From NCBI GenBank assembly GCA_013151865.1, contig JAADHN010000118.1:1-64000 (forward strand): 64,000 nucleotides of DNA, read 5' to 3'. The notes under the pieces were generated by a model that was not told the origin of the DNA, made no database searches, and saw nothing but the letters and a program-made list of their open reading frames with translations. This document shows positions 1-64,000 of this stretch, one piece after another (positions within the stretch are counted from its first letter, which is position 1; each line of letters starts with the position of its first letter). Origin of the DNA: Kiritimatiellota bacterium. Its GTDB lineage: Bacteria; Verrucomicrobiota; Lentisphaeria; Oligosphaerales; JAADHN01. The translations under genes were made by a program, and so were the position numbers.

Positions 1-3000
1 AGGAGCAGGACCTTGGCAGCAATCCGCGAGCACCCGACACGGACGACGACGGCGTGAACGATGCCGCCGAAGTCGCCGCCGGCACCGACCCGACCGACGC
101 CCATGCCCCGTACTCGCCGCGAATCCTTGCGCCCGGCGGCGGATCGAGTGATTACCTCGAATTGCCCGCTCAGTACCGTTTCGTTTTCGACGGCGATTGG
201 ACCATTGAGGCGTGGGTCCGCAACGATGGCGATGCGGACGGCGGCGTCATTGTCGAGTGGACTGTCGGAGCCGAGGTCAATTACGAACTGGGTATCGACG
301 CGGACCTGCATCCGTACGTCCGATACGTGCACGTGGCTCCGGGTGCCGGCGTCCCCGTGTACGAGCGCAGAGCGACGGCCGCAGCCGTCACTGTCGCGGA
401 CGGCGGCGGCTGGGTGCATTTGGCCGGCGTTTTCGATCCGGCGGCCAACACTCTGGCAATCGTGGTCAACGGGGTGACCGAGTGGACATTGGACGCGGAT
501 GCCATCCGCCCGGACGCACTGGCGGTCGGCGTCGTTCATACCCGCCTCGGTCGCGGATTCAAAGGCGCCGTGGACGATGTCCGCTTCTGGAGCACGGCAA
601 GGTCCGCCGACACCATTGCCGCGAGCATGGGCGCCGCGTTGACCGGCTCCGAGTCGGGATTGGTCGCCTGGTACATGTTCGACGACGGCGGAGTGAGCGC
701 CCAAGACGACCTGGCCGCTTCGGCCGCCGACTGGCTGACCGGCTGGTACAATGCCGGCCGACTCGTGGGGACCGCCACCATGCAGGTCGACCAGACCGCT
801 CCCGTCGTCCAGGGACCGGACGACTCGGACGCCGACGGTATCGCGGACTGGTGGGAGCGCGTCCACTTCGGCGACTTGACCACAGCCGACAGCACTACGG
901 ACGCCGACGGCGACAACCTGACCGACCTCTACGAATTCTACGCCGGCACCGATCCCAACAACAAGTATACCGTGAACGACGGGGTGCTCGACGGCGACCG
1001 CGACAGCGACGGCGACGGACTCACCAATATCGAGGAACAGGTCGACTGGCACAGCGATCCCGGCGCGGCGGACACTGACGATGACGGTATTCCGGATTCA
1101 TTCGAGTTGAATGGACTCCTGCCGGTGTTCTTCGTGGACGTCGATGCCAGTGCGACTTGGAACGTCGGCGAGCCGGCGTGGGTCGAGCGCACTAATAATA
1201 CCACCTACAACGCCGGCGAGGATACCCCCATCACTGCCGCGGCTGCAGCCCCCGCCGATGGGGCCGTGGGTCTGCCGCTGGCGACCGACAAACGGTACGT
1301 GCGGCCCTCCAGTCCGTTGTACAGTATGAGTCCGGTCGGAGCGTACGGCCAGAAAGAGACCGCCGGTTCCACCGCTCCCGGCGCCCGAAGCCTGAACCTC
1401 GTCGCGTTGCCGGCAACCGGCCTCGGAATTCCGGTGGACGCCTCGGAAGTCGGTCAGACGCTCGCCGAATGGACGGTCGAGGCGTGGTTCTATTCCGGCG
1501 ATGCGGCCGCGCAGACAGGCGCGATTGTCAAACGGCAGGTCGGCGAACACGTGGGCTTCGAACTCGGCGTCGAAACCGGCAAACCCTACATCCGCTACCA
1601 GACCGCCAAGGGAACGGAGTGGAAAGTCCAGGCCCGCTCGACGGTCCCCAACAATGCGTGGACCCACCTGGCCGGTGTCTGGGACCCGGGCGCCCGCACT
1701 CTGTCCCTGATCGTCAATGGCGGCACGGTGTTGACGCACGAATTCGAAGCGAATGCGGTCGATATTGCACCGGCCGACGGGAGCGCCTCGATAAGCCTCG
1801 GCGCAGGGGCGTGGACCGATGCGCTGATCGACGAGGTCCGTGTCTGGGCACTCGCCCGTTCGGCCGGGCAAATCGACCGGCAGCGCCGGGAGTGGGTGTC
1901 TTCCATTGCGCCGGGGTTGATACGCGACTTCCGGTTTGACGACGGCGGGCTGAGCATCGAGGATTTCGCGCACGCCGGCTGGAGAAACGAGCGCTACGTC
2001 ATCCGCGCCGCAGATTACGGTGTTCTCGATGCGGACGCCGACGGGAATGCGGACTGGCTCGACGCGCAGCACGCGCAGCGCTTTTATGGAGCAGACGACG
2101 CTGACCTCGACGATATGCCGGACTGGTTCGAGAGCCTGTATGGGCTCGATGATCCGTCCGGAGACGCGGACCGGGACGGCCTGACCAACTTGTACGAGTA
2201 TCTGTGCGGAACCAATCCGGTCGATACGACCAACGGGAACGCGGACCTGATCGGCGACTCGGACGGCGACGGACTGTCGAATGAACTCGAGCAGAAGTTC
2301 GGGACCGATCCCCGGCTCGCCGACACGGACCACGACGGCTGGACCGATGCGGAGGAAGTGCTCGGAGACAACGATCCGGCCACGATTCTCCCGCGCCGAC
2401 CCAACGAGGATGCGTTTGCCGCCGATCCGCTCAACCCGCTCTCTCCCGCCCATTTGCAGAGCCTTGTCTTCGACGGCTCCGGCTACGTCCGTGTTCCGGA
2501 CCAAGCCAAGTACGCCCTCCCGAGCTGGACCATCGAGGCTTGGGTGCAACCGGGGGTCGATCCCGGCAGCGGGACGCTTCTCCGTCGGGTTGTCGGGACC
2601 GCGGCCGGCACGCCGGTGATCAACTACGAATTGGGTATCGACAACGACAACGGGGTGCTCCGGCCGTACGTGCGCTTCGTCACGATTTCCGGGGATGAGA
2701 TCAAACTCGGCGGCACGTCCGCGTTCTTCCCGAACCTCGACGTGGCGGCCGATGTCTGGACCCACTTGGCGGCCTCGTTCGACCAAGCCTCTTATACCAT
2801 GACCCTCTATATAAACGGGATGCCCGTGGCCGAACACATCTTCGACGACGGGGTCGGCGCACCCTCGCAACCCGAGTGTCCCGCCGTTCTCGATGCGGAC
2901 GCCGGCGTCGAGGCGCAACCGTCCGTGCGCCTCGGCGAGGGCTACAAAGGACGCCTCGACGAGGTGCGTATCTGGGGTGCGGCTCGAGATCCCGGCGATA

Positions 3001-6000
3001 TCTACCGGACATACCGGACAGTCAATGCCGGGGCCCTGGGGCGAGCCAAGCGCTTCGACGTGGACCTTCCGGACGCTGGTGGGCAGGCCCTGAGCGCCCA
3101 GGAGGCAGCCGCGAAAGACCACGTGCCGCACGAGTTGTTGGTGGCCTTCCGCTCCACCGTGCAAGCCGCCGACCGTACCCGGCTGCTGGCAGACCTCGGG
3201 GCTACGGTCGTGCGCCGGCTCCCGCTGCCTGGACTCGTACTGGTCCGGGTCCCCGACAATGCGGACTTGGCCGCCAAGATCGAGGAGTTCCGTGCGCGTC
3301 TCGAGGTGCGATATGCCGAGCCCAATTACATAGTCCAGGCATCTCGCGTCCCGAATGATCCCATGTTCGACCGGCTTTGGGGACTCAACAATACCGGCCA
3401 GACCGGCGGGAGCCCGGACGCGGACATCGACGCACCCGAGGCCTGGGAAAGCAGTATCGGGTCAGATCAGGTGATCGTGGCCGTGATCGACACCGGTGTG
3501 GACTACACCCACCCGGACCTGGCCGCCAACATGTGGACCAACCCGGGCGAGATCCCCGGCAACGGCATTGACGATGACGGCAACGGCTACGTGGACGACG
3601 TCTACGGCTACGACTTCGCCAACGACGACGGGGACCCCATGGACGACCACTTCCACGGGACGCACGTCGCGGGGACCATCGGCGGCGTCGGGAATAATGG
3701 CATTGGCGTGGCCGGTGTTAACTGGCGCGTGAAGATCATGGCCGTGAAGTTTTTGAGCGCCAGCGGCGGCGGGACCACCGCCGGGGCCATTGCAGCCATC
3801 GATTATTCCGTCCGCATGGGCGCGAAAATCAGCAACAACAGTTGGGGCGGGTTCGGCTTCTCCCAGGCCCTTTACGACGCCATCGCCCGGGCCAAGGCCG
3901 CGGGGCAACTGTTCGTGGCTGCTGCCGGGAATTACGGCATGAACAACGACGATCCGTTCTGGGGTTTCTATCCGGCCTCTTTCGACCTCGAGAATATCGT
4001 CGCAGTGGCTGCGTCGGACCAAAACGACCGGCTCGCCTCCTTCAGCCATTACGGCGCCACCAGCGTCGATCTGGCGGCCCCGGGCGTCAATATCTACAGC
4101 ACGCTCCCGAACGGGCAGTACGGCTATCTGGACGGCACCTCGATGGCTTCGCCTCACGTGGCCGGCGCGGCGGCCCTGGTCTGGGGGGAGCGACCGGACG
4201 CCACCTGGGCGGACGTCAAGAGTTACCTCATGGCCTCTGTGGACCCGAAGCCGGGACTCCAGGGCTTGATGGTCACCGGTGGGCGTTTGAACGCAGCCCA
4301 GGCTCTGGCGATCGCCCGCAGTCGCCGGCTGATTGCCTACTTCCGGTGTGACGACGGCGCCTTCACTACCGCCGCCGGAGATACACTGGTCAAGGACCTG
4401 ACCGAAACGGAAGATTGGTTGCTCGACGAGAATGGCCGCCATGCAGGCGTGTTGGTCGCCGGCGTTCAGCTCGACGATGCGGACGTTGCGCCTGTCAACG
4501 GCGATTCCGATTGGGATGGGATGCCCGACTGGTACGAAACCGCTCAGGGCTTCGATCCGGTCACCGCAGACGGTTTGGGAGACGCTGACGGCGACGGCTT
4601 GAACAACTACTATGAATACCTGGCCGGGACCAACCCGTTCGATTCGGTCTCGGACGGGACCACGCCCGATCCGAGCTTGGACTCCGACGGCGACGGGGTC
4701 GACAACCTTCACGAACAGATCGCCCAGACTCATCCCGGAGACGCGAACGCCGACACGGACGACGACGCAAAGACGGACAAGGAAGAGGCCGGAACATCGC
4801 CCCCGACATCGGCAGTCAACGCGTTGTCCCCCTATGTGCGGAGGGTGCTGGAACTGCAGGCCGGGAGTTATCTGGAACTGCCCAACCAGCCGCGTTTCGA
4901 TTTGATCGGAAGTTGGACCGTGTCCCTGTGGATCAATCTGGATCCGACCGACGCGGATGGCGGTATCCTCCTGCGACGTGCCATCGACGACAACGGAGAC
5001 GGCAACTTCGATTCCGTCAACTACGAGATCGGACTCGACGGCGGACTCAAGCCGTACGTGCGTTTCACGTCGGATACGACCACCGGCAACGTCGAGGTGA
5101 AAGTCTTGGCGCGACAGGCGATCGAACCGGGCACGTGGACGCATGTCGCCGGCGTGTACGACGCAGCGGCCGGTACTCTGGCCGTCATCGTGGACAATGG
5201 CTATCCTGCGGTCGCCAGCACCGGTGGCGTGACGCCGGCGGCGGGGATCGTGGGCCGGGTCGATTTGCGCGCTGGCGACGGGATTGTCGGCAAACTGGAT
5301 TCGTTGCGCATCTGGCAGGTGGCGCGGACCGGCTTTGACGACAATCGACTCGGGTTCCTCGGCGTCTCCGCCGGCGCCTCGGCGACGAGCGCATCGTCCA
5401 CCGACGGCACCGTCCCCTCGGTGACCGCCGCCGACATCACGGCCGATGGGATCGATCCGGACCATGTGCAGAAAGTCAAGATGACTCGAGTCGGCGGCGA
5501 ACCCGGTCCCCAGATGCCCGACGGCCTGAATGTCGCGCCGGCGACCGGAGAGACCGCCCGGCAGACCGGGATCCGGGCCGCGGCCGTGCCGGCCGGCTTG
5601 GTGGCCCAGTATCTCTTTGACGACGGCGGTCAGTACGCACAGGACTTCGCCGTACGCCTCGACGACTGGAAGAACGATTGGCAGAATGCCGCCAGACCCG
5701 TCGGCGCCGCGGCAACGTCCGCCGCACCCGATTCGCCGGTCGCCCCGATCTCCACCGACACCGACGGCGACGGCATGCCGGACTGGTGGGAGTACCGCAA
5801 CGGAACTTGGGTCTCCTATCCCGACGGCGATTGGGACGCGGACGGCGACGGTCTCAGCAACCTCTACGAATACTGGGCCGGCACCGACCCGAACAGCGAC
5901 GATACCGACTTTGACGGCATACCCGATGCCTCTGAAGATTTCGACGGTGACGGCTTGACCAACATCGAAGAACAACGGTACCGGACCCGTCCCGACCTCA

Positions 6001-9000
6001 AAGACACCGACGACGACGATTTCGACGACAAGGTCGAGATCGACAACTTCTCGAATCCGACCCATCCCATGAACCAGCCCAACCGCACGCCCGGCAACCT
6101 GGCCACGGCCAAGAGTCTCGACCTGGCCTCCGGCGGGGCCGAGGGTATCGTGCTGCCGCATCCGGAACGTTTCGGGTTCCGGGACGGACCATGGACCGTC
6201 GAGGCATGGGTCAAACCCGGGCAGGACAAAGACGGCAATATCTTCATCTTTACCGGCAGTAACGGGCAGGGCTTCCGGCTCTCGCTGCAAAACGGGGCGC
6301 CGCACGGCGTGATCTTCGGGACCGATCCGGAAACCGGTACGGTAAAAGTCCTCGTCCAAGCGGGCGGCGACGGCAAGACGCCGGCACTTCCGGCCGACCG
6401 TTGGACTCATATGGCGCTGGCCTGGGACCCCGACAACCTCAGCCTCCGTCTCTACCGCGACGGCGTCCTGGTCATGGCCCAGCGGACCTTGGTCCGACCC
6501 AATGTGTCGGGCTACGGCGCCGCGTTTATTGCCCAGGGGTTCGACGATCAGGGCGCGGACAACGGCGGCTTGGCCGACGATGTCCGTGTTTGGGATTTCA
6601 GTCGCAACGAAGCCGAGATCGAATACTGGCACAACCGTCTCATCCCGACGATGGAAGAAGTGGACATGGCCCCGGGCGGCGGGTTCTCTTATTTCTTCTT
6701 CGGGTTCGAATACCAGTTCTTCTATCGTATGGGTTATGAATACCGCGATGCTTTGCGTGCCTACTATCGCTTCGACGACGGCGGCAAGACCATCGAGGAC
6801 TTCGCTCATTTCCTCGACCCCGAATATGTCCTCGAGGGCGGCGCGCGCACCACTGACGATGCGGCACGGATCATCGGCATCGACGATGCCGATACCGACG
6901 GTGTGCCGGACTGGTGGGCGCGTCTCTATAACCTGAACGAGTATGCTCAGGGCGAATACGGTCCGTATTACGTCTGGAACCAGGCCGGCGACAACGTGGA
7001 CGGCATTTACTACTACCATGCCTTCACGGCATTCATGTCTATCGGCGATTCCGCGTCTTTCAGCGTCAACAATGAGCCCTGGGTGACCACCAAGTCCGAC
7101 ATGCTCGGCGAGGACACGAAATACGCGTGGTTCGTTAAGTACCTCAACCTCAATCACGTCCCGCAGGAGGCACTCTTCGAGTTCCATCCCCGCGGGGCGA
7201 CCGTCGGTCGGTTCTATGTAAACGGGACGCTGTTCGCTGTGCCCGCGGGGTTGGATGTGACCGTGGACATTGCGTCGGCCCTGCGTGTCGGCAGGAACCA
7301 GTTGGCGTTCGAAATCGAGCGGAGCGTGAGCTGGGTGTATCGGGAGCAACTGATCAAGCCCAGCGATGGTACGGTGCTCGATTACGACCATGATTCGTAT
7401 TGGGGCAAGATCGACGTCGCCTTGACTGCCGACGGCAAGGTGATCCTGCCGCGAGGCGACGACACCCGCTATGATCCGCGCACTGTCTGGCATGGGATCG
7501 GTATTTCCGAGTGGGCCTTCGACAACGGGCGTGCCGACTTCCGTGATATGATCGGACGCGGGCTCGACTTCGGGCCGCAGCCCAACCCGGACTACGGCAT
7601 AGCCCTCGATCCCGACCAGGACGGACTCGAAAATGTGGCCGAATACATGGTCCTCACCAATCCGCAGGATTCCGATACCGACAACGACGGTATCCCGGAC
7701 GGCCAGGAGGACTACGACGGCGACAGTTTGAGCAATGCCCAGGAACAAGCCATCGGCAGCGACCCGACCGATGTGGACACCGACGACGATGGGCTCACGG
7801 ACGGGCAGGAAATCACCCGAAACACGAACCCGATCGACGGCAATATCCCGGGCGGCCTCCTGGCAATTCGGTTCAACGGCGGTGCGAACGACTATGTCGA
7901 GCTGCCTCTACAGCGTCGGTTTGCTTTGCCGCAATGGACCATCGAGGCATGGATCCGGCCGGACGCCAAGGATGCACAGGGCACGTACCCGGCCGGCGAC
8001 ATTATCCGTCGCTTTGTGGGCGAGGTGGAGGTGGACGGCAAGTCGTTCGCGTTGGTGAATTATGGGATGCGGCTCACCAAAGACGGCTATATCGAGGCAT
8101 TCTATACCGACGCCGCCGGGATCGAGGGCGCCGGTACCGACGCCGCCAAGTTCGATGACTCCGGGCAGCGCAAAGGCACGGTCAAATCGGTCCGGTCCAT
8201 TGTGGCGGACGGCAAGACTTGGACTCACGTGGCGGCGTCTTATGATTTGGCGACGCACACGCTTACCCTGTATGTCGACGGTGCCCGTGTGTACTACAAG
8301 ACCGCTTCGCAAACACCGGTCACCTACGGACCGGGCCTGGTTTGGACCCGAGTCGGCGGCAACCGGTTCAAGGGGCTCATCGACGAAGTGCGAATTTGGA
8401 GCACGGCCCAGGCCGAAACCGACATCCAGGCCCGGATGCTGACCGTTCTCGCCGGGACCGAGCAAGACCTTGTGGCCTATTACCGCTTCGACGATGCGGT
8501 CACCAAGGTCGACGCCAACGGCTTGGTGGCGGTCGAAGTGAAGGGCGAAACCGCTCAGGACAGCCTCGCAACATCCGCCAGAGATTGGTTGAACGATTGG
8601 TTCAATGCGGCGCGGCTGGTCAATGGGGTCGCCTTCTTCGCCTTGGATCATGCCGGGGCGCCCACCGGGGAATTGGTCGACACCGACGGCGACCGTCTGC
8701 CGGATTGGTGGGAACTCAAGAACGGGACGGACCCGGCCGTGGACGACGCGGCGGGGGACCCGGATACGGACGGCTTGACCAACCTGTACGAGTACCTGGC
8801 GGGAACGGACCCGCAATACCTCGATACCGACCAAGACGGGAAGCTGGACCGCGACGAAGATCCCGACGCCGACGGCCTCATCAACATCGAAGAGCAAACG
8901 TTCGGCACGGACCCGACTTCGGCGGACACCGACGACGATGGGATCAGTGACCCGACCGAACTGTTCACCGACTGGACCGACCCCACGGTCTCTCTCGACC

Positions 9001-11378
9001 CGATCGTGCCGCGGGTGCTTCGACTCACCGGCGCGGATTCCGTGACCGTGACCGACAGTCCCGATACGTCCCAACCCATCTTCACCTTGGCGCTGTGGGT
9101 GAAGCCTGCGGACACCGCAACGCAGAGCCAGGGCATTGTCCGCCGCATGGACGAACGCGGGGAGGACGCCAACTATCGCCTCGTTCTGAAAGCCGGCAAC
9201 TTTGTGGAATTCAGCTACGACCTCGACCTTTCCGGGCGCACGGTCCTCATCGACTCGGGTCGGGCGTTGCCCGCCAATGAGTGGAGCCTCATCATCGCCC
9301 GACTGGATGGAACGGCCGGGCAGGCCGTGATGGACCTGGTGCTCTACATCAAAGAAGGGCGCGAGTACAAGCGTTATGCCACGACCCAGGGCGGTGCGGC
9401 CGTCACCACGCCGGCAACTGACGGCAAAGGGAAGCTGCAGATCGGATTTACCGAGGACTCCGGCGCGACCCTCAAACAGGTCAGTGTGCCCGTCGGGTTC
9501 GTCGGGGACATTGATGAGGTCGCCCTGTGGGGCCGCCTGCTCACCCTGGCCGAACAGGAAGCCTTGGTTACGGACGCGGCCGTGCCCGACGATGCGACTC
9601 TGGCGGCCTACTACAAGTTCGACGATGGCGGCGATACCGCCGAAGACCTTACCGTTGCCGCTGATTGGCAATTCGATTGGCGTCACGCCGGCAGATTCTC
9701 GCCGAACAGCACCATTGTGGTCGAGGGGGTCATCACCGGAATCGACGAGCCGGACGTGCTTCCCGATTGGTGGGAGATTCGCTTCCTCGGCTCGCTCAAC
9801 GCTTCAACCGGCGCCGACGGCGACGACTTCGACGGCGACGGACTGAACGATCTCTATGAGTACCTCGCGGGCACGGACCCGACCCGGGCCGACACCAACG
9901 GCGACGGTGTCACGGACCTCAACGAAGACGCCGACGGCGACGGCATCACCAACGGCGACGAACAGAATGTCTACAACACCCATCCGAACAATGTGGACAC
10001 CGATGACGACGGCCTGCGGGATAATGAAGAAGCCGACCGTCGCAACAACCCGGTCAATTCCCTCGATCCCGAGCGGCATCTGGCGGGCGTGCCGACCGTC
10101 CGGGACGACACCGGCGTGGTCCATCAAGGACGCTTTGTGGTGGCGGACCAGGCGCGGCATAAACTCCCGCAATGGACCATCGAGGCCCGTGTTTACATCC
10201 CCGAACCGGTCGCAGACGTCAACGGGATCATCCTCCGGCGCGTCGTGCAGAATGCCAATCCCGACGTGGTCAACTTCGAACTGGGACTGGCGGCAGGAAA
10301 GCCGTACGTTCGATTCGTGGACACCGAGGGGACGGAGCATCGGGTCGACGCCGCCAATGCCCTGGCGCCGAAAACGTGGACGGCCGTGACGGGCTCTTTC
10401 GCCCCGGATGCGCACACCATGACCTTGTACGTGGACGGCGCACCGGTGGCCACGGACGATACGATCGTGGGCAAACAATGCCAGACTCAGGGGACGGCGA
10501 CGGACCAAGAGATCAGTTTCGGCGCCGGGTACGCCGACGGCGCAGGCGGATTCGAAGACGCCCTGCCCGAGAAAACGAAGATTGACGAGGTGCGCATTTG
10601 GAATACGGTCCGTACGGCGTCCGAGGTCGCCGCCGATGCTCTGGCGGACACGTACTTCATCGGGGACGAGACCGGTCTTGTCGGCTACTGGCGTTTTGAC
10701 GACGGTCTGGGCGTCGAGAGTCATTCGATCGAGGACTTCACGGCTTCCACAATCAACTTCGGCAACCTGCCGGATTGGTTCACCAACTGGGCGCACGCCG
10801 CCTATCCGGAAGGGGCCGCAATCGTTGTCGACGAGATCGAACCCGATGACGACGATGCCGACGGTCTGCCCAACTGGTGGGAAACCGCCGCGGGGCTCGA
10901 CCCGGTCGACAACACAGGGAACGACGGACCGGAAGGCGACCCGGACGAAGACGGCTTGACCAATCTCCAGGAATACCTTGGATTGGACGGCATCGGTCAG
11001 ACCGTGGGAGGGACCGGCGACCCGGCATTGGGTCTCGGCGACGGCACAAACCCGAACATGCATGACACGGACGGCGACTCGCTCCCCGACGGTACCGAAG
11101 TGACGGTCTATCACACCAAGCCCTACGTCCAGGATACCGACGACGACAGTTATTCAGATTTCCAAGAACTCGAGAACGGTTGGGACCCCCTCAATCCGCT
11201 CGACCCGTTCAAACTCCGCAGCGTTCGTTTCGGCGGGGCCCCCGGTATTTGCTCCGGGTCAAGGAAAGCGCGCGACATCGTCTCGAACAGTTTACCGTTG
11301 AACTCTGGTTCCGTCGAAGCACCGTGGACAAGGCCGGCGTGCTGCTCTCCAAGCGGACCGGCGCCGCGGACGCCGTGA
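1..11378 (+). CDS. Giant secreted LamG / TSP3 / subtilisin (S8) surface protein, first part (5' end outside window)
   Basis: The reading frame is already open at base 3 (EQDLGSNPRAPDTDDDG), so the true start lies upstream. The protein repeats one module: a LamG-like (concanavalin-fold) jellyroll of about 200 residues, an 'FDDGG..AQD' tail, and a string of calcium-binding thrombospondin type 3 loops (DxDxDG...GTDP). Jellyrolls begin near nt 105, 1390, 2455, 4840, 6110, 7860, 9010, 10080 and 11205. Between the third and fourth lies a peptidase S8 domain (about nt 3120-4340) preceded by an I9-like propeptide. Its triad is intact, counting residues from base 54: Asp1146 (DTGVDYTH), His1201 (HGTHVAG), Ser1363 (GTSMASPHVAG). 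A non-LamG beta-rich insert lies at about nt 6950-7600. Likely a surface-exposed glycan-binding or adhesive protein with an internal protease that may process it; the role is inferred. The frame fails at about 11235-11245 and resumes in the next entry. Confidence 0.9.
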   Translation, partial: EQDLGSNPRAPDTDDDGVNDAAEVAAGTDPTDAHAPYSPRILAPGGGSSDYLELPAQYRFVFDGDWTIEAWVRNDGDADGGVIVEWTVGAEVNYELGIDADLHPYVRYVHVAPGAGVPVYERRATAAAVTVADGGGWVHLAGVFDPAANTLAIVVNGVTEWTLDADAIRPDALAVGVVHTRLGRGFKGAVDDVRFWSTARSADTIAASMGAALTGSESGLVAWYMFDDGGVSAQDDLAASAADWLTGWYNAGRLVGTATMQVDQTAPVVQGPDDSDADGIADWWERVHFGDLTTADSTTDADGDNLTDLYEFYAGTDPNNKYTVNDGVLDGDRDSDGDGLTNIEEQVDWHSDPGAADTDDDGIPDSFELNGLLPVFFVDVDASATWNVGEPAWVERTNNTTYNAGEDTPITAAAAAPADGAVGLPLATDKRYVRPSSPLYSMSPVGAYGQKETAGSTAPGARSLNLVALPATGLGIPVDASEVGQTLAEWTVEAWFYSGDAAAQTGAIVKRQVGEHVGFELGVETGKPYIRYQTAKGTEWKVQARSTVPNNAWTHLAGVWDPGARTLSLIVNGGTVLTHEFEANAVDIAPADGSASISLGAGAWTDALIDEVRVWALARSAGQIDRQRREWVSSIAPGLIRDFRFDDGGLSIEDFAHAGWRNERYVIRAADYGVLDADADGNADWLDAQHAQRFYGADDADLDDMPDWFESLYGLDDPSGDADRDGLTNLYEYLCGTNPVDTTNGNADLIGDSDGDGLSNELEQKFGTDPRLADTDHDGWTDAEEVLGDNDPATILPRRPNEDAFAADPLNPLSPAHLQSLVFDGSGYVRVPDQAKYALPSWTIEAWVQPGVDPGSGTLLRRVVGTAAGTPVINYELGIDNDNGVLRPYVRFVTISGDEIKLGGTSAFFPNLDVAADVWTHLAASFDQASYTMTLYINGMPVAEHIFDDGVGAPSQPECPAVLDADAGVEAQPSVRLGEGYKGRLDEVRIWGAARDPGDIYRTYRTVNAGALGRAKRFDVDLPDAGGQALSAQEAAAKDHVPHELLVAFRSTVQAADRTRLLADLGATVVRRLPLPGLVLVRVPDNADLAAKIEEFRARLEVRYAEPNYIVQASRVPNDPMFDRLWGLNNTGQTGGSPDADIDAPEAWESSIGSDQVIVAVIDTGVDYTHPDLAANMWTNPGEIPGNGIDDDGNGYVDDVYGYDFANDDGDPMDDHFHGTHVAGTIGGVGNNGIGVAGVNWRVKIMAVKFLSASGGGTTAGAIAAIDYSVRMGAKISNNSWGGFGFSQALYDAIARAKAAGQLFVAAAGNYGMNNDDPFWGFYPASFDLENIVAVAASDQNDRLASFSHYGATSVDLAAPGVNIYSTLPNGQYGYLDGTSMASPHVAGAAALVWGERPDATWADVKSYLMASVDPKPGLQGLMVTGGRLNAAQALAIARSRRLIAYFRCDDGAFTTAAGDTLVKDLTETEDWLLDENGRHAGVLVAGVQLDDADVAPVNGDSDWDGMPDWYETAQGFDPVTADGLGDADGDGLNNYYEYLAGTNPFDSVSDGTTPDPSLDSDGDGVDNLHEQIAQTHPGDANADTDDDAKTDKEEAGTSPPTSAVNALSPYVRRVLELQAGSYLELPNQPRFDLIGSWTVSLWINLDPTDADGGILLRRAIDDNGDGNFDSVNYEIGLDGGLKPYVRFTSDTTTGNVEVKVLARQAIEPGTWTHVAGVYDAAAGTLAVIVDNGYPAVASTGGVTPAAGIVGRVDLRAGDGIVGKLDSLRIWQVARTGFDDNRLGFLGVSAGASATSASSTDGTVPSVTAADITADGIDPDHVQKVKMTRVGGEPGPQMPDGLNVAPATGETARQTGIRAAAVPAGLVAQYLFDDGGQYAQDFAVRLDDWKNDWQNAARPVGAAATSAAPDSPVAPISTDTDGDGMPDWWEYRNGTWVSYPDGDWDADGDGLSNLYEYWAGTDPNSDDTDFDGIPDASEDFDGDGLTNIEEQRYRTRPDLKDTDDDDFDDKVEIDNFSNPTHPMNQPNRTPGNLATAKSLDLASGGAEGIVLPHPERFGFRDGPWTVEAWVKPGQDKDGNIFIFTGSNGQGFRLSLQNGAPHGVIFGTDPETGTVKVLVQAGGDGKTPALPADRWTHMALAWDPDNLSLRLYRDGVLVMAQRTLVRPNVSGYGAAFIAQGFDDQGADNGGLADDVRVWDFSRNEAEIEYWHNRLIPTMEEVDMAPGGGFSYFFFGFEYQFFYRMGYEYRDALRAYYRFDDGGKTIEDFAHFLDPEYVLEGGARTTDDAARIIGIDDADTDGVPDWWARLYNLNEYAQGEYGPYYVWNQAGDNVDGIYYYHAFTAFMSIGDSASFSVNNEPWVTTKSDMLGEDTKYAWFVKYLNLNHVPQEALFEFHPRGATVGRFYVNGTLFAVPAGLDVTVDIASALRVGRNQLAFEIERSVSWVYREQLIKPSDGTVLDYDHDSYWGKIDVALTADGKVILPRGDDTRYDPRTVWHGIGISEWAFDNGRADFRDMIGRGLDFGPQPNPDYGIALDPDQDGLENVAEYMVLTNPQDSDTDNDGIPDGQEDYDGDSLSNAQEQAIGSDPTDVDTDDDGLTDGQEITRNTNPIDGNIPGGLLAIRFNGGANDYVELPLQRRFALPQWTIEAWIRPDAKDAQGTYPAGDIIRRFVGEVEVDGKSFALVNYGMRLTKDGYIEAFYTDAAGIEGAGTDAAKFDDSGQRKGTVKSVRSIVADGKTWTHVAASYDLATHTLTLYVDGARVYYKTASQTPVTYGPGLVWTRVGGNRFKGLIDEVRIWSTAQAETDIQARMLTVLAGTEQDLVAYYRFDDAVTKVDANGLVAVEVKGETAQDSLATSARDWLNDWFNAARLVNGVAFFALDHAGAPTGELVDTDGDRLPDWWELKNGTDPAVDDAAGDPDTDGLTNLYEYLAGTDPQYLDTDQDGKLDRDEDPDADGLINIEEQTFGTDPTSADTDDDGISDPTELFTDWTDPTVSLDPIVPRVLRLTGADSVTVTDSPDTSQPIFTLALWVKPADTATQSQGIVRRMDERGEDANYRLVLKAGNFVEFSYDLDLSGRTVLIDSGRALPANEWSLIIARLDGTAGQAVMDLVLYIKEGREYKRYATTQGGAAVTTPATDGKGKLQIGFTEDSGATLKQVSVPVGFVGDIDEVALWGRLLTLAEQEALVTDAAVPDDATLAAYYKFDDGGDTAEDLTVAADWQFDWRHAGRFSPNSTIVVEGVITGIDEPDVLPDWWEIRFLGSLNASTGADGDDFDGDGLNDLYEYLAGTDPTRADTNGDGVTDLNEDADGDGITNGDEQNVYNTHPNNVDTDDDGLRDNEEADRRNNPVNSLDPERHLAGVPTVRDDTGVVHQGRFVVADQARHKLPQWTIEARVYIPEPVADVNGIILRRVVQNANPDVVNFELGLAAGKPYVRFVDTEGTEHRVDAANALAPKTWTAVTGSFAPDAHTMTLYVDGAPVATDDTIVGKQCQTQGTATDQEISFGAGYADGAGGFEDALPEKTKIDEVRIWNTVRTASEVAADALADTYFIGDETGLVGYWRFDDGLGVESHSIEDFTASTINFGNLPDWFTNWAHAAYPEGAAIVVDEIEPDDDDADGLPNWWETAAGLDPVDNTGNDGPEGDPDEDGLTNLQEYLGLDGIGQTVGGTGDPALGLGDGTNPNMHDTDGDSLPDGTEVTVYHTKPYVQDTDDDSYSDFQELENGWDPLNPLDPFKLRSVRFGGAPGICSGSRKARDIVSNSLPLNSGSVEAPWTRPACCSPSGPAPRTP

Positions 11379-14300
11379 ACTACGAAATCGGCATCGACAG
11401 CGACTCCTATCCGTTTGCCCGCTTCACGTCCAACGCCGGAACGGACAAGAAAGTCGTGTCCGTGTCCAAAGTTCAGGACATCGATGCCTGGCACCACGTC
11501 GCCTTCGTCTATGACCGAGACGGGGGCCAGATGGTCTTGTACGTCGACGGGATTCGCAAGGACCGCGAGTTCACCGGGTTTGTTCCGGAAATGAGCGACG
11601 GCGACCTGCTTATCGGCTCGGACGGCGCTGCCGGCTTCAGCGGCTACATCGATGAAGTCCGCATTTGGAGCATCGCCCGCACCAGCGCAGAGATCGCGGG
11701 CAGTATGCGAAACGAACTCACCGGCGCGGAAAAAGGACTGGTGAGCTACTTCCGCATGGACGACGCTGAGTGGACCGGTACGCCGAAGTACGGCGCTCAG
11801 GACTTCGTCAATCCCAACGACCTCTCGGCCACCGCTCGGGGCGAAGGTGATTATCAATTCGTCGGAGAAGCCGGCCAAATCCCGGAACTGACCCTGGCGG
11901 ACAACGACAACGATGGCCTGCCGGACTATTGGGAGAACGCCAACGGCCTCTCGGCCAATGATGCCACCGGTGAGAACGGACCCGCCGGCGACCCGGATAA
12001 CGACGGACTCACCAATATCGAGGAGTACAACAACCAAACCAAGCCACAGGAACCCGATACGGACGGGGACGGCATGGCCGACGGTTGGGAGGTCCTCTAC
12101 TCGCTCAACCCGACCACCGACGACGCCAGCCTAGATCCCGATGGGGACGGACTGAGCAACATCGAAGAATACCTCGGGGCCGACAACGTGATGGACTTGC
12201 TCGCTGTCGACTTTACCGCTACGCCGGTCGTCTGGGGCGACGCCACCAACCCGCAAAACCAGGATTCCGACGCGGACGGCCTGCCGGACAAGTGGGAACG
12301 TCGGCACGGACTCGATCCCAACAGCGCCGCCGGCAACGACGGCGCCGCCGGCGACCCGGACGGCGATACCCTCACCAATACAGAGGAACATGATAACCTC
12401 ACCGATCCCAACGACCGCGATACCGACGACGACGGCTTGCCGGACAACTGGGAAGTCCAGTTCGGACTGATGCCCACCGACGCCACCGGGAACGACGGTG
12501 CTGCGGGCGATCCGGATGACGACGGCGCCACCAACCAACAGGAATTCGGGCAAGGGACCGACCCGACGAACCGGGACACCGACGCCGACGACCTGCCGGA
12601 CGGCTGGGAAATCGAAAAGGGTCTGGATCCGGTCAGTGCGGCTACCCCCAACGGGCGCAACGACGATCCCGACAATGACGACCGCACCAACTACGAGGAA
12701 TACCTCAGCAATACCGATCCCCTCGTCGCTGAAGACGACACCGTCGATAGCGATGGCGACGGCCTCACCGACGTTCAAGAGTGGCAGGCGGACATCAGTA
12801 CCGATCCGAACCGGGTCGATACCGACGATGACGGTGTGCCGGACTTCGACGAGGTGCAAGAGGGAACCCGCGGCTATGACAGCCTCTCGAAGGAAGCCAT
12901 CGCCAATTACGTCGACCTCGCCACTTACAACGGTCTCGACTATCGAGGTAATCTGGTCGCACAGCTTGGACCGGACGACTACCTCGAAGTACCTCTCGTG
13001 GACACGGCCGCGCAACGTCTGGCGTTTTCGAGCTGGACCATCGAGGTCCGTTTCCGTGTCCGTGAGCCCGGCGGCGTGGCGCGGAACGGACGCAAGGTGC
13101 TGATCAAACGCGGGTTCAAGGACGACGTGGACGTCAATTACGAACTGGGATTGGACGATCAGTACCGGCCTTATGTCGCCTGGAACAAGGGCGGTGAGCA
13201 GATCGTGAAAGCCTCCAACATTCAGCCGCTCTGGGATGGTTCCACCGAGCGTGAGCGCGAGTGGGTGCATCTGGCAGGTCGTTTCAATGCCGAGGACAAC
13301 ACACTCACCCTTTTCAAAGATGGGGAAGTCATTGCCCGTCGGGATGATGTGTTCGGGTACTGTCCCACGCAAGAGACGGGAAAAACCCCGTTCGTTCGTG
13401 TCGGCGAAGGTTTTGCCGGAGACATCGATGAAGTCCGTATCTGGGGCGTGCCGGACCGCGACCTCGAATACGTCAACCCCGCATCCGGGCAGACCGAATA
13501 CGTCAAGGGCTTTGTGCGAACCTCGCAGGAGATCGCCGCCAATTTCGACCGGTCGGTCACGCCGACCCGGGGGGTCTACGACGGCGGTATTCGGGACCAT
13601 TTTGCCCTCACGGGGCTTCCGACGATGGATTACTTGGCCGACGTCCCCGTGACCGATGCGGCCTGGCATACCGTCTCCGGGACGCTCGGTGTGCGGGTCG
13701 GCAGAGTGTTTTACGAGGATGCCAACGGCAACGACACTTGGGACCCGGGAGAAGACGTCTGGATCGACCGCGCCGCCGATGCAGCCCAGCAGTCGGCCGG
13801 CTTGGTCGGCAACGAAGGCGTGTACGACGACGGTGTGGATACCCAGGTGGCGGCGGGCGCGGACGGTTGGACCGCCGTCGCCGGCACCCAGGGCGTGGCG
13901 GTTACGTTGTATTTCCATGACGACAATGGGAGTCGTGTCTGGGAAACCGGCGAAGACGCATGGATCGACTACCGCAATACCGAGTCCTGGTACAAGGCCG
14001 GCCCCGAACCGTGGGCCGAGGCCATGGGACTGGCCCTCTACCTCAAGTTCGACGACGCGGGCGACACCATCGAGGACTTTGCGTGGCACGCGGACTGGCG
14101 GAACTTCTGGAACCATGCCATTACGCCGCCTGCCGCCGCTACGTTCAAGGTTTACGACGGGAATGCAGCCCCCGAAGATCTGACTGTCGTTATTTACCCG
14201 CAGACCAATCTCCACGAAGTGGCCAAAGATGCCGTCCTCCATGTTCGCATCGATCAGGCGGCCGTGGATCCGGACGACGACGCGTTCGTCTACCGTTACC

Positions 14301-17260
14301 GCTGGCACCAGTGGAACACGGCGGAGAACACGCTGGGGACTGCTGCCGCCGCACTCCGCTTCAGCGACGACAATGGTGACGGGAGTTGGAGCTTCGGCGA
14401 AGATGTCTGGCAGGACAACGACGGCGACGGGACCTATTCCACCGGTGACGACCGGGTGACGGACGGCGGCGATATTCGCGGTTGGGCCACTGAGATCGAC
14501 GCCGGAAAGGCGGGCGTGGCCGGCGACGTCGCCGGGCTCTTTACGAACGGCAACGACGTTTGGCAGGATGATGACGGCGCCGGCGTGTTCAACGCCGCCA
14601 AGGACGTCATGGTTACCGCCATACCGCAGCAGACGGCCAGCGTGTTGGATTTGGACGCGCTTGGCGCGGTCGCCGGCGCGGTGTACGCCGTGTCCGTCTA
14701 CGCCGTTGACGAGTTCGGGGCCGTCGGCGCCCCTGCCACGGACTTCGTGACCACCAACAGCAATACGTCCCCGACCGCGCCGGCTTGGCAGAACTTCCTG
14801 CCCGCAGCCGCGCAGCCGGGGCAGCAGATCTCGGTGGAACTGATGAATGCGGACGCCACCGAAACCGTGGCCTTGTACATCCGCTGGTACCGCAATCTCG
14901 AGTTCATGTACGAGGATGTCTCCGGCGTCGCTCCCGATGTGGCTCCGGGTGATGCGCACACCTTCACGCTCGATGCGGAACTCCTCTACGGCGACGTGTG
15001 GTCCTTCCGGGCTTTTGCCGCCGATGCCAATGGTGGTTTGAGCCGGATGACCGTGGCCGATGAAGTCCGGGTTGTCGGCGGCGCCAGCGTCGCAAATGGT
15101 GCGCCCACTGCGCCGACCGGGGTCGCCATCAGTCCGGCGGAACCGCTCGAGTCGGATATCCTCTCGGTCACCGCGACCGGCTCCGTCGACCCCGAGGGCG
15201 ACGCGTTCGACTACTTCTATGAGTGGTTCCACTACGACGCCGTGGCCGGGGCTTACACCTCGCTCGGCGTTACTGAGCCGAACCTGTCCGAGGCATTCAC
15301 CGCCGCGGGCGACCAGATCCTCTGTCGTGTCTATGCCATGGACATGTACGGTCATGCCAGCGCGGTGGTCTCGAGCAGTGTGGTGACGGTTCAGGCCGAA
15401 GTTACCTCGGGCTTCGACGCCTATGAGGACAACGACACCATGGCCCAGGCCCACCGGATCTTGCCCCATATTGACCCGAACGACGCAGCGGACCCCAACG
15501 AGCAGCAGCACGCCATTCTGCCTACCGGCGACGTGGACTGGTTCTGGTTCCTCGTTCCGGCAGAATCCGGTTCGCAAAAGTCGCATGTGATCTTCGAAAC
15601 GAATAACGGCACGGTCATGTTCGACCGCACGCATACGACGGATATGGACTTCGTCGATACCCAGCTCGAGCTGCACGACGCCGGGGGCTCGAAGATCCTT
15701 GCCGTGGACGATGTCGGCACCCCCGGCACCGAAGGTTCTACCCGGTACGCCCGGTTCGAAATGGATCTCGATCCGGGGATCTATTATGTGAAGGTCCGGG
15801 CCGCCAGCATGTTCGACAGGATCGACGAATACCATGCGCACCTCATCGTGGCGCCTGCCCCGGGTACCGCCGGACCGACCGCACCGACCTCCGTTACGCT
15901 CGGCCCGGAGAACCCCACCACCGCGGACGACCTGGTGTGCGAAGCCGCAGGGGCGACTTCCGCCACCTCGGCCAATGGTCAGGAAGGGATTACCTACCGG
16001 TATGTCTGGTATCGTCAGGGGCCCAACGATGCGGCCCCGGCCGTCGTACCCTTCGGCGCCGGCGATTCCCAGCCGTACGAAGGCACCAACTACGAACTCG
16101 CTCACAGCACGACCTCCCCGGTGGTCGACCGCAAATACACCCGGGCCGGCGAAGTCTGGACCTGCAAGGTCTACGCCCTCGATGCCAATGGCGAGAGCGA
16201 AGGGGTGTTCAGCAATGCCGTCACGATCGGGGAAGCCGCCTGGGCACAGACGATCCGCGTCCTCAAGACCTTCGATGACGGTACTGCCGCCACGGAACAG
16301 GATGTGACCATCGGCTGGCAGTTCGGCGCCACCCATGGCTTCGACCTCAACATCGACGAGGAACTTCCCGACGCCGGCAATCCGGTGCCGCCCCCGGCGC
16401 CGGGCGCCGGAACCAATCCCTGGTCCACCAACCTGCCTGCGGGCCGGTCCTACTCGATCGGAGCAGATCCGGCGCATCCGGCCCTGACACGGGACATTCG
16501 CCCCTACAATGCGCTGACTTCCTGGTTCCTCCGAATCGAACTCGGACAGAACCCGGTCTCAGTCAGAATCCAATGGGACACCCCGGTCCTCCCGGTTGCC
16601 GATACCCCGTTGACGATTGCGGAAGTCGATGAGAACAACGCCTTCGATTTTGTCTACGGTTCCACTGTGGACATGACCGAAAGCACCGAACTCATCATTC
16701 CGGAAGACGTCATTCAGGCCATGGTGGCGGAAGGCCGGAGAAGCAAGCTGTTCCGGATCAGTCTCGGCGGTGGCGATGCCTTCCAGAAGTTGACCCTCGA
16801 TCCGGGGTGGAACTTGGTCAGCTTCGCCATTACACCGGTCAATCCGGACCCGGATGCTGTGTTTACGTTCAACGGCGTCAAAGTGAATTCAGGACCGGTC
16901 TGGATGTATGAAAACGGCGGGTACGTCGCTGCGACGACCATTGTTCCAAAAACCGGGTACTGGGTCTATTGTCCGTTCGACGCGTCCACCTCGGTAACCG
17001 TCTATGGCTTCCAGGCCAGAGGGACCATCCCCGTGGCCCGCGGTTGGAACCTGGTCGGTCCGATCGACAACATGGACAAGCCGTCTCACACTTCCGTACA
17101 AGGCGATGTCTGGTATTGGAAGGACGGAGCGTACCACGCCGCCGCGGCGTACGACCCGAATGCGTTGAAGCAGGAGAACGTGGACGCGGGCCGGGGTCTG
17201 CTGAAGGGATTGGGCTACTGGATCTACGCGACCCGTCGCGCCGACCTTCCCGGGGAATGA
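11180..17260 (+). CDS. Giant LamG / TSP3 surface protein, continuation after frameshift (C-terminal part)
   Basis: This frame continues the preceding protein. The ninth jellyroll is cut in two: its first strand (KLRSVRFGGA) is in the upstream frame and the rest (YLLRVKESARHRLEQFTVELWF) is here, so the nominal TTG start at 11180 is not a real start. In order it holds the rest of that jellyroll, TSP3 strings (about nt 11890-12870), a tenth jellyroll (about 12950-14120), several Ig/cadherin-like beta domains (about 14130-15400), a PPC-like domain (about 15420-15860), another Ig-like domain, and two C-terminal 'GWNLVSF...GYWVY' repeats (about 16800-17260). Between the folds are short W..GED.W.D calcium-type loops. 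No sortase or PEP-CTERM signal is visible. With the upstream part the intact protein would exceed 5,700 residues. A strong hairpin terminator follows the stop. Confidence 0.85.
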   Translation: MGPPQSARPVQTPQRSFRRGPRYLLRVKESARHRLEQFTVELWFRRSTVDKAGVLLSKRTGAADAVNYEIGIDSDSYPFARFTSNAGTDKKVVSVSKVQDIDAWHHVAFVYDRDGGQMVLYVDGIRKDREFTGFVPEMSDGDLLIGSDGAAGFSGYIDEVRIWSIARTSAEIAGSMRNELTGAEKGLVSYFRMDDAEWTGTPKYGAQDFVNPNDLSATARGEGDYQFVGEAGQIPELTLADNDNDGLPDYWENANGLSANDATGENGPAGDPDNDGLTNIEEYNNQTKPQEPDTDGDGMADGWEVLYSLNPTTDDASLDPDGDGLSNIEEYLGADNVMDLLAVDFTATPVVWGDATNPQNQDSDADGLPDKWERRHGLDPNSAAGNDGAAGDPDGDTLTNTEEHDNLTDPNDRDTDDDGLPDNWEVQFGLMPTDATGNDGAAGDPDDDGATNQQEFGQGTDPTNRDTDADDLPDGWEIEKGLDPVSAATPNGRNDDPDNDDRTNYEEYLSNTDPLVAEDDTVDSDGDGLTDVQEWQADISTDPNRVDTDDDGVPDFDEVQEGTRGYDSLSKEAIANYVDLATYNGLDYRGNLVAQLGPDDYLEVPLVDTAAQRLAFSSWTIEVRFRVREPGGVARNGRKVLIKRGFKDDVDVNYELGLDDQYRPYVAWNKGGEQIVKASNIQPLWDGSTEREREWVHLAGRFNAEDNTLTLFKDGEVIARRDDVFGYCPTQETGKTPFVRVGEGFAGDIDEVRIWGVPDRDLEYVNPASGQTEYVKGFVRTSQEIAANFDRSVTPTRGVYDGGIRDHFALTGLPTMDYLADVPVTDAAWHTVSGTLGVRVGRVFYEDANGNDTWDPGEDVWIDRAADAAQQSAGLVGNEGVYDDGVDTQVAAGADGWTAVAGTQGVAVTLYFHDDNGSRVWETGEDAWIDYRNTESWYKAGPEPWAEAMGLALYLKFDDAGDTIEDFAWHADWRNFWNHAITPPAAATFKVYDGNAAPEDLTVVIYPQTNLHEVAKDAVLHVRIDQAAVDPDDDAFVYRYRWHQWNTAENTLGTAAAALRFSDDNGDGSWSFGEDVWQDNDGDGTYSTGDDRVTDGGDIRGWATEIDAGKAGVAGDVAGLFTNGNDVWQDDDGAGVFNAAKDVMVTAIPQQTASVLDLDALGAVAGAVYAVSVYAVDEFGAVGAPATDFVTTNSNTSPTAPAWQNFLPAAAQPGQQISVELMNADATETVALYIRWYRNLEFMYEDVSGVAPDVAPGDAHTFTLDAELLYGDVWSFRAFAADANGGLSRMTVADEVRVVGGASVANGAPTAPTGVAISPAEPLESDILSVTATGSVDPEGDAFDYFYEWFHYDAVAGAYTSLGVTEPNLSEAFTAAGDQILCRVYAMDMYGHASAVVSSSVVTVQAEVTSGFDAYEDNDTMAQAHRILPHIDPNDAADPNEQQHAILPTGDVDWFWFLVPAESGSQKSHVIFETNNGTVMFDRTHTTDMDFVDTQLELHDAGGSKILAVDDVGTPGTEGSTRYARFEMDLDPGIYYVKVRAASMFDRIDEYHAHLIVAPAPGTAGPTAPTSVTLGPENPTTADDLVCEAAGATSATSANGQEGITYRYVWYRQGPNDAAPAVVPFGAGDSQPYEGTNYELAHSTTSPVVDRKYTRAGEVWTCKVYALDANGESEGVFSNAVTIGEAAWAQTIRVLKTFDDGTAATEQDVTIGWQFGATHGFDLNIDEELPDAGNPVPPPAPGAGTNPWSTNLPAGRSYSIGADPAHPALTRDIRPYNALTSWFLRIELGQNPVSVRIQWDTPVLPVADTPLTIAEVDENNAFDFVYGSTVDMTESTELIIPEDVIQAMVAEGRRSKLFRISLGGGDAFQKLTLDPGWNLVSFAITPVNPDPDAVFTFNGVKVNSGPVWMYENGGYVAATTIVPKTGYWVYCPFDASTSVTVYGFQARGTIPVARGWNLVGPIDNMDKPSHTSVQGDVWYWKDGAYHAAAAYDPNALKQENVDAGRGLLKGLGYWIYATRRADLPGE

Positions 17261-17293
17261 CGCTGCCACAGGGTCGATTGACCAGAAGAACGA

Positions 17294-17330
17294 CCGGGGC
17301 CGCTTCGCCATACGAGCGGCCCCGGCTCTT
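17294..17330 (+). terminator. Rho-independent-type terminator after the giant protein
   Basis: A perfect 10-bp GC stem (CCGGGGCCGC at 17294-17303 with GCGGCCCCGG at 17316-17325) and a 12-nt loop, followed by CTCTT. It lies 34 bases after the giant gene's stop and before the next gene's ribosome binding site, so it separates the two transcripts. Confidence 0.7.
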
Positions 17331-17449
17331 CCCGGCTCCAGGGCAGGCGATGTCGGCTGCGTCTCGTCTGTCGGAATGCTGTGTCCCGCCCGCCCCATGG
17401 TCGCATCCGCCTTCTTTCATCACCGGCCTCGCAAGGGAGAGTTCTTCTC

Positions 17450-19849
17450 ATGCGTGCAGCGACATTCGTGATGGTGGCCTTGGGGCTTGCCCGTGCCTTG
17501 CAAGCCCGGGACGGCTTGGTGCGCAACGGGGGGTTCTCCAGGGTCGCCGGCGAGCCCGCTTGGCCGACAGATTGGTCCGCGGTGGGGCACGCAAGTCGGC
17601 AGCGGTTCCAATGGAGCGAGCTGGACGGTTTCAATTCGAACAATTGCCTGACCGTCCGGGGTGAAAAAGGTACCGGCGCGGACGGGGTCACTCAAACCGT
17701 CGCCTGCACCGCGCACACGCAGTTCCTCCTGACCGCCGCCCTCAAGGGAAGCGGGATGTGTCGGCCCATGGTGCGGGTGCTGAACGCTGCAACCGGGGCC
17801 CCGCTTGCAAAGGTCGAGGGCGATACGTCCGGCGCCTGGCGGCGGCGGGAACTGCGCTTCAACAGCGGAAATGCCGCGAATCTGTTGATTCAGTTGCGTG
17901 CCGCGGGAGAAGTCGGGGTTGCTGCTATCGACGCGGTGCAGATCTATCCACAGGCAGCGGTCCCGACCGAGGTGGCGACCGGGACGGGGTTTACGCCGCC
18001 CGGATCCAACTTGGCCCGCGGAAAGAAATACACCCTGCGCCCGCGTCCGAATTATGGGTACTGCACGGACCCGGGCGATAGAACTCAACTCACCGACGGG
18101 GTCTACACCTCGGGCTATTTCTGGACGCAGAAAAGCACCGTGGGTTGGACTCGCGCTTCCCCGGTCACCATCACTATCGACCTTGGGGAGATCCGGCCCA
18201 TCGCCGGGGCTTCCTACAATACGGCCGCAGGGGTGGCGGGCGTCACGTGGCCCGCCACCGTTATCGTGTTGGTGAGCGACGACGGCCGAGTCTGGTACAA
18301 AGCCGGTGAGTTGGTGCGGGAAACCGTTGCCCGGGCGCCGCCGCCGGAAAAGGGATACCACGTCTATCGCTTTGCGGCCGACGACTGGAAGACCAAAGGT
18401 CGCTATGTCCGCCTGATGATCGGTCAGACTCCATACTGCTTTGTCGACGAGGTCGAAGTCTACGCCGGGGACCCGGCCTGGCTGGCGGAGCCCCACTCGG
18501 GACAGGCGTTCAATAATACCAAGGCCGTTTTGGATGAACTGTTTCTCCGGCCCCAGATCACCACAGCCGTGGCTTGGCGTCTCCAGACCGATTTGGAGCA
18601 GGTCAAGAAACGAATCGAGGCAATCCCGCGCCTCAGTGCCGGTCGGACCCGGCTCTCGACCCGGATCGAAGTGCTTCGTAAGCGCATCGAGGCCCTTCCC
18701 GAGGTTCCCCTGGACTTACGCACCATCCTGCCGCTGAACGAGCTGCATCGGGATATCCTGGCTCTCAACGGTCCTGTCTTGCGGGCGCGGGGATTTACTG
18801 CCCTGACGGCTTGGAAGAACAACCGTTGGGCCCCGCTGGGGTTGCTCGATGCCCCTGACACCCCTCCCGCTGTGGCCCCGCGGCTCGCAATTGCCATGAT
18901 GCGCGGCGAGGTGCGGGGGGAAACCTTCAATTTGACGAACCCCTCCGACCGCCCCATTACCGTCGATATCGCGGTGACCGGTTTGCCCGGCGGCGACCCC
19001 CCGCTCTATGTATCCGTGCGGGAAGTGCTGGTTACCGACACCAAAGCACGGGTGCCGGTTGCCGCAGCGCTGCCCGAGGCGAAACATGAACAAGACGCGT
19101 GGCAGGTTTCCATCCCGGCGGGTTGTACTCGCCAGGTATGGCTTTCCTTCGAACGGCCGCCTCACTCTTTGAAGGGGGGCAGATATGCCGGTGCGGTGTT
19201 GGTAACGGCGCCCAATGCCCCTCGGATTCGCTTGGCTCTGGACTTTCGGCTGTTCGCGTTCGATTTTCCCGCCGAACCCACCTTGGCCTTGGGGGGATGG
19301 GACTACACGAACGGGGCGGCTTCGTACTATCGCGCCCCCGACAACCTGGACTCACTCCTGGCTCTTTTCCAGGACTGCAATGTGAATACGCCTTGGGCCA
19401 CGAAAGCAGTCGCCCCGCGAGATATGCAATTCGATAAGGCAGGCGCTTTGCTCAATCCACGGGCGCTCGATTTTTCCCGGTGGGACCAATGGGTCGAACG
19501 CTGGGACTTTGCCAGGAACTACCTCGTGTTCCTCGCCGTGGCCAATTCGTTTCAAGGCGAGAAGATGGGCACACCCCGCTTCAATCGAATGGTGGGCGAT
19601 TGGTTCCAGGCATGGGCCGGGCACGCACGGGAGCAGGGGATTGACCCCGAAAGAGTCGGCGTGCTCCTCGTGGACGAGCCCCACGCCCCTGCCCAAGACG
19701 CGGTCATCATTGCGTGGGCCAGAGCGATCAAAGCCGTCGAGACCGGGATTCGAATCTTCGAAGATCCGACCTACCGCGACCCCGGCAAAGGCACGCCCGA
19801 AATGTTCCGGCTTGCCGATATCCTCCCCCAATACACCCATGATGGTTAA
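17450..19849 (+). CDS. Secreted F5/8 type C + GH123/DUF4091-like glycosidase, N-terminal part (frameshifted)
   Basis: The start ATG at 17450 follows an AAGGGAGA ribosome binding site and gives a signal peptide (MRAATFVMVALGLARALQA). An N-terminal carbohydrate-binding-like beta domain (about residues 24-165) is followed by a discoidin / F5/8 type C domain (about 185-345), a helical linker, and the first part of a GH123-like (DUF4091) catalytic region. The frame ends at TAA 19847-19849, but the missing C-terminal third is directly downstream in the +1 frame. The break lies in a run of five C at 19825-19829. With four C the reading becomes DILPNTPMMVNQGEK and continues without interruption. GH123 enzymes are N-acetyl-galactosaminidases; the substrate here is unknown. 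The product is either truncated or a sequencing artefact. Confidence 0.8.
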   Translation: MRAATFVMVALGLARALQARDGLVRNGGFSRVAGEPAWPTDWSAVGHASRQRFQWSELDGFNSNNCLTVRGEKGTGADGVTQTVACTAHTQFLLTAALKGSGMCRPMVRVLNAATGAPLAKVEGDTSGAWRRRELRFNSGNAANLLIQLRAAGEVGVAAIDAVQIYPQAAVPTEVATGTGFTPPGSNLARGKKYTLRPRPNYGYCTDPGDRTQLTDGVYTSGYFWTQKSTVGWTRASPVTITIDLGEIRPIAGASYNTAAGVAGVTWPATVIVLVSDDGRVWYKAGELVRETVARAPPPEKGYHVYRFAADDWKTKGRYVRLMIGQTPYCFVDEVEVYAGDPAWLAEPHSGQAFNNTKAVLDELFLRPQITTAVAWRLQTDLEQVKKRIEAIPRLSAGRTRLSTRIEVLRKRIEALPEVPLDLRTILPLNELHRDILALNGPVLRARGFTALTAWKNNRWAPLGLLDAPDTPPAVAPRLAIAMMRGEVRGETFNLTNPSDRPITVDIAVTGLPGGDPPLYVSVREVLVTDTKARVPVAAALPEAKHEQDAWQVSIPAGCTRQVWLSFERPPHSLKGGRYAGAVLVTAPNAPRIRLALDFRLFAFDFPAEPTLALGGWDYTNGAASYYRAPDNLDSLLALFQDCNVNTPWATKAVAPRDMQFDKAGALLNPRALDFSRWDQWVERWDFARNYLVFLAVANSFQGEKMGTPRFNRMVGDWFQAWAGHAREQGIDPERVGVLLVDEPHAPAQDAVIIAWARAIKAVETGIRIFEDPTYRDPGKGTPEMFRLADILPQYTHDG

Positions 19850-20390
19850 TCAGGGCGAGAAGTTCCGTCGGTTCTATCTCGACCAAAAGACCCGGGGGCG
19901 AACACTCTGGCTGTATTCTTGCAGCGGTCCGGCAAAACAACTGGATCCCTGCGCCTATCATCGCGGGCAAATGTGGTGGGCCCTGCGCATGGGGGCGACC
20001 GGCTGTTTTTATTGGGCGTTCGGTTGCGGGGGCGGCATCGGGGATTCCTGGCGCGCCTATGCACAGCCGAGGACCGAGTATTCGCCGTTCTTCGTGGGGC
20101 AAAAAAAAGTGACCGCAGGCAAACACATGGAAGCCATCCGAGAGGGCGTCGAGGATTACGAGTATTTCGTGATGCTGCGCAACCGGGTTGCCGAACTGAA
20201 GAAAGACGGCGTCGCCAACGCGGCCCTCGGTGCGGCGGAACGCCTGCTTGTCGAAGGACCGCGGCGGGTGACGGAAACGATCGGCCCCCAAAGTTTCTCA
20301 TGGTCCGACAAAGTGGACCACGAGATCATGGACCAAGTCCGGTCCGAGGTCCTCGATCTCCTGGAGAAACTCGGCCGGGCGGCTCGGTAG
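19839..20390 (+). CDS. GH123/DUF4091-like glycosidase, C-terminal part (after frameshift)
   Basis: This is the continuation of the preceding gene. It carries hallmarks of the GH123/DUF4091 C-terminus: a Trp- and Gly-rich barrel strand (WWALRMGATGCFYWAFGCGG) and the helix EGVEDYEYFVMLRNRV. Two ATG codons (19839, 19842) overlap the upstream TAA, so translational coupling is formally possible. However, the split falls inside a single catalytic domain, which argues for one broken gene. There is no convincing ribosome binding site of its own. It ends at TAG 20388-20390, about 100 bases before the convergent MoxR gene. Confidence 0.75.
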   Translation: MMVNQGEKFRRFYLDQKTRGRTLWLYSCSGPAKQLDPCAYHRGQMWWALRMGATGCFYWAFGCGGGIGDSWRAYAQPRTEYSPFFVGQKKVTAGKHMEAIREGVEDYEYFVMLRNRVAELKKDGVANAALGAAERLLVEGPRRVTETIGPQSFSWSDKVDHEIMDQVRSEVLDLLEKLGRAAR

Positions 20391-20492
20391 AGGGCGTCCG
20401 AGAAAGGGCTTCAACGGCCATTCGGGCTTTGCCGTTCGGGGTGAGTCGCGGCCGGAAGAAGGGGGTTTGGGGCATGTCCGGCCCGCGGACAC

Positions 20493-21575
20493 TCAAGCCA
20501 CCTCGAGGTCCGGACCGGCCGGAACCACCTCGAGGAGCTTGCGGATGATATCGTCGGCCCGTACTCCTGCCGCCTCTGCGTTGAAGGTCGTGACAATCCG
20601 GTGTCGCAGCACCGGCAGGGCGAGCGCACGCACATCTTCCGTCGTGGCGTGATAGCGTCCGTGAAGTACGGCCCGAGCCTTGGCGGCCAGCATGAGATTG
20701 ATCCCGGCGCGCGGACCGGCCCCCCACTCGATGTAGTCCCGGACGAAATCAAGCGAATTGTCTGCTCCCGGGCGCGTGCTCCGCACCAAGTCCCTGGCAA
20801 ACTCGAAGACATGGTCCGCGGCCGGCACCCGGGGAACCAGAGCTTGCAGGGCGAGGAGGTCCTCGGCGCCCAGGATGGGGTCGAGCACGGCTTGGTAGGC
20901 CCCGGCTATCCGTTTCATGATCTGGAGTTCCTCCGCGGCGGACGGATAGTCCACCACGATCATGAACATGAAGCGGTCGAGCTGGGCCTCGGGGAGCGGA
21001 TACGTCCCTTCCTGCTCGATCGGGTTCTGCGTGGCCAGTACGAAAAACGGTTCCGGTAAAGGATAATTCCGTTCGCCCACGGTCACTTGTCGCTCCTGCA
21101 TGGCTTCGAGCAAGGCGGCTTGTGTTTTCGGCGGCGTCCGATTGATCTCGTCCGCCAAGACCAGGTTGGCGAACAGCGGGCCATGCACGAAGCGGAAAAC
21201 GCGACGACCGGTGGTGCGGTCCTCTTCGAGTACGTCACTGCCCGTGATGTCGGCAGGCATGAGGTCCGGCGTGAACTGGATCCGTTTGAAACTCAGGTTC
21301 AGAACATCCGACAGGGTCTGCACCAGAAGTGTCTTGGCCAGTCCCGGAACCCCCATGAGCAAGGCGTGACCCCGACAGAAGACGGCCACGAGCATCTGTT
21401 CGACAACCGTCTCCTGGCCGACAATGACCCGCGCGACCCGCTCCGTCAATTCCGTGTGAGCCTCTTTGAGGGCCCGCACGACCTCGAGGTCGTTCGCCGG
21501 GGGAGTTGTCACGGGCGGTTCGGTCTCCGGCGCCGCCGCCGCCGGGGCAAGACCTTCTGTGGATGTGGAAGTCAC
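20493..21575 (-). CDS. MoxR-family AAA+ ATPase
   Basis: A MoxR-type AAA+ chaperone ATPase of about 360 residues, the usual family length. It shows Walker A GVPGLAKT (about residues 75-82), Walker B LVLADE followed by INRTPPKTQAALLEAMQE, sensor 1 ATQNP, and the family signature QEGTYPLPEAQLDRF. The chosen start is the GTG at 21575, because a GGGAG ribosome binding site sits 8 bases upstream. A TTG at 21590 would overlap that site. The first 35 residues are a Pro/Thr/Ala-rich low-complexity tail. MoxR proteins usually act with DUF58 and von Willebrand A partners encoded next to them; none is present here. It converges on the GH123-like gene. Confidence 0.9.
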   Translation of the reverse strand: MTSTSTEGLAPAAAAPETEPPVTTPPANDLEVVRALKEAHTELTERVARVIVGQETVVEQMLVAVFCRGHALLMGVPGLAKTLLVQTLSDVLNLSFKRIQFTPDLMPADITGSDVLEEDRTTGRRVFRFVHGPLFANLVLADEINRTPPKTQAALLEAMQERQVTVGERNYPLPEPFFVLATQNPIEQEGTYPLPEAQLDRFMFMIVVDYPSAAEELQIMKRIAGAYQAVLDPILGAEDLLALQALVPRVPAADHVFEFARDLVRSTRPGADNSLDFVRDYIEWGAGPRAGINLMLAAKARAVLHGRYHATTEDVRALALPVLRHRIVTTFNAEAAGVRADDIIRKLLEVVPAGPDLEVA

Positions 21576-21644
21576 GGTCCCATCTCCCAAGTTGAGACAC
21601 CTCGTGTCCCGGCAACTCGTGGAAGCAACCGGAGCGCTCCGCGG

Positions 21645-22400
21645 TCAGACGTCCTGAATCCCGAGCGCCCGGGCGTGAAATGCCAAGGCATCCCGTATGT
21701 GAGTGTCCCAGTAGTCCCACGAATGGCCGCCCGGAAACTCTTCGTATTCATGAGGGACCCCAAGTTCCGTCAATCGCCGGTGGTAGTCACGATTGCTGTC
21801 GAGGAGAAAATCTTCAGTACCGCAATCGAAACGCAGGGCGGGGAGGTCGCCTTTCGCCTCCGCGGTACAGGCCAGATGCAGCAGGTCGTGTTCTGTACCG
21901 CTCGGGTCCCTGCCGAAAATCCGCCTCATTTCCGCCGGATCCAAACTGGAGATTCCCGCAGGGCGACTGCCGATCATCAACGCCCCGGAGTGGCTGGTGG
22001 CCGAAACGTATCGGTCCGGCCGACCCAGCGCCAGACGAAACGCCCCGTAGCCGCCCATGGAAAGTCCTCCCACGCACCGGCCCCGCCGGTCGCGCACCAC
22101 TGGGAAGACGCGCTCGACGAACGACGGCAGCTCCAGGGCCATGTAATCCGCGTAGGCCGGTCCGGCCTCGTTGTTCGTGTAGAAACCCCGAAACCCGTCC
22201 GGCATCACCACGATCAACGGCATTTCTCGGACGTACCACTCGATCCGGGTGCGCCGATGCCAAATCGTGAAATCGTCCGAGAGTCCGTGCAACAAATAGA
22301 AGACCGGGAACGGTCCGTCTCCATTGTCCGGCAGAATGACGTTGATGCCCACCTGTTTACGCAGGATGGTGCTGAACCATTGAATCCGACAAAACGACAT
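21645..22400 (-). CDS. Esterase, alpha/beta-hydrolase of the esterase D / feruloyl esterase type
   Basis: A protein of 251 residues when started at the ATG at 22400, which follows an AGGGGG ribosome binding site; the longer upstream frame has no homologous-looking sequence. The esterase D fold is clear: strand and oxyanion region FYLLHG (about 34-39), nucleophile Ser114 in GGLSMGG, acid Asp197 in CGTED, and His226 in GGHSWDYW. There is no signal peptide. The family includes S-formylglutathione hydrolases, acetyl-xylan and feruloyl esterases. An acyl-sugar substrate is plausible given the glycan-directed neighbours, but this is inference. It is transcribed away from the mutarotase-fold gene across a 552-base divergent region. 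Confidence 0.85.
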   Translation of the reverse strand: MSFCRIQWFSTILRKQVGINVILPDNGDGPFPVFYLLHGLSDDFTIWHRRTRIEWYVREMPLIVVMPDGFRGFYTNNEAGPAYADYMALELPSFVERVFPVVRDRRGRCVGGLSMGGYGAFRLALGRPDRYVSATSHSGALMIGSRPAGISSLDPAEMRRIFGRDPSGTEHDLLHLACTAEAKGDLPALRFDCGTEDFLLDSNRDYHRRLTELGVPHEYEEFPGGHSWDYWDTHIRDALAFHARALGIQDV

Positions 22401-22952
22401 GCGGGGCCCCCTGATTGGTGTGGGGGTTGACTTGCCTCGGGCGACGTCCGGCCCCGGGGCGATTGCGTCCCGTCGATACCATAGCGCCGCAACACCCGCT
22501 CGTCCGCCCGACCAACCTTTTCCGAAAGGCTGCTTCATTCTCCCGATCACAGCACCTCCCGGCAGGCGGCGTGGAGCAGGATTGCATTGCCTCTGGGGCG
22601 GTGCCCCGCGGGGCGCTTTCGTCGTCCACGGAAGCGAGGCGGCCTTCCCTCCTTCCGGTCCGCCTCTGGACAGAAGCCGGTCGGACCACCATATTGTCTC
22701 GATGCCGCCGAAACGGGTGTTCGTGCCTGTTGCGCAGTGCCGTTTGCTGTCGACGAACGGGGCGGAACGCCCCGTCGAGTGTTGCTTTCATTCATTCCCT
22801 TCCCGCAGGCACGTTGCGCCTCGGCGTGCGACAACGAAATATGGCTTGGCATGCGGGAGAAGACCGAGCACGTCTCCTCGGGTGGACGTGTGTGCCGGAA
22901 ACTGGTACGTGTGTTCGCGCAGGACGGGGCAAGAGCCGAAAGAGGTGCGCAA
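22401..22952. other. Divergent intergenic region, no gene seen
   Basis: 552 bases between the divergent esterase and mutarotase-fold genes. Open frames here carry no recognisable protein and lack ribosome binding sites. One clean hairpin is visible: ACGGGGCG at 22757-22764, loop GAA, CGCCCCGT at 22768-22775. It is not followed by a T-run. Promoters for both genes should lie here, but no convincing -35/-10 pair was found. Confidence 0.5.
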
Positions 22953-23849
22953 ATGATAGCGGTCACAGTCGAGATGCATGATGAATGCGTGGAACTGGTC
23001 AGCGGAGACTTTCGGCTTGCCGTGACCACGAAAGTCGGACCACGGGTCATCGGCGGGTTCATCGCCGGCAGTCCGAACATTTTTCGGGTTATGCCGGACG
23101 AACCCTTGCCGGATTGCCCCACCGGTTTCCGGTTATATGGGGGCCACCGCCTCTGGCATTCGCCTGAGGCCATGCCGCGTTCGTACGCCGCCGACAACGC
23201 CCCTGTCAAGGTCGTCGAGGGTTCGGGCGGGGCGGTCGAATTCAACAGCGGTGTCGAGGATCTCACGGGCATCGAGAAAAGCATCACGATCCGGCCCTTG
23301 GCTGACGGACGGTTCGAAGTCGTGCATCGGTTGGTGAATCGGAGCGCTTGGCCGGTTGAACTGGCCCCGTGGGCCCTGTCCGTCATGGCCCCCGGTGGAA
23401 TGGCGGTGTTGCCCCTTCTCCGCGACTTGACGGCAAACCGCTTCGCCCCGGACCGATTCGTCATTGCCTGGCCGTACACCGATTTGGACGATCCGCGGCT
23501 GACGCTCGGGAACGAGTTCATCCTGCTGCGTCAGGATTCGACGGCCCCCGGGCCCTGCAAGATCGGCTTGAACGGCGAGGCCGGCTGGATCGCCTACGTC
23601 AACGGTGGAACGGCCCTGGTCAAACAGTTCACGCATCTTACCGATGCCGAATACCCTGACAACGGTTGCAGCATCGAGTCCTATTCGTGCGCAGATTTCT
23701 GCGAGATCGAGACCGTCGCCCCGCTGCACTTGCTCGATCCCGATGACGAAGCGGTGCACGTGGAACTTTGGCAGGGCATCTCGGGACTGCCGCAGATCTC
23801 CACCGAGCAGGAAGTGAAGGCCCATCTTCTGCCGCGCTTGACCGACTGA
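22953..23849 (+). CDS. DUF4380-like, galactose-mutarotase-fold protein
   Basis: 298 residues from the ATG at 22953, which has an AGAGGTG ribosome binding site; upstream sequence in the same frame looks non-coding. The protein is beta-rich throughout and resembles the DUF4380 / aldose-epimerase-fold family: early LAVTTKVGPRVIGGF, then LYGGHRLWHSPE (about residues 66-77), the middle strand HRLVNRSAWPVELAPWALSVM, and a C-terminal ETVAPLHLLDP. In this fold, His and Glu residues of similar strands handle sugar ring opening, but catalysis has not been shown for DUF4380 as far as I know. No signal peptide is seen, so it is probably cytoplasmic. It stands alone in its transcription unit. Confidence 0.7.
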   Translation: MIAVTVEMHDECVELVSGDFRLAVTTKVGPRVIGGFIAGSPNIFRVMPDEPLPDCPTGFRLYGGHRLWHSPEAMPRSYAADNAPVKVVEGSGGAVEFNSGVEDLTGIEKSITIRPLADGRFEVVHRLVNRSAWPVELAPWALSVMAPGGMAVLPLLRDLTANRFAPDRFVIAWPYTDLDDPRLTLGNEFILLRQDSTAPGPCKIGLNGEAGWIAYVNGGTALVKQFTHLTDAEYPDNGCSIESYSCADFCEIETVAPLHLLDPDDEAVHVELWQGISGLPQISTEQEVKAHLLPRLTD

Positions 23850-24040
23850 ATCCGGCCGCCGAAGAGAATAGGGCTCCGGCGGGACGGCGGCGTCCGTCTG
23901 TCGTCTCGTTGCGTTTTTTTCGGCGTCCGTTCCGTGGTCCGCCCGCCCGGCGTTCGCTCGTTTCCGGTCAGGGGCGTCTCTTCCGGTGCACTTCAAGTCC
24001 CTGAACCGACCCGTGTTCACTTCGACAGGAGTTTGAGAAA

Positions 24041-25141
24041 ATGCCTTTTGATCGCAGTTCCGTCACCTGCAGTGTATGCCTGCTCCCAAGTGAACTCCCG
24101 GAGGCGGCCGTCGAGCGATTCGCCGCGCGGGCCGCCAAGCCGATCGAAAAAGTTGGGGTCGACCCCGAGCTGGGGTGGGTCAGCGGGCGACATCTGCTCG
24201 AGACACGGATTGATGAGCAGACCGCGTTTGCGGGTGGGTTTTTGCATCTGGCGCTGCGAGTCACCGAGCGCAAGATCCCGGGCGCTCTGCTGCGGGCACA
24301 ATGCCGGATGCAGGAACTGGCTTGGGAAGCCGAGAACGGGCGGGAGCCCGGCCGCAAGCAGCGCAAAGCCATTCGGGAGGAAGTGACCGAGCAGCTCCAA
24401 CCGGGAATGCCCCCCCAAATCCGCGGCATTCCGTTTGTGGTGGACGCGAACGATCAAAAGCTTTACCTGGGCACGACGTCGCTCAAAATGGAAGATCTCT
24501 TTCTGGAAAGTTTTCGGGAGACGATCGGGTTCGAGCCTCTGCCGTTGACGCCGGAGAACTACGTGGCCATTGTGCGGGAACTGGACGTGGATGATCTGCG
24601 CACCCTCGTGTTTACGCCCGACGCCGACCAAGCCTGCGAACCCGAAAAGAGCGAAGTGGGGCGCGACTTCCTCACCTGGCTCTGGTTCCTTCAGGAGGAA
24701 GTGGGCGAGGTCAACCTCCAACAGTACGGGCGTTTTGCGGTCATGATCGACGGTCCCCTCGTGTTCGAGGCCACCGGCGCCGGCGCCATGGAATCCATTG
24801 TGCGCCGAGGGAGCCCTACCATCAGTGCCGAAGCCAAAGCAGCGCTCATGGTCGGGAAAAAGCTCAAGAAAGCCAAGCTTTTCCTCCGGCACGACGGCGG
24901 CGATATTTGGTCTGCGACGGTGGATGCGGATAGGTTTGCGTTCTCCTCGCTGAAACTGCCGGAGGGCGAGGCCATGGAAGCACACGCCGCCTTCGAAGAA
25001 CGCATGACCGCCCTTTATTTTTTCCAGCGCGCTTTCTACGGGCTGTTCGATCAATTCCTGGGAGAGATTCGCACCCCGGAGAGTGCCGCGGCCCTGGAAA
25101 AACGCCTCCATGGCTGGGTCGACCGGCGGGAAAGCCGGTGA
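24041..25141 (+). CDS. RdgC-like protein (putative recombination-associated DNA-binding protein)
   Basis: 366 residues; the ATG at 24041 is preceded by an AGGAG ribosome binding site. The features match the RdgC family (PF04381): an N-terminal segment with GWVSGRHLL, a central basic stretch (GRKQRKAIREEVTEQLQP, about residues 104-121), the strand PFVVDANDQKLYLGTTS, and a later helical part. In E. coli RdgC forms a ring around double-stranded DNA and restrains RecA; several distant RdgC-like proteins in other phyla have no tested function. The assignment rests on family resemblance by eye. Only 15 bases separate it from asnS, so the two are probably co-transcribed. Confidence 0.65.
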   Translation: MPFDRSSVTCSVCLLPSELPEAAVERFAARAAKPIEKVGVDPELGWVSGRHLLETRIDEQTAFAGGFLHLALRVTERKIPGALLRAQCRMQELAWEAENGREPGRKQRKAIREEVTEQLQPGMPPQIRGIPFVVDANDQKLYLGTTSLKMEDLFLESFRETIGFEPLPLTPENYVAIVRELDVDDLRTLVFTPDADQACEPEKSEVGRDFLTWLWFLQEEVGEVNLQQYGRFAVMIDGPLVFEATGAGAMESIVRRGSPTISAEAKAALMVGKKLKKAKLFLRHDGGDIWSATVDADRFAFSSLKLPEGEAMEAHAAFEERMTALYFFQRAFYGLFDQFLGEIRTPESAAALEKRLHGWVDRRESR

Positions 25142-25156
25142 TGAAGGTACGGAAGC

Positions 25157-26551
25157 ATGCAGCGAGAACTGATTCGCGCCGTCCTTGAGCGCCAGGTGCT
25201 TCGAGGGACCGTACGCGTCGCCGGGTGGGTCCGTACCCGCCGGGACTCGAAGGCGGGGGTCTCCTTTGTCGCGCTCAATGACGGTTCCTGCTTTCAGAAT
25301 CTGCAAGTGGTTGCCCCGGACAATCTCGACAACTATGCCTCCGAGGTTCGCCGCCTGCATCCCGGCTGCTCCATAGTCGTCACCGGAGAGCTGACCCCAT
25401 CCCCCGGGCGCGGTCAGGATCGGGAAGTGCGGGCATCGCAAGTCCGAGTCCTGGGATGGGCCGACCCCGAGGTCTACCCGCTGGGTAAACAGCGGGTTTC
25501 GTTCGAGCGGCTGCGCGAGATCGCTCACCTCAGGCCCCGGACCAACACCTTCGGTGCCGTGACTCGCGTTCGCAACTGCCTGGCCCGCAGTGCACACCGC
25601 TTTTTCCAGGAACGCGCCTTCTATTACATTCACACCCCCATCATCACCGGCAGTGATTGCGAGGGGGCAGGCGCTCTGTTCAGAGTGACGACCCTCGGTC
25701 CGGAGGGGGCAAACCCGGGCGAACACGGTGCGGACCTCTACCGTGGAGACTTTTTTGGACGCCAAACGTTCCTGACCGTCAGCGGGCAGCTTGAGGCCGA
25801 AGCGTATGCCTGCGCCCTCGGTCGGGTTTACACTTTCGGACCCACGTTTCGTGCCGAAGACTCGAATACGCGCCGGCACTTGGCCGAGTTCTGGATGATC
25901 GAACCCGAAGTGGCCTTTGCCGACTTGAACGAGAATGCCGACTTGGCCTGCGATTTCCTCCGGTTTCTGTGCAATGCCGTCCTCGAAGAATGCTCCGACG
26001 ATCTGGCATTCTTCGAGGAACGCATTGCCCCCGGCGTAATGGATCGGCTCCAGTCTGTTGCAACTTCGGACTTCACCCGAATGACCTATACCGAAGCCGT
26101 CGATCTCCTGGCGCGGGACGGGCATCGGTTCGAGTTCTCACCGAAATACGGGTGCGATCTGCAATCCGAACACGAACGGTACCTGACCGAAACCGCCTGC
26201 AACGGTCCGGTCGTCCTAACCGACTATCCACGGGAAATCAAGCCATTCTATATGCGGGTCAACGAAGACGACCGTACCGTCGCCGCCATGGACGTCCTGT
26301 TGCCCGGAGTCGGCGAGATCATTGGAGGCAGTCAGCGCGAGGAAAGACTGGAGATGCTCTTGGTGCGGATGCGCGAGACCGGCGTCGATCCGGACGATTA
26401 TCAGTGGTACGTCGACCTGCGTCGGTTCGGGACCGTCCCTCACGCCGGATTCGGACTCGGGTTCGAGCGCATGATCCAATTCGCCACCGGGATGGCCAAT
26501 ATCCGTGATGTCATTCCCTTCCCCAGGACGCCCCGCAATGCCGAATTCTAG
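25157..26551 (+). CDS. asnS: Asparaginyl-tRNA synthetase
   Basis: A class IIb synthetase of 464 residues that charges tRNA-Asn. It has an N-terminal OB-fold anticodon-binding domain (VRVAGWVRTRRDSKAGVSFVALNDGS, split here as VRVAGWVRTRRD then SKAGVSFVALNDGS, about residues 19-44) and a class II catalytic core. Motif 2 reads FRAEDSNTRRHLAEFWMIE and motif 3 GFGLGFERMIQFATG. The Asn-type signature TVSGQLEAEAYACALGRVY and VGEIIGGSQREER are present and no aspartyl-type GAD insertion is seen, so it reads as AsnRS rather than AspRS. The length is normal and the gene intact. It follows the RdgC-like gene by 15 bases. Confidence 0.95.
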   Translation: MQRELIRAVLERQVLRGTVRVAGWVRTRRDSKAGVSFVALNDGSCFQNLQVVAPDNLDNYASEVRRLHPGCSIVVTGELTPSPGRGQDREVRASQVRVLGWADPEVYPLGKQRVSFERLREIAHLRPRTNTFGAVTRVRNCLARSAHRFFQERAFYYIHTPIITGSDCEGAGALFRVTTLGPEGANPGEHGADLYRGDFFGRQTFLTVSGQLEAEAYACALGRVYTFGPTFRAEDSNTRRHLAEFWMIEPEVAFADLNENADLACDFLRFLCNAVLEECSDDLAFFEERIAPGVMDRLQSVATSDFTRMTYTEAVDLLARDGHRFEFSPKYGCDLQSEHERYLTETACNGPVVLTDYPREIKPFYMRVNEDDRTVAAMDVLLPGVGEIIGGSQREERLEMLLVRMRETGVDPDDYQWYVDLRRFGTVPHAGFGLGFERMIQFATGMANIRDVIPFPRTPRNAEF

Positions 26552-26953
26552 CTTCCCGGAGGGCCCCCGCCCCCGCGCCGGGCGTTGGCCTCTGGGCGGT
26601 GAGCATGAGCCCGGCCGAAACGAGTGCATGGCCCGCTTTCGGGGAGAGGACCGCGATGTCGTACGGACACGGTAGGGTGCTGCCGACCTCCGTCCCGTCG
26701 GCGCCCCCTCGGGTTCGTGGGCACTGACGCGACATCGGCATCGTGTCGTGGTTGCGGTCGATTCCGGGTTCGAGGCGTTTGTCCCCCGCCAACTGACCGG
26801 TTGCCCGCCGCTTGCCGGTCCTTGCATCCTCGGTCGTTCGGTGTTACCTTCAAACCGGTTCTTCACGTGCCTGATGCGTGAATACGTGCGCCTTCCACCG
26901 GAAAAATGTCGGCGGAAAGGGACGGGGTCGGCGTTCGCAGGGAGGGAATTGCC
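26552..26953. other. 402-base intergenic region, no gene seen
   Basis: It lies between asnS and a small membrane-protein gene. No coding frame with a ribosome binding site or recognisable product is visible. A weak promoter-like pair occurs near 26820-26850 (TTGCAT, 17 bases, TACCTT), correctly placed upstream of the small membrane protein. Confidence 0.4.
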
Positions 26954-27247
26954 ATGAATCTTTGGTGGATCGTGATGGGACTGCTGGGGGCCGCATGGGC
27001 GTTGCCCATGATCGGGATTCGCAAGGCAGGTTTCCCGTGGTGGTTCTTTGTCGGTTTCGCCTGCTTCTGGCTTGTCGTATTCATGGTGGCGGACCCCATG
27101 TATGATTGGGGGGTCCGGATTCGCAGAAAATGGGGAATGATGCGGCTCGCAGATTTCGCGGAACGGATGAAGCCCCGGGTGCTCCCACCGGCTCGCTTCG
27201 CTCTCCTGCTCATGGCCGCGATCAGTCTGCTCGCCGGCTTGTTGTGA
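26954..27247 (+). CDS. Small integral membrane protein, function unknown
   Basis: 97 residues from the ATG at 26954, chosen for the GGGAGGG ribosome binding site just upstream. Three hydrophobic segments are visible: WWIVMGLLGAAWALPMI (about residues 4-20), WWFFVGFACFWLVVFMVA (about 29-46), and FALLLMAAISLLAGLL at the C-terminus (about 82-97). A basic cytoplasmic-type loop (RIRRKWGMMRLADFAERMKPR) separates the second and third; only short parts of it are quoted. No family was recognised. Its last 26 bases overlap the 3' end of the convergent trmL gene. Confidence 0.65.
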   Translation: MNLWWIVMGLLGAAWALPMIGIRKAGFPWWFFVGFACFWLVVFMVADPMYDWGVRIRRKWGMMRLADFAERMKPRVLPPARFALLLMAAISLLAGLL

Positions 27248-27770
27248 GGTGGGCGTTCGGCTGTGATCCGGCGGCTGACGCCATCCCGGTCTCGAACATG
27301 GGGTGGGTCTGACGGAGGGCCTCGTACAATACGATGGCTGCGGCGTTGGCCAGGTTGTGGCTCCGGGCGTGCACACCAGGCATGGGGAGGGTCCACAGCT
27401 CGCCGGCATAACGGCTGTAGAAATTCGGCGGCAGACCCCGCGTTTCGTTGCCGAATATCAGACAGTCGCCGCTTCGGAACCGACAAGTGTAGACATTGCG
27501 CGATGTCTTCGTGCTGAGAAACACCAACCGTTCGGGACAAGTTGCCTTCAGGAACGATTCCCAGTCGTCGTGGACGGCCAGATCCAGGTACTGCCAGTAA
27601 TCCAGGCCGGCCCGGCGCACTTTCGATGCATCGAGTGAAAAACCCAGCGGACGGACAAGGTGCAGACGGGCCCCGGTGCAGACGCACAATCGCCCGATCG
27701 TACCTGTGTTTTGGGGAATCTCGGGGGCAATGAGAACGATATGGAATTGCGGCGAAGCTTTGTTGTTCAT
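27222..27770 (-). CDS. trmL: tRNA (cytidine(34)-2'-O)-methyltransferase, SPOUT/TrmH family
   Basis: 182 residues from the ATG at 27770. A longer frame exists, but homologues begin near the FHIVL strand. It has the three SpoU motifs: EIPQNTGTIGRLC (motif 1), LIFGNETRGLP (motif 2), and MPGVHARSHNLANAAAIVLY (motif 3, normally RSLNLSNA). These form the trefoil-knot AdoMet site. TrmL methylates the wobble ribose of tRNA-Leu. The C-terminus extends about 25 residues past the usual family end and is low-complexity. The start has no strong ribosome binding site, so ATG 27791 is an alternative. The 3' end overlaps the small membrane-protein gene. Confidence 0.9.
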   Translation of the reverse strand: MNNKASPQFHIVLIAPEIPQNTGTIGRLCVCTGARLHLVRPLGFSLDASKVRRAGLDYWQYLDLAVHDDWESFLKATCPERLVFLSTKTSRNVYTCRFRSGDCLIFGNETRGLPPNFYSRYAGELWTLPMPGVHARSHNLANAAAIVLYEALRQTHPMFETGMASAAGSQPNAHLTTSRRAD

Positions 27771-27941
27771 CAGAGCGGGAACCGATTCCATGCACGAATT
27801 CGATACGGACCTGGGTGCGTCTCCCCGTTTGCAGGGCGTCTCGGCCTCGTCCGGCCAGACGTGCCCCAAGGCCTGCTGCACCGGCCCTGAGCGAGGGAGT
27901 CTCGGCCCGGATGCCGCAGCCACGGCACGTGGCGTTCCAGG

Positions 27942-28700
27942 TCATTCGGCGGCGGCCAGTCCCTCTTGCGGTTTGTCGTCGAGCGGGGCTTGGCGGCTGA
28001 TGCAGGCCAGCAGCTCGGCGGCGGCGGTCACAATGTGATTGGCGCTGAACCCGGCGCGCGAAAGCTCATTATAGAAGGAGACCGCCAGCAGGCGGGCGAC
28101 TTTGCCGGGGTCTTTTAGAGAGGTCACCACCAAGCGGGAGGCGTCGTCCGTGCCGTTTCCATCGCGGCGGTTGGCGTCCATCACCTCCCTCGACCGCTGG
28201 GCGAATTGCTGCCGCAGGTAATCATAAGCCTTGGCGTTCTCGAGGATGAGGGAGGCCAGGGCCGCGACCAACCCGAACAGACGGCGTTGCACGGCGGAAA
28301 AACCGGTCTCGGGTCGCTGCAACCCGCCCGCGATCAGTACGCCGATACGCTCGCCCTTGACTCGCAGAGGCGCAGCCGCGATCGGAAACTCGATCCCCTC
28401 CAGTCCGACCGGCAGCGGACCGATACGGTGCACGAACCGCAGTTTCCAGAGAATTCCCTTGACCCGTGGTGGGACAGCCAGCGGACTGCCCGGACGCACC
28501 CCCGGCGCCTCGATCCCGGCACACGTTTTCACGATGAGTTCGGCACGGTCCTCCTCGCGCAACAAGATGACCATTTGACGCGTGCCAAGCAGTTCCCGGG
28601 TGATGACCGTGATTCGCCCCAACGCCTCCGCTTCGGTCCCGGGGGTCGTTAAGGCGTCGCACAGCAGATCCAAAACCTTGAGGCTGGTGCTGATGTCCAT
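27942..28700 (-). CDS. GAF-domain protein
   Basis: 252 residues from the ATG at 28700, which has GGAGG 11 bases upstream; ATG 28718 would add six residues. An N-terminal GAF domain spans about residues 1-165: a helix (LKVLDLLCDALTTPGTEAEAL), the strand TRQMVILLREEDRAELIV, then PIAAAPLRVKGERIGVLIAG and a closing helix. GAF domains bind small ligands such as cyclic nucleotides. The remaining part is helical (DANRRDGNGTDD linker, then LLAVSFYNELSRAGFSANHI), with no kinase, cyclase, phosphodiesterase or helix-turn-helix output visible. It is divergent from the URO-D-like gene. It could act as a partner of a separate kinase; the function is unknown. Confidence 0.7.
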   Translation of the reverse strand: MDISTSLKVLDLLCDALTTPGTEAEALGRITVITRELLGTRQMVILLREEDRAELIVKTCAGIEAPGVRPGSPLAVPPRVKGILWKLRFVHRIGPLPVGLEGIEFPIAAAPLRVKGERIGVLIAGGLQRPETGFSAVQRRLFGLVAALASLILENAKAYDYLRQQFAQRSREVMDANRRDGNGTDDASRLVVTSLKDPGKVARLLAVSFYNELSRAGFSANHIVTAAAELLACISRQAPLDDKPQEGLAAAE

Positions 28701-29255
28701 GACGGACTGTTCCTCCATCCGCCGCAGCCTGCGTCAGACTTGGCGTGGGGACGTTCCAAAAAAGGGCGCTTCAAAACGAAAAAACACAGCGGATCGTCGG
28801 TTTGGTGGCGTAACATGCTTAGCCGTGTATGGATAGACCATCGGAGAATACATTCATGGCCCCGGTCAAACATAGCGTGGAGTGAAGCAGTTGCCAACCA
28901 CACCGGTCGCGTGGGACGGACGCCCCGGAAAAAAGCCGCGTCCACCGCTATGCCCGGCGTCCCCCTGCGCGTCCGCGACGACCCTGCGCCTTGAGAGGGC
29001 CCCAGCATGATCGGTGGACTTCTCTCGGGCGTCAAGCCGGATCGGATTCGCCTGCCGACGGCGCGGGTGGAACGACGATTGTGCACGCATGGGGGCCGAA
29101 AAAGTGCGGGACCGGCTGGAATCGCGCGGGGCGGGGTTGACGGAACGCGGCACGGCCTGCATCTTGCCGACGAATCATCGAGGTTTGGCGGCCCCGTCCG
29201 GTTCCGTGGGAACGAGGCCGAGGCGGCGAACGAAGGGACAGATTGGGAGGTGAAT
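28701..29255. other. Divergent intergenic region, no gene seen
   Basis: About 555 bases between the GAF gene and the URO-D-like gene. The frame of the downstream gene is open upstream to about 29007, but the encoded residues resemble nothing and the GGGAGGTG ribosome binding site at 29246-29253 fixes the start at 29256. No RNA gene or clear promoter was found. Confidence 0.45.
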
Positions 29256-30335
29256 ATGCCGGTCGATTTTGACGCCGGCCGCTGGGAGCGGGTCCGGGAA
29301 AACAGTGCGCGGTGGTGGGCCGGCGAACTCGATCGTCCATTGGTCCAGGTTCGCGTGGGAGGACGGGAGCCGGGGCGCCCCGCTCCTGCGCTGCCGTTTC
29401 ATCATTTTACCGCTTTCTACGAGGACGACGTTACCCCGGAACAGATCGTGGACTGTTGGGACTACAGCCTGTCCTGCACGCATTTCCTGGGCGACGCGTT
29501 TCCCTCGGTCTGGCCCAATTTCGGTCCCGGCGTTTTGGCGGTCCTGGTTGGGGGGCGGATGGAGTCCGACGGCGCGACGGTTTGGTTCATGCCCGACCGC
29601 CGCCGGGACATCCGGGAATTCCACTTCGAGTTTCGAGAAAACGTGCCCGTGCTTCACCGAATCAAGGCCATCTGCCGTGCGGCCTGCGAACGATGGGAAG
29701 GACGTGTCCAGATCGGCATGACCGACCTTGGCGGCGCAGTGGACGTGGCGTCCACCTTCCGACCCGGGGAACAGCTCCTGCTCGATCTATATGACCACCC
29801 CGACGAAGTCAAGCGGGTGGTGTGGGAACTCCACGACCTTTGGTGGCGGGCCTTCCGCGATATTGACTCCGTTCTCCGACCCGTCAATCCCGGATACACG
29901 GCCTGGACGCCGATCTTCTCCGAACAACCCTACTACATGCTTCAGTGCGATTTCTGCTACATGATCGGACCGGACATGTTCGACGAATTCGTCAAGCCGG
30001 AACTCGCGGCTTCCTGCCGGAAACTGGTCAATCCGTTTTATCACCTGGACGGTCCCGGGGAAATCCCGCATTTGGATTCGTTGCTCAGCATTCCGGAACT
30101 GAAGGGGATCCAGTGGGTTCCCGGCGCCGGGGCGCCGCCCTGCACGGAATGGCACGAATTGTACCGCAGGATCCACGAGGCCGGGAAGTTGATCCAGGTT
30201 TTCGGAACGATCGAAACCCTGGACACGATTGCGGAACAGGTCGGGACCGGTAAAGGGATCGTCCTTGTCGGGACGGCCCCAGCGGAACGCATGAACGACG
30301 TGCATGAATTCCTCGACAAGTATGGGGCCGCATGA
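29256..30335 (+). CDS. URO-D-fold (uroporphyrinogen decarboxylase-like) protein
   Basis: 359 residues; the ATG at 29256 follows GGGAGGTG. It belongs to the URO-D superfamily, a TIM barrel shared by uroporphyrinogen decarboxylases and corrinoid/CoM methyltransferases (MtaA, MtbA, CmuA). Visible features are an N-terminal helix with aromatic residues (RWERVRENSARWWAGELDRP), the mid-barrel RVQIGMTDLGGAVDVAS, and FYHLDGPGEIPHLD (about residues 260-273), where zinc-dependent methyltransferases would have H-x-C. The Cys is absent, so canonical methylcobalamin:thiol transfer is doubtful. It heads the plus-strand run of sugar-catabolism genes and ends 61 bases before the Gfo/Idh/MocA gene. The substrate is unknown. 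Confidence 0.75.
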   Translation: MPVDFDAGRWERVRENSARWWAGELDRPLVQVRVGGREPGRPAPALPFHHFTAFYEDDVTPEQIVDCWDYSLSCTHFLGDAFPSVWPNFGPGVLAVLVGGRMESDGATVWFMPDRRRDIREFHFEFRENVPVLHRIKAICRAACERWEGRVQIGMTDLGGAVDVASTFRPGEQLLLDLYDHPDEVKRVVWELHDLWWRAFRDIDSVLRPVNPGYTAWTPIFSEQPYYMLQCDFCYMIGPDMFDEFVKPELAASCRKLVNPFYHLDGPGEIPHLDSLLSIPELKGIQWVPGAGAPPCTEWHELYRRIHEAGKLIQVFGTIETLDTIAEQVGTGKGIVLVGTAPAERMNDVHEFLDKYGAA

Positions 30336-30337
30336 GC

Positions 30338-30360
30338 GAAAGCCCCATGGTGCTTTCTTT
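30338..30360 (+). terminator. Weak hairpin with T-rich tail between URO-D-like and oxidoreductase genes
   Basis: A six-base stem (GAAAGC at 30338-30343, GCTTTC at 30352-30357) with an 8-base loop, followed by TTTCC. It sits just after the stop and 37 bases before the next start. It may be a leaky terminator or attenuator rather than a full stop. Confidence 0.3.
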
Positions 30361-30396
30361 CCACCGGGAAAGTAGTGATGATGGAGAATTGAAACA

Positions 30397-31668
30397 ATGG
30401 CGAAACACTCCGAACTTTCTCGTCGTGTGTTCCTGAGGCGAGCCCTGACCGTCGGGACCGTGTTTCAGATTGTGCCGAGCCGTCTGGTGTTCGGCGGCCC
30501 GAAAGCCCCCAGCAATACGATCACGCGGGCCGTCATCGGCACCGGTGGCATGGGCATGGGACACGTCACCAAATACCCTCAAACCCTGGCGGTCTGCGAT
30601 GTGGACCGCAACCATTTGGCCAATGCCGCAAAAAAGGCCGGGGGCCAGGTCAAGGCATACACGGACTGGCGGGAAGTCCTGGACCGCGACGACATTGACA
30701 CGGTTCACATTCCCACGCCTCCTCATTGGCACGCATTGATCGCGATTGCCGCCGCCCAGGCGGGAAAAGACGTTTACTCGGAAAAGCCGGCCACGCACAC
30801 CATTGCGGAAGGCAAGGCCCTTGTCGAGACCATGGCGCGCTACGGAACAGTGTACCAAGTGAATACATGGGGACGCCAGATCGGACATTTTGCCCGCAAA
30901 GTCGTGGCCAGCGGCATCCTCGGGACCCCGTTGAAAATCTACCTCAATCCCAGCAATTGCCCCACAGGGTTCAAGATCAGGCAGTGGAGCGGCAAGCCGA
31001 ATCTGCCGGTCCGACCCGTTCCGCCGGAACTCGACTATGGTATGTGGACCGGCCCGGCCCCCGTGAAGCCGTACAACCCGCTGCGGGTCCATCAGCGCTT
31101 CCGCGGGTATTGGGACTATGATGAAGGCGGGTTCGGCGATATGGGACAGCACCACGTCGATCCGGTCCAATATGCCATCGGCAAAGATGATACGGCCCCG
31201 ATCGAGGTGGAAGCGATTGCGCCTCCGCAGCACCCGGATGCCTGCGGACTCTGGCAGACCATCTTTCTGAAGTACGCGGACGGGACTGAAATGACCATCG
31301 AAAGCTGGGAATGGGGCGAGAAGACCACCGAGGGGCGTGCCTGGATCGAAGGGCCCAACGGCAAGCTCTGGCGAAACGGCAAGCTGGAACCGGCACAGTT
31401 GGCCGAGGAACTCAAACGGTATCCCGCCCCGCCGCCGCTGCAATCGTGGGAGCACGCCGTGCGGACCCGGGAGAATGTTCACGGGTTTAAACCCAACGTC
31501 GAACAGGCGACCCGGTCCGCAGAAATCCTGCACCTGGCTTCGATCGCCGTGCGGTTGGGCCGTAAGCTGCGATTTGATCCCGATACGCACCGATTCATCG
31601 ACGACCCCGAAGCGAATCGGTTGGCCTACCCCCCGCGTCGTGCGCCCTGGGGCCTGCCGGTTGCGTGA
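30397..31668 (+). CDS. Tat-exported Gfo/Idh/MocA family oxidoreductase
   Basis: 423 residues. A twin-arginine signal (LSRRVFLRRALTVG, Arg pair at residues 9-10) predicts folded export to the periplasm with the cofactor bound. The Rossmann domain follows (AVIGTGGMGMGHV, CDVDRNHLANAA), then the family motif SEKPATHT, and the C-terminal beta-sheet domain with GYWDYDEGGFGDMGQHHVDP, which holds the expected catalytic His region. Exported Gfo/Idh/MocA enzymes of this kind oxidise sugars, commonly at C3 in keto-glycoside pathways, with tightly bound NAD(P). The next gene carries isomerase and DUF1080 domains, which supports that role, but the substrate is inferred. A hairpin and T-run terminator follows at 31711. 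Confidence 0.85.
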   Translation: MAKHSELSRRVFLRRALTVGTVFQIVPSRLVFGGPKAPSNTITRAVIGTGGMGMGHVTKYPQTLAVCDVDRNHLANAAKKAGGQVKAYTDWREVLDRDDIDTVHIPTPPHWHALIAIAAAQAGKDVYSEKPATHTIAEGKALVETMARYGTVYQVNTWGRQIGHFARKVVASGILGTPLKIYLNPSNCPTGFKIRQWSGKPNLPVRPVPPELDYGMWTGPAPVKPYNPLRVHQRFRGYWDYDEGGFGDMGQHHVDPVQYAIGKDDTAPIEVEAIAPPQHPDACGLWQTIFLKYADGTEMTIESWEWGEKTTEGRAWIEGPNGKLWRNGKLEPAQLAEELKRYPAPPPLQSWEHAVRTRENVHGFKPNVEQATRSAEILHLASIAVRLGRKLRFDPDTHRFIDDPEANRLAYPPRRAPWGLPVA

Positions 31669-31707
31669 TCGGTACGAGACGGACGCTTGGCGGGCGAGGT
31701 CGGCATT

Positions 31708-31810
31708 GTACAACCCCGGTGGGGTTGGGGCGTTTTTCTTGACCCCGTTCCCAGGGTCGCACTGCGAGCCCTGGGTGCACCACGAGAACAGAATTGAACC
31801 CTGACGGGGT
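31708..31810 (+). terminator. Terminator hairpin within a three-hairpin intergenic element
   Basis: The first hairpin is CAACCCC (31711-31717), loop GGT, GGGGTTG (31721-31727), followed by GGGCGTTTTT, a good terminator for the oxidoreductase gene. A second, longer hairpin uses CCCAGGG (31750-31756) and CCCTGGG (31769-31775) with TCGC/GCGA pairing inside. A third weak one pairs ACCC (31798-31801) with GGGT (31807-31810). The compact series of hairpins looks like a dispersed intergenic repeat unit; no second copy was found in this window. Confidence 0.55.
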
Positions 31811-31862
31811 CCCACATCTTCCCCACAATCGCGGAATGCGCCCTTGAACGGAGACGGAAAAC

Positions 31863-34800
31863 ATGAACATGAGACAAACGATTTTGGCGTGGACCGCCGC
31901 CGGTGTTGCCTGGGCGCTGACCGGGGCAGTCAACGGCCAGGACGCCCTCGATCAACGCGTCGCCGCCGGGATTGCAGCCCTGCAAAAAGGGACTGTCGCG
32001 GATGTTTCAAAGTGGTGCGCGCGCTTGATTCCGCCCGAACAACGTCCGGCAAAGGACGATACCGAGGCACGAATGGTGCTGCACGGGGCTGTGATGCGGG
32101 CGGGCGCGTCGGACAGTCTGAAGGCCCGACTTGAAAAAGCTTTCCAAGAGACTTTGACGGGCAACGCGCCTAAGCCGGTCAAGGGGTTTATTCTCCAGGA
32201 ACTGCAATACATCGCCGGGAAGGGCGATTTGTCGGCGGTTGCCCCGCTGCTCGTGGACCCCGAACTCTCGGACGGTGCGGCACGCGTGATCGTGAACATC
32301 GGCACCAAGGAGGCTGCGGCCGTGTTGTGCGCGGCCCTGCCCAAGAGTGCCGGGACCGTTCGCCTGAACCTCATTCAGGCCCTTGCCGACCTGTCAGACC
32401 CCCGCGCCGTTCCCCTGCTTCTCGACGCCGCAAAGGACAAAGACCCGGTCACGCGGCGGGCCGCGTTCGAGGCACTTGCCGCCACGGGCGACGTTCGTGC
32501 GGCGGACGTCCTGCTGGCGGCGACAAACGACTCCCGCCCCTACGCCCGGGCCCGGGCCGTAAACGCTTATTTGAGTTACTTGAGCAAGCTGGCCTCAAAC
32601 AATGCCGCAGAAGCATTCGCACGGGCAAAAGCGTTCGCGGCGGTTCACCCGAACGATATGCACATCCAGTGTGCGTGCCTTGAACTTTTTGGGAAGACCG
32701 GGCGCGAGGCGGCGGTCGCTCCCATACTCGACGCATTGACCGGCGGGGACGTTCGGACCGTCCGAAGCGCCGGAAAGGCGTTGCAGCGGCTGGACCCGAA
32801 GCTGGCGGCGCCCCACTTGTTGGCCAGACTCGACAGCACCCCCGGCCCGAAGCGGGCAGCCCTGATCACGGCCTTGGCCGACCTCGGGGTGAAAGGGGCG
32901 CTGCCGGCGATCAAGCAACAGGTTGCCGGCAAGGATTCGGTCGTGCGTCGGGCCGGTATCCTGGCCATGGGGCGACTCGCCGGCGCCGGTGCCGTCAATG
33001 ACTTGATCTCACTGCTTGCTGATCGGCGGGAAGGGGTCGCCCAGGCCGCCCGCGAAGCTTTGGCCGCCATTCGCGCTCCGGAAGTCGGGGCCACCTTGGC
33101 ACGGCGCGCGACCACTGCCGAGCCGTCTCTCTGCACCGCGCTCCTCGACATCATGGCAAAGCGGCTCGATGTGTCCCAAAGAGGAACTGCATTGGCCCTG
33201 ACCGAGGCCGAATCGCGTGACGTGCGACTCGCGGCGTGGAAGGCATTCGGAGTCCTGGGGGCGGCCGACCAGGTCTCGTCGGCGGCGGAGCGCCTGGCGA
33301 ATTGTACGGACCCTGAGGAATTGAAAGCCGCGGGGAAGGCGTTGGCCATGGTCTGCCGGCGCGCCGCCGAGCCGGACGTGACCGGTCCGGGACTGACCAA
33401 GGCTTTCCAGGGGGCCGCTCCCGTTGCGGCCACGTTCTTGGTCGAAGTGCTGCCGGCCGCCGGAGGCAGCGTCGCTCTGCAGACCGCCGAGAAGTTGGCG
33501 ACCGAGGGCAATGGCGACGTTCGCACGGCGGCGGTCAGGGCCCTCGCAGCATGGCCCGAGGCATCGGCCATGCCCGCGTTGAAACACGTCATCACAAATG
33601 CGGTCGACCCGGTCCGCCACGTCTTGGCCATGCGGGGCTACGTGCGACTGCTGAATCTAACCGACCTTCCGGTTTCCCGAAAGCTTGAGCTGTACGACGA
33701 GGCCCTGCGCCTCTGCAAACGAAAAGACGAAAAGACGCTCGTCCTCGCCGGGCTCGGGGGACTGAAAGACCTTGCCGCACTCCCGAAATTGGAGCCGTTT
33801 CTCAAAGACAAGGACCTGAACGGCGAAGCGGCTGCAGCCATCATTCGATTGGCGCAGCAAGTTCGGGGTGACGCTGCCGTCAAGGCCCTCCGGCATGTCC
33901 TGTCTCTCGTGAAAAACGAGGCATTGACAAAGCGCGCCAGAAATGCTCTTGCGGACATCGCGAAATACGCCGGTTGCGTGGTGACATGGGAGGTTTCCGG
34001 TCCGTACACCGACAACAACAAAGGACACACAGCTATCTACCCGGTTCCTTTCCTGCCTGAGACAGACCCGGCCAAAGCAACTTGGCGTCGGGTCGTCGCG
34101 GAAAAAGACGGACGACTCAATTTGCTGAAGCTGATCGGGGGCAACAATCGCTGTGCGTACATGCGGTGCAATATCCTGGTCCCCAAACAGACGGAAGCCA
34201 AGCTGTTCGTGGGCAGCGACGACGGTGTGAAGGTGTGGCTCAACGGTAACGTCGTTCACGAAAACAACGTCCCGCGCGCCTTCAGATGGTGCGAAGACAG
34301 TGTGCCGGTGGTTCTGCTCGAGGGAACCAACACCCTGATGCTCAAGATCACGCAGGGTGGCGGGGACTGGATGGGCAACGCACGAGTGACCGCCTCGGAC
34401 GGAACCCCGATCTCCGGGATGGATTTTGCCGTCGGACCCCCGGTCAAGCGTCCGCTCGTCCCGCTCCGCCCCAAGAAACTGGCCGATGGCGCACCTACGG
34501 CCGAGAAACTCGGGTGGCGCATGTCAATCCAGTGCTGGACGTTCAATCGCAGTACGTTTTTCGAGTCCGTCGACCGTGCGGCCCGCATGGGGGTCCGTTA
34601 CCTGGAAATGTTTCCGGGGCAGAGGGTCGGTGGTAATTTCGGCAATGCAAAGACGAACCAGAATATGTCGCCCGAGGTCATGAAAGCCGTCCGGGAAAAA
34701 CTGGCGTCCGTGGGCATTCGAGTGGTCAACTTCGGCGTGACCGGCATTCCTGCCGACGAGGCGGGGCGCCGCAAACTGTTCGGCTGGGCCAAAGCCATGG

Positions 34801-35861
34801 GCATCGAAACCATCTGCTGCGAGCCGAATCGGAAAGACCTGCCGGGACTCGAGCCCTACTGTAAGGAATACAACATCAACATAGCCCTGCACAACCACCC
34901 CAAACCATCACGCTACTGGAACCCGCAAACCGTTCTCGAGGCTTGCAAGGGGTTGAGTTCCCATTTCGGTGCGTGTGCCGACACCGGCCACTGGATGCGC
35001 TCGGGGATCAAGCCGCTCGAGGCGATCAAGCTGCTCAAAGGTCGCATCATTACGTTTCACTTCAAAGACCTGAACAAAATGGGCCGCGGCGCGCACGACG
35101 TGCACTGGGGGACCGGGAAAGCGAACATGCCCGCGATCCTGCGGGAACTCAAGACGCAGGGCTTCAAAGGGGTGTTTTCCGCCGAGTACGAGTTCAACTG
35201 GGGCAAGAATACCGAGGACGTCGCCGCCTGCGTCCGCAATTTCGAGGCCATGGCCCGAGAGATCGTGCTCGAAGAAGACGGACGCTGGCAAGTGCTGTTC
35301 AATATGCGTGACCTGAACGCCTGGCGGAGCGGCGCCGGAGGACCGCCGGCGCCCGGGTGGCAAATCGAGGGCGAGTGTCTGGCGTTGAAAGGGAAGGGCG
35401 GCTACATCTGGACACGAGAACGATTCGCGGACTTCGTGCTCGATTTCGAATTCAACACGGAAGGAAACAGCGGCGTCTTTTTCCGTACGGACAATCCCCG
35501 CAACCCGGTCCAGACCGGAATCGAAATGCAGATCGAAAAACCCACGCCCCCGGGGAAACACAGCGTCGGCGCCATTTACGACCTCGTTGCCCCAAAACAA
35601 CAGACCGCCAAGCCGGGGTGGAACCACGTTACACTCACGGCACGGGACAACTTGATTGCCGTTGTCATGAACGGGCAATCCATCATTACAATGGACCTGA
35701 ACAAGTGGGACACCCCGGGAAAGAACCCCGACGGAACCAAAAACAAATTCAAACGCGCCCTCAAGGACTTCAAGCGGGACGGCCACATCGGCTTTCAAGA
35801 TCACGGCCATCCCGTCCGATACCGGAATATTCGGATCCGAAAACTGGAAACCGCTCGATAG
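31863..35861 (+). CDS. Secreted HEAT-repeat / beta-sandwich / sugar-isomerase / DUF1080 fusion protein
   Basis: 1332 residues with a signal peptide (MNMRQTILAWTAAGVAWALT...VNGQ). Four parts follow. HEAT/PBS-lyase-like repeats fill about residues 30-700. A beta-sandwich with SDDGVKVWLNG and KITQGGGDW spans about 704-865. A xylose-isomerase-like TIM barrel (about 880-1130) has candidate metal ligands in ICCEPN, LHNHPK, CADTGHW, TFHFKD and SAEYEF. A C-terminal DUF1080 domain, now named 3-keto-disaccharide hydrolase (about 1140-1332), includes FNTEGNSGVFFRTDN. Established work links Gfo/Idh/MocA oxidation, TIM-barrel lyases/isomerases and DUF1080 hydrolases in breaking 3-keto-glycosides. Having isomerase and hydrolase on one exported chain next to a Tat-exported oxidoreductase fits that route. 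The specific glycoside is unknown. ATG 31869 is an alternative start. Confidence 0.85.
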   Translation: MNMRQTILAWTAAGVAWALTGAVNGQDALDQRVAAGIAALQKGTVADVSKWCARLIPPEQRPAKDDTEARMVLHGAVMRAGASDSLKARLEKAFQETLTGNAPKPVKGFILQELQYIAGKGDLSAVAPLLVDPELSDGAARVIVNIGTKEAAAVLCAALPKSAGTVRLNLIQALADLSDPRAVPLLLDAAKDKDPVTRRAAFEALAATGDVRAADVLLAATNDSRPYARARAVNAYLSYLSKLASNNAAEAFARAKAFAAVHPNDMHIQCACLELFGKTGREAAVAPILDALTGGDVRTVRSAGKALQRLDPKLAAPHLLARLDSTPGPKRAALITALADLGVKGALPAIKQQVAGKDSVVRRAGILAMGRLAGAGAVNDLISLLADRREGVAQAAREALAAIRAPEVGATLARRATTAEPSLCTALLDIMAKRLDVSQRGTALALTEAESRDVRLAAWKAFGVLGAADQVSSAAERLANCTDPEELKAAGKALAMVCRRAAEPDVTGPGLTKAFQGAAPVAATFLVEVLPAAGGSVALQTAEKLATEGNGDVRTAAVRALAAWPEASAMPALKHVITNAVDPVRHVLAMRGYVRLLNLTDLPVSRKLELYDEALRLCKRKDEKTLVLAGLGGLKDLAALPKLEPFLKDKDLNGEAAAAIIRLAQQVRGDAAVKALRHVLSLVKNEALTKRARNALADIAKYAGCVVTWEVSGPYTDNNKGHTAIYPVPFLPETDPAKATWRRVVAEKDGRLNLLKLIGGNNRCAYMRCNILVPKQTEAKLFVGSDDGVKVWLNGNVVHENNVPRAFRWCEDSVPVVLLEGTNTLMLKITQGGGDWMGNARVTASDGTPISGMDFAVGPPVKRPLVPLRPKKLADGAPTAEKLGWRMSIQCWTFNRSTFFESVDRAARMGVRYLEMFPGQRVGGNFGNAKTNQNMSPEVMKAVREKLASVGIRVVNFGVTGIPADEAGRRKLFGWAKAMGIETICCEPNRKDLPGLEPYCKEYNINIALHNHPKPSRYWNPQTVLEACKGLSSHFGACADTGHWMRSGIKPLEAIKLLKGRIITFHFKDLNKMGRGAHDVHWGTGKANMPAILRELKTQGFKGVFSAEYEFNWGKNTEDVAACVRNFEAMAREIVLEEDGRWQVLFNMRDLNAWRSGAGGPPAPGWQIEGECLALKGKGGYIWTRERFADFVLDFEFNTEGNSGVFFRTDNPRNPVQTGIEMQIEKPTPPGKHSVGAIYDLVAPKQQTAKPGWNHVTLTARDNLIAVVMNGQSIITMDLNKWDTPGKNPDGTKNKFKRALKDFKRDGHIGFQDHGHPVRYRNIRIRKLETAR

Positions 35862-36147
35862 ACACGCGCGTTGCAAAACCGGATTCCTGGCAAACCCGAG
35901 TCTCCCCTTCAGGTCCAGTCGACTTGTTGCCCGCGCCCGGAGAAAACACGGCCCACGGACGTTCGCCCTCCATTCCGGAATCTGTGATCTGCGCACTTGG
36001 AGAGCGTCCCTGCGAGCCGAACAAAGCGACAGGCCCAGAACACGGAACTCGGACCGGAGCAGCGATCGCCGGACCAATACGGTGCAGGAAACGACTCGTG
36101 CCATCCCGGATTGCAGTTGTAATCGAGACATCGAAAGGAACCGTCCA

Positions 36148-37446
36148 ATGTCAAACTCATTGCGATTCGCCGTGACCGCTGCAATGATTGCCGCAGCAAC
36201 GGAAAAGACGGTGGATGCCGTCCCTCCGTATCCGCTTCGGGACGCGGTCGAGTGTCGCGCGCGTCGCGGATTGCCGAACTTTTTTGGCAAACTCGAAGCC
36301 GGTGGGACTGTGCGCATCGCCTACCTCGGCGGCAGCATTACCGCGCAACCCGGGTGGCGAGTCCTCTCCCGGCAGTGGTTCCAAAAGCAGTATCCGAAAG
36401 CCAGGATCGAGGAGATCAATGCGGCCATCGGCGGCACCGGGTCCGACCTGGGAGTGTTCAGGTTGCAGCACGACGTGCTCCGCTTCAAGCCGGACCTGCT
36501 TTTTGTCGAGTTCGCCGTGAACGACGGGGGCGCCCCCCCCGACCGCATCCAAAAAGCGATGGAAGGGATTGTGCGGCAGACATGGAAGGCTGACCCAACC
36601 ACCGACATCTGTTACGTCTATACCTCCACGCAAGGTATGCTCCGGGATTTGCAGGCCGGCAAATTTCCCCGAGCGGCTAGCGCCATGGAGGGCGTTGCCG
36701 ACCATTACGGCATCCCTTCTATTCACATGGGACTCGAAGTGGCCCGCCTCGAAAAGACGGGAAAAGTGCTCTTCAAAGCACCCAAACCCAAAACCGCCGA
36801 AGAAAAAGCGACGGTCGCCGGCAAAGTCCTTTTCTCGAAAGACGGCGTCCACCCCTACACGGACACCGGGCACCCGCTCTACCTCGCGGCCATTGTGCGG
36901 TCCATGGCGAAAATCAAGCGGCTCGGGACGGCTGGACCCCATTCCCTGCCCGCGCCCCTCCAAGAAGACAATTGGGCGGATGCCCGAATGGTCCCCTTGA
37001 GCCGGGCGATGCTCAGCCCCGGCTGGCAAAAACTGGACCCGACGGCGAACAGGCTGGCAAAACGCTTCGGAAAACGCCTGCCGGGACTTTGGAAGGCGAG
37101 CAAACCGGGGGAAACTCTCCGTTTTCGATTCCGGGGTAAAGCCGTGGCAGTCTACGACATCGTCGGACCCGATTGCGGCAGGATCATCGTCCGCCTCGAT
37201 GACCGTGCGCCCGTGGTCCGCCCGCGTTTCGACGCCTACTGTACCTATCATCGACTCAGTAAGCTCCAGATCGCGGCCGGCCTGCCCGACAAAGTGCACT
37301 CCGTGGTTTGCAAGATCGACTCGAAACAACCGGACAAGGCCGCCATCCTGGCCAAACGCCACCAGAAAATCGATGATCCGAAACGCTTCGACGACACCGC
37401 TTGGTATGCCGGCGCTCTCCTCCTGCGAGGTGAACTGGTCGAGTGA
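36148..37446 (+). CDS. SGNH/GDSL hydrolase (carbohydrate-esterase type)
   Basis: 432 residues from the ATG at 36148, behind a GAAAGGA ribosome binding site. A hydrophobic N-terminus (FAVTAAMIAAATEKTVDA) suggests export. SGNH blocks are complete: Ser63 in YLGGSITAQPGW, the Gly of AAIGGTGSD, Asn125 in VEFAVND, and Asp232/His235 in KDGVHPYTDTGH. The C-terminal 150 residues form a beta-rich domain (GETLRFRFRGKAVAVYDIVG) typical of jellyroll partners of these esterases. Family members de-acylate polysaccharides. It follows the HEAT/isomerase/DUF1080 gene by 286 bases on the same strand, so it probably shares the same glycan programme. Confidence 0.85.
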   Translation: MSNSLRFAVTAAMIAAATEKTVDAVPPYPLRDAVECRARRGLPNFFGKLEAGGTVRIAYLGGSITAQPGWRVLSRQWFQKQYPKARIEEINAAIGGTGSDLGVFRLQHDVLRFKPDLLFVEFAVNDGGAPPDRIQKAMEGIVRQTWKADPTTDICYVYTSTQGMLRDLQAGKFPRAASAMEGVADHYGIPSIHMGLEVARLEKTGKVLFKAPKPKTAEEKATVAGKVLFSKDGVHPYTDTGHPLYLAAIVRSMAKIKRLGTAGPHSLPAPLQEDNWADARMVPLSRAMLSPGWQKLDPTANRLAKRFGKRLPGLWKASKPGETLRFRFRGKAVAVYDIVGPDCGRIIVRLDDRAPVVRPRFDAYCTYHRLSKLQIAAGLPDKVHSVVCKIDSKQPDKAAILAKRHQKIDDPKRFDDTAWYAGALLLRGELVE

Positions 37447-37502
37447 GCAAGCGCGGACATCGCACACGTTCCGCGTTGTCGATTCCGGAAAGTCTTCCGG
37501 GC

Positions 37503-37530
37503 TTGAAATGTGCCAAAATGACACAATATT
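37503..37530 (+). promoter_or_regulatory. Candidate sigma-70-type promoter with overlapping operator-like dyad
   Basis: -35 TTGAAA (37503-37508), 16-base spacer, -10 AATATT (37525-37530), about 36 bases upstream of the first start codon of the kinase/regulator pair. The spacer is almost wholly an imperfect palindrome: TGTGCCA (37509-37515), AAA, TGACACA (37519-37525), with one mismatch between the arms. A dyad in this place would suit a repressor or an autoregulator. Consensus match only; no transcript data. Confidence 0.4.
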
Positions 37531-37566
37531 CCGATCGCCCGACCTTACCTCTTCCCAGAAACAGGG

Positions 37567-38859
37567 ATGACGCGCGCCATGCCCGGAACCTTGATCGAAC
37601 GGTTGGCAGATCGGCTTGACGAGCTGGACTCCTCCAGTGTGCAGGCCTACATCCTGCGCTTGGTTAAGGAGAAAGGATTCCTGGAGACGGTCTTCAACTC
37701 AATCCGGGAAGGCGTCCTGGTGATCGACCAGACGCTTGTCATCCGCTACGCCAACGAGGCCTGCCGCCAACTTCTGGGGCTGCACGAGGAATTCGTCGGA
37801 CGCCGGATCGACCGATTCCTCCGCGAAGTGGACTGGCCGGGCCTGATGCAGGCCGATCCCGAACAGTGGCAGCGGATTTCCCTGCAGGAAATAGAGGTCT
37901 TTTATCCCGTACACCGCTACCTGAGCTTCTACTTGGTTCCGTTGCCGTCGTCTTCGGGGAACGAGATTCGGTTGGCGGCCCTGATCCTGCGGGACGTGAC
38001 TGCGGCACGCGAAGTCACGGAAAAAACGGTCGAGTCCCGGCGGATCGAGGCGATCACCGCGCTGGCGGCCGGCGTGGCACACGAGATCGGCAATCCGCTC
38101 AACAGTCTGACGATCCATTTGCAGCTTCTGCGACGCGCCATCAAACGCAGCAAGGATGCGGACTTGGCCGCCGAGGGGGAGGAGCTGTTGGACGTCGCCT
38201 TGCAGGAAGTCCGGCGTCTCGATTCCATCGTGCACAATTTCCTGCGTGCGGTGCGCCCTGCCGCGCCCAGCCTCGAACGTGTTTCCATCGAGCGTGTCCT
38301 GACCGAATCCCTCGAATTCATGCGGCATGAAATCGAGGACCGAAACGTCTTGGTCCAGGCCAGTTGGCCCGACAATCTGCCGCGCATCCTCGCCGATCCC
38401 GCCCAGCTGAAGCAAGCCTTTTACAATCTCATCAAAAATGCGATCCAGGCCATGTCGGAGGGCGGCGTCTTGCGGATCGTTTGTGAGGAACAACGCGATT
38501 TCCTGGCCGTACGTTTCGCCGACACCGGCAAGGGGATTTCCGCCAAAGACATGAGCCGGGTCATGGACCCGTATTTCAGTACGCGTGGAGACGGCACCGG
38601 CCTCGGGCTGCTGATCGTGGAGCGCATCGTTCGCAGCCACGGTGGCGAGTTGGCCATCGACAGTCGGCCGGGGGAGGGCGTGGTCGTGACGGTGCGACTG
38701 CCCCTTCGTCAACGACAACTCCGGCTGTTGGCGGCGCCGCCGGCTTCCGATGATAACCCCGCGGAGGGCGGGGACAGGGGCGAATCGCCGCCCGACACCG
38801 ACCCCGACACGGCGGGCGTGTCCGAGGCCCCCAAAACGAAACAGGACGTCAAGGCATGA
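37567..38859 (+). CDS. PAS-domain sensor histidine kinase (NtrB type)
   Basis: 430 residues; ATG 37567, with ATG 37579 as an alternative. A PAS domain (about residues 38-145: GFLETVFNSIREGVLVIDQ) is followed by HisKA with phospho-acceptor His172 in GVAHEIGNPLNSL and a HATPase domain with the N box (NLIKNAIQAMSEGG), G1 (FADTGKGIS) and G2 (GTGLGLLIVERIV). The HEIGNP form and the downstream NtrC-type regulator place it in the NtrB-like class. No membrane segment is present, so it senses a cytoplasmic signal. The C-terminal tail is acidic and disordered. Its stop overlaps the regulator's ATG by four bases, showing tight co-translation. Confidence 0.9.
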   Translation: MTRAMPGTLIERLADRLDELDSSSVQAYILRLVKEKGFLETVFNSIREGVLVIDQTLVIRYANEACRQLLGLHEEFVGRRIDRFLREVDWPGLMQADPEQWQRISLQEIEVFYPVHRYLSFYLVPLPSSSGNEIRLAALILRDVTAAREVTEKTVESRRIEAITALAAGVAHEIGNPLNSLTIHLQLLRRAIKRSKDADLAAEGEELLDVALQEVRRLDSIVHNFLRAVRPAAPSLERVSIERVLTESLEFMRHEIEDRNVLVQASWPDNLPRILADPAQLKQAFYNLIKNAIQAMSEGGVLRIVCEEQRDFLAVRFADTGKGISAKDMSRVMDPYFSTRGDGTGLGLLIVERIVRSHGGELAIDSRPGEGVVVTVRLPLRQRQLRLLAAPPASDDNPAEGGDRGESPPDTDPDTAGVSEAPKTKQDVKA

Positions 38860-40256
38860 AAAAGCCGTGCGTATTGATCATTGACGATGAGCGCCATACC
38901 CGGGAAGGTCTGCAGCGAGCCCTGAGTCCCAAGTACGAAATCCTGTTGGCAGGCCACGGCGAACGCGGGCTCGAACTCCTCCGGACGCACTCGGTGGACG
39001 TCGTCCTGACCGACCTGCGGATGCCCGGCATGGACGGCATGACCTTCATCCGGAGGGCCACTGCATTGCCCATGCCGCCGCTGATCGTCATGCTCACCGC
39101 CTACGGGACGCTGCAGACGGCGGTGGAGGCCATGAAAGTCGGCGCCTACGACTACCTGATGAAGCCCGTGGACTTGGACAACTTGGAAATGGTCATCGAG
39201 CGCGGCCTCGAGAGTCGGCGGCTCAGGAACGAGAATGAGACGCTGCGGAAAGAACTCGACCGGCGTTACGGCGTCCACAACATCGTCGGGAATTCTCCGG
39301 TCATGGCCGAGGTCCTCGAAACGGTCCAGCAAGTGGCCCGGGCGCGTACCACGGTGCTCCTGAGCGGTGAAAGCGGGGTGGGAAAAGAATTGATCGCACA
39401 GGCCATCCATCGAATCAGTCCGCGCAGTTCCAAGCCCTTCGTGGCCGTGCACTGTGCCTCCCTGAATCCGAACCTGCTCGAAAGCGAACTCTTCGGCCAT
39501 GAAAAAGGCGCATTCACCGGGGCGCACGAACGGCGGATCGGGCGCTTTGAGCGCGCAGACGGAGGGACGCTGTTTCTGGACGAAATCGGCGAAATCGACG
39601 CGTCCATCCAAGTCAAGCTGCTGCGTGTGCTCGAAACCCACACGTTCGAACGCGTCGGCGGCAATGTCTCCATCGAGGTCGACGTGCGCCTCGTCACCGC
39701 TACGAACCGTGACCTGAAAGAGCTTGTGGACGCGGGGCACTTCCGCGAAGACCTCTACTACCGATTGAATGTCGTCCACATTCGCGTACCCCCGCTCCGG
39801 GAACACAAAGAAGACATTCCGCTGCTCTTGGACCATTATCTGCGCGTCTTTGTCGAGGAAAACGGCAAGCCCTTGAACGGCTTTACGCGAGAGGCCCTCA
39901 AGGTGTTGACCGCCTACTCATGGCCGGGAAATGTGCGCGAACTCCGCAATACCGTGGAGCGTATGGTGGTCATGGCGCGCGGCACCAGCCTTACCCTCAA
40001 CGATGTTCCCGCCGAATTGCGGCAGGCGGTCGCGGATTCCATCGAGGCTGGGGAGGAGAACGCAAACGGGGAATCGTTCGATCCGGCCCCGGCCCCCACC
40101 CTGGACATCACCGAGAACGAACGTGCCCTGATCGTCAGGGCCCTGCGCGAGTGCAACGGCAACAAGTCGGAGGCGGCAAGAAAACTGGGGATCAGTCGTC
40201 GGACTCTGCACCGCCGGATTCATCAGTACGGATTGGAGTCGTTCCAGCCGGAATGA
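38856..40256 (+). CDS. NtrC-family sigma-54-dependent response regulator
   Basis: 466 residues. The receiver domain has the acidic pair Asp10/Asp11, phospho-acceptor Asp53 (LTDLRMPGMDG), and Lys103. The AAA+ domain has Walker A GESGVGKE (171-178), the sigma-54-contacting GAFTGA loop (218-223), and Walker B GGTLFLDEIG (236-245). The C-terminal Fis-type helix-turn-helix reads NGNKSEAARKLGISRRTLHR. All catalytic elements are intact, so it should activate sigma-54 promoters when phosphorylated by the adjacent kinase. I looked for -24/-12 sites in the intergenic regions of this window and found none convincing, so the regulon is probably elsewhere. Confidence 0.95.
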   Translation: MKKPCVLIIDDERHTREGLQRALSPKYEILLAGHGERGLELLRTHSVDVVLTDLRMPGMDGMTFIRRATALPMPPLIVMLTAYGTLQTAVEAMKVGAYDYLMKPVDLDNLEMVIERGLESRRLRNENETLRKELDRRYGVHNIVGNSPVMAEVLETVQQVARARTTVLLSGESGVGKELIAQAIHRISPRSSKPFVAVHCASLNPNLLESELFGHEKGAFTGAHERRIGRFERADGGTLFLDEIGEIDASIQVKLLRVLETHTFERVGGNVSIEVDVRLVTATNRDLKELVDAGHFREDLYYRLNVVHIRVPPLREHKEDIPLLLDHYLRVFVEENGKPLNGFTREALKVLTAYSWPGNVRELRNTVERMVVMARGTSLTLNDVPAELRQAVADSIEAGEENANGESFDPAPAPTLDITENERALIVRALRECNGNKSEAARKLGISRRTLHRRIHQYGLESFQPE

Positions 40257-40372
40257 GTTGCGCGGGACATGCAGGCTTCCCGTCCTCGCATGAAGGCATA
40301 ACAGGCCCCCCGCTGCATATCGCGAGAGTGCGTGGTCGCGCGCGCAGATTTTGCTCGAGCGAGATTCCGGGA

Positions 40373-40405
40373 GGCTTGCCCGGCGAGGCCCCCCGGCGGC
40401 AAGCC
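40373..40405. repeat. Inverted repeat (hairpin) upstream of GH31 gene
   Basis: GGCTTGCC (40373-40380) pairs perfectly with GGCAAGCC (40398-40405) across a GC-rich loop. No T-run follows on either side, so it is not a convincing terminator. It sits in the 300-base gap between the response regulator and the glycosidase, where no gene is seen. Confidence 0.35.
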
Positions 40406-40556
40406 GGCACGCAGGGGGGGCGGAAGATTTGTCCGAAAGAGCGGTGGCGAACCTGGGCAACAGGGGAGCGTGCCCCCCGCCGAACTCCCCCCAAGGCTCG
40501 CCCACTCTTGCCGGACGGACAGGGAATAGCTGCGACGACCAACACGAGGTGCCCAA

Positions 40557-42851
40557 ATGACACCCCCTGAAAAACAAACCGTTGTGGAAATCGACGCCGG
40601 CCCGGTGGTTACCCGCCTGGACGTCCCGGCGACCGGGATTGTCCGTGTCCGCCGTTTTCCCGCGGGCGGCACGGCCCCGGAATCGCCGTTGAATCGGTAC
40701 GGGCTCATCATGGAGTCGGACGCCCCCGCCGCGGTGGAAATGTCGCGGGACGACGCGGGCATCATGGCCCGAACCGGGGCCGGCAGCATCCGGGTCGCGG
40801 CGGATTCCGGCCGAATCGAAGTGTGCTCGGCTTCCGGGAAAGACGTTTTTCGGGAAACCGCGGCGCCGGCGATTTCCGACGCCGCCGAAGTGTCGCTGGC
40901 GGTGCCGGACGACCTGCAATTCTTCGGCTTGGGGGACCAGACCCGGGACCGTATCGAGCACCGCGGGACCCGCGGGGACCTTTGGGTGCGCAACGTAAAG
41001 AGTTACATCCCCATTCCCGTACTCTTCACTAATTCGGGCGTCGGTCTGCTCATCAACACCACCCGGCGTGTTCGTTACGACCTCGCCGCCTCCACGCCCG
41101 ATAGGATTTGCCTGACCGTTCCCAACGGCGAATGGGACGTGTACTTCTTCCTCGCCGACTCGCTTCCCGGTCAGATCGATTTGTACACGCAGTTGACAGG
41201 CCGTCCGTTCCTGCCTCCAAAATGGGCGTTCGGACTCTGGTTCATCAGCCGAACACAGGCAGACGCCCGGGAATTCGTGGACGACTGCCGCGCGTTCCGC
41301 CAATACGGCATTCCCTGCGACGCCATCAGCCTCGAACCCGGTTGGATGGCCGGGAACTACGATTTTTCCACCAAGAAAGACTGGCATCCCGAGCGCTTTC
41401 CGATACCGCCCTACGCCCCGAGCGGTCCCCACAACTTCCTGCCTGCCGTCCGTCGTATGGGATTCAAACCCGGCCTCTGGCTTTGCTGCGACTACGATCT
41501 GTCCTGGGAAGAAGAACGCCGCCTCCAGCGCAAGGCCGCATTGGAATCCGGAAACGCCGAAGCCGGGGATGTCGGAACGTTCGCCGCCGGGTACGAGCAG
41601 GATGAACACCTCGGCGGTATCCGCCGCATGGACACCCAGACCATCCCGGAAGAGCCCTGGTTTGAGCACCTGAAAAAGTTCGTGGACCAAGGTGTGTGCT
41701 ATTTCAAGCAGGACGGCGCCAACCAGGTGCTGAGCCACCCCGACCGGCTCTACGCAAACGGGATGCGTGATGATGAAATGCACAACTTGTACCCGCTGCT
41801 CTACTCCCGGCAGATGAGCGAAGGTTTTGCGGAACATACCGGCAGGCGTCCGTTCGGGTTTACGGTGTCGGGCTGGGCCGGGCTCCAGCACTACACCGGC
41901 ACCTGGACCGGCGACACCGGCGGGGAGGAAGGCCCCCTGGGGGCCTGCCTGAATTGCAGTCTTTCCGGTCATAACATGACCACCGTGGACATGGAGGTGA
42001 CCACGCCCCGGGGCATCCACTTCGGTTTCTTCCTGCCCTGGGCGCAATTGGACAGCTGGAACTACTGGCGGCACCCCTGGTACCAGGGCGAACGCATCGA
42101 ACGGATATTTCGGGAGTACGCCCGATTGCGCTATCGGCTGCTGCCGTATCTCTATTCCTGCGCCTGGGAAGCCGCGACCACCGGTATGCCGCTGCTCCGC
42201 CCCATGCCGCTGGCCTTTCCCGACGATCCGGCAAGCACGGAACAGATGCGCCAATACATGCTCGGTCCCGCGCTGCTCGTGGGCGCTTTCACCGAAAAAC
42301 TTCACTTGCCCGCCGGCGCCTGGACCGACTTCTGGAGCGGGCAGCCTGCTCTGGGACCTGTGGACATGGTAACCGACGTACCCGAAAACCGCGGCGGCCC
42401 GGTGTTCGTTCCCGCCGGCGCCATTCTGCCCATGGGGCCGGTCATGGATTACGTGGGCCAACGGCCTGACGATGAACTCGAACTCCGGATCTATCCCGGC
42501 GCCGACAATGCCTTCACTTTGTACGAGGATGACGGCGAAACCTTTGCCCACCGGAACGGGGAATACCGGACCACGGAAATCGGACTCGAATCCGATCCGA
42601 ACGGCGGTGTACTTCGCATCGGCCCGGCCCGGGGCGCGTATCCCGGGGCGTGCGAACTCCGCAAACTGGAAATCGTGTTCTGCGGAGTCCGCGGCGCGGT
42701 CTCCGCCACGGTGAATGGCGAGAGAGTTGCGGTCGAGCCCGCTGAAAGTGAACGCGGTCCCGAATGGCGGATCACCCTGGGGCGCGTGCCGGTCTCAGCG
42801 CCCATCATGCTTGAATTCCGCGCCTCCGATACTCGGTGCGATCGCCGCTGA
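40557..42851 (+). CDS. GH31 alpha-glycosidase
   Basis: 764 residues; the ATG at 40557 follows GAGGTG. The GH31 layout is clear: an N-terminal beta-sandwich (LQFFGLGDQTRDRIEHRG), an (alpha/beta)8 barrel starting at PPKWAFGLWFISR, the nucleophile Asp386 in YFKQDGANQV, and the acid/base Asp453 in TGTWTGDTGG. C-terminal beta domains follow (PVFVPAGAILPMGPVM). GH31 enzymes remove alpha-linked glucose, xylose or galactose residues by a retaining mechanism; which sugar cannot be read from the sequence. No signal peptide is seen, so it probably works on imported oligosaccharides. It lies 300 bases after the two-component pair on the same strand. Confidence 0.9.
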   Translation: MTPPEKQTVVEIDAGPVVTRLDVPATGIVRVRRFPAGGTAPESPLNRYGLIMESDAPAAVEMSRDDAGIMARTGAGSIRVAADSGRIEVCSASGKDVFRETAAPAISDAAEVSLAVPDDLQFFGLGDQTRDRIEHRGTRGDLWVRNVKSYIPIPVLFTNSGVGLLINTTRRVRYDLAASTPDRICLTVPNGEWDVYFFLADSLPGQIDLYTQLTGRPFLPPKWAFGLWFISRTQADAREFVDDCRAFRQYGIPCDAISLEPGWMAGNYDFSTKKDWHPERFPIPPYAPSGPHNFLPAVRRMGFKPGLWLCCDYDLSWEEERRLQRKAALESGNAEAGDVGTFAAGYEQDEHLGGIRRMDTQTIPEEPWFEHLKKFVDQGVCYFKQDGANQVLSHPDRLYANGMRDDEMHNLYPLLYSRQMSEGFAEHTGRRPFGFTVSGWAGLQHYTGTWTGDTGGEEGPLGACLNCSLSGHNMTTVDMEVTTPRGIHFGFFLPWAQLDSWNYWRHPWYQGERIERIFREYARLRYRLLPYLYSCAWEAATTGMPLLRPMPLAFPDDPASTEQMRQYMLGPALLVGAFTEKLHLPAGAWTDFWSGQPALGPVDMVTDVPENRGGPVFVPAGAILPMGPVMDYVGQRPDDELELRIYPGADNAFTLYEDDGETFAHRNGEYRTTEIGLESDPNGGVLRIGPARGAYPGACELRKLEIVFCGVRGAVSATVNGERVAVEPAESERGPEWRITLGRVPVSAPIMLEFRASDTRCDRR

Positions 42852-43163
42852 ATTCCCGAACATTACCGGAGGTGCGAGGCCCGTAGAAGACAGTCCCGGC
42901 TCGGGGCCGCCCGCGTACCCCGAGCCCGCACCGTCCGCCCCCTCCATGTCTCTGGGCTCGAGAAGTCGCCGGATCTTCGGGGCTTGGCAAAGTCAACTCC
43001 CTGCCCCGACAGTATTCCCACGCTCTCGGGTTGGGCCTGACAGGCAACGGCGCCGCTTCCAGAGGAATAGGACGGAGCAGGCCTGGGCGCAAGCCGTTCG
43101 AATCAGGTTCGCCGGGGACTGCGGCGGCAGCGTTTGGGATTCACGGACAATCGGGAGAACATC
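42852..43163 (+). other. Intergenic region with terminator-like hairpin
   Basis: 312 bases between the GH31 and MttB-like genes, with no gene seen. A perfect 9-bp hairpin (GGCTCGGGG 42899-42907, CCCCGAGCC 42919-42927) lies 48 bases after the GH31 stop. It lacks a T-run, so termination here is uncertain. Confidence 0.4.
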
Positions 43164-44573
43164 ATGCCGAGATTCGAGCTGCTGAACAACAAGGACCTGT
43201 CGGCGCTTGCGGATGCGGCGCTGGACGTGCTGGAACAGGTCGGGGTCCTGTGCCAAAACGCGGAGATGCTCGAGGCGCTTGCCGAATGGGGCGCGACCGT
43301 GGATCGCGACAACGAGGTGGCAAAGTTCCCCAAATCGCTGACCGCCGGATTCGTCGCCGAGCTGAAGGCCGAGATGGGGGATGAACCGGACGACGTTCCG
43401 CGGTCGTTTCCGCGGGTCGGGTTGCCGGGGGTCGGTTGTCAGGTTGCCCAATTCGTCTATGACCACAAAACCAAGGAGAAGCGTCCGGGCAACCGTGCCG
43501 AACTGATCGAGCTGACCAAGTTCGGGGATGCGTTGACCGGAGGCGCCTCCGGTCACTGCCTGCTGCTGCGAGAGGTGCCGCCGATGCTCGAGCCCCTCGA
43601 AGCCGGGATGGTCCTTGCGGAGTACGCACACAAGCCCGGCAAGCCTTTCGCTTGGCATGTCAAGCAGGTGGACTACCTCAACGAGATGGGGGAGATCCTG
43701 GGCATTCGCGACTGGTTCAACTGGGGCGCGTCGTGTTTCGCCCACCCGCTGCGACTGGACAGAGACGTGGCCGACAAGTTCCTGCGCCGCGTGCGGGAGG
43801 GCGCTGCGGCCGGCTTCACGCAGATGCCGGTGGCGGGGGTGAGCACGCCCATCACCTCGGCCGGATTCATCGCCGTATCCGCTGCGGAGTTGATTGCCAC
43901 CTGGATTTGCGGCCGAGCGATCAACCCGCGAGCGCCCCTCTACGGCAGTATGTGGGGCGGATCCATGGACATGGCAACCGGTACCGCTACCTATTTCGCC
44001 TTCGACGGTATGCGCAATGCCTTGGCCCTGGCCGAGTTCATGCGCAAATGGACGGGCGTCCGCGTCCGCGCTGGCGGGGCAGACTACTGCAGCGCCAAAG
44101 TCCCCGGCTATTTCGCGGCTTGGGAAAAAGCATACAAAGCGATGACCCTCGCGGCGTTCACGGGCGTCAGCCCCGGTGTGGGCGAAGGCATGCTCGAAGA
44201 CGGCAAAACTCTCAGCCCGGTGCAGGTCCTGCTCGAACGCGACCTCGGCCTCGGCGTGCAACTCTACTCGAAACAAATCGAGGTCTCGCCGGAGACCATC
44301 GCTCTCGACACCATCGTGGCTGTGGGCTTCGGCATGGGGACCAACTATATGAACCAAGACCACACACTCGAGCATTTCCGTGACGACACCTGGCTGCCGG
44401 CCACCATCGACCGCTCGGGCTACGCGGGGCCCGAGTGGGAGCAAGGCGTGCTCGACCGGCTCCAGGACAAGGTCGACGAACTGATCGCCGGTTATCGGAA
44501 ACCCGAAGGCCGCGACGAACAGCTCGCCGGAATGCGCGAAGTACTCGAACGCGCCCGGCGCGAACTCGTGTGA
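43164..44573 (+). CDS. Trimethylamine methyltransferase (MttB) superfamily protein, non-pyrrolysine
   Basis: 469 residues from the ATG at 43164, behind a CGGGAGA ribosome binding site. It resembles the MttB/MtgB family of corrinoid-dependent methyltransferases: N-terminal helical region (LDVLEQVGVLCQNAEMLEAL), then the barrel with KPFAWHVKQ, VAGVSTPITSAGFIAVSAAE, and PLYGSMWGGSMDMATG. The gene is read through without an in-frame TAG, so it belongs to the pyrrolysine-free branch, whose known members use glycine betaine, proline betaine or carnitine. These enzymes pass a methyl group to a small corrinoid protein, and none is encoded nearby. The URO-D-like gene starts 69 bases downstream. Confidence 0.8.
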   Translation: MPRFELLNNKDLSALADAALDVLEQVGVLCQNAEMLEALAEWGATVDRDNEVAKFPKSLTAGFVAELKAEMGDEPDDVPRSFPRVGLPGVGCQVAQFVYDHKTKEKRPGNRAELIELTKFGDALTGGASGHCLLLREVPPMLEPLEAGMVLAEYAHKPGKPFAWHVKQVDYLNEMGEILGIRDWFNWGASCFAHPLRLDRDVADKFLRRVREGAAAGFTQMPVAGVSTPITSAGFIAVSAAELIATWICGRAINPRAPLYGSMWGGSMDMATGTATYFAFDGMRNALALAEFMRKWTGVRVRAGGADYCSAKVPGYFAAWEKAYKAMTLAAFTGVSPGVGEGMLEDGKTLSPVQVLLERDLGLGVQLYSKQIEVSPETIALDTIVAVGFGMGTNYMNQDHTLEHFRDDTWLPATIDRSGYAGPEWEQGVLDRLQDKVDELIAGYRKPEGRDEQLAGMREVLERARRELV

Positions 44574-44642
44574 CCGCGGACTCCGCCCAGATCCATCCGG
44601 AATAGGCTGACTCGGCGTCCGGGAAAAACCGGGAGCACCAAC

Positions 44643-45677
44643 ATGGCGTACGACGGCGTGATCGATGATGTAAAAAAAGCAATCGCTCTCGAAGAGCCCG
44701 GCTGTGTGCCCGTGTTCGCGCTGAGCGAGGAGTTCGACGTGAAGTGGTACGGCAAGTGGGACTACGAGGCCGTCTGCCGGGACGGAGACAAGATCGCCGA
44801 AGTCTGGATCGCAGCGGTCGAGGAGTTCGACTACGACTGGGCCTGGGTGCAGGTGGATGATTGCTTCGAGTTCGAACCGCTCGGCGTGGGCTGTCCAGGC
44901 GAGGGAAACATCCTGCGGGCCACCAGCGACCATCTGCCGTGCACACGGGAAAGCCTCGAGTCCTGGCCCGTGTACGATCCCCTGATCGCCGGGCGTATCC
45001 CAGAAAAGTTGAAGGCAATCCGCAAGATCAGGGACCGCTTCGGCGATACTGTGCTGATCCAGGGTGCCGCTGCCGCACCTTACAGTTGCGTGGGGCTCGC
45101 CTGCGGACTTGCCGAGGCCATGATCCTCGGGGTCGTCGACCGAGCGTTGCTCGATGACATGTGCGCGTTCTTCGTCGAGCAGCAATATCGCTTCATCAAA
45201 GCACAGGTCGAAGCCGGCGCGCACGCCGTATGGCTCGGCGACTGTAACGCTTACAGCAGCATGATTTCTGTCGATCAATACCGCGATCTGGCCCTGCCTT
45301 CCTGCAAAGAGTTGGTGGAACGATGCAAAAACGATTTCGACGTGATCGTTCACCTGCATAACAGCGAAACTCAGGTGCCCTACCTGCTGGCTGAAACCGA
45401 AACCGGGGCGGACATCATCAGTGTCGGACCCGACGCGGACATCGCAGCGGTCAAGGAAGCGCTGTTCGGGAAGTGTTGTTTCAGCGGGAACCTGGATCCC
45501 ATCGAAGTGCTTATGCGCGGTACGCCCGAAGACGTTGCGACCGAGACAGAGCGCATCCTGAACACTTGCAAGCCCGGCGGCGGATACCTCTTCAACACCG
45601 GCGAAATGAATCCCCGCGATACACCGGTCGAGAACATGCATGCCATGCTCCGGGCCGCCAAACGCTTGGCGATGTAA
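44643..45677 (+). CDS. URO-D-fold methyltransferase-like protein
   Basis: 344 residues; the ATG at 44643 has a GGGAG ribosome binding site. URO-D superfamily TIM barrel of MtaA/MtbA type, with VLIQGAAAAPYSCVGLACG, GDCNAYSSMISVDQYRDLALP, DVIVHLHNSETQVPYL, and SGNLDPIEVLMRGTP. Zinc-dependent family members use H-x-C plus a later Cys in GCE-like context. Here the first site reads His237-Leu-His239 and the second FNTGEMNP (Glu321 where Cys is expected), so the canonical zinc site is altered. Its position directly after the MttB-like gene suggests that it acts on the methyl group from that enzyme. The corrinoid carrier and the acceptor are unknown. Confidence 0.8.
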   Translation: MAYDGVIDDVKKAIALEEPGCVPVFALSEEFDVKWYGKWDYEAVCRDGDKIAEVWIAAVEEFDYDWAWVQVDDCFEFEPLGVGCPGEGNILRATSDHLPCTRESLESWPVYDPLIAGRIPEKLKAIRKIRDRFGDTVLIQGAAAAPYSCVGLACGLAEAMILGVVDRALLDDMCAFFVEQQYRFIKAQVEAGAHAVWLGDCNAYSSMISVDQYRDLALPSCKELVERCKNDFDVIVHLHNSETQVPYLLAETETGADIISVGPDADIAAVKEALFGKCCFSGNLDPIEVLMRGTPEDVATETERILNTCKPGGGYLFNTGEMNPRDTPVENMHAMLRAAKRLAM

Positions 45678-45859
45678 TCTGTTGGCGCCGTGAAAAGCGT
45701 GAAGGATGGCACGAAGAGTCTCTTCCCCCTCCATGCTCTTCATGTCCTGCATGGTGAAACGGACCTGCCACGCTCTGTTCCTCTTGGGGCTCTGTGGTAA
45801 CAAAACGTCTTCCGGGCTCAATGTGCGGACAGCAGCATTCCCCGTGAAAAGGCAAAACC

Positions 45860-46942
45860 ATGAGCAACCGGAAAGTGAAGGTTGGCATCGTCGGTTTGGG
45901 GCACAACGGCGTAGCCCATTTGCGTTCCCACCTGCGAAGCAACAAATCGACGGTTGTGGCCGTTTGCGACCGCGACCCTGACCGGTTGCATAGCGCCAGC
46001 GAAGAATTCGGTATCGACCGGGCCTACTCTGATGACGGGATATTCACTGACCCTGAGGTCGAGGCCATCAGCATCAATACCGGGGACAACGACCACCTGA
46101 CGCCCTTCCTCAAGGCGGTTGGCGCGGGCAAGCACGTGCTGGTGGAGAAGCCCCTGGCCAATTCCGAGGCTGATATCCACGCCATGATCGCCGCCGCGGA
46201 ACGGGCCTCGCCGAGTCTGAAGATCCAGGTGGGGTACATCCTGCGCTTCAATCCGGTTTTCGAGGCCGTGCACGCATTGGCCCGTGCCGGCCGGCTGGGC
46301 GACATCTACTACATGGAAGGCGACTACATCCACAACCTGCTCTACCAGGCGGAGAAGACCGATCCCGTAACCGGGGGAAACTGGTACCTCGACCATGAAA
46401 TCCCGCTGGTCGGCGGCGGCAGCCATCCGCTGGACCTCCTGCGCTGGATCTCGGGCAACCAAATCACGCGCACGTGGGGGTTCAGCAACCATGTCGCTTT
46501 TCCGGCCATGAAAAACGACGACTGCCAGGTCTGTCTGTTCCAATTCGAAGGCGGCGCGATTGCCAAGGTGGCCGCGCTCTACGCTCCACGTTGTCCGATG
46601 GCCCCGTTCTACAACTTGCGTCTCTACGGCACCAACGGGACCGTGGAACGCGATACCGCTGCCATTTCTTCAACCCCGGAGGACGTGCACCCCGAGTTCA
46701 AACCGGTCGAGGCCGAGCGCACCAAGGGCCACCCTTACCTGCCGGAGATCGAGGACTGGCTGGACGCGATCATCGACGACAGGCAACCCCGGACGCCCCT
46801 GTGGGACGGGGCCAACAGCACCATGGCAACCCTGTGCGCCGCACGTGCTATCCGCGTGGGGCACGCAGTGGACGTCCCCATCTTTCGAGCACCCGGCAGC
46901 CCACGCATCGAAAGCAGTTTGCCACCACAGCGACTCCAATGA
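45860..46942 (+). CDS. Gfo/Idh/MocA family oxidoreductase (cytoplasmic)
   Basis: 360 residues starting at ATG 45860, with AAAAGG upstream. Rossmann fold KVGIVGLGHNGVAHLRSH, NAD-binding strand VVAVCDRDPDRL, EKPLANSEADIH (the EKP catalytic motif), and the C-terminal sheet domain with GGNWYLDHEIPLVGGGSHPLDLLRW holding the usual Asp/His pair. No signal peptide, unlike the first oxidoreductase in this window. It probably oxidises or reduces a sugar or cyclitol. It follows the MttB/URO-D pair on the same strand after 182 bases, and co-regulation is plausible but not shown. Confidence 0.85.
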   Translation: MSNRKVKVGIVGLGHNGVAHLRSHLRSNKSTVVAVCDRDPDRLHSASEEFGIDRAYSDDGIFTDPEVEAISINTGDNDHLTPFLKAVGAGKHVLVEKPLANSEADIHAMIAAAERASPSLKIQVGYILRFNPVFEAVHALARAGRLGDIYYMEGDYIHNLLYQAEKTDPVTGGNWYLDHEIPLVGGGSHPLDLLRWISGNQITRTWGFSNHVAFPAMKNDDCQVCLFQFEGGAIAKVAALYAPRCPMAPFYNLRLYGTNGTVERDTAAISSTPEDVHPEFKPVEAERTKGHPYLPEIEDWLDAIIDDRQPRTPLWDGANSTMATLCAARAIRVGHAVDVPIFRAPGSPRIESSLPPQRLQ

Positions 46943-46943
46943 G

Positions 46944-46990
46944 GTTGTGGCTCGGGACGGCCCGGACCGAGCAGAGTTGTGGCTCGGGAC
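46944..46990. repeat. Short direct repeat, 15 bp twice
   Basis: GTTGTGGCTCGGGAC occurs at 46944-46958 and again at 46976-46990, just after the oxidoreductase stop. The 17-base gap is GC-rich. The rest of the 271-base convergent gap, to 47213, is A-rich compared with its surroundings and holds no gene. Confidence 0.5.
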
Positions 46991-47213
46991 AATTCATCCC
47001 AATTCGTGGAAACTACGAAAAACGCGAAACACACGAAAAGGGTTGGTTGACAAACCGATCAAACTCGATCTTGGGATGATACCCGAAGTTGACCCGGAAG
47101 CCCTTGCCTTTCTCCCTGTGCAGTCCGTCTAAAAAAAGTTCCGGGGGACGTACAGAGCCTGCCGATTCGACCGCGCTCCTGATCATTTCGAAACGATGCG
47201 TAATCGTGGGACG

Positions 47214-48641
47214 TCAGTCGTCGAGGTACGCCCGGATTTCCGTTTCGACCTCGTCCAGGTATTCCCGGGCGAAGTCAATGTGCAATTCGACCCACATCGG
47301 CAAGTGGTCCGACATTTGGTGTGTCCGCCAACTCGCGTAGCTGGAGTAGGAGGCGTCCGAGCCGGGTTTGCGCATGAAGGGGCGATAAATGTCTTCCTCG
47401 TCCGCCCGGTAGACGACGTCGAAGAAATCGAAGACGCCGGCGCGATAGGGGAGGATGCGTGTATACGCCTTGCGACGGCTCGACTTCCCCGTCCACAAAG
47501 CGATCTGGTCGTAGAACTTGTCCTGCTTGACATTGGAACCGGGGACGGTCTGTAGCGGCTCCGGGATCACGAAGCCGTTCGTCCGGAGTGCGTCCATCGT
47601 CTCGTCCTCGGGGCCGACGATGTTGAAGTCGCCGAGCACGATGAAGTACGAGTCGGCGTCCGAGTCACTGTCGCTCTTGGCCCGATCGGCGAGGAGTGCC
47701 GTGAGGCGGCGGATTTCCTCTTTACGTCGTTCGATCCCGGCAGAGCCGGTGCCGTAGTAGATGTGCACCGTGGCCAGGTTGATCTTCAACCAGCCGGCTT
47801 GGAACGAAGCGCTGAACGGTGTGCGCGCAAACTGCTGCGGACCGCCCACGAGCGAGTTCGGCGGCAGCACGATCTCTGCGGCCTCGGGAAGCGTCGGCGT
47901 GGTCGTGGCTTCGATTTCGATCCCGCCGTCGCCGGTGATTGGCACGCGAGCGTTCTTCGCGAAGCGGATCGAGGAGCCGGGCGGCAGAACGACCTTTGTC
48001 CCTTCGGGAAGCGGGATTTCGACTTCCTCCTTGATCTTCGTCTGGCCGGAAGCGAGCGTGGAAGTTTTCAGCCCGGTCGGTGACGCAATGGCCTGCCCCG
48101 CCGGAAGATCGAGTCGCGCCCCACCCTCGACCATAAAACGATCACCGAAAGGATCGGTGACCATCTGGCCCTTCGGAAGCGTAAGCTCTCCGGCGACGTT
48201 GCGGAACCAGACTTTTTCGCGATTGAAGAGGAACGCCATGCGCTCCTTGTTTCCTGACGCGCCCTCGGTCACATCGGTCGCGATGTAGTCCCAACCCGGA
48301 CCAAGCAGCCTCCTCACGTCCTCAAGTGCGCCAAGGTCGCGGCGGATCTCCTGCAACGCAATCAGGTCAAAATATGAAATGATCTCAGCAATGTATGCTT
48401 TCGCCTCTTGGCTCCGGTATCCATAGCTCGGTGAATCAAATTCACGGATGTTCCACGTCGCGATGCGGACGAACCTCGAGGTGTCGGATGGCGGCTCTGT
48501 GCCTTCCGGCAGGTCTGCAGCGCCGATGTGTGCCTCGAACGCAGCACCCAAGGCTTTTATCTTCTGCGCAGCGCGCCGCTTGGTGTTCAGGGCATCGACG
48601 TCATCGCTTGAGTGAGGACGGAGCCATGTATAAGACGGCAT
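47214..48641 (-). CDS. Endonuclease/exonuclease/phosphatase (DNase I-like) fold protein with LPxG-rich insertion
   Basis: 475 residues from the ATG at 48641, behind GGAGGGA. The catalytic set of the family is complete: Asn64 (ATWNIREF), Glu99 (LQEIR), His293 (TVHIYYG), Asp338/Asn340 (GDFNI) and Asp445/His446 (SDHLPMW). Between the second and third blocks, about residues 152-268, sits a beta-rich insertion not usual for the fold, with repeated LPxG turns (TLPKGQ, DLPAGQ, PLPEGT, LPPGSS, LPPNSL). No signal peptide. The family cleaves nucleic acids, phosphoinositides or sphingolipids, so the substrate is open. It is the last gene of a minus-strand group with a metallopeptidase and a membrane protein. 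Confidence 0.8.
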   Translation of the reverse strand: MPSYTWLRPHSSDDVDALNTKRRAAQKIKALGAAFEAHIGAADLPEGTEPPSDTSRFVRIATWNIREFDSPSYGYRSQEAKAYIAEIISYFDLIALQEIRRDLGALEDVRRLLGPGWDYIATDVTEGASGNKERMAFLFNREKVWFRNVAGELTLPKGQMVTDPFGDRFMVEGGARLDLPAGQAIASPTGLKTSTLASGQTKIKEEVEIPLPEGTKVVLPPGSSIRFAKNARVPITGDGGIEIEATTTPTLPEAAEIVLPPNSLVGGPQQFARTPFSASFQAGWLKINLATVHIYYGTGSAGIERRKEEIRRLTALLADRAKSDSDSDADSYFIVLGDFNIVGPEDETMDALRTNGFVIPEPLQTVPGSNVKQDKFYDQIALWTGKSSRRKAYTRILPYRAGVFDFFDVVYRADEEDIYRPFMRKPGSDASYSSYASWRTHQMSDHLPMWVELHIDFAREYLDEVETEIRAYLDD

Positions 48642-49138
48642 TGGAATCTCCCTCCGATTAATGGGAAGTCTTACACTCCTCAAGCTCATGGATGAACCAA
48701 GCCCCATGCAGAGCGGCGGTTCTCTTCCGAACATCCTTCCCTTTAGCGCCTTGTGTCGCATCGGGCACTTGTGGATCTGTGCGGGAATCCGGGGCATTGC
48801 CGAAAAATGACTATCCAGGCGCAGACTGCCGCCGCCCACCCCATGGCAAACATTCAGCTCGGAACCAGATGGCTGTGGGCGCGTTGCCCTCCATCCACCA
48901 TCAGCCTTCCCCCTCCACCCTCCACCCTCCAACTGAACCGTCCGCCGCACCGGCGGGCTTCCACTGTCTTCTTTGCGCCCTCATCTCCCGAACCCATTCC
49001 GGAACAGTTGGCTATATGTGGCGATAAGCCCGTCCCAAGCCAACACATTCCTCCGCTGCGGGCTTGTTAACTACTCAAAAGATCGCGGCACCGCGTGATC
49101 TTTCCTTACTCGTTGGTACCCAACACGCGTTGAATGGC
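48642..49138. other. 497-base intergenic region
   Basis: It lies between the nuclease-fold gene and the metallopeptidase gene, both minus strand. No gene is seen. It holds a pyrimidine-rich CCCTCCA tandem (48905-48931) and, near 49076-49104, the metallopeptidase terminator. Confidence 0.45.
49074..49104 (-). terminator. Hairpin terminator for the metallopeptidase gene
   Basis: AAAGATC (49078-49084) and GATCTTT (49097-49103) form a stem that continues as GCGG/CCGC with a two-base bulge. Read on the minus strand it is followed by TTTTGAG, so it lies correctly placed 35 bases after the metallopeptidase stop. Confidence 0.6.
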
Positions 49139-50488
49139 TCACTTGCGATGGCCGTCCCAGACGCCGCCGCCGTCACGTGATGTACCGTTCCCCCACGTTC
49201 CCTCAAACGTGCGTCCTCCGTCACGCGTCTTCAGGAGGGCCTTACCCGAGGAAGAACCCTCATGCCAGTCGAGGAAGAGGGACGCCCGCTGGACGAAACC
49301 GGAGACGCGCCCTTTCCCTAAGGGGTATTCGTAGTACCCCGTGACTTGGTCCCCACGTCGGATCAGGATCGTCTGTATGCGTACCAATTGGCCGCGGTTC
49401 GGGCCGAAAACTCCCGTGTATTCGCCATGAAAGGCGGGCGCACTGGTGTTACTCCGTCTCTGGCCATTTGCCGGAGTGCGCGAGGGCGTAAGTTCCCCGA
49501 TCGCACTGGGTTTCAGACTCGCAACATCTCGCGTCCGACTGATGTTTGCCATGGCGCGTTGGACTTCGGGCTTTGCGATAATCTCCGCCAGTTCGTCGAT
49601 CTGGGCGGCCACGCCACGGACGACTTCAGCCGCAAGATTAGGGTCCGGCTCAAGGCGTACAAACCCAAGAGCATGGGCTCGCATAGCGTTGGCCAAGGCC
49701 TTCAAGCGTCGCTCTGTGCATGGATGCGTCGCCCCTTTCAGGTGAGCCAGCCACGATCGGTCGTTAGCGAAGTCACCGCGTAGCGGAGACAAATATGTGA
49801 CTGCCGTGAAGTACACCGCAACGCCCAGAGGAGCACAGCCAATCCTGCGCATGCACTCCAAACCAAATGCATCAGCCTGCATCTCGTTGGCTTGGCTGTC
49901 CTCGCGCGGCACATTGTAGCCTGGATGCCGATAGTAGATGTGTCCGAGTTCATGGCAGATGATGAACATCATGATGGATTTCAAGAAGTTCTGGGAAAGG
50001 GAACCCACGCGAGGGTCCTGGAGGGCGTTTCGGGGAATGTGCAGGGCTTCGAGAGGCGGCGGATATGTCGCGCCCGGGAAGTCCTCCGGCTTCCGGTACT
50101 TCAACATGCCAAGGTAGTTCAGGACGGTCTCCGGACTGTATCCTTTCATCTGTAACCAGGAGAAGGCGATGCCGAGATCGTCCAGAAACTTGATCGAGAG
50201 GATGGGAACGACGATTCGCTTCCCCACAGCGTAGAAGTTAAGGGGATCCTTCGGGTCCACTGCGGTGAGCGGAAACTCCAGGCGGACGCCACTGACAACT
50301 CGGCGTTCCTCACCGGTCAGCTTGGGCAACACAACCTTGTCGAAGTTCCATTGCAGGTTTCTCCCGTAGCGCCTTCGCCAATACTCCAACACGTCCTTTG
50401 GGTAGTAAGGATTGGTGCCCGGGGCGGCAGTGGCCAGATCCCACGTTGTTAAAGCGAGAAGTCCAACAACTGCCAGTCTTGTCTTCAT
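49139..50488 (-). CDS. Secreted M48-like zinc metallopeptidase with C-terminal beta domain
   Basis: 449 residues; the ATG at 50488 follows a GGGAGGG site. Signal peptide MKTRLAVVGLLALTTWDLATA. The peptidase core shows HELGH (His179, Glu180, His183) in IMMFIICHELGHIYYRHPG, third ligand Glu202 in NEMQADAFGLECM, and the M48 hallmark THPCTERRLKAL. About residues 348-449 form a separate Gly/Tyr-rich beta domain (GEYTGVFGPNRGQLVRI, GYYEYPLGKGRVSGFV, FEGTWGNGTSRDG), lipocalin-like in pattern. M48 enzymes clear misfolded envelope proteins or process lipoproteins. Only 15 bases separate it from the upstream two-TM gene, indicating an operon. Confidence 0.75.
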   Translation of the reverse strand: MKTRLAVVGLLALTTWDLATAAPGTNPYYPKDVLEYWRRRYGRNLQWNFDKVVLPKLTGEERRVVSGVRLEFPLTAVDPKDPLNFYAVGKRIVVPILSIKFLDDLGIAFSWLQMKGYSPETVLNYLGMLKYRKPEDFPGATYPPPLEALHIPRNALQDPRVGSLSQNFLKSIMMFIICHELGHIYYRHPGYNVPREDSQANEMQADAFGLECMRRIGCAPLGVAVYFTAVTYLSPLRGDFANDRSWLAHLKGATHPCTERRLKALANAMRAHALGFVRLEPDPNLAAEVVRGVAAQIDELAEIIAKPEVQRAMANISRTRDVASLKPSAIGELTPSRTPANGQRRSNTSAPAFHGEYTGVFGPNRGQLVRIQTILIRRGDQVTGYYEYPLGKGRVSGFVQRASLFLDWHEGSSSGKALLKTRDGGRTFEGTWGNGTSRDGGGVWDGHRK

Positions 50489-50503
50489 TTAATTCCCTCC
50501 CGA

Positions 50504-51109
50504 TCATTGGCCGCACGAGAACAGCCGCGCCGGTTCCTCTTGTCCCTCGGGCGGCGGGTCTCGACTCCCATTGTAAACCCAACGTTCAAATGAAGCCAAA
50601 CTGCCCCAGTCCTGCCCCCAAACCCGACTGAGCACGGCAAGTTTGAGCCGCGGAATCATCGAACAGATATCGGCCACCGCCGGAGAATCGGAGCGGAGGG
50701 CGGACGGAAGGCGGGCCAGCTGCAACAAGTCGCCCTTCGCATTGGCGCGCATGGCTTCGAGATCCTCCGGGGCAACGGCTCTTTTTGTGCCCGTTACTCC
50801 GGAAAAGGTCTCAGCGAGAGACGTTTGTTTGTCTGTCCCGGCCAAGAGGACGTCTTGCTCGGCTTTCGAGAAGGACACCCCCTTTGCAAACGAAAGCGCC
50901 AAGATGCAGGCCCCGAATAGGGCGAAGAAGGCCCCTGGGCCAACGCGGCTCAGGTAGATGGAGATGTTGCCCGGCAGGACCATCTTGCCATTGCTGTCTG
51001 CCTTGTCCGGTAGGCTGAGAAACAACCGGTAGCCAAGATAGACCGAAACACCAGCGATCAGTACAGAAACGATGCGTTCCAAGAACCGGAGAGCCACAGT
51101 GAGTTCCAT
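50504..51109 (-). CDS. Two-TM membrane protein, function unknown
   Basis: 201 residues; the start ATG at 51109 has a perfect AGGAGG site. Two membrane segments: IVSVLIAGVSVYLGYRLFLS (about residues 13-32) and GPGAFFALFGACILALSF (about 57-74). Between them is a short polar loop (DKADSNGKMVLPGNIS). The C-terminal 125 residues are soluble and mixed helical (SKAEQDVLLAGTDKQTSLAE, then EDLEAMRANAKGDLLQLARL). No family was recognised. It is the first gene of the group that includes the metallopeptidase 15 bases downstream, so it may anchor or regulate that protease. Confidence 0.65.
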   Translation of the reverse strand: MELTVALRFLERIVSVLIAGVSVYLGYRLFLSLPDKADSNGKMVLPGNISIYLSRVGPGAFFALFGACILALSFAKGVSFSKAEQDVLLAGTDKQTSLAETFSGVTGTKRAVAPEDLEAMRANAKGDLLQLARLPSALRSDSPAVADICSMIPRLKLAVLSRVWGQDWGSLASFERWVYNGSRDPPPEGQEEPARLFSCGQ

Positions 51110-52131
51110 GATGTCCTCCTTTGCAAGGCCGGGGATTGACAGACTGTCGCGTTCTCCGCCAGAGATGTCGATTGCACGGTTCTTTAGTGACCGACTTGCA
51201 GTAGAGCGGGCCCCTTAGACCCGTGAGGAAGAGCGCCGAGAGTCCGCATACGACAAGGAAGAGTCGATATGACTTCCCGCAATTCGTCGGCAAGTCGTCT
51301 GCGACTGCGGAATCGGATGTCCCCGTGATCCTGCGCTCCCTTTTGCCAACGGGTCACACCTCATCGGGGCCACCCAGCAGGGTCCGTTGGAGGTGTTTAA
51401 TGGCGGGCGCCCCGCGTCGCCTTCGAACGACAGCACGAAACGCGACCCGATGGCGCGGCACGGAGCGTCCGCGCCATCAAAGCACTCGGTTGTTTCTGAG
51501 ACCCCCGCCCGGGCATGCTGCCCGGGGAAAAAACACGCTGGAGCGAAGTCGCAATCCCTTACTCTCCAAACATACGGTAGATGTCATTTGGCGACTTGGC
51601 AAATGCGCAAGAAAACATTAACGAAGCGGTCGCGCCACCAAGAAAGCACCGCGCGGAAGTCCCCCCAATTACGATGACGAGCACCGTCCCGCACAGCGGG
51701 TCTGGGCACGAGCGCGCCGGAGCTGCGGACCCGGTCGGGATCAGGACGTTAAGGAAAGGGCTTTCGTCCCGTTCGAGGAAAGTTTTCCGGCGCGAAAGTG
51801 GCCCCTTCCAATGCCTTTCTCCTTCGCGCTCTTCGGGGCTTCGCGAAAGAATCTGTGCTGGACGGACCGTCTCAGAATAGTCTGGCCAGTTTAACAGAGG
51901 CAGCGAGTTCCCCTGCGCTCCAGATTGTTTCGAGACGACGAATAACCCCAAAATTCGGAGTCGGCTCCCTGGAAATGACGTTGCCGGTGCATCATGGTTC
52001 CACGGTGGGAAAGCACCCCCTGCTCTCTATGGCCGCCAACACGCCACGGCTGCCAATCCAACCAGATGATTCGTCCATCGTTCTTCAGGGCACGACCTTT
52101 GACAGAACGCCTCAAAAGGCGAGGAGACAAC
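51110..52131. other. 1.0-kb divergent intergenic region, no gene seen
   Basis: Between the two-TM gene (minus) and the CBM9-tailed giant (plus). No frame has a ribosome binding site plus a recognisable protein. Two clear hairpins: GGCGCGG/CCGCGCC around 51453-51476, and CCCGGGCA, loop TGC, TGCCCGGG around 51509-51527. On the minus strand the frame ending at 51559 has a hydrophobic stretch (GTVLVIVIGGTSARCFLGG) that could be a decayed signal sequence. Possibly a relic of lost genes. Confidence 0.45.
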
Positions 52132-55100
52132 ATGAAAGCCCGACTGACGGTTGCTCTTGGAATCGCAGGCATGTTCGCCGCACTGAGCGGCCGAACCGCC
52201 CCATTTGCAAAGGACTGGCCCCGGGCATGGACCCCGCTCCTCGAGACCCGCAACAGCGTCGTCCGGCGGATGCCGGGCGGCGCGCTCGAAGTGGACGCCA
52301 CGCCTGGGAAACATGTCTACTACCTGGACGGCGAGGAAATGCGCGATGTGCGGCTGACGGCGCGAATCAAGTTCCTGCGTGCCGACGACAAGTATTCCGG
52401 TTTCTCCGTATATCTGCGCTGGAACGGCCGCGTGTGGGGCGAGCGCGCCGGCTTCTGGGTCTACCTCCGCCCCAAGTTCCGGGGCCTGTACATGCAGAAG
52501 GTCGTGGACGGGAAGCTGGACAAGGAGTTCGGGCGGAGCATAAAGGCCAAGCGCCCCAAGTCCACCCCCCTCAACGAATGGCTGACACTGCGCTACGAGG
52601 CGGTCGGCCGCCGTATCCGAGTCTATCTCAATGATGAACTGCACCTCTCGGTGACCGACGCCGGTCCCTTCCCGATCACCGGCGGACGCGTGGCCTTCGG
52701 CGTCGACGACGCGCACGTGATCGTGGCCGATCTGGAGCAGGAGGACCTGGAGCGATCGGACCGCATCCGGAGGATAACCTACCGCTACATGAACCCGCCG
52801 AACCGCGGCGACAGCGACCGGCGTATTCTCACCGACGGCAAGGTCAACGCACGCGACAAGCAGGCCTTCTGGCGAATGCTGGGCGCCCGTCCCGAGATCG
52901 TGTTCGATCTGGGCGCCGAAACGTTCGTGACCCGCATCATACTCAAGGCCTTCTCTTCGCCGGCGTTGAATATCGCCACGGCCGAAGTGCTGGGTAGCGA
53001 CGACGGAGAGACATGGCGGAGCTTGGCGATGCTCACCAACCGTGATTCGCGCCGGGCCGACGCCGAGCACGAGATCGCCGGCGAAGTCCGGGGAATTGCA
53101 CGGTATGTCAAGCTCATTCTGAACCGGCCGGCGGCCGACCAGGACGTGGAATTGGCGGAGGTCGAGTTCTACGGCCGACCGCCCACCGACAGGGACCGGG
53201 AAGCGGCGTCCGTGAAACCCTACGACACCGGGCCGCCGTTGCCGAGATTTGCGGACTCCGCAGACGGAGACCCGAACTACTTCTTTCTCACCTCCCCCGC
53301 AATGAAAGTTGCAATTCACCGCAAGACAGGCGTGGTTGCCGGGCTCTGGAATCGTGAGCGCAACACCCGCTGCCTCGAACGCCAGCACGATCGCTATCAC
53401 CTGGCAACGCGTGAAGGCGACGTCGATGCGGACGAGTATGGCGACCGCGTGGCCGAGGTGTTGTCCGGCGGCGAGGATGGAATGGTTCATCTTCGTTGTA
53501 CGAACGCGAAGTTGCCTGACATCCGCATCGACAAGCGCTATTCCCTGAGTCCGGACGGGCGCCGGCTGATCAAGCGGGCAGGCTTCGTCAACACGTCACC
53601 CGCCCGAGACCGGTTCCTCACCCACGTTACCGGCGCGATCGCCGCGGAGGACTTCCGCCGCGGGGGCGTTTACATGGGCTGCGACCGGGGACTCGGCGCC
53701 CGCCTCTTCGCCGACGAGGTCACCGTGCCGCGTCAGGTCGGGGCGCTGGGAGCTCGCAATTCGAAGGTCGTGATTCTGCACCGCTATGACCTGGACTGGG
53801 GCGTCGGGCAATTTCGGCACAAGATCAATGACGTGTGGTGCCGGCCCCTGACCGCCAGGTACTACGAGAAAGAGAATCACCCGCCCATTTACCTGCCCAA
53901 CGGATGGGAAATGGGCGTGTGCACCCTGCATCTCCCCCCGAACGAGGAGCAATCGACCGAGATACAGACGGCCCTCTACAACGGGCGCCAGATCGATTTC
54001 TACCGTATGTGGCGGTTTCTCCCGGAAACCAAAGCCGCCTGGGACGCGGTCAAGCGCCCCACATGGCAACGTGATTTGAAGACCTCGGCCAAGATCAGCG
54101 CCCCCCAGTTCAGCGCCGACCAGGCAACCAATATGATGCCCGTCAGGCGCGGACTTCGCATCGCGGCGACCGGCAACCTTTGGTACCTGGCGCACATCCA
54201 CGGCGTGTGGGGCGACTGGTTCAGCGACGGCATGGTCGAGACAGGCGTCGGGGCGCGAATCGACACCGCCTGGCTGAAAGAGTTCATCGCGCGAATGCAC
54301 GCGGCGTCGCCGCGCATGAAAACCGGCGTCTATACATGGGCTTGGGCCGTTCACCCGCGCTCGAACGTCTTCCGCGAGCACCCCGAGTGGTTCATCCAAA
54401 AGGATCGCAATGGACAGGTCTTCAACGCCTACTCGAACATGGTCCTGAACCATTTGCGCCTGATGAGCGTGCCCGGGAGTATGGACGAACTGATCGGAGA
54501 GTTCGGGGAACTGATGCGCAAGTTCCGCGGCGACTTCTTCTATCTCGATGGGGGCGGAGGGGGCGCCAACCTGATCGACTGGGAACACCTGACCATCGAC
54601 TACGATACGCATTGGGAAGAACTGTATCGGCGCATACGGCAGGTCGCCCGGGCCTGCGGCGATGACAAAGGCGTCTGGTTCAATGCCCGAACCGGTCCGT
54701 GCTGGGACGTCGGTTATTACGAGGGCATCGACCGGTCGCTGCATGCCGCCACCTGGCGAGACTCGGCCGACGGTTTGTCCATCGTCAAAATCCGGCAGGT
54801 GTTCGATCCCGATCAAGTCGTTGTTCCCCTGTACTGGCGACCTTCCACGCGACCGTTCTACAGCAATTACTGCATCGGCCTCGGCATCACCCCGGCCTCA
54901 CCGCTCGGAGCCGACGAACTGCTGCGGAAACTCCCGTTCATCGAAGCGGCCTACGAAACGCGGCGCATGAGATGGATCGAGGCCGACCTCGAGCCGGACT
55001 GGCGGGTGAACCCGCGGACGGAAATCGAGGCCTACGCACTGAAGCACGGCCGTGCGGCGGTGATTTCCCTCATCGATCACCGGGAGGGTAACCCCGGCCC

Positions 55101-57183
55101 AGCGGTCATCTCGGCCGACACTCGGAAGCTCGGGCTGGACCCGGCGAAACCGGTCTGCGTGTTCGTTTTCGGAAATCGCGACATTCGCAAGAGTTGGAAA
55201 GCGTTGCCCGAAGGCACTCGGCGAGCGGTGTACCGCCGCACCGGATGGGGGCTGGACACGGTGGCACGGGTCCTGGACGTCCGGGTGATCGAGGCGCCCG
55301 GCCCGCGCATCGAGCTGCGCATTCCCACCCAACCGAACCTGTTGCGCATGGCGGTCCTCAGCACTTCGCCCGCCGCTCTCTTCTCCGTGAATGGGTTGCG
55401 CGTCAACTTCTGGGCGCCTGAGGTGCTGGGCGCTGCCGTGTCCTGCGAGAAGCGTGGCGACGAGCTGCTCCTTCAGGCGCGTGCCCCGAAAGGAGGGGCC
55501 GAGATCGTGGTCTGCGCGCCGCCCGGCAAGCGACTCACCGGCGAGGACGTCCGGCACTTCCATGCGGGTGGCGTATCCATCGCCGTCGTGCCGGTGGCCG
55601 CCGGAAAGTCGACGGTCGCGTTGGCGCTGGAGGATGCCCCGGCGGCAGGGGGGACGCTCCGGGTCACCTGTCCAAAGACGGTGGCCGCCGGAATGGAATT
55701 GCCGGTGACCGTGACCCCGGCGCCCGCGAGCGCGTCCGTCGCCGTCCGCCGCAATGACGCGTTGGTCGCGGTGAAGAACGTGTCTCTGACGAAGGGGACT
55801 TTTGCGCTGTCCGTCCCGGTGCAGGCGCGCAGCGGAACGTGGACCGTGAGCGTAAATGCTGAAATCGGCGGCAAGCTCCGGCACGGCACTGCGGAGTTCG
55901 CAACCACGGGGGCCTTCGAGCCCAAGCTGCCCCCAGTCTATCGGCCCAAGAGATACCCGAAGCCGGTCGTCGCCCGGACCGATGTCATGGCCCGCGGCCT
56001 GCATGTCATCGGGGCCGCCACGAACAGCCACGACGGCTACGACGGCGCGCACGTGCCCCTGGCCGAGCCGCACGGCCTGCGTTTCGGCGGCGCGATGTCC
56101 GCCGCGCCGCGCTCCCGTTACGGGTATGCCTTCGGCGGCCTCGAGTTCGAGAAAGCCCGGGTCCTCACGCTGAAAGTGACGAACACCATCCACAACGCCT
56201 GGACCTTCAACCGCGGGCGAGTCTCGTTCAAGCCCCAGTACACGTCCCTGTTCGCGGGGATGTTCATCGATTACCGCACGGCGAAGGGATACACCCGGCG
56301 CGTCGCTCTGGGCCTGGGTATTCTCAACCCCAAACGCACGTCCCCCCATCCCAAGTGGGGGAAATCGGCAAAACCGGACCGGTTCGTGATGCTCGGGGAC
56401 ATGGTCCACCGCGAGAACGAGAGCACGTTCACCATCGACCTGGCCCGGTGGGCCCCACCCGGATGGACCGGGCGCTGCTGGCTCAGCGCCGGCGTGCACA
56501 GCCTGTACCCGGGGCGCGGCGTCACCGTGGAGATCCTGGACGCTGCGAACTCCGCAAAAGACAAGAAGATCCTCGAAGGCGAGGACCTGGGCGGACTGTA
56601 CAAGCTCAAGACCTACCGGATTGCCCGGACCGCAACAGCGCCCCGCATCGACGGCAAACTGGACGATCCGGCCTGGAAGAACGCCGAACCCGCAACGGGT
56701 TTCTACGTGTTCGGACGAACATCCGTCGCCGAACAGAAGACCGCGGCCTGGATTACGTACGACGATACCAACCTCTACATCGCCTTCGACTGCCCGGAAA
56801 CCGCACGACCTCTCAACGTTTCGTCTGAAAAGCTTTGGGGGCGTGACGCCGTCGATGTGGCGCTCAACCCTTGCGGCGACCGCAAGACATTCCTGCAAAT
56901 CATTGTGGACGCAAACGGCGAGTTCGACCAATTCAGCCACAGCCCCGACGGCAAGAAGTTCAAGTGGGACGGCGTCCGTGTCGCCGCGGGCAGGCGACAA
57001 GGCGGATGGACGGTGGAGATTGCAGTCCCGCTGAAGTCCATGGACTTGAAGCCTGTCAAAGGCTTCAAGTGGTCCGGCAACTTCGTGCGTTACCGTGCCG
57101 GCGATCCCATGAGTACATGGTCGTTCATGCCGGGCCCGGCCATCAACGATCCCGAACGCATGGCAGTGTTCGTCCTGGACTGA
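52132..57183 (+). CDS. Large secreted glycosidase-like protein with F5/8C and CBM9-like domains
   Basis: 1683 residues; the ATG at 52132 follows GAGGAGA and gives a signal peptide (MKARLTVALGIAGMFAALSG). A concanavalin-like / DUF1080-like beta domain (about residues 25-205) is followed by an F5/8 type C domain (about 215-355), a beta-supersandwich with a long TIM-barrel-like region (about 370-980), further beta domains, and a C-terminal CBM9-like module (about 1490-1683: APRIDGKLDDPAW, AWITYDDTNLYIAFDC). In the barrel, FFYLDGGGGG (Asp about 806) looks like a nucleophile strand of clan-D type glycosidases, and YYEGIDRS may hold the acid/base. The exact GH family was not recognised. CBM9 modules bind sugar ends. 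It is followed by a hairpin terminator. Confidence 0.75.
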   Translation: MKARLTVALGIAGMFAALSGRTAPFAKDWPRAWTPLLETRNSVVRRMPGGALEVDATPGKHVYYLDGEEMRDVRLTARIKFLRADDKYSGFSVYLRWNGRVWGERAGFWVYLRPKFRGLYMQKVVDGKLDKEFGRSIKAKRPKSTPLNEWLTLRYEAVGRRIRVYLNDELHLSVTDAGPFPITGGRVAFGVDDAHVIVADLEQEDLERSDRIRRITYRYMNPPNRGDSDRRILTDGKVNARDKQAFWRMLGARPEIVFDLGAETFVTRIILKAFSSPALNIATAEVLGSDDGETWRSLAMLTNRDSRRADAEHEIAGEVRGIARYVKLILNRPAADQDVELAEVEFYGRPPTDRDREAASVKPYDTGPPLPRFADSADGDPNYFFLTSPAMKVAIHRKTGVVAGLWNRERNTRCLERQHDRYHLATREGDVDADEYGDRVAEVLSGGEDGMVHLRCTNAKLPDIRIDKRYSLSPDGRRLIKRAGFVNTSPARDRFLTHVTGAIAAEDFRRGGVYMGCDRGLGARLFADEVTVPRQVGALGARNSKVVILHRYDLDWGVGQFRHKINDVWCRPLTARYYEKENHPPIYLPNGWEMGVCTLHLPPNEEQSTEIQTALYNGRQIDFYRMWRFLPETKAAWDAVKRPTWQRDLKTSAKISAPQFSADQATNMMPVRRGLRIAATGNLWYLAHIHGVWGDWFSDGMVETGVGARIDTAWLKEFIARMHAASPRMKTGVYTWAWAVHPRSNVFREHPEWFIQKDRNGQVFNAYSNMVLNHLRLMSVPGSMDELIGEFGELMRKFRGDFFYLDGGGGGANLIDWEHLTIDYDTHWEELYRRIRQVARACGDDKGVWFNARTGPCWDVGYYEGIDRSLHAATWRDSADGLSIVKIRQVFDPDQVVVPLYWRPSTRPFYSNYCIGLGITPASPLGADELLRKLPFIEAAYETRRMRWIEADLEPDWRVNPRTEIEAYALKHGRAAVISLIDHREGNPGPAVISADTRKLGLDPAKPVCVFVFGNRDIRKSWKALPEGTRRAVYRRTGWGLDTVARVLDVRVIEAPGPRIELRIPTQPNLLRMAVLSTSPAALFSVNGLRVNFWAPEVLGAAVSCEKRGDELLLQARAPKGGAEIVVCAPPGKRLTGEDVRHFHAGGVSIAVVPVAAGKSTVALALEDAPAAGGTLRVTCPKTVAAGMELPVTVTPAPASASVAVRRNDALVAVKNVSLTKGTFALSVPVQARSGTWTVSVNAEIGGKLRHGTAEFATTGAFEPKLPPVYRPKRYPKPVVARTDVMARGLHVIGAATNSHDGYDGAHVPLAEPHGLRFGGAMSAAPRSRYGYAFGGLEFEKARVLTLKVTNTIHNAWTFNRGRVSFKPQYTSLFAGMFIDYRTAKGYTRRVALGLGILNPKRTSPHPKWGKSAKPDRFVMLGDMVHRENESTFTIDLARWAPPGWTGRCWLSAGVHSLYPGRGVTVEILDAANSAKDKKILEGEDLGGLYKLKTYRIARTATAPRIDGKLDDPAWKNAEPATGFYVFGRTSVAEQKTAAWITYDDTNLYIAFDCPETARPLNVSSEKLWGRDAVDVALNPCGDRKTFLQIIVDANGEFDQFSHSPDGKKFKWDGVRVAAGRRQGGWTVEIAVPLKSMDLKPVKGFKWSGNFVRYRAGDPMSTWSFMPGPAINDPERMAVFVLD

Positions 57184-57205
57184 GCGCCGGTGCGCGCCAA
57201 AGTGG

Positions 57206-57226
57206 AAACGGCGTCTCGCCGTTTTA
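57206..57226 (+). terminator. Terminator hairpin after the CBM9-tailed protein
   Basis: Perfect 8-bp stem AAACGGCG (57206-57213), loop TCT, CGCCGTTT (57217-57224), with a short T-run. It lies 22 bases after the stop. The rest of the 325-base gap to 57508 holds no recognisable gene. Confidence 0.65.
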
Positions 57227-57508
57227 TGGTAAGCGTCGCATCTGCCCCATCTTTTCCGTGGATGGCTCTGTCCACCTGAAACACTGCGTGCAACGCTGCG
57301 GGCGGGGCGTATCGGCTCCGAACAGCCTTCGTCGATGCCTTCGACCGTCGGATCGGACACGAGTATTCTGCCCGCAGTGAAGAGCAATCCACAACCCGCG
57401 TGGGCGGGAATCGAACTCGTACAAGACCGATGCAGCAACTTGCGCCGCCTGCTGCCGTACTTCGCCGAGCCCCTTGCTCTTCGTTCAAGAAAAGGGAACC
57501 CATGCCTG

Positions 57509-60500
57509 ATGAGAATTCGATTCGGGACTGGTTTGGTGACCGTCATGTGCTTCATCTGTTCAAGCGGGAGCAGGTTGTGCGCCGCCGAGGGTCGGGGTCG
57601 GGCCGTCCGGCTGGGCGCTGCCATTGCGCGGATTTCCCGGAAATCCGTCGGGCTCTGCGGCTTGGTCTATGCGGACACCGAGGCCGCCGGGATTGCCGCG
57701 GGGCTCGCAGGGGGCAATCGGTTGTTCGTTCACGTGCTTGTGGCGGACTCGGCACTCCGCGATAAAGCCCGCCGGCAACTGACGGCTCGGGGGCTCGCCA
57801 AGCGTACATCGGTGGCCGTGATCGAGGCGGACTCCGCCTTCCCCTACGCGGACAACCTCCTGAATCTCCTGGTCGTCGGCGGCGGCACAGGCGGGCCGGC
57901 GCTTCCGCCCCTGTCGGAATGTCGGCGTGTATTGGCGCCCGGGGGCACGCTCTGCACCCGTCCGAGGGCCGGGGCCCGGACCGACGTGGAGGCACGGTTG
58001 CGACAAGCCGGATTCGTGAATGTCACCGTGCAGAATGAAGACGGCGAGATCCTGGTGTTCGCACGCTCTCCCGTGCCCGACGGCATGGACGATTGGCCTC
58101 AGTTCATGCACGGTGCGGACAACAACGCCGTGTCGCAAGACCGGTTTGTGGGGCCGCCGAATTCACTCCGATGGACCGTCGGGCCGCGCTGGTCCCGGGA
58201 CCACGACGTAACCCCCTCGATTTTCGGGCTCGTATCGACGCAGGGCCGCATCTTCTATATCGAGGACGGTGGACCGACCTGCGTCATCGACCCGCGATTG
58301 CCTGAGAAGTGGTCCCTGGTGGCACGCGACGCTTTCAACGGAACGCTCCTATGGAAGCGGTCCGTCAAAGATTGGTATTCGAGTCGCCAGATCTGGGGGC
58401 ACATCCCGGCCTCAGCCGAACGGCGCATGGTCGCAACCGCGGAACGCGTGCTCGTCACCCCCGGGCTCCAGGCCCCGGTCATCGCCTTGAATGCCGCAGA
58501 CGGACGGATGCTGCACGAGTACAAGGGGACCGAACGAACCAGTGAAATCGTCCTGGACGGAGATACCCTGCTCCTGGTAATCCGTCGCACGGACCCGCTC
58601 GAAGGAAAGACCGCCTCCCGCAATCGACGGCGTTTTCGCCCCGGATTCCGGGGGTTGCCCGACGGCGGCGAGGCCCTCATGGCCGTGCGCTTGGAGGACG
58701 GTGCGATCCTTTGGCGAAAGGAGCGCCATTGCCGCCCCCTCACGCTTGCGGTGCAAGCGGGGCGAGTGTTCTTCGGAGAAGGCGAGAACACGGTGTGCGT
58801 GGATCGCGTTTCCGGTAGAGAGTTGTGGTGCAGCCCCGGGCGGGCCGACACGGTCGTTGTTCGCGACGGCGTGGTCCTGGTCGGTGCGCGCATCGGTCAG
58901 TCACGGAGGACGGAGTTGCGTGCCTTGTCCGCCAGGGACGGCCGCCGCCTCTGGTCAAGACAGGGCAACTACCTGCCCACTTTCATGTTCTTCCAAGTGC
59001 CGGTGGACGTCTTCGTGGCCTCCGGACTGGTGTGGGGTTTGGCACAGGATCTCGAGTGGAACAAATCTCCGGGCAGCGGGATACTGCCGGGACTGGACCT
59101 GTGGACAGGTGAAGAAAAGGCGCGGCGCGACATGACCGGGGCTTTTACGGCCGGACATCACGTGCGCTGCTACAAGAGCAAAGCGACCGACCGCTATCTT
59201 CTTTTCAATAAGCGCGGGATCGAGTTTGTCGAAACCCGTAGCGGCCGGGGGGCGATCCAAGTGCGTTGGGTGCGTGGGGCGTGCCGCTACGGTATCATGC
59301 CCGCCAACGGTCTCATCTATGCCCCGCCGCAGGCCTGTTTTTGCTATCCGGAGACAAAACCGGTCGGGTTCAACGCCGTGGCGGCGAGACGCCTGCCGGA
59401 GTCCGGCACACAGGAAGGGGCCGCGTCTCGTCTCGAACCCGGGCCTGCCCGGGAGCGAAGCATCGAGCCGTCCCCCGCATCGCCCGAGGACTGGCCCACC
59501 TACCGGCACGATCCGCGCCGCACCGGGACCTGTCCCACCGACGTTCCGGCAAAACCGGTGATGTTGTGGAGTGCGGACCTCGGCGAACGCATCACACCCC
59601 CCATTGCCGTGAACGGTCGCGTTTTCGTGGCTGGGAAAGACACTTGTACGCTGAACGCGTTGGATGCCGTCGACGGCCGACGCTTGTGGAAGTTCGTGGC
59701 CGGCGGCGTGATCGATTCCGCCCCGACCGTGGTTAAAGGACGGGTGCTCTTCGGGGCGTCCGACGGCGCGGTGTACTGCCTGGACGCCGCCGACGGAACG
59801 CCCGTGTGGACGTTTCGCGCTGCGCCGACCCGGCGGTTGGTCGCGGAGGAAGGCCGGCTCGCATCCGCTTGGCCCGTGCACGGGAGCGTCCTGGTCTTCC
59901 GGGACGTGGTTTACACTGCCGCCGGGAGGTCGTCGGTCATGGACGGCGGCATCGACGTCTACGGCCTGAACCCCCTGACCGGGAGTGTGGTGCATCACAC
60001 CCGGCTCAGCGGCCCGGGCGAAACCGCCATCCACAGAGCCGGAGCAAAGATCGATCACGTCCGCCGACCCGGCGCGCTGTCCGATCTCCTGCTCACCGAC
60101 GGGCGGTACATCTACATGCGCCACGTAAAACTCGACCCGGAACTGCCGGAGAAAACGCCGGTCCGCGCCATGACGTGGGGCGCCAAGGGCCCCCGACACT
60201 TCTTGGCCACGAGCGGGTTCCTGGACGATACGCTGTTCAACCGGTCGGTCTGGCAATACGGCGCGTATGTGCACCGGAGTCAAATGCTCACATTCGACGA
60301 CCGTGCCGTATACGGCCTCCGCGTCTACTCCGGCATTTCCTGGAACGCTCCCATCTGGAACGTCGGGGACGGATACCTGCTGTTTTGCCGTCCCTATCGG
60401 CCGCCGGCCAAGAAACGGAAAGCGCCGGCCGGGCAGGAACGCTTGCTTTTCAGGGTGCCGTACGGGAACTGGGCATGGTGGAAGCGGGTACACGTGCTGG

Positions 60501-60787
60501 TCCGCGCCATGGTCACGGCGGGTGTGCGCCCAAAAAACAGTCGCGTCTTCATTGCCGGTGCACCGGAGCAGATTCGCAGGGAAGACCCGCTTGCGGCGTT
60601 CGAAGGGCGGACAGGTGGGCGTCTGCTGACATTCGCGGCGGGCGACGGAACTCTTCTCGGCCGAATCAAGCTGCCCGGTCCGCCGGTTTTCGACGGCATG
60701 ATCGCGGCCCGCGGTCGCCTCTATCTCTCGCTCCGGAACGGTCGGTTGGTTTGTCTCGGACGACCGAAGCAGCGCCAGCCTGAATAA
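57509..60787 (+). CDS. Secreted PQQ-type beta-propeller protein with degenerate methyltransferase-like head
   Basis: 1092 residues starting at the ATG at 57509; an ATG at 57502 is out of frame. Signal peptide MRIRFGTGLVTVMCFICSSG, cut near LCA. A Rossmann-like head (about residues 25-190) resembles class I methyltransferases: PYADNLLNLLVVGGG and CRRVLAPGGTLC match the post-IV strands, but the glycine-rich AdoMet motif (normally GCGDG) is VYADTEAAG. Two PQQ-type propellers follow (about 190-610 and 640-1090) with the repeated form DAVDGRRLWKF / DAADGTPVWTF and the entry strand DWPTYRHDPRRTGT. Such proteins are common in Planctomycetota-like genomes, and their role is unknown. The last two codons and the stop lie inside a repeat also found at 63.1 kb. 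Confidence 0.8.
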   Translation: MRIRFGTGLVTVMCFICSSGSRLCAAEGRGRAVRLGAAIARISRKSVGLCGLVYADTEAAGIAAGLAGGNRLFVHVLVADSALRDKARRQLTARGLAKRTSVAVIEADSAFPYADNLLNLLVVGGGTGGPALPPLSECRRVLAPGGTLCTRPRAGARTDVEARLRQAGFVNVTVQNEDGEILVFARSPVPDGMDDWPQFMHGADNNAVSQDRFVGPPNSLRWTVGPRWSRDHDVTPSIFGLVSTQGRIFYIEDGGPTCVIDPRLPEKWSLVARDAFNGTLLWKRSVKDWYSSRQIWGHIPASAERRMVATAERVLVTPGLQAPVIALNAADGRMLHEYKGTERTSEIVLDGDTLLLVIRRTDPLEGKTASRNRRRFRPGFRGLPDGGEALMAVRLEDGAILWRKERHCRPLTLAVQAGRVFFGEGENTVCVDRVSGRELWCSPGRADTVVVRDGVVLVGARIGQSRRTELRALSARDGRRLWSRQGNYLPTFMFFQVPVDVFVASGLVWGLAQDLEWNKSPGSGILPGLDLWTGEEKARRDMTGAFTAGHHVRCYKSKATDRYLLFNKRGIEFVETRSGRGAIQVRWVRGACRYGIMPANGLIYAPPQACFCYPETKPVGFNAVAARRLPESGTQEGAASRLEPGPARERSIEPSPASPEDWPTYRHDPRRTGTCPTDVPAKPVMLWSADLGERITPPIAVNGRVFVAGKDTCTLNALDAVDGRRLWKFVAGGVIDSAPTVVKGRVLFGASDGAVYCLDAADGTPVWTFRAAPTRRLVAEEGRLASAWPVHGSVLVFRDVVYTAAGRSSVMDGGIDVYGLNPLTGSVVHHTRLSGPGETAIHRAGAKIDHVRRPGALSDLLLTDGRYIYMRHVKLDPELPEKTPVRAMTWGAKGPRHFLATSGFLDDTLFNRSVWQYGAYVHRSQMLTFDDRAVYGLRVYSGISWNAPIWNVGDGYLLFCRPYRPPAKKRKAPAGQERLLFRVPYGNWAWWKRVHVLVRAMVTAGVRPKNSRVFIAGAPEQIRREDPLAAFEGRTGGRLLTFAAGDGTLLGRIKLPGPPVFDGMIAARGRLYLSLRNGRLVCLGRPKQRQPE

Positions 60788-60950
60788 TGCACGAACCGCC
60801 TGCTGCGATGGGGCATCTCGCGTGCTCGCGGAACATCGCTGTCGTCCAACGAGCGAGGCGACGTTTCAATGCAGCGTCGTTTCGGCGCAATTACCTGAAT
60901 CCGTATAAGCTGCGTACTCTTGCGGCGACGTTCGTGAATCCATCGAGGAA
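60779..60950 (+). repeat. Diverged ~170-bp repeat, left copy
   Basis: It starts with CCTGAATAATGCA (60779-60791), identical to the reverse complement of 63123-63135. Similarity continues for about 170 bases (shared blocks CTGCTGCGATG, GCATCTCGC, GTTTCAA, TATAAGCTGCG). Read as protein, both copies give an MHEP.AAM.HLA...LNPYKLR pattern, so it may derive from a former coding end. It overlaps the stop of the propeller gene. Confidence 0.7.
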
Positions 60951-60972
60951 GTCGGACCGCGGCGGCCTCAGC

Positions 60973-62478
60973 TCAATTCAGCGGCAGGACCCAAATGTTG
61001 CGGTATCTGACTCGATTGTGATGGTCTTGAAGCAGGATCGGACCCGGTTCGGAAGACTCCCTGCTCATCCCGCCGCCGGTCGGGTGGGGAATGGGTTGTT
61101 TCTCGTGGATCACGACGCCGTTGTGCCGGGCCGTGACCCACGCGTCCGCCGTTTTCTTGCCGTCCGGCCCGAAACGCGGGGCATGAAACTCGATGTCGTA
61201 CGTCTGCCACTGCAACGGCGGAGCACACATGTTGACCCGCGGACGCGCCACTTTGTAGATGCCGCCGCACTCGTTGTCGAGCCCTTTGAGACCGTAACTG
61301 TCCAACACTTGGATTTCATACCGCGCTTGGAGGTACACGCCGCTGTTGCCCCGAGCCTGTCCCCGGGCCTCCGGCAAGAAGGGCGTCCGGAATTCGAGGT
61401 GAAGGCGGAAGTCGCTGAATTTCTTCTTGGTGATCAGCGACCCCGTCCCGGGCACGATTTCCACTGCCCCGTCGCCGAGTAGCTTCCAGCGGGGGCCCGG
61501 TGGTGACTCTTCTCGGCCGACCAGCTTCCAAGCGACGGTATCGGGGGCGGATTCCGGCGGAAACGGGGTCGCCAGGAGCTGGTTCGGCGGGACCCCCTTT
61601 TTGCGAAACGGACCGGCAGCCTGCCAGCAAAGCACGACGCCGTTAACGCGCGCGCCCAACACGGAGAGTTCGGTCCCGTCCGCGGCTTTGGCGGCGTGGC
61701 GCACGACCAAACCGGAAACGGGTTTGCCGTCTTCGCCCGTTACACGCAGCCAGCCGGCCCAGTCGCCGCCTCCCTGACTCACCTTCATCAGCACTTCGTT
61801 CCAGCCGCGTTTGAGCCTCACCTGCACGCGATCCTGGCCGGGAGTCAATGGACGAAACACGTTGGCCTTGTGTACTTCTGCGCCGTTGAGCCATACTTTC
61901 ATGCCGTCGTCGGAACCAAGTTCGAAGCGCACGGTACGAGCGCTGTCGCTGCGAATGGCATTCCGGAGGTAGCCCACGCAGTTTCGGGAATGTCCCAGTG
62001 CCTTATTCAGGTCCGCAACACCGTAGGCCTTGCCCGGCTGCTCCCACTGGTCGAGGTTCGTGCCGTCCAGCAGGACCAGTGCACCGGCCGGGGGTCGAGC
62101 CCCGAGCGTGGGGGACAATTTCTCCACATGTCGCAGCTCGAACGTCCCGCCGTCGCTCCCCGGCAACGTACCCCTAAAAACGCCGTCGCCGATCTGGGTC
62201 GCGGGGCCGAAACGCAGGACATCCTTTTCTGTCGTGCCCTCGAGAACGACTTTCGGTTCGAGGCCCCGGTACAGGGCGTCGAGGAGATTGGCCCGGTACC
62301 GACCTTTGCCGAGAGCGATGACCTGTGCCGCCAACGGCTTTTCCACAACGCCGGCCCGCAAGCTCCCCTCCCAATCGCCCATGAACGGGTCGGGAGGCGG
62401 GGCCGCCCCGACAAGCAGGACACCCCACAAGACCAGTCCTCCAAAAACGAAATGTGCGCGCAGTTTCGAGGTGTTCAT
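60973..62478 (-). CDS. Secreted DUF1080 (3-keto-disaccharide hydrolase-like) protein with inserted beta-sandwich
   Basis: 501 residues; the ATG at 62478 has a GGAGGAAG site. Signal peptide MNTSKLRAHFVFGGLVLWGV. N-terminal beta domain (DPFMGDWEGSLRAG), then the DUF1080 start LLDGTNLDQWE. The rest of DUF1080 comes only after about 170 residues (WKLLGDGAVEIVPGTGSL, NSGVYLQARYEIQVLDSYG, NRVRYRNIWVLPLN). Between them sits a beta-sandwich with SDDGMKVWLNG and KVSQGGGDW, the same domain as in the HEAT/isomerase/DUF1080 fusion at 31.9-35.9 kb. DUF1080 members hydrolyse 3-keto glycosides. The gene is bracketed by two inverted repeats. Confidence 0.8.
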   Translation of the reverse strand: MNTSKLRAHFVFGGLVLWGVLLVGAAPPPDPFMGDWEGSLRAGVVEKPLAAQVIALGKGRYRANLLDALYRGLEPKVVLEGTTEKDVLRFGPATQIGDGVFRGTLPGSDGGTFELRHVEKLSPTLGARPPAGALVLLDGTNLDQWEQPGKAYGVADLNKALGHSRNCVGYLRNAIRSDSARTVRFELGSDDGMKVWLNGAEVHKANVFRPLTPGQDRVQVRLKRGWNEVLMKVSQGGGDWAGWLRVTGEDGKPVSGLVVRHAAKAADGTELSVLGARVNGVVLCWQAAGPFRKKGVPPNQLLATPFPPESAPDTVAWKLVGREESPPGPRWKLLGDGAVEIVPGTGSLITKKKFSDFRLHLEFRTPFLPEARGQARGNSGVYLQARYEIQVLDSYGLKGLDNECGGIYKVARPRVNMCAPPLQWQTYDIEFHAPRFGPDGKKTADAWVTARHNGVVIHEKQPIPHPTGGGMSRESSEPGPILLQDHHNRVRYRNIWVLPLN

Positions 62479-62649
62479 CGGCGTTCTTCCTCCTGATACC
62501 GGGTTGTCTGTGAGAAAGTTGGCGACATATGGACGATGGCCAACACGACCGCAGTCAAAAGTACCGCATATTTGGGTAACCGTGTTGGGAATGAAGGCAT
62601 GTTTTCCCGCATGGGTGAGCGGCCGGCAGTTCCATGCGGGACGCTAGGG

Positions 62650-62757
62650 CGATTCGCCTTTCATGGAGGGATCGATCACGTCGTGGCCGATAGCCGTCTT
62701 CCAGTCGCCGCCGAGTGAGCGGCGAGAAAAGCGAACACGATGGCCAGCAGTCGCATC
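62650..62757 (-). pseudogene. Relic of a secreted-protein gene start (signal peptide only)
   Basis: From the tandem ATGATG near 62757 the minus strand encodes MMRLLAIVFAFLAAHSAATG, a good signal peptide, but stops after about 27 residues. A neighbouring frame continues with GGDWKTAIGHDVIDPSMKG, resembling the mature start of VCBS/FG-GAP-type secreted proteins of these bacteria. This reads as a frameshifted 5' remnant. Short and uncertain. Confidence 0.3.
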
Positions 62758-62967
62758 ATTCAATGGAACCCCCGCCTTCGACCCGATAAAGGCGGTTTCC
62801 ACAGGGGGAACGCAATCTGCGTGCGGGCCTCGCCTTTGGGTACGTGCAACATATCGTGGATTTCGAGGATTGCCCCGGGAATCTGGGGTTGCGACCCAGG
62901 GCGCAGGCGGGTAATGTACCGCCCGCATCCCAATCCCATCCCATGATCGGCGCCGTCTGGTCTGATT

Positions 62968-63135
62968 GATTCTCGAACTTCGTCCCGAGACGGCGCAGCT
63001 TATATGGGTTCAAGCCATTGCGTCGAACGCCGGACGAGGCCCTGTTGAAACACCGCCTCGGTCGGTGAGCGACGGTAATGTCCTGAAAGCCTGCGAGATG
63101 CGTCATCGCAGCAGATGGCTCATGCATTATTCAGG
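62968..63135 (-). repeat. Diverged ~170-bp repeat, right copy (inverted)
   Basis: Reverse-complement copy of the repeat at 60779. Its outer end TGCATTATTCAGG (63123-63135) mirrors the left copy's outer end exactly. The two copies face each other around the DUF1080 gene. No target-site duplication is seen at the outer ends (GCCAG on the left, TTGGG on the right). Confidence 0.7.
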
Positions 63136-63363
63136 TTGGGCTACCGTGAAATTCGGACCGTCGCCCTTTCAAGTGCCGAGCGGCTCAAAGCTGTTTGGTC
63201 GATTCCGCGGAGGTTGAGTCTCGGCCCGCGCCGCGGATCGTTTCGGATCGAACCATATCTCCGCCGGAGCATTCGCTCGGCAAGTCCGGCTCGGCACATG
63301 GGGCGATACGAGAGAACTGCCTGTTACGACCCCGTCGCCACCGAGGAAAGGCACCCCACCGGC

Positions 63364-64000
63364 ATGAAGACGAAATCCGTTCCCCTGACTTCGCGAGACT
63401 TGGCTTGGGAAGGCGCTGTTTCAATCGAACTCGGGGACGGCTGGGTCCGTCCTTGGCGCATTTTCCATCGTGAAAAGAGACTGTACCAAGCCGATCTGCG
63501 AAACCGGGCAGGCATGACCAGCGGCATCCGCCTCACTTTCCGAAGTCCAACCGAAACCGTCCGCTTGAGCGTCAGACCTTCCGACGAACTTCGAACGTTC
63601 GATTTGCTCTGCGACCGCGACGCCGCCCCGCCGTCGACGGTCAAACTATTGCCCGGCCAAACATGGGCTGTCTGGACCGGCCTGCCCGGCCGGGACAAAC
63701 TGATCGAGATCTACCTGCCGGCACGGGCCGCCGTCGTGACGGGACTCGAGCTGGACGCCGACGCACTGGTAACCGCCGCCGCCGACCTGCGCCCGCGCTT
63801 TGTGGCCTACGGAAGTTCCATCACGCATTGTGTCGGCGCTCACAGCCCGGCCCAGACTTGGCCCGCCCTCGTGGCCCGTGCCCGCAACTACCACCTCACC
63901 AGTCTCGGATTCGGCGGGCAGTGCCATCTCGATACCATGATCGCACTCCAAATCAAGCAAATGGCCGTCGACTTCCTGGTCTGCTCGTTCGGAATCAATG
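63364..64000 (+). CDS. SGNH hydrolase with N-terminal jellyroll (3' end outside window)
   Basis: 212 residues visible from the ATG at 63364, behind GAGGAAAGG. The first 140 residues form a beta-sandwich (RLYQADLRNRAGMTSGIRLTF, read here in two parts: RLYQADLRNRAG, MTSGIRLTF), as in two-domain carbohydrate esterases. The SGNH core follows: Ser152 in AYGSSITHC, the Gly block GFGGQCHLD, and the start of the Asn block CSFGIN, which the window cuts. The Asp-x-x-His block lies outside. No signal peptide is visible. It is probably a deacetylase of sugar esters, matching the SGNH enzyme at 36-37 kb. The start fits the only good ribosome binding site. Confidence 0.8.
   Translation, partial: MKTKSVPLTSRDLAWEGAVSIELGDGWVRPWRIFHREKRLYQADLRNRAGMTSGIRLTFRSPTETVRLSVRPSDELRTFDLLCDRDAAPPSTVKLLPGQTWAVWTGLPGRDKLIEIYLPARAAVVTGLELDADALVTAAADLRPRFVAYGSSITHCVGAHSPAQTWPALVARARNYHLTSLGFGGQCHLDTMIALQIKQMAVDFLVCSFGIN

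Follow-up and report, generated by a model that had tools for sequence, protein, structure and literature searches.

Near the end of the 64,000-nucleotide stretch of DNA analysed here (the window), from a Kiritimatiellota bacterium, two diverged repeats in inverted orientation enclose a DUF1080 gene, and the outermost bases of the two repeats are identical. Such an arrangement may be read as an old mobile cassette or as a small dispersed element present twice, and the original prediction offered both readings. Our results indicate that no single cassette ends in these repeats: each is a decayed copy of a hairpin MITE 175 bases long and was inserted independently of the other. Very probably, they are non-autonomous MITEs of the IS1380 type that inserted separately and were mobilised in trans. 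The assignment as an IS1380-type MITE is well supported, and elements of this kind are ordinary; the novelty lies in describing, for these bacteria, a family of high-copy IS1380-type MITEs that is unusually constant in length and has unequal conserved ends. A tempting mobile-gene-cassette reading is thereby removed, and annotators can now mask a defined repeat family.

The repeat pair and its family

The 13-mer CCTGAATAATGCA occupies positions 60779-60791 (+) and 63123-63135 (-), precisely where identical outer ends had been predicted, and the distance from outer end to outer end is 2,357 bp, in agreement with the predicted span of 2.36 kb holding a DUF1080 gene (Table 1). Aligned inward, the left and right repeats share 73% identity across approximately 175 bases, so that the inward similarity of about 170 bases noticed at the outset is not due to chance. 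A gene relic had also been proposed within the interval, a claim that found no backing: among the ORFs tested in 62,500-62,960 there was no Pfam match at E<0.1. The ORF crossing the right copy likewise has no Pfam domain. What the first reading overlooked is that each repeat is a complete transposon with inverted ends of its own.

Table 1. Coordinates of the two MITE copies, their parts and the neighbouring genes in the window
Feature	Position	Strand	Remarks
Left MITE copy, IS1380-type	60779..60947	+	169 bp (consensus 175 bp); old; 74% identity to family consensus
Right MITE copy	62961..63135	-	175 bp; inverted relative to left copy; 90% identity to family consensus
CCAG, decayed YTAR target left of left copy	60775..60778		probably CTAG at first
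CTGG, inner flank of right copy	62957..62960		degenerate YTAR target duplication; matches 63136-63139 at 3 of 4 bases
TTGG, outer flank of right copy	63136..63139		from sequence
Outer terminal inverted repeat of left copy	60779..60794	+	includes TAA of propeller gene (60785-60787)
Outer terminal inverted repeat of right copy	63120..63135	-	from sequence
PF06439 (DUF1080, 3-keto-disaccharide hydrolase) gene between the copies	60973..62478	-	Pfam; bystander, not cargo
PQQ/BamB-type beta-propeller gene	57335..60787	+	3' end reaches 9 bases into left copy

Two further features of the window were recorded. A second PF06439-type region lies near the pair, in a 1,729-aa ORF (51994-57183) that combines a weak 3-keto-disaccharide hydrolase match with F5/8 type C and CBM9 domains. 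At 54-17260 (+), two overlapping giant ORFs of 3,774 and 2,026 aa are rich in Laminin_G_3 domains and TSP3 repeats; in the first, a subtilase domain and its fervidolysin-like prodomain are also present.

Searching the genome (6.2 Mb, 176 contigs) returned 14 exact occurrences of CCTGAATAATGCA and 43 with no more than one mismatch, while the reversed-pattern control returned 0. A DNA comparison with the right copy gave at least 41 matches (40 of 154 candidates were scored), and a 31-base right-end pattern with up to three mismatches was located at a minimum of 54 places, again with 0 for the reversed-pattern control; this figure is a lower bound, the left copy of the window being too diverged to fall among the 54. 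Extraction and alignment of 48 copies gave a length of exactly 175 bp for most and of 174-176 bp for nearly all. All but one of the 48 are intergenic, with divergent (14), tandem (23) and convergent (8) neighbours, and thus occur in every gene orientation, as judged by a simple codon-usage gene caller whose calls are uncertain near locus edges. The original prediction had itself held that a common intergenic repeat, present singly at many loci, would speak against a cassette, and the search for the 13-mer and the repeat unit found exactly such a repeat; its second reading, that of a small dispersed element lying here in two copies, is upheld. The family has the features by which MITEs are recognized: it is short (under about 600 bp) and gene-free, possesses terminal inverted repeats and a target-site duplication, and is dispersed in many copies.

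The terminal inverted repeats of the consensus begin the element with CCTGAATAATKCATGA and finish it with TCATGAATTAATCAGG, the full MITE end being CTCTCGCGACGAAGTTCATGAATTAATCAGG. The 175-bp consensus folds end to end, with its ends paired, into one long imperfect hairpin (-69.8 kcal/mol, z = -6.0), and consensus-like copies from the related genome G053 and from the G016 group also fold over their full length (z = -5.9 and -10.9, respectively). Directly outside the ends stand YTAR tetramers, which have been eroded in this genome. A transition-tolerant form of the motif (Y[TC][AG]R) is present at 33/48 left and 26/48 right ends, compared with 0-3 when the position is displaced by 5-20 bases. 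Paired flanking tetramers yield 98 matches versus 79.7 upon shuffling (P=0.0015), the flanks of most copies being too eroded for exact duplications. Related genomes preserve the pattern more fully: identical 4-bp flanks, nearly all of them YTAR, were found at 27 of 38 copies, where 10.1 are expected and 0 of 5000 shuffles reached 27, and YTAR was found at 37/38 and 34/38 ends. The 4-bp YTAR flanks are a target-site duplication.

Ends shared with IS1380 insertion sequences

A search for PF13701 in 198 genomes of the class located full-length insertion sequences with MITE-type ends. Three of them encode proteins that score above the NCBIfam threshold of 180 bits and are named IS1380 family transposase there: one of 1,613 bp with flanks CTAA/CTAA (L136, 329 bits), one from the same order of 1,705 bp with flanks CTAA/CTAG (L137, 350 bits) and one of 1,584 bp with flanks TTAA/TTAG (L133, 396 bits). 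Shorter or damaged insertion sequences at two additional loci (L141 and L151) bear MITE-type ends as well. Altogether, the MITE end motif was detected at 11 of 29 PF13701 loci, versus 0.84 in dinucleotide shuffles. Because full-length IS1380 elements thus present the same ends and the same YTAR flanks, the MITE is best read as IS1380-type.

The resemblance has well-defined limits. Full-length members of the IS1380 family (PF13701 / NF033539) from the same order and class share the inverted ends CCTGAATAATTCATRAA and the 4-bp YTAR flanking duplication with the MITE, but they are approximately 1.6 kb in length and encode a transposase, whereas the MITE spans 175 bp and encodes none. The ends match over only about 16-20 bp, beyond which a further 10-15 bases conserved in the MITE have no counterpart, and the hairpin interior of the MITE was not seen in the IS1380 ends inspected. 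Neither this genome nor the closest MITE-rich genomes yielded an intact IS1380 transposase; the single PF13701 match in this genome is weak (23 bits) and lies below the cut-off. The lack of an autonomous partner fits the decayed state of the copies and is consistent with its loss; active MITEs usually share a genome with their partner transposase, whereas a fossil need not. In G058, a member of the same class, only a broken IS1380-type transposase gene was found (contig C237, loci L097/L123), at a locus without matching ends; this gene might be a relic of the MITE's partner. Another DDE transposase, from the MITE-rich genome G016 (L112), is also without matching ends.

Akin to other bacterial MITEs, such as the TA-flanked MITEs and the TIMEs of Pseudomonas, the element is short and gene-free, has inverted ends and a target duplication, and reaches a high copy number at mostly intergenic sites; it differs from them in its IS1380-type ends and YTAR target. 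The literature titles and abstracts that we searched contain no description of a high-copy MITE derived from IS1380. REP/REPIN elements, which are associated with RAYT transposases, are similarly palindromic, intergenic and dispersed, but members of the present family end in true inverted repeats spaced 175 bp apart and are flanked by a 4-bp target duplication; REP elements are not known to produce such a duplication.

Rival accounts of the pair

Identical outer ends in inverted orientation invite the view that the two elements once moved jointly with the 3-keto-disaccharide hydrolase gene, in the manner of TIME-COMP, the MITE-flanked composite transposons documented to transpose in Pseudomonas (PMC4133298). 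Given such composites elsewhere the idea is reasonable, yet here it is not supported, and we consider it highly improbable. The outer four-base flanks, CCAG (60775-60778) and TTGG (63136-63139), agree at one position in four, whereas the right copy's own flanks agree at three. The absence of a target duplication in the original prediction therefore holds for the 2.36-kb unit as a whole, but not for the individual copy. Furthermore, the copies are only 73% alike and have diverged unequally from the consensus (90% versus 74%), and the interior (60960-62955) occurs once in this genome. It is on these mismatched flanks, this unequal divergence and this single-copy interior that the proposed old mobile cassette founders. 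Proximity of the copies is no argument for it, since 54-185 copies in 6.2 Mb would by chance produce 1-12 pairs within 2.2 kb, and other close pairs do exist among the matches listed (40875/41251 on contig C77 and 20534/20803 on C116).

Even as independent insertions or occurrences, such hairpins could be structures maintained by the host, as bidirectional terminators or small RNAs, and no transposon remnants at all. A full-length hairpin of strong folding energy, a left copy located between convergent genes and the dispensability of a reading frame would all suit such a role, which the transposon ends and exact 4-bp duplications nevertheless render scarcely credible. RNAalifold found essentially no structure common to the 48 copies; across them, the pairs of the consensus hairpin comprise 416 broken cells versus 25 that are doubly changed and still paired, and pairing is barely higher than in shuffles (86.1% versus 85.5%). 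A single pair, columns 56/139, shows GC/AU alternation, in a subfamily-like manner. Convergent neighbours accompany only 8 of 48 copies, and no Rfam family scored above its gathering threshold. If the copies are transposons, then the identity of their transposase may still be questioned, for YTAR targets are used by further IS groups too, and the IS1380 partner is missing from this genome; another YTAR-using family (for example of the IS5 or IS701 type) might mobilise the MITE, its likeness to IS1380 being convergence. We regard this as very improbable. The MITE end motif flanks IS1380 transposases at many loci, while a partner search with PF13701 and PF01609 in six MITE-bearing genomes, in which the loci were checked for ends, revealed no PF01609 locus with an inward end pair around a transposase.

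Gene ends, history and relatives

On the IS1380-type reading, the history of the two copies would be as follows. An IS1380-family transposase supplied in trans would have recognized the CCTGAATAATKCATGA / TCATGAATTAATCAGG termini and moved the element into YTAR sites, with duplication of the four bases, until this genome held many tens of copies. The partner transposase was then presumably lost, the copies decaying ever since. The two copies in the window would represent separate insertions that came to lie 2.2 kb apart, and in opposite orientation, by chance, with the left one landing on the propeller gene's stop codon or next to it, as may be expected because YTAR contains TAA or TAG.

The propeller gene does end at a TAA inside the left copy, which confirms the original remark that this copy supplies its stop. 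The frame reads CGC CAG CCT GAA TAA, and CCAG stands where YTAR would be expected. Within the window, YTAR occurs 0.41 times per kb in coding sequence versus 2.52 per kb outside it or at stops, and each of the three frames meets a stop in the MITE ends. The borrowed stop can be understood from these two properties, namely that YTAR includes a stop (TAA or TAG) and that the MITE ends close every frame. The simplest reading of the sequence is that an original in-frame TAG became CAG, whereupon the ORF would have run three codons on to the stop in the element's end, which took over. At another locus (L037) a similar arrangement is seen, the flank being CCAG and the stop lying at offset 8, and predicted genes likewise terminate within other MITE copies. 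In a GC-rich genome, YTAR targeting thus puts MITEs at gene ends, where they provide replacement stop codons.

Elements with the same ends are present in three genomes of the same order (G016, G002 and G012) and two of the same class (G053 and G058), as well as in MAGs labelled Hydrogenedentota and Lentisphaeria; the nearest relatives compared belong to other families of the order. The strict right end was found in 4 of 388 genomes spread over the phylum. This patchy distribution, together with the many copies where the element is present, fits a mobile element. The plasmids, phages and viral contigs searched gave no MITE match. About 577 MITE end matches in one relative, G058, illustrate that elements with IS1380-type ends can attain very high copy numbers as MITEs. 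Across genera, the ends are nearly identical and the interiors weakly alike, with a length of 173-177 bp in all but three of 38 copies. It is conceivable, if rather unlikely, that a long-lived IS1380-dependent MITE lineage has been passed between distant bacteria, keeping its unequal 30-bp ends, its length of 174-176 bp and its full-length hairpin while the interior was replaced; size and hairpin shape would then themselves be required for movement.

Several minor observations derive from these relatives. Apparent end pairs of 1.5 kb and 0.6 kb on G058 contigs C176 and C179 proved to be two adjacent MITEs each. On G058 contig C357, a second hairpin element of about 170 bp (L107:457-626) has the ends CCTGGATTATTCATAAA/TTTATGAATAATCCAGG and the flanks TTAG/TTGG, and is probably another IS1380-type MITE subfamily. 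One MITE on G058 contig C458 (L087) is interrupted, somewhere in the 260 bases that precede the right end, by a shorter TA-bounded insert starting with TACTGCAAGCAGTA; similar sequences, ACTGCAAGCAGT, flank MITEs in G053, and together they likely constitute a second small repeat family.
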